The notes below the pieces were generated by a model. It had not been told where the DNA came from. It made no database searches and saw only the letters and a program-made list of their open reading frames with translations. DNA of 21,803 bases from a virus, in the IMG/VR virus record IMGVR_UViG_3300006921_000188, positions 1 to 21,803 of that record. One strand, given 5' to 3'. The translations under genes were made by a program, and so were the position numbers. This document shows positions 1 through 21,803 of this stretch, piece by piece (position 1 is the first letter of the stretch; every line of letters starts with the position of its first letter).

Positions 1-913
1 CAACTCTCAAATCTCTAATCATGTTGTTTAGAACAGTTAGAGTTAATTGACGAGCAGCACTTGAAGCATAAGAAGCCCCGAAAGATACTTGTGAATCAAG
101 GAATGAACCACTATCACGGTTTGAGCCGTAAATGTGACTTGTTGCTGTTCCATCTGCGTCACCAACAAGGTTTGCAGTTTCCATAGCAGCCAATTCAGCA
201 GTTGATGTGATAACCTTGTATAGAGAAGTATAGTTTCTATCAATGTTAGCAACAGTAGTTGTAGCAACTGCTGAACCTGCATCATAGTTTTCCAAAGGCA
301 TTACAAGCATTTGGTTCTGTACTTCTGAATGGTGCTTACCCATGTCTTCACGAAGTTGCGCTCTAATGTCACCAATTCCGTCATCAATAGCCGCCATTTC
401 CATAGCCAATTCGCTGAAATCAAATTGATGAGCAACGATTTTAGGGCTTGTAAATAGTGTAGTGTAAGTAGGTGCAATTGGGCCTAGACCGTCATTTGCA
501 GTATTTAATCCTGCATTTTCTGGAACGCCACCAATTAGGTCTGCTCTAAGAGTAGATGCACCTAGATTAGTTAGTGAAGTATCGCCTGTAACTCCTACGC
601 TTAGAGAATTACCGCTTCCACCAGCAGGACGCTCTGAAAGAACTCTCCAACCACTAGAAGTGTAAGGTCGCTTTGAAATAACAGATAGTGCATTACACTC
701 TCTATTTAGCATAGACCAAACCTTTTGGCCGTATAGTTGGTTGTAAAGATTACCATTAATACCGCTTGTTGGGTTTGTTTGTGAAGCAGCATCATGACCA
801 GCATGAAGACCGCTTAATCCACCAGCAGCCTTCAATAGTTGATTACCAAAGGCTCCGCCTGTTATTCCGTATGTTTGTGCTTCTAAATCTGCAATTGTGT
901 TAATATAACTCAT
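1..913 (-). CDS. Major capsid protein, HK97-like (3'-truncated by window edge)
   Basis: The open frame starts at ATG 913 and runs off the left edge with about 304 codons and no stop, so the C-terminus is missing. The start follows the protease stop by one base and has a strong GGAGG ribosome-binding site encoded in the last codons of that gene. The protein begins MSYINTIADLEAQTYG, is Ala/Gly/Ser/Thr-rich and has no long coiled-coil delta domain, consistent with a separate scaffold. I infer capsid identity from its position right after a prohead protease-scaffold, its composition and its codon style; no single diagnostic motif is seen. GC content (about 43-48% in sampled lines) and use of TAC, TTC and AAC codons exceed those of most upstream genes, as expected for a very highly expressed structural gene. 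A decoration protein is a less likely alternative. Confidence 0.82.
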   Translation of the reverse strand, partial: MSYINTIADLEAQTYGITGGAFGNQLLKAAGGLSGLHAGHDAASQTNPTSGINGNLYNQLYGQKVWSMLNRECNALSVISKRPYTSSGWRVLSERPAGGSGNSLSVGVTGDTSLTNLGASTLRADLIGGVPENAGLNTANDGLGPIAPTYTTLFTSPKIVAHQFDFSELAMEMAAIDDGIGDIRAQLREDMGKHHSEVQNQMLVMPLENYDAGSAVATTTVANIDRNYTSLYKVITSTAELAAMETANLVGDADGTATSHIYGSNRDSGSFLDSQVSFGASYASSAARQLTLTVLNNMIRDLRV

Positions 914-914
914 T

Positions 915-1568
915 TTAAACGCCTCCTGCCATCTTATGAATTTGTGACCAATCCATTTCAGCCAATTCATCCATACTTGGGAGTTGTATTTGTGCTTCTT
1001 CTTGTGCCTTAATGATTGTTTCCTTTTCAGCAGTTAAAGACTTGCGTAGTTGTGTAAATTCTTCCTTTAGAGAAGCAATTTCGCTTGCAGCATCATAGTT
1101 AGCCTTTGCGATTACGCTTTCTCTTGAAGAAGTTTCAGCAGTAAATCTGTTTTCAAACTGCTTTTGTAGGTTGTCGTAGGCCAACTTTTCAAGTTGTTCT
1201 TGACGGAAAGCCTCGTAAGCCTTCTCGATGTTACCAACGCTCAAATCAAGCGTTTCTAATTCATCATTACCAAATGCCTTAACAACGGGCAAATCAGAAC
1301 TTCGTGGTTTGCCATTGTCAATAACCACACGGTCTGCTGGCTCGCCTATTTCGACACCTGCACCATCTAAAGTAGATACATAGGCTTTAGCCTCAGAATC
1401 ATCCATATATTCTGCTTTTTCATCTTCTAAAGGCATAGCCTTTTCATCGGTTTCCAATGGCATACCTTTTTCATCTTCGGTGTCCATCATCTCATCTTCT
1501 TTCCTAAGAGAATTAACTTCATCCATTAATGAATCTAATTCTGCTAGGGCTTTTTCTAGTTTGCTCAT
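915..1568 (-). CDS. Nested scaffold protein from an in-frame internal start
   Basis: Inside the protease-scaffold gene, ATG 1568 (codon 180) follows GAGGCGAATAAT, a good ribosome-binding site with normal spacing. It falls between the protease domain and the coiled-coil domain, and initiation there would give a 217-aa free scaffold (MSKLEKALAELDSLMDEV...). The sampled GC content changes from about 30-37% upstream to about 38-48% over most of the downstream part, approaching the capsid gene; the first 60 bases after the start are still about 33%. Separately initiated scaffolds nested in protease genes are known, for example lambda Nu3 within gene C. The ribosome-binding site, start and composition change are seen; actual use of the start is inferred. 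Confidence 0.55.
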   Translation of the reverse strand: MSKLEKALAELDSLMDEVNSLRKEDEMMDTEDEKGMPLETDEKAMPLEDEKAEYMDDSEAKAYVSTLDGAGVEIGEPADRVVIDNGKPRSSDLPVVKAFGNDELETLDLSVGNIEKAYEAFRQEQLEKLAYDNLQKQFENRFTAETSSRESVIAKANYDAASEIASLKEEFTQLRKSLTAEKETIIKAQEEAQIQLPSMDELAEMDWSQIHKMAGGV

Positions 1569-2105
1569 ATTATTCGCCTCTGTTTTTTTGTCTTGCTTTA
1601 GTATATCAAATCGTGCTTCTGGGTTTATTCCTTTTTCACATATTGTTACTTCATGTAGTTCTAATTTACTTATTTCATTATAGTCGCCTAATTCTGGATT
1701 ACTTTTCTTTACTTTATGTATAGCCTGTCCTCCAATGCTAAATGACCTTAATGAACCTTTTCTAATGCCTCTGTTTATTTCTTTGGCTTTTTCTATATCA
1801 TCTCTTAACTTAATTACTACAAAGAACCCTACATCATCTACTTCAGTTTTCCATAGTCTTCCTTCTTTGTCTCTATATGATTTTATTACTTCCCCAACTT
1901 GAACATTAGAATGATTAGTCATTACATTTCTAAACTTTGGGTTCTCCATATATTTGTTTACTGCATCGTTAAGTGCTTTGAGTGTGATTAAATCGTTTTG
2001 TTTATCGACTATTTCTATTGAAGCATATCCACCAATCATTAAGTCATCATTAGATTTTAATATCCTTAACTCGTCAGTGTTGTATCTCTTCATTAGAAGT
2101 GACAT
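915..2105 (-). CDS. Prohead maturation protease (XkdF/S78-like) fused to C-terminal scaffold
   Basis: The 396-aa product has two modules. Residues about 20-172 resemble phage prohead serine proteases: a GGYASIEIVDKQNDL strand, candidate catalytic His65 (TNHSNVQVGEV), candidate nucleophile Ser123 in SFSIGG, and an HEVTICEKGINPEA strand near 151-164. Residues about 180-396 are acidic and coiled-coil-rich, as in scaffolds, and end MDWSQIHKMAGGV. The protease would mature the prohead after the scaffold has directed shell assembly. I chose ATG 2105 because it follows GAGG closely and suits the family N-terminus. An in-frame GTG at 2159, overlapping the ligase gene, would give 414 aa but has no ribosome-binding site. 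A DEKxMPLE-type repeat lies at residues 211-230. An internal start at M180 is described separately. The capsid gene follows after one base. Confidence 0.85.
   Translation of the reverse strand: MSLLMKRYNTDELRILKSNDDLMIGGYASIEIVDKQNDLITLKALNDAVNKYMENPKFRNVMTNHSNVQVGEVIKSYRDKEGRLWKTEVDDVGFFVVIKLRDDIEKAKEINRGIRKGSLRSFSIGGQAIHKVKKSNPELGDYNEISKLELHEVTICEKGINPEARFDILKQDKKTEANNMSKLEKALAELDSLMDEVNSLRKEDEMMDTEDEKGMPLETDEKAMPLEDEKAEYMDDSEAKAYVSTLDGAGVEIGEPADRVVIDNGKPRSSDLPVVKAFGNDELETLDLSVGNIEKAYEAFRQEQLEKLAYDNLQKQFENRFTAETSSRESVIAKANYDAASEIASLKEEFTQLRKSLTAEKETIIKAQEEAQIQLPSMDELAEMDWSQIHKMAGGV
930..956 (-). repeat. Copy 1 of the 27-nt direct repeat encoding MDWSQIHKM (scaffold C-terminus)
   Basis: Nine codons for MDWSQIHKM near the end of the protease-scaffold gene. 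The copy at 5171-5197 differs at two positions only (CAT/CAC for His and AAG/AAA for Lys), both silent. In both genes the peptide is followed by a short tail ending AGG(V/Q) whose codons also supply the ribosome-binding site of the next gene. Confidence 0.85.
1416..1475 (-). repeat. Short tandem DEK-x-MPLE repeat in scaffold linker
   Basis: The scaffold linker reads DEKGMPLET, DEKAMPLE, DEKAEYM in succession: two near-identical units and a decayed third. The linker is acidic and probably flexible. Repeat-copy variation between related viruses would be expected. Confidence 0.6.
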
Positions 2106-2134
2106 TTGCCTCAACCCTTCGTTATCCTTTCCAC

Positions 2135-2141
2135 TATATAA
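2135..2141 (-). promoter_or_regulatory. Candidate archaeal-type TATA box before the protease/capsid genes
   Basis: CCTTATATAG on the minus strand lies in one of the few gaps of this operon, about 30 bases before the chosen protease start. An archaeal transcript would begin about 26 bases after the box centre, near 2112, giving a very short leader. TATATA is common in AT-rich DNA, so support is positional only. Confidence 0.3.
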
Positions 2142-2148
2142 GGAACAC

Positions 2149-3453
2149 CTAATCTTCACTAGGTATGGTTAATTTATTGTTCTTATCTTCGTAGATATTC
2201 CATATACCTTCATCACTATCCTCATCAGCAGGGGCTTGTTTATATCCTGTCCATGCAAGCCACATTCTTTTGCCCTTAACAGGCACTACCCTAAGATGTA
2301 ATTTAGTCTCGAATTTATTTCCTTCTAAAAAGTATTCATGATAACCATGCCTTTGAACACCCAATTTAACCTTTCCTGAATCAACAACTTTTTCTCTTTC
2401 AAAGGTTCTGGCAACTTCCGCAGGATATTTACCTGCTTTACCAAACAAATCAAACAGTTCTTTTTGGTTATCTAAATCAACATTCCAATTTATTGATTCA
2501 TCTCCTAGTTTCATAACAATGTTAATATTATCATCTTCTCTAGAATATATCTTAAATTGACCAGATTGATATTTAGAAGGAGTTTTATATGCTTTCATAA
2601 TATTATCCTCTTGCATAATTTTATCATTCTCAGCAAACAACTTTCCTTCCTCAAATGAAATACCTTCTCTATTAGAAGCCCAATCCTTTAACTTCTTGCT
2701 ATTAGATTCCAATACATCTTCATAATCACTAACTTTAGTTTTAACTAAGAAATTATGAATTTCTTTAGGAGTCTTTGCGCCATTTTCTTTCAGATAATTA
2801 AATATAGTGACAGTTAACATGCTTTGTTTAGTTTTCATTATTTCTTCTGCTTTAGATTTCCACATATCTAAATCATTAAGTGCATTTTTAGACATTAAAT
2901 TATCTTCTTCAAACCCATAGATAGTGAATCCATCCATATCGCTTTTAATAATAATAGTGGCTTCTCCGTGAATATGGTCAGTTACAACCATTCCTTTCTT
3001 TAGTGCCTCAACATCATAATTTAATGACTTCTTAGTATCTTTAGATAGTAATTCCAAAGTAACTACTTTATCCGGCATGGTTACTTCTGGAACTTCAATA
3101 ACTTTGGCTGAATAAAGAGTATATCTTTCTCCTGATTTTTTAACTTCATCGACTTTAACTCTAATAATATCTCCTATATCAACAGATATTTTAGTATTAA
3201 GAGCCTTACCTACATCCATATATTTCTTACCTTGTAATTCTTTAATATGTTTTCCTGTTTCTTCTGTAGGGCCAATGTCTATACCCACAGTATAAGAATA
3301 AAGGTTACTCTTAGTCTTCTTCTTATCTAAAACAATAACATCTAAATCAACAAACTTTTTCCACTTAACCCACTTAGGATTCTTTTTAGTACCTATGTAA
3401 TAAGTGGAAGTAGCATCTTTAATTACTACTCCTTCAGAAGTAGGCATATCCAT
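2149..3453 (-). CDS. ATP-dependent DNA ligase, C-terminal part (motifs IV-V, OB fold, extra domain)
   Basis: The 434-aa frame starts at ATG 3453, 28 nt before the end of the frame that carries the ligase N-terminal half. It opens with nucleotidyltransferase motif IV (SEGVVIKD, residues 6-13) and motif V (WVKWKKF, 28-34), then a probable OB fold to about residue 120. These are the parts missing from the preceding frame, so together they make one ligase. No ribosome-binding site precedes ATG 3453, which argues against independent initiation. The rest, about 120-434, is an unusual extension. Its last 149 residues begin at M286, which itself has an internal GAGGAT site (ATG 2598), and contain an HEYFLEG...KLHLRVVPVKGKRMWLAWTG stretch. 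That stretch is faintly like the end of LigD phosphoesterase domains, but no clear catalytic set is visible. Confidence 0.8.
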   Translation of the reverse strand: MDMPTSEGVVIKDATSTYYIGTKKNPKWVKWKKFVDLDVIVLDKKKTKSNLYSYTVGIDIGPTEETGKHIKELQGKKYMDVGKALNTKISVDIGDIIRVKVDEVKKSGERYTLYSAKVIEVPEVTMPDKVVTLELLSKDTKKSLNYDVEALKKGMVVTDHIHGEATIIIKSDMDGFTIYGFEEDNLMSKNALNDLDMWKSKAEEIMKTKQSMLTVTIFNYLKENGAKTPKEIHNFLVKTKVSDYEDVLESNSKKLKDWASNREGISFEEGKLFAENDKIMQEDNIMKAYKTPSKYQSGQFKIYSREDDNINIVMKLGDESINWNVDLDNQKELFDLFGKAGKYPAEVARTFEREKVVDSGKVKLGVQRHGYHEYFLEGNKFETKLHLRVVPVKGKRMWLAWTGYKQAPADEDSDEGIWNIYEDKNNKLTIPSED

Positions 3454-4664
3454 AATTGTTTAGCATATTCTTCAATATCTTTTAAACTATCTGCTTCTCT
3501 TGTATCTTTTTTAGAAGGGAAAACTAAATGTTCAGAAGAACGAGAAGAATAGTTATTAAACAAAGTCTTCATTCTTTCTGATAATTCTTCTTCAACCATA
3601 TTTTGGTCATTATGTCTAATAATATCAAATACATGACACTTTAATTCAGCATCTTTATATTTGCCCTTAAAAACATGAGCAATAGTATCTGCTCTATGCA
3701 AAGGGTCTTCTCCATCAAATAAGATTAATTCTGCATCTAATATACAATCACCGAAATGTTTCTTTTTTAGTTCAGAAACTATGTCTTTACATTTACTAGT
3801 TATGTCCTTTTCATTATACGAATATATTTTAATATTATTATCTATTTTATGTAATTGTATTCTCATACCATCATATTTTTCTTGAACAAACCATTGACCA
3901 CTGAAGCCCTTTAATTCTTTAAGGTCGTCTATTTCAAATATTCTATACATTGGTTTGTTAGGAATCACGAAGTCACTAATAGATTTTTCAGTCTCAGACT
4001 TTTCATCCTTAGATTTCTCAATGTCCTTTAACTCTTCTAAATCTTCTTCATCTTCTTTAGATAGAATCAATAACTCTAATAAGTCCATGCCAGCCTTTAC
4101 TTTAGATTCGACTTTCTTTGAGTCTTTTCCATCCCCATAATGCTCAATAATATAGAGGGGTATGTCCTCTTCTTGTAGGTCAAGTCCTTTTAGACCCACT
4201 GTAATATCGTCAGGTTCGATGTCTTTAACAGCGTAAATGGCTGGATTGATGATTGTTTTATCATGCCTTAACGCATAATGAATAAATTTAACCATAGTCT
4301 CAGGATTATTTAGTAATTCTTCAAGAACACTATCTGTAAAGCGTTTAGCAAAAGGGTCATCAACTAAGTGAGATGAATAACGAACAAGTTTAACTGCTTC
4401 AAATAATTTCTTTGCTTCTTGAGAAGAAGGATTCTTAATCTCTTTATTATCCATTAGGTCTTCATCAATATGCTGTTTTAATTCCTTACCTGCGGCATCT
4501 GCTTCCTCATAAGATGATTTAATGCTATCAACAGCATTACGCCAACGGCCCCCATACTCGCTAGGGTCTGCCTTTGCAGAAAGATAGGCCATTCTTGTTT
4601 TTTCAAACAATCTAAGAATTTCCTCAGAAGGTTGCTTATCCTTCTCTATTGAAGAGAGATTCAT
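3426..4664 (-). CDS. ATP-dependent DNA ligase, N-terminal part (adenylation motifs I-IIIa), frameshifted
   Basis: The 412-aa frame contains ligase motif I EKYDGMR (residues 262-268; K263 is the expected AMP-accepting lysine), motif III ILDAEL (308-313) and motif IIIa HVFDII (344-349). Its first 230 residues are helical and acidic with no confident family match, and sit where other ligases carry a DNA-binding domain. The frame loses the ligase pattern after EEYAKQ and ends a few codons later, while the next frame continues with motif IV. A single missing base, for example in the AAA run near 3460, or a -1 slip would restore one protein of about 840 aa. No classical slippery heptamer is seen. 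The start has GAGG upstream. The ligase would seal nicks in viral DNA; its place between portal and protease is unusual. Confidence 0.85.
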   Translation of the reverse strand: MNLSSIEKDKQPSEEILRLFEKTRMAYLSAKADPSEYGGRWRNAVDSIKSSYEEADAAGKELKQHIDEDLMDNKEIKNPSSQEAKKLFEAVKLVRYSSHLVDDPFAKRFTDSVLEELLNNPETMVKFIHYALRHDKTIINPAIYAVKDIEPDDITVGLKGLDLQEEDIPLYIIEHYGDGKDSKKVESKVKAGMDLLELLILSKEDEEDLEELKDIEKSKDEKSETEKSISDFVIPNKPMYRIFEIDDLKELKGFSGQWFVQEKYDGMRIQLHKIDNNIKIYSYNEKDITSKCKDIVSELKKKHFGDCILDAELILFDGEDPLHRADTIAHVFKGKYKDAELKCHVFDIIRHNDQNMVEEELSERMKTLFNNYSSRSSEHLVFPSKKDTREADSLKDIEEYAKQLWICLLLKE

Positions 4665-4673
4665 TATTGTCCC

Positions 4674-5147
4674 TCAACGATACTTATTAGGTTTACTTAA
4701 AATACCATCAACATTAAATTCACGCACTAGTTCTTGAGACTTTTCAGTAAATTCTTCTTGACCAATACTGCCGTCTTTAAGTCCATCAAGCAGCCCATCT
4801 AAGTCTTTTTCAACTTGTCTAATTAACAACTCAATATCTCTAATTTGCTGTTTATCTGCCTTTACTCCACCTTCGCCTCGAATTGTGTATTTAAGGACAT
4901 CTAAAGACTTTTTAAATTCAGTAACTTCTCCACCTAAACCATATCCTTCTTTTCCATCAGTGTTGGTTTTATATTGAGTGACTTTAGCCGCTTTTGGTTT
5001 CTTTAGTTTTATCTTTTCCATAATGTTATCCTTTTCCAAAGGACTACGGTTATTTTCTAAAGATAGTAGTAGTTCTTCTTTTGCGCTTCTTGCTTTTTCA
5101 ATAGCAAGACTGATTATTCTTTCTTCTTTTGTTACTCTTTCTGGCAT
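4674..5147 (-). CDS. Small charged helical protein, unknown function
   Basis: The 157-aa product is MPERVTKEERIISLAIEKARSAKEE... I chose ATG 5147 because it overlaps the previous stop as TAATG and follows AGGTGG at good spacing; a longer frame to 5192 has no such support. The first about 40 residues form an amphipathic helix, a KLKKPKAAK basic stretch follows, and the second half is acidic and helical. An internal ATG at 5021 (M43) is preceded by AAGGATAACATT, so a shorter basic form is possible. The position between a scaffold-like 78-aa protein and the ligase suggests a head-assembly or virion role, but no family is recognised. Confidence 0.75.
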   Translation of the reverse strand: MPERVTKEERIISLAIEKARSAKEELLLSLENNRSPLEKDNIMEKIKLKKPKAAKVTQYKTNTDGKEGYGLGGEVTEFKKSLDVLKYTIRGEGGVKADKQQIRDIELLIRQVEKDLDGLLDGLKDGSIGQEEFTEKSQELVREFNVDGILSKPNKYR

Positions 5148-5383
5148 TATTGTCCACCTGCTCTTTCCACCATTTTGTGAATTTGTGACCAATCCATACT
5201 ATCAACATCAATAGTAGTGGTATTGTTGTCCATTCTAGGAGTAGGGCTTTCTGCTACTACTAGTCCTGCTTTCATTAAAATATTATCTTTAGCATATAGA
5301 GTCTTTTCTAACGCTTCAACTTTTGCAGATAGAGCCTTTACTATCTCTAACATCTCTTGATTAATTGTATTTTCTTCTGTCAT
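5147..5383 (-). CDS. 78-aa coiled-coil protein with scaffold-type C-terminal DWSQIHKM tag
   Basis: The start overlaps the previous stop (ATGA) and is preceded by AAGGAGG. Residues about 1-40 form a short coiled coil (heptad pattern EMLEIVKALSAKVEALEKTL). A Pro/Thr/Asn linker follows, and the protein ends SMDWSQIHKMVERAGGQ. The nine-residue MDWSQIHKM peptide is identical to that near the C-terminus of the protease-scaffold. I infer a mini-scaffold, scaffold cofactor or competitor that contacts the same partner, probably the capsid protein or portal. No enzymatic motif is present. The identical peptide is seen; the partner is guessed. Confidence 0.8.
   Translation of the reverse strand: MTEENTINQEMLEIVKALSAKVEALEKTLYAKDNILMKAGLVVAESPTPRMDNNTTTIDVDSMDWSQIHKMVERAGGQ
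5171..5197 (-). repeat. Copy 2 of the 27-nt direct repeat encoding MDWSQIHKM (78-aa protein)
   Basis: This is the second copy, in the same orientation about 4.2 kb upstream in the operon, near the 3' end of a 78-codon gene. Amino-acid identity is 9/9 with two silent base differences, suggesting duplication or convergence maintained by selection on the peptide. Confidence 0.85.
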
Positions 5384-5745
5384 TTGGATTCCTCCTTTTT
5401 GCCTCTTGGATAAATTAAATCTTGTAATTGCCTAAAGAGCAGTTCGTACTCCTTACGAAGTTTCGTAGCAGTAGCCACTATATCAACATTCCTTTCATCC
5501 ATTGATTTCATCTTCTTATTTAGTTTCTTATCAGACTTCATTAAGTCTAATTCTTTAAGAGTGTCTATTAGTTCGCCTAACTTAGTAAAGTCTTGACCAA
5601 AAAATTCAGTAGGTTCTGCTGATTGCAAAGTTTTCTTTAGTTTCTTTCTACCTTTAGCATCTAAAGAATCAAGTATCTTTTTAGGAACCTTTTTCTTTTC
5701 TTTAAGAACATAGTCCTCGCCTTCTCCGTAATAATCCCATGTCAT
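5380..5745 (-). CDS. Basic helical protein beginning MTW, unknown function
   Basis: The 121-aa Lys-rich protein starts MTWDYYGEGEDYVLKEKKK. It shares only the MTW start, a later Lys and the DNA around the start codon with the W-motif group, so it is a divergent or degenerate member. The body is helical and Lys-rich (for example KGRKKLKKTL). The previous stop and this start are in the arrangement TAATATG with AGGAATTA upstream. It is followed by an ATGA overlap with the 78-aa gene. A virion-internal or assembly role is inferred from context only. Confidence 0.72.
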   Translation of the reverse strand: MTWDYYGEGEDYVLKEKKKVPKKILDSLDAKGRKKLKKTLQSAEPTEFFGQDFTKLGELIDTLKELDLMKSDKKLNKKMKSMDERNVDIVATATKLRKEYELLFRQLQDLIYPRGKKEESK

Positions 5746-5751
5746 ATTAAT
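5737..5751 (-). promoter_or_regulatory. Start cassette ATTAATATGACATGG (copy at 5745)
   Basis: This 15-nt string spans the previous stop (TAA), the start codon and the MTW codons, with AGGA just upstream. It is identical to the string at 20921-20935 and differs in one base from 8148-8162. The repeat at DNA level suggests that gene 5' ends were copied as units. Confidence 0.6.
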
Positions 5752-7591
5752 TCCTCATGTATTGCTTTAATGCACCTTTTATCTCATCCACTCTACTGTA
5801 TTTTTTAACTAGGCTATGTGAAAGGTTTTCAACTTGAACAATTGTTCTATTATCATAAGTATCTAAAAGGTTTCCTTCTTGTATAGCACTTAACCACTCT
5901 TTGTCCACTTCATTAATATTGGGTCTAGTTCCTGCTTTTCCAGAAACCCATTCCTTAAACTCTTCCACTTCGGAATCATCAAGTTTCTTTATTAATTTAG
6001 ACATTTTTCTTAATGAATGATGTATAGACTCAATAACGCTACCTAGTTCAATTAATTTCTTAACTTCCCTATCCCATTTCTTTTTGCGTTCCATCTGTTC
6101 TATTTGATTTTCTTTATCTTCGCCTTCCAATATTCCTTGAGGTACTTCAGGAGGATTAGGGAAATTTTCAGATAATTCTACATAATCATCTAATTCTTTT
6201 TTAAATTGACTTATTCTTTCAATACTGCCTTTAACCTTCAAAAGTTTCTGTTCTTCTTCTTCCAAATCCTCTTGAATTTCTTCTGTGGCCTCTTCTATAA
6301 TATCAACTTTGCCTTCTTTAATTTGTTCTATAAACTCCTGTAATTCAGAAATTTCTCCAAGTTTATCTTTTTTAGGAACAGTTTTAGTTTCTTTAACTCT
6401 TTTTCCCCCTCCCGCAGTAGGTACTGAAAAACCAAACGGTGAAATTTCGGGGTCACTACCTACTGTAGTTTCAGGTTCATCTCTAATAGTAGTTTGTTCT
6501 TCATATAAGTTTTTAATCTTTAAAGTTAGTTGTTCTATTTTTCTAGCAATAATGCCTTCAGTCCCGCCTTCCGCAAATTCCTTCAGAACATTAATATACT
6601 CTGTTAGTTGCTTTTCTTTCTTTAATAAAACATCAAACTCTGTTAATATAGATTTAATTGTAGTCTTTGTCTCTAATGCAATTTCTCTATCAGGCTTATT
6701 TAGGTTTTTTGCCGTCTTCTTTGCATCCCTTAGTTGCTTTGCCCATTTAGATTTATTTTGCTTAACAGAAGGATTTTTATCAAATTCGTTAATATGTAAA
6801 TTAATTAAAACATCATAGAAAGACATCTTATCATCAGTATCTTCGATAGGAATTATTTTGCCTTGTAATGCAATAAGAGTATTTACTGTTTTTTGAACAT
6901 CATGTGCTTTGGTTTTTGTAGTTTTGCCGTTTTTTGTAGTTACTAATACTTCTAACTTGCCATCAGCACTCATAATTGATTTATACCTTTTATTTAAAAA
7001 ATCAGGCTCCTTTGAAAGAACAGTCATTAAGTTAATAACAGTATTAGAATCTTTTATGTTTTTTCTTCTACCAACCCATGATGCAAAATTTAAAAACTTG
7101 TAACCTGTTAAGGTTCCCTTACTCTTCTTAACTATAATATTATTTGCTAATGTCTCAGTAGATTTCATTAATTTTTCTATATTAGTGAGTTCTCTATTGG
7201 CACTTTTATGCTCCATTTGTTTTCTTCTAGATTCTGTTTCCTCAAAATAATCATCTGTTTCTTTATCGGTAGTATCTAGGTCTTGAGTCTGAGAAATACC
7301 TGTTCCTCCGCCACCTGCGGCAGTAGTTGATAAGGTTTCATCTAACTCTTCTTCAGTATCGTCTCTGATTTCTTCATCGCTTCTTGAATCTTCTTCCTCT
7401 TCTTCATCTTCAGCCTTAGAAATGTATTTTCTATAATTAACTATATTATTAGGAGAGAGGTTTTTTATTAAAGAATTTTTAATATCAGTGATAGTTGCAT
7501 CTGACTTAACTAATGACATAGTTTCATTATCTATGTTTGCTTTTAGCAAAACAGTCTTCAAAGACTTATCTTTAGATAATTCTATAATCAT
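5747..7591 (-). CDS. Large acidic coiled-coil protein, possible internal virion protein
   Basis: The 614-aa protein has several regions. An N-terminal region (1-60) is followed by a very acidic linker near 61-90 (EDEEEEEDSRSDEE) and a Gly-rich AAGGGGTG spacer. A basic, possibly globular central part lies at about 130-300, and long coiled coils interrupted by a second AGGG linker fill about 310-560. No catalytic or membrane motif is evident. The start is ATG 7591, preceded by TAAGGTGATTAA, a strong ribosome-binding site that includes the upstream stop. Located between portal and scaffold genes, it could be an internal, ejection or connector-associated protein. I do not recognise a family. Confidence 0.75.
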   Translation of the reverse strand: MIIELSKDKSLKTVLLKANIDNETMSLVKSDATITDIKNSLIKNLSPNNIVNYRKYISKAEDEEEEEDSRSDEEIRDDTEEELDETLSTTAAGGGGTGISQTQDLDTTDKETDDYFEETESRRKQMEHKSANRELTNIEKLMKSTETLANNIIVKKSKGTLTGYKFLNFASWVGRRKNIKDSNTVINLMTVLSKEPDFLNKRYKSIMSADGKLEVLVTTKNGKTTKTKAHDVQKTVNTLIALQGKIIPIEDTDDKMSFYDVLINLHINEFDKNPSVKQNKSKWAKQLRDAKKTAKNLNKPDREIALETKTTIKSILTEFDVLLKKEKQLTEYINVLKEFAEGGTEGIIARKIEQLTLKIKNLYEEQTTIRDEPETTVGSDPEISPFGFSVPTAGGGKRVKETKTVPKKDKLGEISELQEFIEQIKEGKVDIIEEATEEIQEDLEEEEQKLLKVKGSIERISQFKKELDDYVELSENFPNPPEVPQGILEGEDKENQIEQMERKKKWDREVKKLIELGSVIESIHHSLRKMSKLIKKLDDSEVEEFKEWVSGKAGTRPNINEVDKEWLSAIQEGNLLDTYDNRTIVQVENLSHSLVKKYSRVDEIKGALKQYMRN

Positions 7592-7600
7592 TTAATCACC

Positions 7601-7825
7601 TTAGAAGGGAATGTTTTCTTTCTTACCACGCCTTTTAGGAGGAAGAGTAACTACATCAGGAATATCTGCTGATGAAGGAGAAGCCTTATGACTATTATCC
7701 GCAGGGAAGCCCATAGTCATATCTTTACTCTTTTTTACTCTTGTATCTTTAGTAGTGTTTATTGCTCTTACTTGAGCCAATTCTTTGCTTAGTCTTACTT
7801 CTTTTTGTCTTAAATCTTCTGTCAT
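7601..7825 (-). CDS. Small basic protein, unknown function
   Basis: The 74-aa product is MTEDLRQKEVRLSKELAQV... A short N-terminal helix is followed by a Ser/Pro-rich, probably disordered tail ending PPKRRGKKENIPF. I chose ATG 7825 because it follows AAGGTGAATAAA and lies one base after the previous stop; the longer frame to 7852 would run back through the end of the upstream gene. A head-associated or DNA-binding role is possible from the basic tail. Confidence 0.7.
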   Translation of the reverse strand: MTEDLRQKEVRLSKELAQVRAINTTKDTRVKKSKDMTMGFPADNSHKASPSSADIPDVVTLPPKRRGKKENIPF

Positions 7826-7826
7826 T

Positions 7827-8156
7827 TTATTCACCTTTAAGTTTAAAATCATCTAGTTTAATTATTCCTTGTGTTTTAACTAATATCTTTATCAATTCTT
7901 CTTTAGTTAATTCATTTAGTTGTTCTTCAAATGCGTTCATTAATTGAAGGTGGGTTGAATCAGCCAACATATTTTCGTAATCTTCATCAACATAATCTAA
8001 AGTATCTTCTTCTACATCTTTAATTCTGCCAAATTTATCTTTATCTGAACCACCGACTAGTTTAATTCTTCTTGGGTCTTGACCACCCTCTTTATGACTA
8101 AAGATGGTTTCATCTTTATCCTTACGGCTTTCTTTAATTATTTTTCTCCAAGTCAT
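7827..8156 (-). CDS. W-tagged small protein (MTWRKIIK), putative prohead cargo
   Basis: The 109-aa protein starts MTWRKIIKESRKDKDE. ATG 8156 is chosen over an in-frame ATG nine bases upstream because GAGG sits at normal distance only from the downstream ATG, and the gap to the previous stop is then the usual single base. After the tag comes a charged, probably disordered stretch, an acidic patch (VEEDTLDYVDEDYE) and a C-terminal helical region (about 70-105, LTKEELIKILVKTQGI). No family is recognised. The tag groups it with several other proteins of this operon. Confidence 0.75.
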   Translation of the reverse strand: MTWRKIIKESRKDKDETIFSHKEGGQDPRRIKLVGGSDKDKFGRIKDVEEDTLDYVDEDYENMLADSTHLQLMNAFEEQLNELTKEELIKILVKTQGIIKLDDFKLKGE

Positions 8157-8162
8157 ATTAAT
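8148..8162 (-). promoter_or_regulatory. Start cassette ATTAATATGACTTGG (copy at 8156)
   Basis: The same stop-start-MTW string as at 20921-20935 and 5737-5751, with one base different (ACT for ACA, silent for Thr). GAGGATG lies just upstream. Confidence 0.6.
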
Positions 8163-8409
8163 CATCCTCTTTTAAGACTTTAAGCAATCTGCGTTCTAAT
8201 TCATCTAATGTCTTAGTACCGCCAAGCATTTTATTTTTCTGTCTAATAGCACTAAGTAATTCTTTCTCACTACCTTTAAATCCTTGACCATGACTAAATT
8301 CATCTCTAATTCGTCTAACTTCAACTTGTCTTTCGTGCCTTCTATCCATCTCTTTAAAGTCACCAAAAGCCATTTCATCTTCTTTTAGAATTATTTTCCA
8401 TTCTTCCAT
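8158..8409 (-). CDS. W-tagged small protein (MEEWKIILK), putative prohead cargo
   Basis: The 83-aa protein starts MEEWKIILKEDEMAFGDF. ATG 8409 is preferred to a TTG at 8418, which would lie inside the portal stop region. The preceding TAA is one base away, matching other junctions here. After the tag, a charged Arg/Glu-rich helix (RRHERQVEVRRIRDE) and a second helix (about 60-82) suggest a small helical protein. It directly follows the portal, so connector or internal-head association is plausible but not shown. Confidence 0.75.
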   Translation of the reverse strand: MEEWKIILKEDEMAFGDFKEMDRRHERQVEVRRIRDEFSHGQGFKGSEKELLSAIRQKNKMLGGTKTLDELERRLLKVLKEDD

Positions 8410-8410
8410 T

Positions 8411-10042
8411 TTAACCAACTCTTCTTTCTGTTCTTTGGTCTACATTCTGATTTCCGGCATCTAAAGGTAATCCTGTGAGTCTCTTATCTGGCCCTTGTGC
8501 CATAGAGGGTTTATTTCTTGTGGTCGCAGGATTTTCTTGCGGAGTCGACATAGCCTGTTCTTGCATTTGTCCCATTTGTGAAGCATCAATGTTTGTTCCT
8601 GCATATGGGTCTGCTTCTGCCTGTTCTTCTCCTTCTGCCGGTTGTTCTTCTTCAACAGGCTGAGGTTTTTCATAAGTAAAGTTACCGTCTTCATCCATAT
8701 CAACTTCAAATCCTAAATTTTTAATAGAGGCAGCAATATTAACTTCTATCTCTTTCTTTCTTAGTGAAGCAATTTCATCTTCTTCTTCACTAGGAGGAAG
8801 TTTCAAATCCCAATCAGTAATACCAAATTGCTTAATCAAGAAGGGGAATACATAATTGTTATATACATTTTGAGCCATTTGAACTGCCCTATTAGTAACA
8901 AGTATCTGCATACCTTCATTATTTAATCCTCCGCTTGTAGTATTGTCAGCCATGAAGACTTTACTTACACCATAAAACGCTGATATTCTATCTCTCAAAT
9001 CATCTTTAACAGAAACATAATCCATTTCCTTTAGACTATCCATAAACTTAATCCATTCAACAGCCCCTTTACCATTTTCTGCTTCTATTCCCATAACAGG
9101 GATAAAATGAGGGTCAGTTTCCATTTTTTCTTTAACGGAACGCCAAAAAGTTCTCATAGATTCCATATTTCTAGTTTGTACTGCAAGCAAACCTTTAGGC
9201 ATCCTACTCTTAGTATATGAAGAATTAACATAGTTTTCCATAGCAATTAGAGTAGTAATATGATTATATAGAGTAATAACAGGAGATAAACCATACAATC
9301 TAGAAGGACTATACTTACTAAAGTGTAAAACTTCACCCTTTAAGAAATACTGGTCTTTACCATTTACTCTATTAACATAATGAACAGGGGCTAAATTACC
9401 ACCACACTCTTCACACATTTCATGGGCTTCAGCAGATATAATACTACGGTGATTGATACAAGTAAATCCTTTTGTGCCTCTTTGTCCTAATTCATCAGAA
9501 TAAATAGCCATAGTAACGGGGTCGCCACGATATATTTCCTTGATACGGTGCATTCTTATCTTACCGTTACCATCTAAAAAGTATTCTTTGACTAAAACAA
9601 TATAAGCATCATCTATTACATTCAAATCGTCTTCTAGTTCTTTGAGAACATCAATAAACAACTGTTCTGATTTATTAACATAGCCTTCAATAAAATCTTC
9701 AGCATACTCTAATTGTTTTACATCAGGTATTTGTAAATCATCACTTCCACACCTAGAACATTGTTGAACAGGTCTTTTATGTTCTTTCTTACAAGTATTA
9801 CAACGGGCTTCGTATGCCTTTTCCCAAACATATCCTCTTCTAAACACTTCTTGTTTTAATTGGGTAATACAAGTTCTTGCTATTACAGAGTTTTGAATGA
9901 TATGATAAATAATAGGGGCGGTCATTAGGCTTGCTTGCTGCCTTTCTTGAATACCTATGTTGAATACTTTTCTATCCGCAGGTTTAGGAGTTGAACGCCT
10001 AAACAAATTAGTGAACGAGAATCGTCTCTTTTCTTCAACCAT
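8411..10042 (-). CDS. Portal protein with two inserted zinc ribbons
   Basis: The 543-aa product has the order and character of HK97/SPP1-type portals: an N-terminal FNIGIQERQQASLM segment, the VLHFSKYSPSRLYGLSPVITLYNHI region (about 238-262), and the DDLRDRISAFYGVSKVFM...SGGLNNEGMQ region (347-379). Portals form the dodecameric ring for DNA entry and exit. Two metal-binding insertions are visible: CNTC...CSRC (Cys81, 84, 95, 98) and a less regular C-x2-H...CEEC set (Cys195, His198, Cys210, Cys213). The C-terminal about 90 residues are Glu/Gln/Pro-rich and look disordered. ATG 10042 follows GGGGTG. The protein lies downstream of TerL in the same operon with five genes between. Confidence 0.88.
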   Translation of the reverse strand: MVEEKRRFSFTNLFRRSTPKPADRKVFNIGIQERQQASLMTAPIIYHIIQNSVIARTCITQLKQEVFRRGYVWEKAYEARCNTCKKEHKRPVQQCSRCGSDDLQIPDVKQLEYAEDFIEGYVNKSEQLFIDVLKELEDDLNVIDDAYIVLVKEYFLDGNGKIRMHRIKEIYRGDPVTMAIYSDELGQRGTKGFTCINHRSIISAEAHEMCEECGGNLAPVHYVNRVNGKDQYFLKGEVLHFSKYSPSRLYGLSPVITLYNHITTLIAMENYVNSSYTKSRMPKGLLAVQTRNMESMRTFWRSVKEKMETDPHFIPVMGIEAENGKGAVEWIKFMDSLKEMDYVSVKDDLRDRISAFYGVSKVFMADNTTSGGLNNEGMQILVTNRAVQMAQNVYNNYVFPFLIKQFGITDWDLKLPPSEEEDEIASLRKKEIEVNIAASIKNLGFEVDMDEDGNFTYEKPQPVEEEQPAEGEEQAEADPYAGTNIDASQMGQMQEQAMSTPQENPATTRNKPSMAQGPDKRLTGLPLDAGNQNVDQRTERRVG

Positions 10043-10060
10043 ATGTTACACCCCTATGAC

Positions 10061-10192
10061 TTAGGCAGGTTCGACCTCTGTTATGAAGGTTCCTAACATG
10101 TTTTCAGGGCAACCTGCTTTAATCCAACATGACTTACAATAACCAAAAGGATAGTCCTGCTTAAAACAAATACAAATCCCGCAATAACTCAA
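10061..10192 (-). CDS. 43-aa cysteine-rich microprotein, TTG start
   Basis: This frame fills most of the space between the basic-protein gene and the portal. TTG 10192 overlaps the previous TGA (TTGA) and is preceded by GGTGGAAT at good spacing. The product is MSYCGICICFKQDYPFGYC followed by KSCW...C; cysteines at 4, 7, 9, 19, 22 and 28 form CxxC-type pairs, suggesting a small zinc knuckle. It ends at TAA 10061, 18 bases before the portal start. TTG is also inferred at 14455, which makes this start more believable. A compact metal-binding virion or regulatory peptide is possible; no family is assigned. Confidence 0.55.
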   Translation of the reverse strand: MSYCGICICFKQDYPFGYCKSCWIKAGCPENMLGTFITEVEPA

Positions 10193-10680
10193 CAATTCCA
10201 CCTTCTTCTAGCGGCCTTTGCCTTTTCGCTATAAGTACCATCATCACGCTTAAATCCTCTTGACCTTGAACAGAAGTTCTTGCGTCTTTTAGCGGCTTTA
10301 CTGCCACGCTTTAATTTGCTTGGTTTAGTAGTAACAGGGGCTTTAAGATTAGCACCTGTTTCACGCTTAAACTTAGCACGACCTTTAGCACTTAATCCTC
10401 CAGTCTTTGCATGAATCTTTTTGTTATAACCCTTGAAAGGTTTTTTCTTTAATACTTCTTGCCAATTAGATTTAGCAAGACGAGGCCGAGAGGCTATTCC
10501 AGCGAAATCTTGCAGTATTGGCTTTCTAGTTTTATATTTTGCTTTTAAGTCATCAATAATTTGCCCACTGTCTTTTATCCGCATTCTCTCATTAAATAGT
10601 TTATAAAATTCTAAAACGGCTTCATCAGGCAAGTTTCCAAAATTAAAATTTTTCCGATATTCTTTTACATTAATAGTCAT
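10189..10680 (-). CDS. Basic protein with DUF6321-like C-terminus and internal WQEVLKKK
   Basis: The 163-aa protein is rich in Lys and Arg. The region from about 90 onward (KTGGLSAKGRAKFKRETG ... SKAAKRRKNFCSRSRGFK ... ARRRWNC) matches a pattern I know from small basic proteins of marine phages and some large viruses (DUF6321-like, from memory). Residues 72-80, NWQEVLKKK, closely resemble the N-terminal tag of the 696-aa protein (MWQEVLIRK), here internal. The basic character suggests binding to packaged DNA or RNA. ATG 10680 overlaps the preceding stop (ATGA) with GGAGG upstream. Function is not established. Confidence 0.75.
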   Translation of the reverse strand: MTINVKEYRKNFNFGNLPDEAVLEFYKLFNERMRIKDSGQIIDDLKAKYKTRKPILQDFAGIASRPRLAKSNWQEVLKKKPFKGYNKKIHAKTGGLSAKGRAKFKRETGANLKAPVTTKPSKLKRGSKAAKRRKNFCSRSRGFKRDDGTYSEKAKAARRRWNC

Positions 10681-11048
10681 ACCCCTTTCCTCCTTTTATA
10701 AGTTTTACAAGCACCACAAGTCGGCCTACATCTTTGTTTAGTTCCTTTAGAAGCATCTTTACGACCACAAGGTTTTGTTCCTTCTTTATCATCTTCACAT
10801 GATTGGCAGGAAACCCAACCCTTTTGACCATCTCCGCCTTTTCTTGAGAACCAACCGTGTAATCCCGATTCCTTTTCTCTTTTGAAATTATCTCCGCCCT
10901 TCTTTACAGAATTACCCCAATTCTTCGCACCAACTTTCCTGCATTGAACTAAAGCACCGCTAGCATAAGCCGAAGGCCATTTTTTATAGCGGCTCTTTAC
11001 TTTATGATAACAAGCATCTTGTTTCTTCTTAAGTTGTTCAAACCACAT
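10677..11048 (-). CDS. Cys-rich basic protein with DUF5872-like motifs, W-tagged (MWFEQLKKK)
   Basis: The 123-aa protein starts MWFEQLKKKQDACYHKVKSRY. I prefer ATG 11048 (GGTGG upstream, 11-nt overlap with the LAGLIDADG gene) over earlier in-frame GTG codons. The PSAYASGALVQCRK segment (25-38) and the later GLHGWFSRKGGDGQKGWVSC ... PCGR ... CRPTCGAC pattern recur in marine phage and giant-virus proteins (I recall DUF5872). Multiple cysteines suggest metal binding and the charge suggests nucleic-acid binding. The N-terminus fits the W-tag pattern loosely (W-x-x-L-K). Paired with the next basic gene, it may coat or condense packaged DNA; this is inferred. Confidence 0.75.
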   Translation of the reverse strand: MWFEQLKKKQDACYHKVKSRYKKWPSAYASGALVQCRKVGAKNWGNSVKKGGDNFKREKESGLHGWFSRKGGDGQKGWVSCQSCEDDKEGTKPCGRKDASKGTKQRCRPTCGACKTYKRRKGV

Positions 11049-12402
11049 GACTACCACCAATTTGTTCTAATGAGTCCATAGTGGACATCTTACAATTACC
11101 TTGTAATTTAGCAATATCATCTAAGTATATTCCTTCCTTTAACCAATCAAAACCTACATGGTCTTTATGATTCTCCCATTTCATTAACTTAAATATCTCA
11201 TCACAGCGAGGCTTATACCATTCTGCTTTCTTATATGATTTCTTCATACGAATTAATTCTAATAGTAACTCAGCATTACCTTTCTTTAATCTAAAATGGG
11301 GCAAGCACTTAGTTAGTAAATCAGTAACATCTGCTTGAGAATAAAAATTCAATCGGTTAATTAACCTAGTATCTTGTGGAGATTTCTGGTCTAAGTGCAT
11401 TCTCCCATAACCTATTGATTTGTGCATTTCTTCCATAAATGCCCTGCCTCTTGAACCTGTTGCTACTAAACCAACTCTAGGATTCATATTACGGTCTAAT
11501 GTAATGTAGCCGTCAGAGTCAATAAAAGCGGCAGTATAAGCCCAAATATTTTTCTTCAACATAGTGGGTACTTTATGATAAGCACCATCAACTGAAGCAA
11601 TATCTAACTTCTTAATCATTTTAGATATAATATTAGGAGAAGTGATTTTAGACATGCTTATAGGCATTCTTTCATGTATTCCTCTAGCACCAATTCCCGG
11701 ATTTTCACATACCATTTTAACAATAAAATCTTCTTGTCTTTCTTTCTTAGTTTTATTTAATGATTGGTCAGATACTTCAGCAATACAGTTTCTAAAACTT
11801 TTCTTGGCTAAAGACATAGCCTTAGATAAACTACTATATTCTTTTGAATACACCATGTCTTTCTGCTCTAATTCTGCTTCCCAATACTTACAAAGAGAAT
11901 CCACTACTTTCTTTCTTTTAGAGGAATCTTTTATTTTATTTAACTTATGTAGGTCTTTTTCATTATACCTCATTTTATTTAATGGAATCTTATATGGGTT
12001 CAGCCAATAAATAGAATCAATGCACTTACTTAAATGGTCACTATAAGCATCTATCATAGTATCAATTGCTTTAGTCATTTTATCTCGTTGACTACCTTTT
12101 AACTTTCTACGGCTCTTTCTCATCTTTCTAATCAAATCAGGAATAGTTTGGTCTTGAATAGTATAGTTAGGAGGAAAGGCACTTAATTGTTTCTTAGCAT
12201 CACTAGCGTTAATCCTTAAAGTATCTGATAGTTTAGTTATCTCTTCATGCTCGGACATAACATAAGAATTGCCTAACAGTTTACCAATATTAACTCCTAA
12301 GTCTGCTTCAAGAGCAGTTTCGACTTCATCCTTCTCTTCCTTTTTATCCTTTAATTCTTCAATTTGAGGAATAGATTCGATTAGTTCTTCATCAGTTGGC
12401 AT
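11038..12402 (-). CDS. Protein with winged-helix region and LAGLIDADG endonuclease domain
   Basis: The 454-aa protein has an acidic N-terminal segment (1-35), then a helical region rich in Lys (90-220). A probable winged helix-turn-helix follows (223-278, ENPGIGARGIHERMPISMSK). The LAGLIDADG motif is AYTAAFIDSDGYI at 288-300 (D297 expected to bind metal), with the family's later KKGNAELLLELIRM stretch at 373-386. One motif copy implies homodimer action if catalytic. It stands alone between TerL and the basic-protein genes and does not interrupt an exon, so it may be a homing endonuclease or may have been recruited for packaging or DNA processing. ATG 12402 follows AGGTGATT. Confidence 0.82.
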   Translation of the reverse strand: MPTDEELIESIPQIEELKDKKEEKDEVETALEADLGVNIGKLLGNSYVMSEHEEITKLSDTLRINASDAKKQLSAFPPNYTIQDQTIPDLIRKMRKSRRKLKGSQRDKMTKAIDTMIDAYSDHLSKCIDSIYWLNPYKIPLNKMRYNEKDLHKLNKIKDSSKRKKVVDSLCKYWEAELEQKDMVYSKEYSSLSKAMSLAKKSFRNCIAEVSDQSLNKTKKERQEDFIVKMVCENPGIGARGIHERMPISMSKITSPNIISKMIKKLDIASVDGAYHKVPTMLKKNIWAYTAAFIDSDGYITLDRNMNPRVGLVATGSRGRAFMEEMHKSIGYGRMHLDQKSPQDTRLINRLNFYSQADVTDLLTKCLPHFRLKKGNAELLLELIRMKKSYKKAEWYKPRCDEIFKLMKWENHKDHVGFDWLKEGIYLDDIAKLQGNCKMSTMDSLEQIGGSHVV

Positions 12403-12413
12403 ACATAATCACC

Positions 12414-13844
12414 TCAAAAATTCAAACCTATGGCGTTCATATTAGTCTTCTTTGCCTTAGAAGGAACATCGTCAAACAGCCCTAAATCATCAAGGAGTAT
12501 GAAGGTTTCTGATGATTGATATGTCGCCGCATTCGCTAATGCTAGACTCATCACCATATCGTCATGCGCCCCAATTCCTTCAAACTTTCCTTTGTCTGTA
12601 ATAGCAAACATAGATAATTCTTCAACTAAGACTGAAGTAACTCTTCGGCTCTCTTCATTACCATAAGGGAAATTTATTTTCTTATTTTCTAAAGTCATTT
12701 GAAGATTTAAGATAATCTCTTGTTTCTTTCTTCTAGTAGTATTAAAGTCATGAACATTTAAGTCTGCAACTTGACGAAGTTCTTGGGTAAAAGATTTAGC
12801 AAATGTATTTGTCTCAAATAGAATAACTTCCGGTCTAAATATTTTACCAATCAATTGTACTTTTTGTATATTTTCTCTAAACTCTACATTCTTTGACCTG
12901 TCTACATAAATAACTGATTTATTTTCATTTTCATCCATTTCTAGAACAGTTATTACATTATAGTCTCCATCAGTAGAGATAGCAGGGTCTACCCCTACAA
13001 AATACTTATATCCTTCTCTTCTCATAGACTTTAAAATCAAATCTTTGTTCTTAGCATGGTCTAAATACTCAGGATTAAACAAAGAAGTACCTGTTGAGAT
13101 AGGCACACACATATATTCTCTTGTGAACATTAAAGACCCTACTTCCGCTTTTCTTGCCATTAAAGCATCATAATTCCATCTTTCAGGCCATAATGGTTCA
13201 TTGAGGGCATTGAGGCATGGATAAGTATGGACAGTATATGCTGGATTTTCCGCTAGTTGTTGGTAAATATCCGTATAACTGAAAGGAGTGCCTATAACCC
13301 TCAATGAAGCCGTGTGGTGAAGTGTTGGTATCATGTCTCCATAAAACCAATCGGTTACTTTCTGAATACCCGTCATACTAAACTCTTTTAGCGGGTCATC
13401 AATTACTATTTCTTGAGGGTGTAATCCACGAATCTGTGAACCTACCGACCTTTCAAGGATTTGATTACCATTAGTTAATGTAATGTTACCAATCGCCCAT
13501 CCTCTAGCGGGTTTATACTTTTTAAGCATAGGGTGAGTAAACATCTTATCAATGTCTCTCATGTGAACAAGAGTCTGCTTTTGGTTAGAAGAAATATAAA
13601 GCATTTGATATGGAGGCTCTTCAAAAATTAACTTCCATACTACCCAACTGTGCATAAATACAGATTTTCCGTGGTCACGACTACAAATAATTACAGTTCT
13701 TTGAGTATTGTTCATTAATTCATGCCATTCTTGGATATATGAGGGGAAATCAAAACCTAATACATTCTGAAAAAAATATGGAAAAGAGTTTTTAGATAAC
13801 TCCATATCCATTTGATGTTCAAAATTAAAAGGTTCTAATTCCAT
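12414..13844 (-). CDS. terL: Terminase large subunit (packaging ATPase-nuclease)
   Basis: The 476-aa length is typical. Walker A is the variant CSRDHGKS (54-61); Walker B is EIVIDD (145-150); the coupling motif is GTPF (185-188). The RNase H-like nuclease shows FVGVDPAIS (D286), ILFETN (E344) and AHDDM (D428/D429). The ATPase threads DNA into the prohead through the portal and the nuclease cuts the concatemer. ATG 13844 shares one base with the previous TAA and follows GGAGGT. No clear small terminase is seen; the preceding 203-aa protein occupies that place but carries an N-terminal W tag and no obvious DNA-binding fold. Confidence 0.95.
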   Translation of the reverse strand: MELEPFNFEHQMDMELSKNSFPYFFQNVLGFDFPSYIQEWHELMNNTQRTVIICSRDHGKSVFMHSWVVWKLIFEEPPYQMLYISSNQKQTLVHMRDIDKMFTHPMLKKYKPARGWAIGNITLTNGNQILERSVGSQIRGLHPQEIVIDDPLKEFSMTGIQKVTDWFYGDMIPTLHHTASLRVIGTPFSYTDIYQQLAENPAYTVHTYPCLNALNEPLWPERWNYDALMARKAEVGSLMFTREYMCVPISTGTSLFNPEYLDHAKNKDLILKSMRREGYKYFVGVDPAISTDGDYNVITVLEMDENENKSVIYVDRSKNVEFRENIQKVQLIGKIFRPEVILFETNTFAKSFTQELRQVADLNVHDFNTTRRKKQEIILNLQMTLENKKINFPYGNEESRRVTSVLVEELSMFAITDKGKFEGIGAHDDMVMSLALANAATYQSSETFILLDDLGLFDDVPSKAKKTNMNAIGLNF

Positions 13845-14455
13845 TATAGTTTACCTCCTAATGCTTCTACTTTTGTTTTTAATTTTTGTGCCATCATTTT
13901 TTCACCATGTCTAATTAATTCATGGTAAAAAGAAGAAACTGCCTTTGTTCTTTCAGGAGTGAGTGGATTACTTACTAATTCTTGTAATAAGGTTTTATAC
14001 TTTTCCCTAAACTCTGCTTGTAATTCAAACAATTTATTATTCCAAGTTCGATTCCTTGTTTCTGATACAGGGGGATATTTACTTAAAGCATTCCAAGTTT
14101 TTTTAACATTAGTTTTTTCCCATATATTAGTGGACATAACGGGGCTTTTATTACCCATTCCTGTTGAAGAAGTATTGCCCGCAAGTGGCCCCTTTTCTTT
14201 AGGCTCATAACCATATTCTCTAATTAATTTAACGAAGGGCTTAATACTACTTAAATTTCTTAATTTAATCAAATGTGCTTTTTCCGAAGAAGTACCATAT
14301 TCTTTTATAGCATCAGTATAATGCTTGGCTATCATTTTTTGCAATTCATGAGTAGCAATAGATTCACCATCCAATTCATCAACTACTCTCCTAACGGCTT
14401 CTTTCATCATTTGGAAGTTAAATTTCTTCCTTTTGATTATATGAAACCAAGTCAA
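13844..14455 (-). CDS. W-tagged protein (MTWFHIIK) before TerL, TTG start
   Basis: The 203-aa product starts MTWFHIIKRKKFNFQ if TTG 14455 is used. TTG is chosen because AGGTGA sits at normal distance, the gap to the previous TAA is one base, and the product then matches the tag of other genes; a GTG nine bases upstream overlaps the ribosome-binding site itself. The body has a helical N-terminal third (VRRVVDELDGESIATHELQKMIAKHY), a Gly/Ser/Pro linker (90-115) and a helical C-terminal half. It sits where a small terminase is often found, but there is no confident HTH. It could be a small-terminase substitute or internal head protein. Confidence 0.72.
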   Translation of the reverse strand: MTWFHIIKRKKFNFQMMKEAVRRVVDELDGESIATHELQKMIAKHYTDAIKEYGTSSEKAHLIKLRNLSSIKPFVKLIREYGYEPKEKGPLAGNTSSTGMGNKSPVMSTNIWEKTNVKKTWNALSKYPPVSETRNRTWNNKLFELQAEFREKYKTLLQELVSNPLTPERTKAVSSFYHELIRHGEKMMAQKLKTKVEALGGKL

Positions 14456-14456
14456 G

Positions 14457-15284
14457 TTATTCACCTAACCAACTAGAATCATCCTTCTCAAAGGTTTCTG
14501 TTGACAGTTTACCTAATACTTCGTCTATAAAATCTGACATTTTACTCTTTTTAAGAGTAGACTTCCAGACAGACTTATTTAAGTTTAGTTTCTGAACCAT
14601 CATATCCATAATGCTTTCTAATTTCATTTTTTGGTCTTGTACCACAAACCTAGCCCATGTATTATTAGGTCTTACCTTTTGTATAAATTCCTGAAAACTC
14701 TTTAGGTCTTCTTGACTAATTGGGCCTTCTTGAGACTCAACCATTTCTTCAATCCTATCTAAGTCTTCATCTAAAAAACCTCTAGATTTAGAATAATTCT
14801 GTCTTTGAGGGTATCTTGCTCCAAAAGAAATTCTAAGTTCAGCAAATAGTTCCGATAATTTGGAATTAGATTCTACTATCTCTTCCATAGTTTCTTCAAC
14901 TACTTCTTCTGTAATCTCAGACTCCATTTGATTAACTGTTTTTTGTTTGGCTCTTGCGCTTGAAATCTCTCCGGCTTTATTCATTTCTTTAACTCTTTTA
15001 TCTGCCTGTGCTTCGGTTTCATATCCCAAATGCGGAGAAGGATGAATTAAAGAATAATTCTTTCCTGTTTTTGGACTAACTTCTCCTTGAAATCGAGTAT
15101 TCCTAACAATAAATCTATCCCCTATTTCATTTCTAACTGCTCGCTCAACCATGTCTCTATGCTTTTTAGGAACCTTTTCTAATGCAATATCAATAAACTT
15201 ATCAATATACCCATCAACTTCTTCCTTTGCATCTGCGTCTAAATCTTTAATCTTTGATTTTTCTGCCATTTTACTAATAATCAT
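14457..15284 (-). CDS. Helical protein of unknown function
   Basis: The 275-aa protein starts MIISKMAEKSKIKDLDADAKEEV. ATG 15284 follows GGAGGACGATAG and lies one base after the previous stop. Most of it is predicted helical and strongly charged, with an acidic coiled-coil segment (about 120-145, ESEITEEVVEETMEEIVE). A short central stretch around 58-85 (FIVRNTRFQGEVSPKTGKNYSLIHPSPHLGYETEAQA) looks more globular. No motif for catalysis or membrane insertion is seen. It sits in the early part of the packaging and head operon, next to other unknown genes; role unassigned. Confidence 0.7.
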   Translation of the reverse strand: MIISKMAEKSKIKDLDADAKEEVDGYIDKFIDIALEKVPKKHRDMVERAVRNEIGDRFIVRNTRFQGEVSPKTGKNYSLIHPSPHLGYETEAQADKRVKEMNKAGEISSARAKQKTVNQMESEITEEVVEETMEEIVESNSKLSELFAELRISFGARYPQRQNYSKSRGFLDEDLDRIEEMVESQEGPISQEDLKSFQEFIQKVRPNNTWARFVVQDQKMKLESIMDMMVQKLNLNKSVWKSTLKKSKMSDFIDEVLGKLSTETFEKDDSSWLGE

Positions 15285-15285
15285 A

Positions 15286-16062
15286 CTATCGTCCTCCGTC
15301 TTCTATATCATAACGAGTATTGCTACTTCTTAACATTTCTTCCAAAATGCCACTATGGAGTTTTTTTCTTTGGTTTTCATTTTCCATCCCTCTTTTAAGG
15401 TAATAAATAACCATTCTTTTATTGTCTTGTCCTAAATTAGTAAATCTAACATAGCGTTGTCTATCTTTAGGATAAGTGTCTTGAATAATAGAATCTTTTA
15501 GCCTTAGCCAAGCATTATCGCTGATTCCCGCTTTCATCACAGACCACCATTGGGGTATAGGGTCGTCGGGCCAAATTGCCTTATTAAATGTGTCCCAATC
15601 CCACGCCTTCTTGATGCCCCAATCTTCACCGTATCTTTGCTTAAGTTTACCAATTAATTCTTCAGGTATTCCTTGAGTATCAGTAGGGTTAATGTTATAG
15701 AATTGACTTTGGGTTTTAACCCAATCTTCTTGACTACCACGACCAGCCTTAAATCCTGCAATTTGTGGTTTTCCTTCGGGTAGTCTTTCTTGTCTAGCAG
15801 CCGTCAATGCTTTATAATTACCTTTATGGCCTAAATCATCTCTTCCTTTAAGACCACCTAATAAAATATATTCAGGTTCTTCTCTCCACCCAACAGCACC
15901 TACAACTTTACCTTCATCAGTTACTCTAACTAACCACTTATCTAAATCATACCAGCCACTAATTGCAGGGTCACGCTCATACGGCATATCGGGATTGTCT
16001 TCATCCCATTTACTTTTCATCTCGCTAAAAGAATGAATAGCAGACTCAACCTTATATGCCAT
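15286..16062 (-). CDS. Unknown protein, possibly GNAT-like N-terminal domain
   Basis: The 258-aa protein is rich in Trp and Lys. Residues 42-92 (KWLVRVTDEGKVVGAVGWRE ... LGGLKGRDDLGHKGNYKALTAARQ) resemble the strand-turn and acetyl-CoA-loop order of GNAT acyltransferases, but the loop is not canonical, so this is a weak call. The second half (about 145-240) carries aromatic residues (WGIKKAWDWDTF, PQWWSVMK) and a basic helix. ATG 16062 follows AAGGTGATATA and is four bases from the previous stop. If it is an acyltransferase it could modify a virion or host protein; otherwise unknown. Confidence 0.65.
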   Translation of the reverse strand: MAYKVESAIHSFSEMKSKWDEDNPDMPYERDPAISGWYDLDKWLVRVTDEGKVVGAVGWREEPEYILLGGLKGRDDLGHKGNYKALTAARQERLPEGKPQIAGFKAGRGSQEDWVKTQSQFYNINPTDTQGIPEELIGKLKQRYGEDWGIKKAWDWDTFNKAIWPDDPIPQWWSVMKAGISDNAWLRLKDSIIQDTYPKDRQRYVRFTNLGQDNKRMVIYYLKRGMENENQRKKLHSGILEEMLRSSNTRYDIEDGGR

Positions 16063-16066
16063 TATA

Positions 16067-18565
16067 TCACCTTCTGAAATGAGACTTAATTAAATACACT
16101 TGGTCTTCACTAATACCATATTCTTTTGATATGTTACTATGAGAATCAATATCCTTTACAATGTTTTCTACTTCTAAATGACTTAAATCTATATTTTCTT
16201 CAATGTGCATTTTATTAATAACCTGTTCTATACCATCATAACTAAATGGAGTAAAGGCATAGTTTACTTCTTTACCTAGTTCTTTTCTGATAGCATCATG
16301 AGCCTTTAACATCTTATTAAATAATACAGGTATATCTTCTTCTACTGTATTATAAATTGATTTGAGCCTATTATATTGTTTCTTTTTCTCATCACTATTA
16401 GTTAATATTCCTTGATTTTGGTCTAAGTAATGAGGTAATGCAAATATAGGGAAGGCTTCTCTATTATTATAATCAGTATTAAATAGAGACTTTCTTTCTT
16501 TTATTTCCTTATTATCTATTTCATCTTCTGCTAAATCTAAATCTTCACTTTCTTCCATAAAGTGATATAATAAAGCAGAGACATAATTAGCATTCTGTTC
16601 AGAAGTAGATTTACCAAACATTTCAGTAAGGGAATCTACGGCTAACTTTGCCTGTCTTACAAAATCATCTGTAATTTTAATATTAGGAGAATCAACATAC
16701 TCTAAGAAATCGGCAATATTTTTCATAATATCTGCACTAACTACTCTATCTCCAGCAGTAGCCAATAGATTATAACTTTCTCCCATTACATTTGATGAGC
16801 CATATTGATTAGACCACGCCGCCAAAACCTTTATTCCTCTACCTGTTGAGTATCTCGGTACTTCAATTGGCAGCCTACCAGAATATAAAGGCAATAGATA
16901 GTATTTAGTAGCAGACTCTAATAGTTTTACTATTTCTCCACTAATTTTATCAAAGACCTCAGATTTAATATCTCCCCTTGCTTTAAATCCTTTAGGGTTC
17001 TGTCGGCCACCTCTTGTTTTTCCGCCCTTGTCTCTTAGAATATCAGAAATCATTCCTCTGTCTTTTCTTGTGACTTTAGGCTGGCCACTAAAGGTTCCTG
17101 CTCGACCTGCTGCTCTTGTTGCTACCGCAAATCCCCAACGCTTATTTGTTAATGCTTTATGAATGTCATCGAATAAATCATTAAGGGTTTCTAAAACATC
17201 TAAAGTAATATTAGTCTCTCCTTCTTCTGATTCATTAGTAGAAGCAACAAAACTTTGTCCTTTAGTAAGGTCTGCTAATGGTTTAGTTTCTACTACGGTA
17301 ATAGGCAAATGGTAATTGTCATCAGCAGATTCAAATGTTAAAGATTCTTCAATATCATCCAACATATTATTTAAATCAGTTCTGAAATCTAAAACAACAC
17401 CGTCTTTCTTAATTTCTTTAATTATTCTTCTTAACTCAGATTGGCTTTTAGTATTAAAGGCTAAAAGTTTTTTATTTCTATAAAATTCAATTGCCAACAA
17501 AGGGTCAATAATAGCATCTTCTAAATTAAAATCAATTTCTTCCATTTCAATATGGTCTGCTACAGAATCATCAATACTTTGTTTATCTCTTAAATTGGCT
17601 TCTGCATCACCACTCCAATTCTCAAACTCTAACAATGCTGCTTCAAATGCTTCTTGTTTTCCTTCAATAGCAGGGCTTTCATCCATTTCTTCTTCGGCAT
17701 CTAATAATTCTTCTTTCATAGTATTTAGATTATTAGCGAGTTCAATAGACTCTATTAATTTAATAAATCGTCCTGCGGCGGGAGGAACATCCAAATGTGA
17801 CTTCTGTAACTTAACTATATATTGTAAAGACTGACCTTCATATTTTTCTCTAATTTCATTAACCTCTATCTGAAATCTTTTCATCTTTTTATTACCGTCT
17901 TCAATGTTTTCTACAGCATCAAAGAAACCTGTTAAGTCTTCTTTAAATTGGGTATAGGGTTTATCCCCAATTTCTTCCCAATACTCATAAACATCTTCTC
18001 TAGTATCATATTCAGATAAAGATACTGCCCCTAAATATTTATAAATATCAACTTGTACTCTTTTCATATGTTGCTTACTTTCTTCAAACCTAGAAAGCCT
18101 AAAGAACTTCTTCTTCATTTTACCATAGTTGTATAATAAATTCTCACCTTCATCATAATTAAGTTTTTTAGCATAATCCTGTAACTTAGTCTCATACTCT
18201 GGAGTAGTTAGGGTTTTATCAGTAGTTTTAGATAAAGAGATACCAGAAATTTTTCTATTTGTTAATTCTTTTCTAAGTAATACCACCCTATCTTCATCAA
18301 TAGGAACATTACTCATAAGAGGCTTAAATATAATATCATCTTTAGGTGTTCTTGTTAATTTAAGTTGAGTTTTTAACTTAGTTCTAAAACCCTTTCCAGC
18401 AACATCAAGAGATTGCTTAATATCTATGCCGGTCTTTTTAGAATATTCTTCCTTAAATGCCTCAACTATTTCTTTTTCTTTATTTCTTCTACCAGCAGTA
18501 AAAGGGTCGCCAGCACCTAAGACTGACTGTATTTCTTCTTGAGTAGGTTCTCTAATTTCTGTCAT
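16067..18565 (-). CDS. 832-aa protein of unknown function
   Basis: This is the largest product of the window. It is largely helical and charged, with an acidic middle (for example near 285-345) and a strongly basic Gly/Arg-rich segment near 485-545 (RAAGRAGTFSGQPKVTRKDRG, GGKTRGGRQNPKGFK) that could contact nucleic acid. The final residues (ISKEYGISEDQVYLIKSHF) look like a helix-turn-helix end. It carries no N-terminal W tag, no membrane segment and no recognisable enzyme motif. ATG 18565 follows GAGGGAG and lies one base after the previous stop. Candidate roles are internal virion protein or large assembly factor; nothing in the sequence decides. Confidence 0.75.
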   Translation of the reverse strand: MTEIREPTQEEIQSVLGAGDPFTAGRRNKEKEIVEAFKEEYSKKTGIDIKQSLDVAGKGFRTKLKTQLKLTRTPKDDIIFKPLMSNVPIDEDRVVLLRKELTNRKISGISLSKTTDKTLTTPEYETKLQDYAKKLNYDEGENLLYNYGKMKKKFFRLSRFEESKQHMKRVQVDIYKYLGAVSLSEYDTREDVYEYWEEIGDKPYTQFKEDLTGFFDAVENIEDGNKKMKRFQIEVNEIREKYEGQSLQYIVKLQKSHLDVPPAAGRFIKLIESIELANNLNTMKEELLDAEEEMDESPAIEGKQEAFEAALLEFENWSGDAEANLRDKQSIDDSVADHIEMEEIDFNLEDAIIDPLLAIEFYRNKKLLAFNTKSQSELRRIIKEIKKDGVVLDFRTDLNNMLDDIEESLTFESADDNYHLPITVVETKPLADLTKGQSFVASTNESEEGETNITLDVLETLNDLFDDIHKALTNKRWGFAVATRAAGRAGTFSGQPKVTRKDRGMISDILRDKGGKTRGGRQNPKGFKARGDIKSEVFDKISGEIVKLLESATKYYLLPLYSGRLPIEVPRYSTGRGIKVLAAWSNQYGSSNVMGESYNLLATAGDRVVSADIMKNIADFLEYVDSPNIKITDDFVRQAKLAVDSLTEMFGKSTSEQNANYVSALLYHFMEESEDLDLAEDEIDNKEIKERKSLFNTDYNNREAFPIFALPHYLDQNQGILTNSDEKKKQYNRLKSIYNTVEEDIPVLFNKMLKAHDAIRKELGKEVNYAFTPFSYDGIEQVINKMHIEENIDLSHLEVENIVKDIDSHSNISKEYGISEDQVYLIKSHFRR

Positions 18566-18566
18566 A

Positions 18567-20657
18567 TTACTCCCTCAATAACTTTGCCTGTGTGAATTTC
18601 TCCTTTGCTACTATGGCTGAACTTCTAATAGTGTTTCCAAATTTACGCTCAGTATTATATTGTTCAGGATTACTTGCGAAATCTTCTAAGGTTAGATTAA
18701 ATCCTCCAATCAACTGTTTCCTTGCTTCATTTAGGAAACTACTCATTTTATTATTTAATTCTTCGGCTAACTTAATCTTCTCATTTCCTTCGACTCCATC
18801 AATGGCCTTGAAGGTTGCGGCAATATCAGTTCCCGAAATCTTAGCCCTGCTACTTAATTTGGCTAAAAACCTAAGACTATTTTCAGGAGATAGTTTCTCC
18901 ATGTAGGCAGCAGCACCTTGTTTAGTCTCTAAGAATAGTCTAGTTAATGGCATATCCTTAGTCTTTTTGTTATCCTTTTCGATGTCTTCTCCCCTCTGAA
19001 AAGACATTAACAGACTAGTAAAAGGACTCATATTTTGGGATTCAGCAAACATAACTCTTCTTAGTTGCCTAAAGGCTTCTTGCTTTTCATCAGTTTCTAC
19101 CCCACTCACTCCTAAAGCATCTTTTATTTCGTCTAAAGTGTTTTCAAAGTCATCCGGCCCCAACTCATCATTATCAAAAACAACTACCGCATAGGCTTTT
19201 TCATCTAGCATTGATTCAACTTCTTTACCTTCATAAGTTTTATAGCGTATAGAGAAATCACCTAGTTCCCCCTCTATATTTTCTTTATTTTCTTCATCAA
19301 GGCTATCCCACCATTTCTTAATGCCTTGTATTTCGGCAAGAGTAAAATATTTATTTAGTTCGTTTAATCTATTCATTTGGTAAGTATTGGCAAAATTACC
19401 CACTTCTGTAGAAACAGTGGGGTATTCTTCAAGGTATTCTCTTAATTTCTTTAAATCGTTTTTTTCATTCCCTGTGAATCTTTCGCTTAGTTCACTAAAA
19501 AGATTTAAATTAATACCATGTTCACTATCTTTCCCTTTAGTTAAAGCCTCATAAATATCTTTTTCTATTATGGTTCTTGCTAGTTTATCAGAAGTAAAAC
19601 CCCTCATTCTTATTCCTTCAAATAGTTTGTCATACCACTTATCATCAAAGGTACTTCCTAAAACAATATCTAAATAAGGATTCAATACTAAAGTTTTAGT
19701 TTTTTCTGAACTTCTGCTTAAAATAGCATTAGGAGGAAAAGAACTACCATTCTCTAATCGCTTAGGAATGAATTTTTTAATATCTCCTTCTATTGCATCT
19801 AGCGCAGCCAAGTAACTACGAACATGTGTGTAAGTAGTAATGGCATTAGGAGTCATTTTTTTGTTTTGTCCAATAAAAGCGTCTAGTTCTGTTAAATTGG
19901 AAGTAATGTCTTTAGCCGATTGTAAGTCTGGCCCATAAGGTCGTAAGTTAGTCGCATAAATGTCCCTCATTCCTTCAGTATTCTTTAAAAACTTCATAAA
20001 ATCGGTAGGATTACCAACATGAGTAATAATTTCATCATTTTCTATGGACATTTTAGGTTTTTTATCACCTGTATGTAACTCTTTAAGAGATTTGTTGGCT
20101 TTTTCAACAAATTCTTGAATATTCTTTGTAAAATCACCTTCTTCTTTACCTTCGGGCATTTTATTTTTGAACTTTAATGACCAAGTAGGGGCCAATGACT
20201 TAAAATATGATAATTTTGACACTAATTTTTTATTTTTGCTTCTTTGGTCTTTACTTAACTTAGGAAGTTTAGAAATTTTAGCCTTTATTTCTGAAAATTG
20301 TTCCATATTTCCGTCATTGTAGGCTTTAAGACCTTCATCAACTAACTTTTCTATGTTAGGTGCGTCTTCAAGATTACCTACGCTTAGTATTTTTTCATAA
20401 TTTGCTTTAATTTCCTCATCACTTATCTTAGAAGGGATGGGAAATGCTGCTAATACTCTTTGTAGTCCTTCATCTACACTTAATCTTTTTAGATTATTAA
20501 TCATTGAACGGTATTTAGTAGGTAATCCTCTATTACTATCAGTATATTCTTTAATTGAAGCAAGTGCCTTTTCTGTTAAGTTACTGTCTTGAATTATCAT
20601 AGCCAATCTTATCTCACTAGGAGGTAAGGCTTTTCTAATTAAGACTTCTTGCCACAC
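18567..20657 (-). CDS. 696-aa W-tagged protein (MWQEVLIRK), unknown function
   Basis: I choose GTG 20657. AAGTGATTAAG precedes it with the same stop-to-start distance (5 bases) as the junction at 20929, and the product then begins MWQEVLIRKALPPSEIRLAMII, matching the W tag. An earlier GTG at 20666 overlaps the previous stop and lacks a good ribosome-binding site. The long body is helical, acidic in places (near 460-530) and shows no membrane segments, zinc sites or known catalytic motifs. Because it appears tagged, I suggest a large internal or ejected protein packaged with the DNA. The same tag core WQEVL recurs inside the basic protein at 10189-10680. Confidence 0.75.
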   Translation of the reverse strand: MWQEVLIRKALPPSEIRLAMIIQDSNLTEKALASIKEYTDSNRGLPTKYRSMINNLKRLSVDEGLQRVLAAFPIPSKISDEEIKANYEKILSVGNLEDAPNIEKLVDEGLKAYNDGNMEQFSEIKAKISKLPKLSKDQRSKNKKLVSKLSYFKSLAPTWSLKFKNKMPEGKEEGDFTKNIQEFVEKANKSLKELHTGDKKPKMSIENDEIITHVGNPTDFMKFLKNTEGMRDIYATNLRPYGPDLQSAKDITSNLTELDAFIGQNKKMTPNAITTYTHVRSYLAALDAIEGDIKKFIPKRLENGSSFPPNAILSRSSEKTKTLVLNPYLDIVLGSTFDDKWYDKLFEGIRMRGFTSDKLARTIIEKDIYEALTKGKDSEHGINLNLFSELSERFTGNEKNDLKKLREYLEEYPTVSTEVGNFANTYQMNRLNELNKYFTLAEIQGIKKWWDSLDEENKENIEGELGDFSIRYKTYEGKEVESMLDEKAYAVVVFDNDELGPDDFENTLDEIKDALGVSGVETDEKQEAFRQLRRVMFAESQNMSPFTSLLMSFQRGEDIEKDNKKTKDMPLTRLFLETKQGAAAYMEKLSPENSLRFLAKLSSRAKISGTDIAATFKAIDGVEGNEKIKLAEELNNKMSSFLNEARKQLIGGFNLTLEDFASNPEQYNTERKFGNTIRSSAIVAKEKFTQAKLLRE

Positions 20658-20662
20658 CTTAA

Positions 20663-20929
20663 TCACTTATCTCTATATTCTTCAACTTTACTTAATATTG
20701 AATTGAATTTCTGTTCAAGGATTCTTCCAAAGTAATTAAAATCTGCGTCTACATATTCGCTTGAAATTTCATTACTTAGGTTGTCGAGCATTTCTTTAAC
20801 TTCAGGAATCATCTTTCTGAAATTTTTTTCTGCCATTATGCTTTTTCTATTCTTAATGTCTGAAATCCTATCATCTCTGAGTCTTCCGTCTTTGCCTTGC
20901 ATTTTTATTATCTCTTCTTTCCATGTCAT
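20663..20929 (-). CDS. W-tagged small protein (MTWKEEIIK), putative prohead cargo
   Basis: The 88-aa product starts MTWKEEIIKMQGKDGRLRDD. ATG 20929 is preferred to a GTG nine bases upstream, because that GTG is part of the AGGTGAT ribosome-binding site. The body is a charged helical protein (ISDIKNRKSIMAEKNF ... FNSILSKVEEYRDK). The upstream gene's TGA lies inside the ribosome-binding site, so translation is probably coupled. No family is recognised. Confidence 0.78.
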   Translation of the reverse strand: MTWKEEIIKMQGKDGRLRDDRISDIKNRKSIMAEKNFRKMIPEVKEMLDNLSNEISSEYVDADFNYFGRILEQKFNSILSKVEEYRDK

Positions 20930-20935
20930 ATTAAT
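20921..20935 (-). promoter_or_regulatory. Start cassette ATTAATATGACATGG (copy at 20929)
   Basis: The reference copy of the repeated start cassette, with AAGGTG immediately upstream. It is identical to 5737-5751 and one base different from 8148-8162. Confidence 0.6.
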
Positions 20936-21291
20936 CACCTTGTAAATGCGCCTCTTCTTTTAGAAGTAGGCAATTCATCATAATGATAAAGTCTTACACT
21001 TTTCTCGTTATGAGGGTCTTCTGTCATTAAATTACCATCTGGCATCTTATGGGTTTTACCTTTCCATTCTTTGCCATCTTTAGTATAATGCTTTCTAGTG
21101 GGAGACTTTTCCATCTTTTCCTCTGAACCACGCATTATGTGAAAATCCTGTGCATCAATCGCACCATTATGGTTACGGTCTAATTTCTTTTGTTTAGGGC
21201 TTAGTTTTTCCATTGTTGGTGCTGCCCCATATTTTTCACAAACATCTTTTCCGCATCCGCAATTTCTTTTAATTATATTTTCCCAACTCAT
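20935..21291 (-). CDS. W-tagged protein (MSWENIIK) with EF-hand/dockerin-like calcium loop
   Basis: The 118-aa protein has three visible parts. The N-terminal tag MSWENIIKRN is followed by a cysteine cluster (C11, C13, C18). A canonical 12-residue EF-hand loop lies at 38-49, DRNHNGAIDAQD: D1, N3, N5, G6, I8 and D12 all fit, with Asp at position 12 as in dockerins. The C-terminal part HYTKDGKEWKGKTHKMPDGN ... SVRLYHYDEL follows a short pattern I have seen in small marine-phage proteins. Calcium binding is therefore likely. ATG 21291 overlaps the previous TGA (ATGA) with GAGGAATTACA before it. The role may be structural stabilisation inside the virion; this is inferred. Confidence 0.78.
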   Translation of the reverse strand: MSWENIIKRNCGCGKDVCEKYGAAPTMEKLSPKQKKLDRNHNGAIDAQDFHIMRGSEEKMEKSPTRKHYTKDGKEWKGKTHKMPDGNLMTEDPHNEKSVRLYHYDELPTSKRRGAFTR

Positions 21292-21506
21292 TGTAATTCC
21301 TCTTTTAGTTTTTTAAGACCTTCTGAAAATGTATCTAAGACTCTATCCATATTTTCTTTTTTATCAGCGTATTGGGGTTGTTTTTTCATTACCTTTATCA
21401 TTTCTATTAATGTCTTATATTCTTCAATAAGATTAGGAAGGTTTGCTTTATGCTCCCTTCTTGCTCTAACTCTTTTCATTCTCGTAATATTAGGATGTTC
21501 TCTCAT
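21288..21506 (-). CDS. Small helical protein, unknown function
   Basis: The 72-aa product is MREHPNITRMKRVRARREHK... It has a basic N-terminal part and a helical rest ending KKLKEELQ. ATG 21506 overlaps the preceding stop (ATGA) and follows AGGAGAAATTACA. The junction is nearly the same as the next one (GAGGAATTACAATGA), so both gene ends encode Leu-Gln-stop. No family is recognised. Confidence 0.7.
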   Translation of the reverse strand: MREHPNITRMKRVRARREHKANLPNLIEEYKTLIEMIKVMKKQPQYADKKENMDRVLDTFSEGLKKLKEELQ

Positions 21507-21803
21507 TGTAATTTCTCCTGCATCTTTTGTTTAATATCAAGCCAAATCTCAGGATTGTTCTGTGCAAGCACTTCCTGAACAATTTGCATCTGTGCAACAA
21601 TAATTGTATCTTGTCGCTTGTGAATAAGTTTACCCTTAAACTCCATGAGATACTTCAAAGATTCTCTAATTTCTCTTGCTAACTTAGTTAGTGCATCAAT
21701 CATCTTAGGGTCGAGGTCATTACCTAATTCGTTAAAGACCTGCTCTAATCGTGTATCTAACTTAGCAACATTGTTTGATAGCAAATCAACTTCATTTACT
21801 TCC
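21503..21803 (-). CDS. Helical protein, 5' end outside the window
   Basis: The frame is open to the right edge (upstream codons read E-V-N-E-V-D) without a stop, so the true start probably lies beyond the window; a TTG at 21784 is possible but has no good ribosome-binding site. The visible 99 or so residues are largely helical and amphipathic (AKLDTRLEQVFNELGNDLD, DIKQKMQEKLQ). It is the first gene of this operon segment seen here. Function unknown. Confidence 0.65.
   Translation of the reverse strand, partial: EVNEVDLLSNNVAKLDTRLEQVFNELGNDLDPKMIDALTKLAREIRESLKYLMEFKGKLIHKRQDTIIVAQMQIVQEVLAQNNPEIWLDIKQKMQEKLQ

Follow-up and report, generated by a model that had tools for sequence, protein, structure and literature searches.

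A tryptophan-centred peptide shared by unrelated magrovirus proteins resembles a cargo address label

Encapsulin cargo-loading peptides are short terminal motifs that dock unrelated enzymes inside an HK97-fold shell, and scaffolds of the P22 and phi29 type carry a terminal helix behind a long helical rod. In phage T4, the capsid-targeting sequence (CTS) of the accessory proteins IPI, IPII, IPIII and Alt has the scaffolding core as its partner. Targeting of IPIII depends chiefly on residues 4 and 7 (PMC9026906), which we checked in the T4 sequence as the Y-x-x-F of MKTYQEFIAE. DarB of phage P1 has an N-terminal signal, longer than 9 but no longer than 30 residues, that suffices to carry a reporter into the head, and the protein is believed to pass into the host cell; a search for a consensus among the Dar proteins found none (PMC9024508).

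Here we analyse a viral DNA of 21.8 kb (the window, i.e. the whole stretch studied). A preliminary description had proposed that at least seven of its products share an N-terminal tryptophan tag that addresses them to the prohead. Its large terminase subunit (TerL) and portal protein, with up to 94-96% identity to relatives, place the window as part of the genome of a magrovirus; these head-tailed viruses infect marine Poseidoniales archaea. The largest relatives measure 90.9-96.9 kb; those fetched whole have a GC content of 33-35% and opposed gene blocks, and Pfam identified an RFC small subunit, an ATP ligase and an HMGL-like protein. They share the genome profile of the order Magrovirales, namely 90-100 kb, low GC, opposed replication and virion blocks, clamp loader, ligase and HMG-CoA lyase (PMC10768690). 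Magroviruses are known from metagenomes only (PMC10768690), and we found no magrovirus virion proteome in the literature. Our main comparison set consists of the window and eight relatives of ~95 kb, together encoding 1,088 proteins.

Tagged proteins and their place in the genome

All seven tagged products of the window are encoded on the minus strand and range from 83 to 696 aa. They comprise a 118-aa protein with the tag MSWENIIK (20935..21291), its start set from the open reading frame and the Shine-Dalgarno site; an 88-aa protein with MTWKEEIIK (20663..20929), where one residue is added between W and I and AAGGTGATTAAT precedes the start; a 696-aa protein with a GTG start and MWQEVLIRK (18567..20657), whose relatives start MNWFNVLK and MSWQILLK; a 203-aa protein with a TTG start and MTWFHIIK (13844..14455); a 123-aa DUF5872-like protein with MWFEQLKKK (10677..11048); and proteins of 83 aa (MEEWKIILK, 8158..8409) and 109 aa (MTWRKIIK, 7827..8156). 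A motif-blind gene caller, which weighs codon usage, the type of start codon and the fit to a Shine-Dalgarno site, picked seven starts identical to those claimed before. The motif is real, but the core first read from the window had to be redrawn: the window's copies are degenerate, and the family consensus is M-[TSN]-W-x-[DNE]-[IV]-[LI]-K. Among 139 aligned tags, W is residue 3 in 107 and K occupies position 8 in 137, and W and I/V stand three apart.

The search in relatives against a shuffled background, proposed with the original claim, gave a clear result: 137 of the 1,088 proteins contain the strict motif, compared with a mean of 1.3 and a maximum of 6 in 200 composition shuffles. After internal methionines, which served as a control, it occurred at 18 of 5,739 sites. 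A chance origin is ruled out by the shuffles and this control. The exact DNA pattern for MTWKDILK matched 31 stretches among 2.9 million viral contigs, 30 of them with called tags, and a control pattern in scrambled order matched none. That the tag might be general to viruses or cells was dismissed, as a scan of 84,980 species for DNA encoding MTWKDILK gave six matches, and no called tags lay close to any of them. We found no description of the tag in the literature searched. The tag is under protein-level selection: 99 canonical tags are encoded by 92 distinct DNA forms, the third position of codon 7 carries 0.00 bits, and conservation 5' of tagged genes is limited to the Shine-Dalgarno site. 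Synonymous positions vary and therefore selection acts on the peptide.

The expected clustering in the head region was borne out. Of 344 genes in the block that lies upstream of the gene for the major capsid protein (the capsid-side block), 143 have an N-terminal tag, compared with 2 of 188 tail genes and 1 of 537 opposite-strand (replication) genes (Fisher P=1.6e-76). An equal frequency in non-structural genes, named in the preliminary description as grounds for refutation, was thus not observed. Each genome has 13-23 tagged genes, which make up 60% and 51% of the two densest sub-blocks, and the TerS-like, TerL and portal genes lie amid them. The core head proteins of the window, all encoded on the minus strand, are themselves untagged, which counts against docking in the prohead: the portal protein (8411..10042; PHROG portal E=3e-66), TerL (12414..13844; PHROG TerL E=1.7e-54) and the major capsid protein, which is incomplete at the window edge (2..913; PHROG major head protein E=2e-4) and whose profile, compared with the PDB, reached a capsid at no more than marginal significance (E=0.17).

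Pooled over all loci, 727 distinct tagged proteins form 260 families. Representatives of 92 families, which were built after removal of the first 12 residues, align over MxWxDILK only, so that the tag is indeed common to otherwise unrelated proteins. Pfam, PHROG, PADLOC and NCBIfam scans of these 92 families assigned few functions; a PAP2-type enzyme and a GNAT-fold protein are among the tagged proteins. One cargo domain occurs untagged in bacteriophage HTVC115P (MSTKKKSTVNKAGNYTKP vs MTWEEVLKKKKKKSTVNQAGNYTKP), and the cargo with KGTGKKPKGS had no match in the phage collection. We also considered whether cyanophage homologues of tagged cargo domains bear a T4-type CTS. This found no direct support, since the DUF6321 proteins of T4-like cyanophages (MSNRIQDE..., MDNSNSIN..., MSDQNSIS...) lack it themselves; in two phages the gene directly upstream of the DUF6321 gene has one (MRTFESFLAEA, MKTYQELMEV).

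Related peptides on scaffold-like proteins and within cargo

The prohead protease (Peptidase_S78) of the window is fused to a long-helix scaffold-like region (915..2105, minus strand; Pfam E=1.3e-8; PHROG head maturation protease E=4.3e-16). Its residues 386-392 form the docking-like C-terminal helix WSQIHKM (930..950, minus strand), in which W, I, H, K and M are invariant in 34 aligned sequences. The AlphaFold2 model is poor overall (pLDDT 49.6) and usable for the helical tail only; the peptide is a predicted terminal helix behind an 80-residue helix. WSQIHKM recurs at residues 65-71 (5171..5191, minus strand) of a scaffold-like 78-aa ORF (5147-5383), and the C-terminal regions of both proteins have DWSQIHKM in common. 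Ends resembling M[DEN]W[SNAK][DEQT]IHKM were found in 67 distinct protease-scaffold and 85 distinct 78-aa-type sequences, and in distant relatives the scaffold end retains MxWx[DE][IVL][HN] with K lost. Written as M-x-W-x-[DE]-[IL]-H, the scaffold peptide departs from the cargo tag in a single hydrophobic residue, with H for L/I. Measured on the tag profile, it ranks no higher than the top few percent of all sites with a tryptophan, so that mimicry of the scaffold docking helix by the cargo tag is at most suggestive.

The claim of an N-terminal tag holds for most copies, which stand at gene starts, but others are C-terminal or lie between domains. In ORF 10189-10680, WQEVLK (residues 73-78; 10447..10464, minus strand; in fuller form NWQEVLKKK) separates an N-terminal extension from a DUF6321 domain, and three relatives have this tag at the N-terminus (MTEWQEILKKKKKPFKGYNKK). 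In ORF 15286-16062, WWSVMK (residues 172-177; 15532..15549, minus strand; in fuller form QWWSVMKAG) follows a GNAT-fold domain. The model predicts a helix standing by itself here (170-177), in a linker of low confidence behind a confident domain, which places the tag outside the fold. The GNAT-fold family keeps the tag behind this domain, whether further domains or a stop codon come next. Among matches to the tag profile away from the N-terminus, the best 19 all fall in the capsid-side block. Judged by this distribution, the motif is a putative position-independent docking motif rather than a strictly N-terminal tag.

Proposed prohead loading and alternative readings

In the reading that we consider probable, the tag acts as a short docking helix: by mimicry of the scaffold docking helix, accessory proteins, PAP2-type and GNAT-fold proteins among them, would gain entry to the head as it assembles. 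The amphipathic helix W-x-x-[IV]-[LI]-K would bring accessory cargo into the assembling prohead, where a single partner may receive both cargo tags and scaffold C-termini; the most likely candidates are the scaffold core and the inner face of the lattice of major capsid proteins. Closure of the shell would trap the docked proteins inside, and they could later be delivered along with the DNA; removal of the tag by the prohead protease would not be required. From the sequence data we infer that tagged proteins are packaged in virions. More tentatively, and with somewhat less than even confidence, the motif could be a general loading code, in which a scaffold-mimicking helix at either end of a protein or between its domains allows hundreds of cargos, enzymes and multi-cargo fusions included, to be swapped and a large, fast-evolving payload of proteins to be brought into archaeal cells.

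Recruitment to a hub outside the virion, such as a host complex, a membrane or a virus factory, would reduce the late-block position of tagged genes to a matter of late expression. A membrane or a host protein could be the target of an amphipathic W-x-x-I-L-K helix, some tagged proteins are enzymes or small proteins that have no known role in the head, and no virion data from magroviruses were found. Yet hardly any of the tail genes, which lie on the same strand, have a tag (2/188), and the scaffold/protease has conserved its related peptide; we hold this reading to be unlikely. The docking site for cargo might also be portal, TerL or TerS, and hence the portal or packaging motor instead of the capsid/scaffold lattice, for example to form one cargo ring per head or to regulate packaging. 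This would agree with the tagged genes surrounding those for the TerS-like protein, TerL and portal, and with the C-terminus of the TerS-like protein, a partial tag match (IWLDIKKRMQEKLQ or near variants) in 8 of 8 relatives. However, it is the protease-scaffold and the 78-aa protein that bear the conserved tag-related peptides, whereas portal and TerL do not, which leaves docking at the motor quite unlikely.

Far less probable is that the tag is a recognition or cleavage site of the prohead protease, internal copies being cut to free domains. K8 is near-invariant and could be a P1 residue, full-length relatives of the capsid protein have an invariant L-L-K near the N-terminus, and tag copies do occur between domains. 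Still, residues 9-10 directly after K8 show no cleavage consensus in the aligned tags, and the loss of eight residues from a cargo would be pointless unless they also dock. A cleavage site [IL]-x-K shared by tag, scaffold and capsid protein, conceived from IHK and LLK, was discarded because the scaffold peptide has lost its K in distant relatives. The preliminary description had itself named functionless copying of 5'-ends as an alternative; together with a translation-initiation feature misread as protein, this is hardly credible. The predominance of copies at gene starts would fit, but the freedom of the codon-7 third position, upstream DNA with nothing in common beyond the Shine-Dalgarno site, C-terminal and internal copies, and untagged opposite-strand genes in the same genomes all speak against it.

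If docking in the prohead is correct, we know of no earlier capsid-loading signal from an archaeal virus and, in any virus, of none with as many cargo families. A simple sequence rule would nominate ~13-23 mostly unannotated genes per genome as candidate virion or injected proteins. Magroviruses are abundant ocean viruses, and what they deliver into Poseidoniales would become directly testable. In addition, the tag can be used as a marker to spot magrovirus contigs.

Comparison with known loading systems

Like the T4 CTS, the magrovirus tag is N-terminal, about ten residues long and common to unrelated accessory proteins, and the spacing of Y4 and F7 (i, i+3), the only feature compared, equals that of W-x-x-I. 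The analogy drawn in the preliminary description is thus partly supported: it holds for this spacing, and the related peptide at the C-terminus of the scaffold/protease links the tag with the prohead. The proposed removal of the tag was not supported: the T4 sequence ends in an I-x-E protease site and is removed, whereas the magrovirus tag has a near-invariant K and no cleavage consensus behind it. MKTYQEFIAE and MTWKDILK have their layout in common and not their residues, and we do not claim common descent; the termini of T4 gp21 and gp22 showed no MKTYQEF-like ends. T4 has only a handful of tagged genes, compared with 13-23 per magrovirus genome in a block beside the head genes, and the magrovirus motif is also C-terminal and internal. 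The tagged PAP2-type and GNAT proteins would have counterparts in enzymes that are packaged, for instance Alt of T4.

Encapsulin peptides are likewise short terminal motifs on unrelated proteins, but they are usually C-terminal, follow another consensus and serve a cellular compartment rather than a virus. The DarB signal of phage P1 is similar as an N-terminal head-packaging signal and differs in the lack of a consensus among Dar proteins. As in the C-terminal docking helices of tailed-phage scaffolds, a terminal helix stands behind a rod, here reading W-x-[DE]-I-H; we know of no scaffold system in which dozens of cargo proteins copy the docking helix. Overall, by analogy, the tag looks like a cargo address label as in phage T4, but one that is far more widely used.

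Virus group and tag statistics

The window's main genes are all on the minus strand: those for prohead protease, portal, large terminase and capsid protein, plus many for small unannotated proteins. Large terminase and portal have dozens of close relatives in IMG/VR (identity up to 94% and 96%, respectively), many of them contigs of ~91-97 kb. Genes were called on eight near-complete relative genomes. By size, a GC content of 33-35%, two opposed gene blocks and genes for an RFC clamp loader, an ATP-dependent ligase and an HMG-CoA-lyase-like protein, the group fits the order Magrovirales, whose head-tailed members are associated with marine Poseidoniales archaea (PMC10768690). The 184.7-kb record IMGVR_UViG_3300021958_000021 (loci L037 and L044) carries two portal and two terminase genes ~91 kb apart and looks as if two magrovirus genomes had been joined. 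Between large terminase and portal, the window holds a 454-aa ORF (11038-12402) that is conserved in the relatives; it had no Pfam match and by eye resembles a LAGLIDADG-type endonuclease.

The preliminary description listed seven head-operon proteins sharing an N-terminal tryptophan tag, and a motif-blind gene caller picked the identical seven starts. Among the proteins of the window and the eight genomes, the strict motif occurs in 137 of 1,088, whereas 200 composition shuffles yielded 1.3 on average and never more than 6; after internal methionines, the control, it was found in 18 of 5,739 cases. Tryptophan occupies residue 3 in 14.3% of these proteins versus 1.3% overall. The consensus of 139 aligned tags is [STN]-W-[KEQ]-[DNE]-[IV]-[LI]-K, with the lysine present in 137. 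The tag is thus confirmed, and we have hardly any doubt that it is functional at the protein level. A 121-aa protein family (window 5380-5745; 86 distinct relatives) mostly starts with MTWD[FY]Y, keeping tryptophan at residue 3 while the remainder of the tag is absent.

Distribution and selection on the peptide

Taking related genomes as independent, the block upstream of the capsid gene on the same strand has N-terminal tags in 143 of its 344 genes, compared with 2 of 188 genes on the tail side downstream and 1 of 537 opposite-strand genes. Hence the motif is not equally frequent in non-structural genes; equal frequency is what the preliminary description had named as speaking against an address tag. 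Within the block, density reaches 60% and 51% in the two central sections and is lower at the far end (18%) and immediately ahead of the capsid gene (5%); each genome has 13-23 tagged genes. Clustering with the first 12 residues removed gave 95 tagged-protein families in these genomes; over all loci there are 260. When one representative each of 92 families was aligned jointly, MxWxDILK emerged with practically no further conserved column. At a further locus, L167:496-4419, seven consecutive tagged magrovirus genes with starts WWNIIK, WWDIIK, WFDILK or WRSILK form a tandem array of paralogues, at least six of which have a subsequent motif like SSRQLVNLDWDEE.

The 99 canonical tags are written in 92 distinct 24-base forms. 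At codon 7, compared over 67 unrelated families, the encoded residue is always L, I or V, yet the third base has an information content of 0.00 bits; upstream of the tag start, only the Shine-Dalgarno position is conserved. Together, these features show that selection acts on the tag as a peptide. Of the 31 stretches matched by a DNA pattern for MTWKDILK across the whole of IMG/VR, 30 had called tags; among the stretches with a terminase match, identity to the window terminase goes down to 56%. A pattern for MSWEDILK matched 75 stretches; among the 74 loci that were new, 68 carried one or more called tags and 63 carried two or more. A control pattern of the same residues in scrambled order gave no match. 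Outside viruses, a set with one genome per species for 84,980 species of bacteria and archaea gave six matches to the MTWKDILK pattern, with no called tags nearby. As far as searched, the tag appears confined to these viruses.

Tags at domain ends and probable cargo proteins

A profile of the N-terminal tags was run over all other positions, and the 19 best matches all fall within the block. They include a family of ~370-480 aa (25 distinct sequences) whose C-terminal end reads KSWQDILRW or related, and another in which a conserved domain is followed by a tag and then by a stop codon or varied extra domains; some of its members have a second tag. The window member (15286-16062, minus strand) carries the tag WWSVMK behind its domain. 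AlphaFold2 predicts a confident domain for residues 1-153, with a GNAT-like fold (best PDB match E=1.3e-4), and then an isolated helix 170-177 on the tag. In the DUF6321 protein, the tag is N-terminal in three relatives; in the window and two others, extensions precede it and make it internal. Given these C-terminal, post-domain and internal copies, the tag acts like a short linear motif located at the ends of domains. Modularity is shown by the STVNQAGNYTKP domain, which starts with MSTKKKSTVNKAGNYTKP in a pelagiphage and MTWEEVLKKKKKKSTVNQAGNYTKP in magroviruses.

Few tagged families are recognisable: DUF6321, DUF5872, a PAP2-type protein with SGH motif, a GNAT acetyltransferase and a marginal CotH match. 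Strongly basic proteins (net charge > +0.1 per residue) make up 24% of tagged but 6% of other proteins, as would be expected for DNA-associated internal proteins.

Head assembly and comparison with T4

The S78 protease carries a fused scaffold-like region that ends in approximately M-[DE]-W-[SNA]-[DEQ]-I-H-K-M (67 distinct sequences), and a separate 78-aa protein has a similar end (85 distinct sequences). In 34 aligned proteases W, I, H, K and M of this peptide are invariant; distant relatives keep M-x-W-x-[DE]-[IVL]-[HN] and have mostly lost K. A weak AlphaFold2 model of the protease-scaffold protein places a long helix at 290-371, followed by a short one at the C-terminus that coincides exactly with WSQIHKM. 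By eye, this end is strikingly similar to the cargo tag M-x-W-x-D-I-L-K. Its tag profile score, however, ranks it only among the best few percent of sites with a tryptophan; we therefore infer with good reason, and do not count as a result, that scaffold end and cargo tag would dock in common. Capsid loading by docking is the best explanation of the tag and, in our judgement, a moderately probable one.

The head operon also contains a large protein with an ATP-dependent DNA ligase domain (window 2149-4664), located between scaffold-like genes and protease and present in all eight relatives. The reading frame of this head-operon ligase is broken into two parts in the window, whereas it is one piece in the relatives. 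At least one relative also has another ligase within its replication block. The last 99 residues of a terminase-small-subunit-like protein, encoded at window 21503-21802, end in IWLDIK(K/Q); their identity among the relatives checked is 92-95%, higher than for most neighbours.

The openly available papers searched on magroviruses and capsid targeting, most of them covered by title, abstract or term matches, do not mention the tag. A ten-residue capsid-targeting sequence (CTS) is common to the internal proteins of T4; suppressor analysis assigned targeting mainly to its residues 4 and 7 and processing to residues 8 and 10 (PMC9026906). The T4 genes start with MKTYQEFIAE (ipII, ipIII) and MKTFKEFTST (ipI). 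In two T4-like cyanophages (L202:451-1110 and L204:454-1146), the second gene upstream of that for the large terminase starts, in close resemblance to the T4 sequence, with MRTFESFLAEA or MKTYQELMEV, and adjoins a DUF6321 gene. The T4 CTS and the magrovirus tag both place a hydrophobic residue three positions after an aromatic one, exactly the W-x-x-I spacing. For the part of the T4 signal that serves proteolysis, the tag has no clear counterpart. In T-even phages the internal proteins vary while the CTS is kept (PMC3012670), the same evolutionary pattern as in the 260 tagged magrovirus families. We do not claim that the tag belongs to the T4 CTS family; by layout and distribution it is CTS-like and may work like a CTS.
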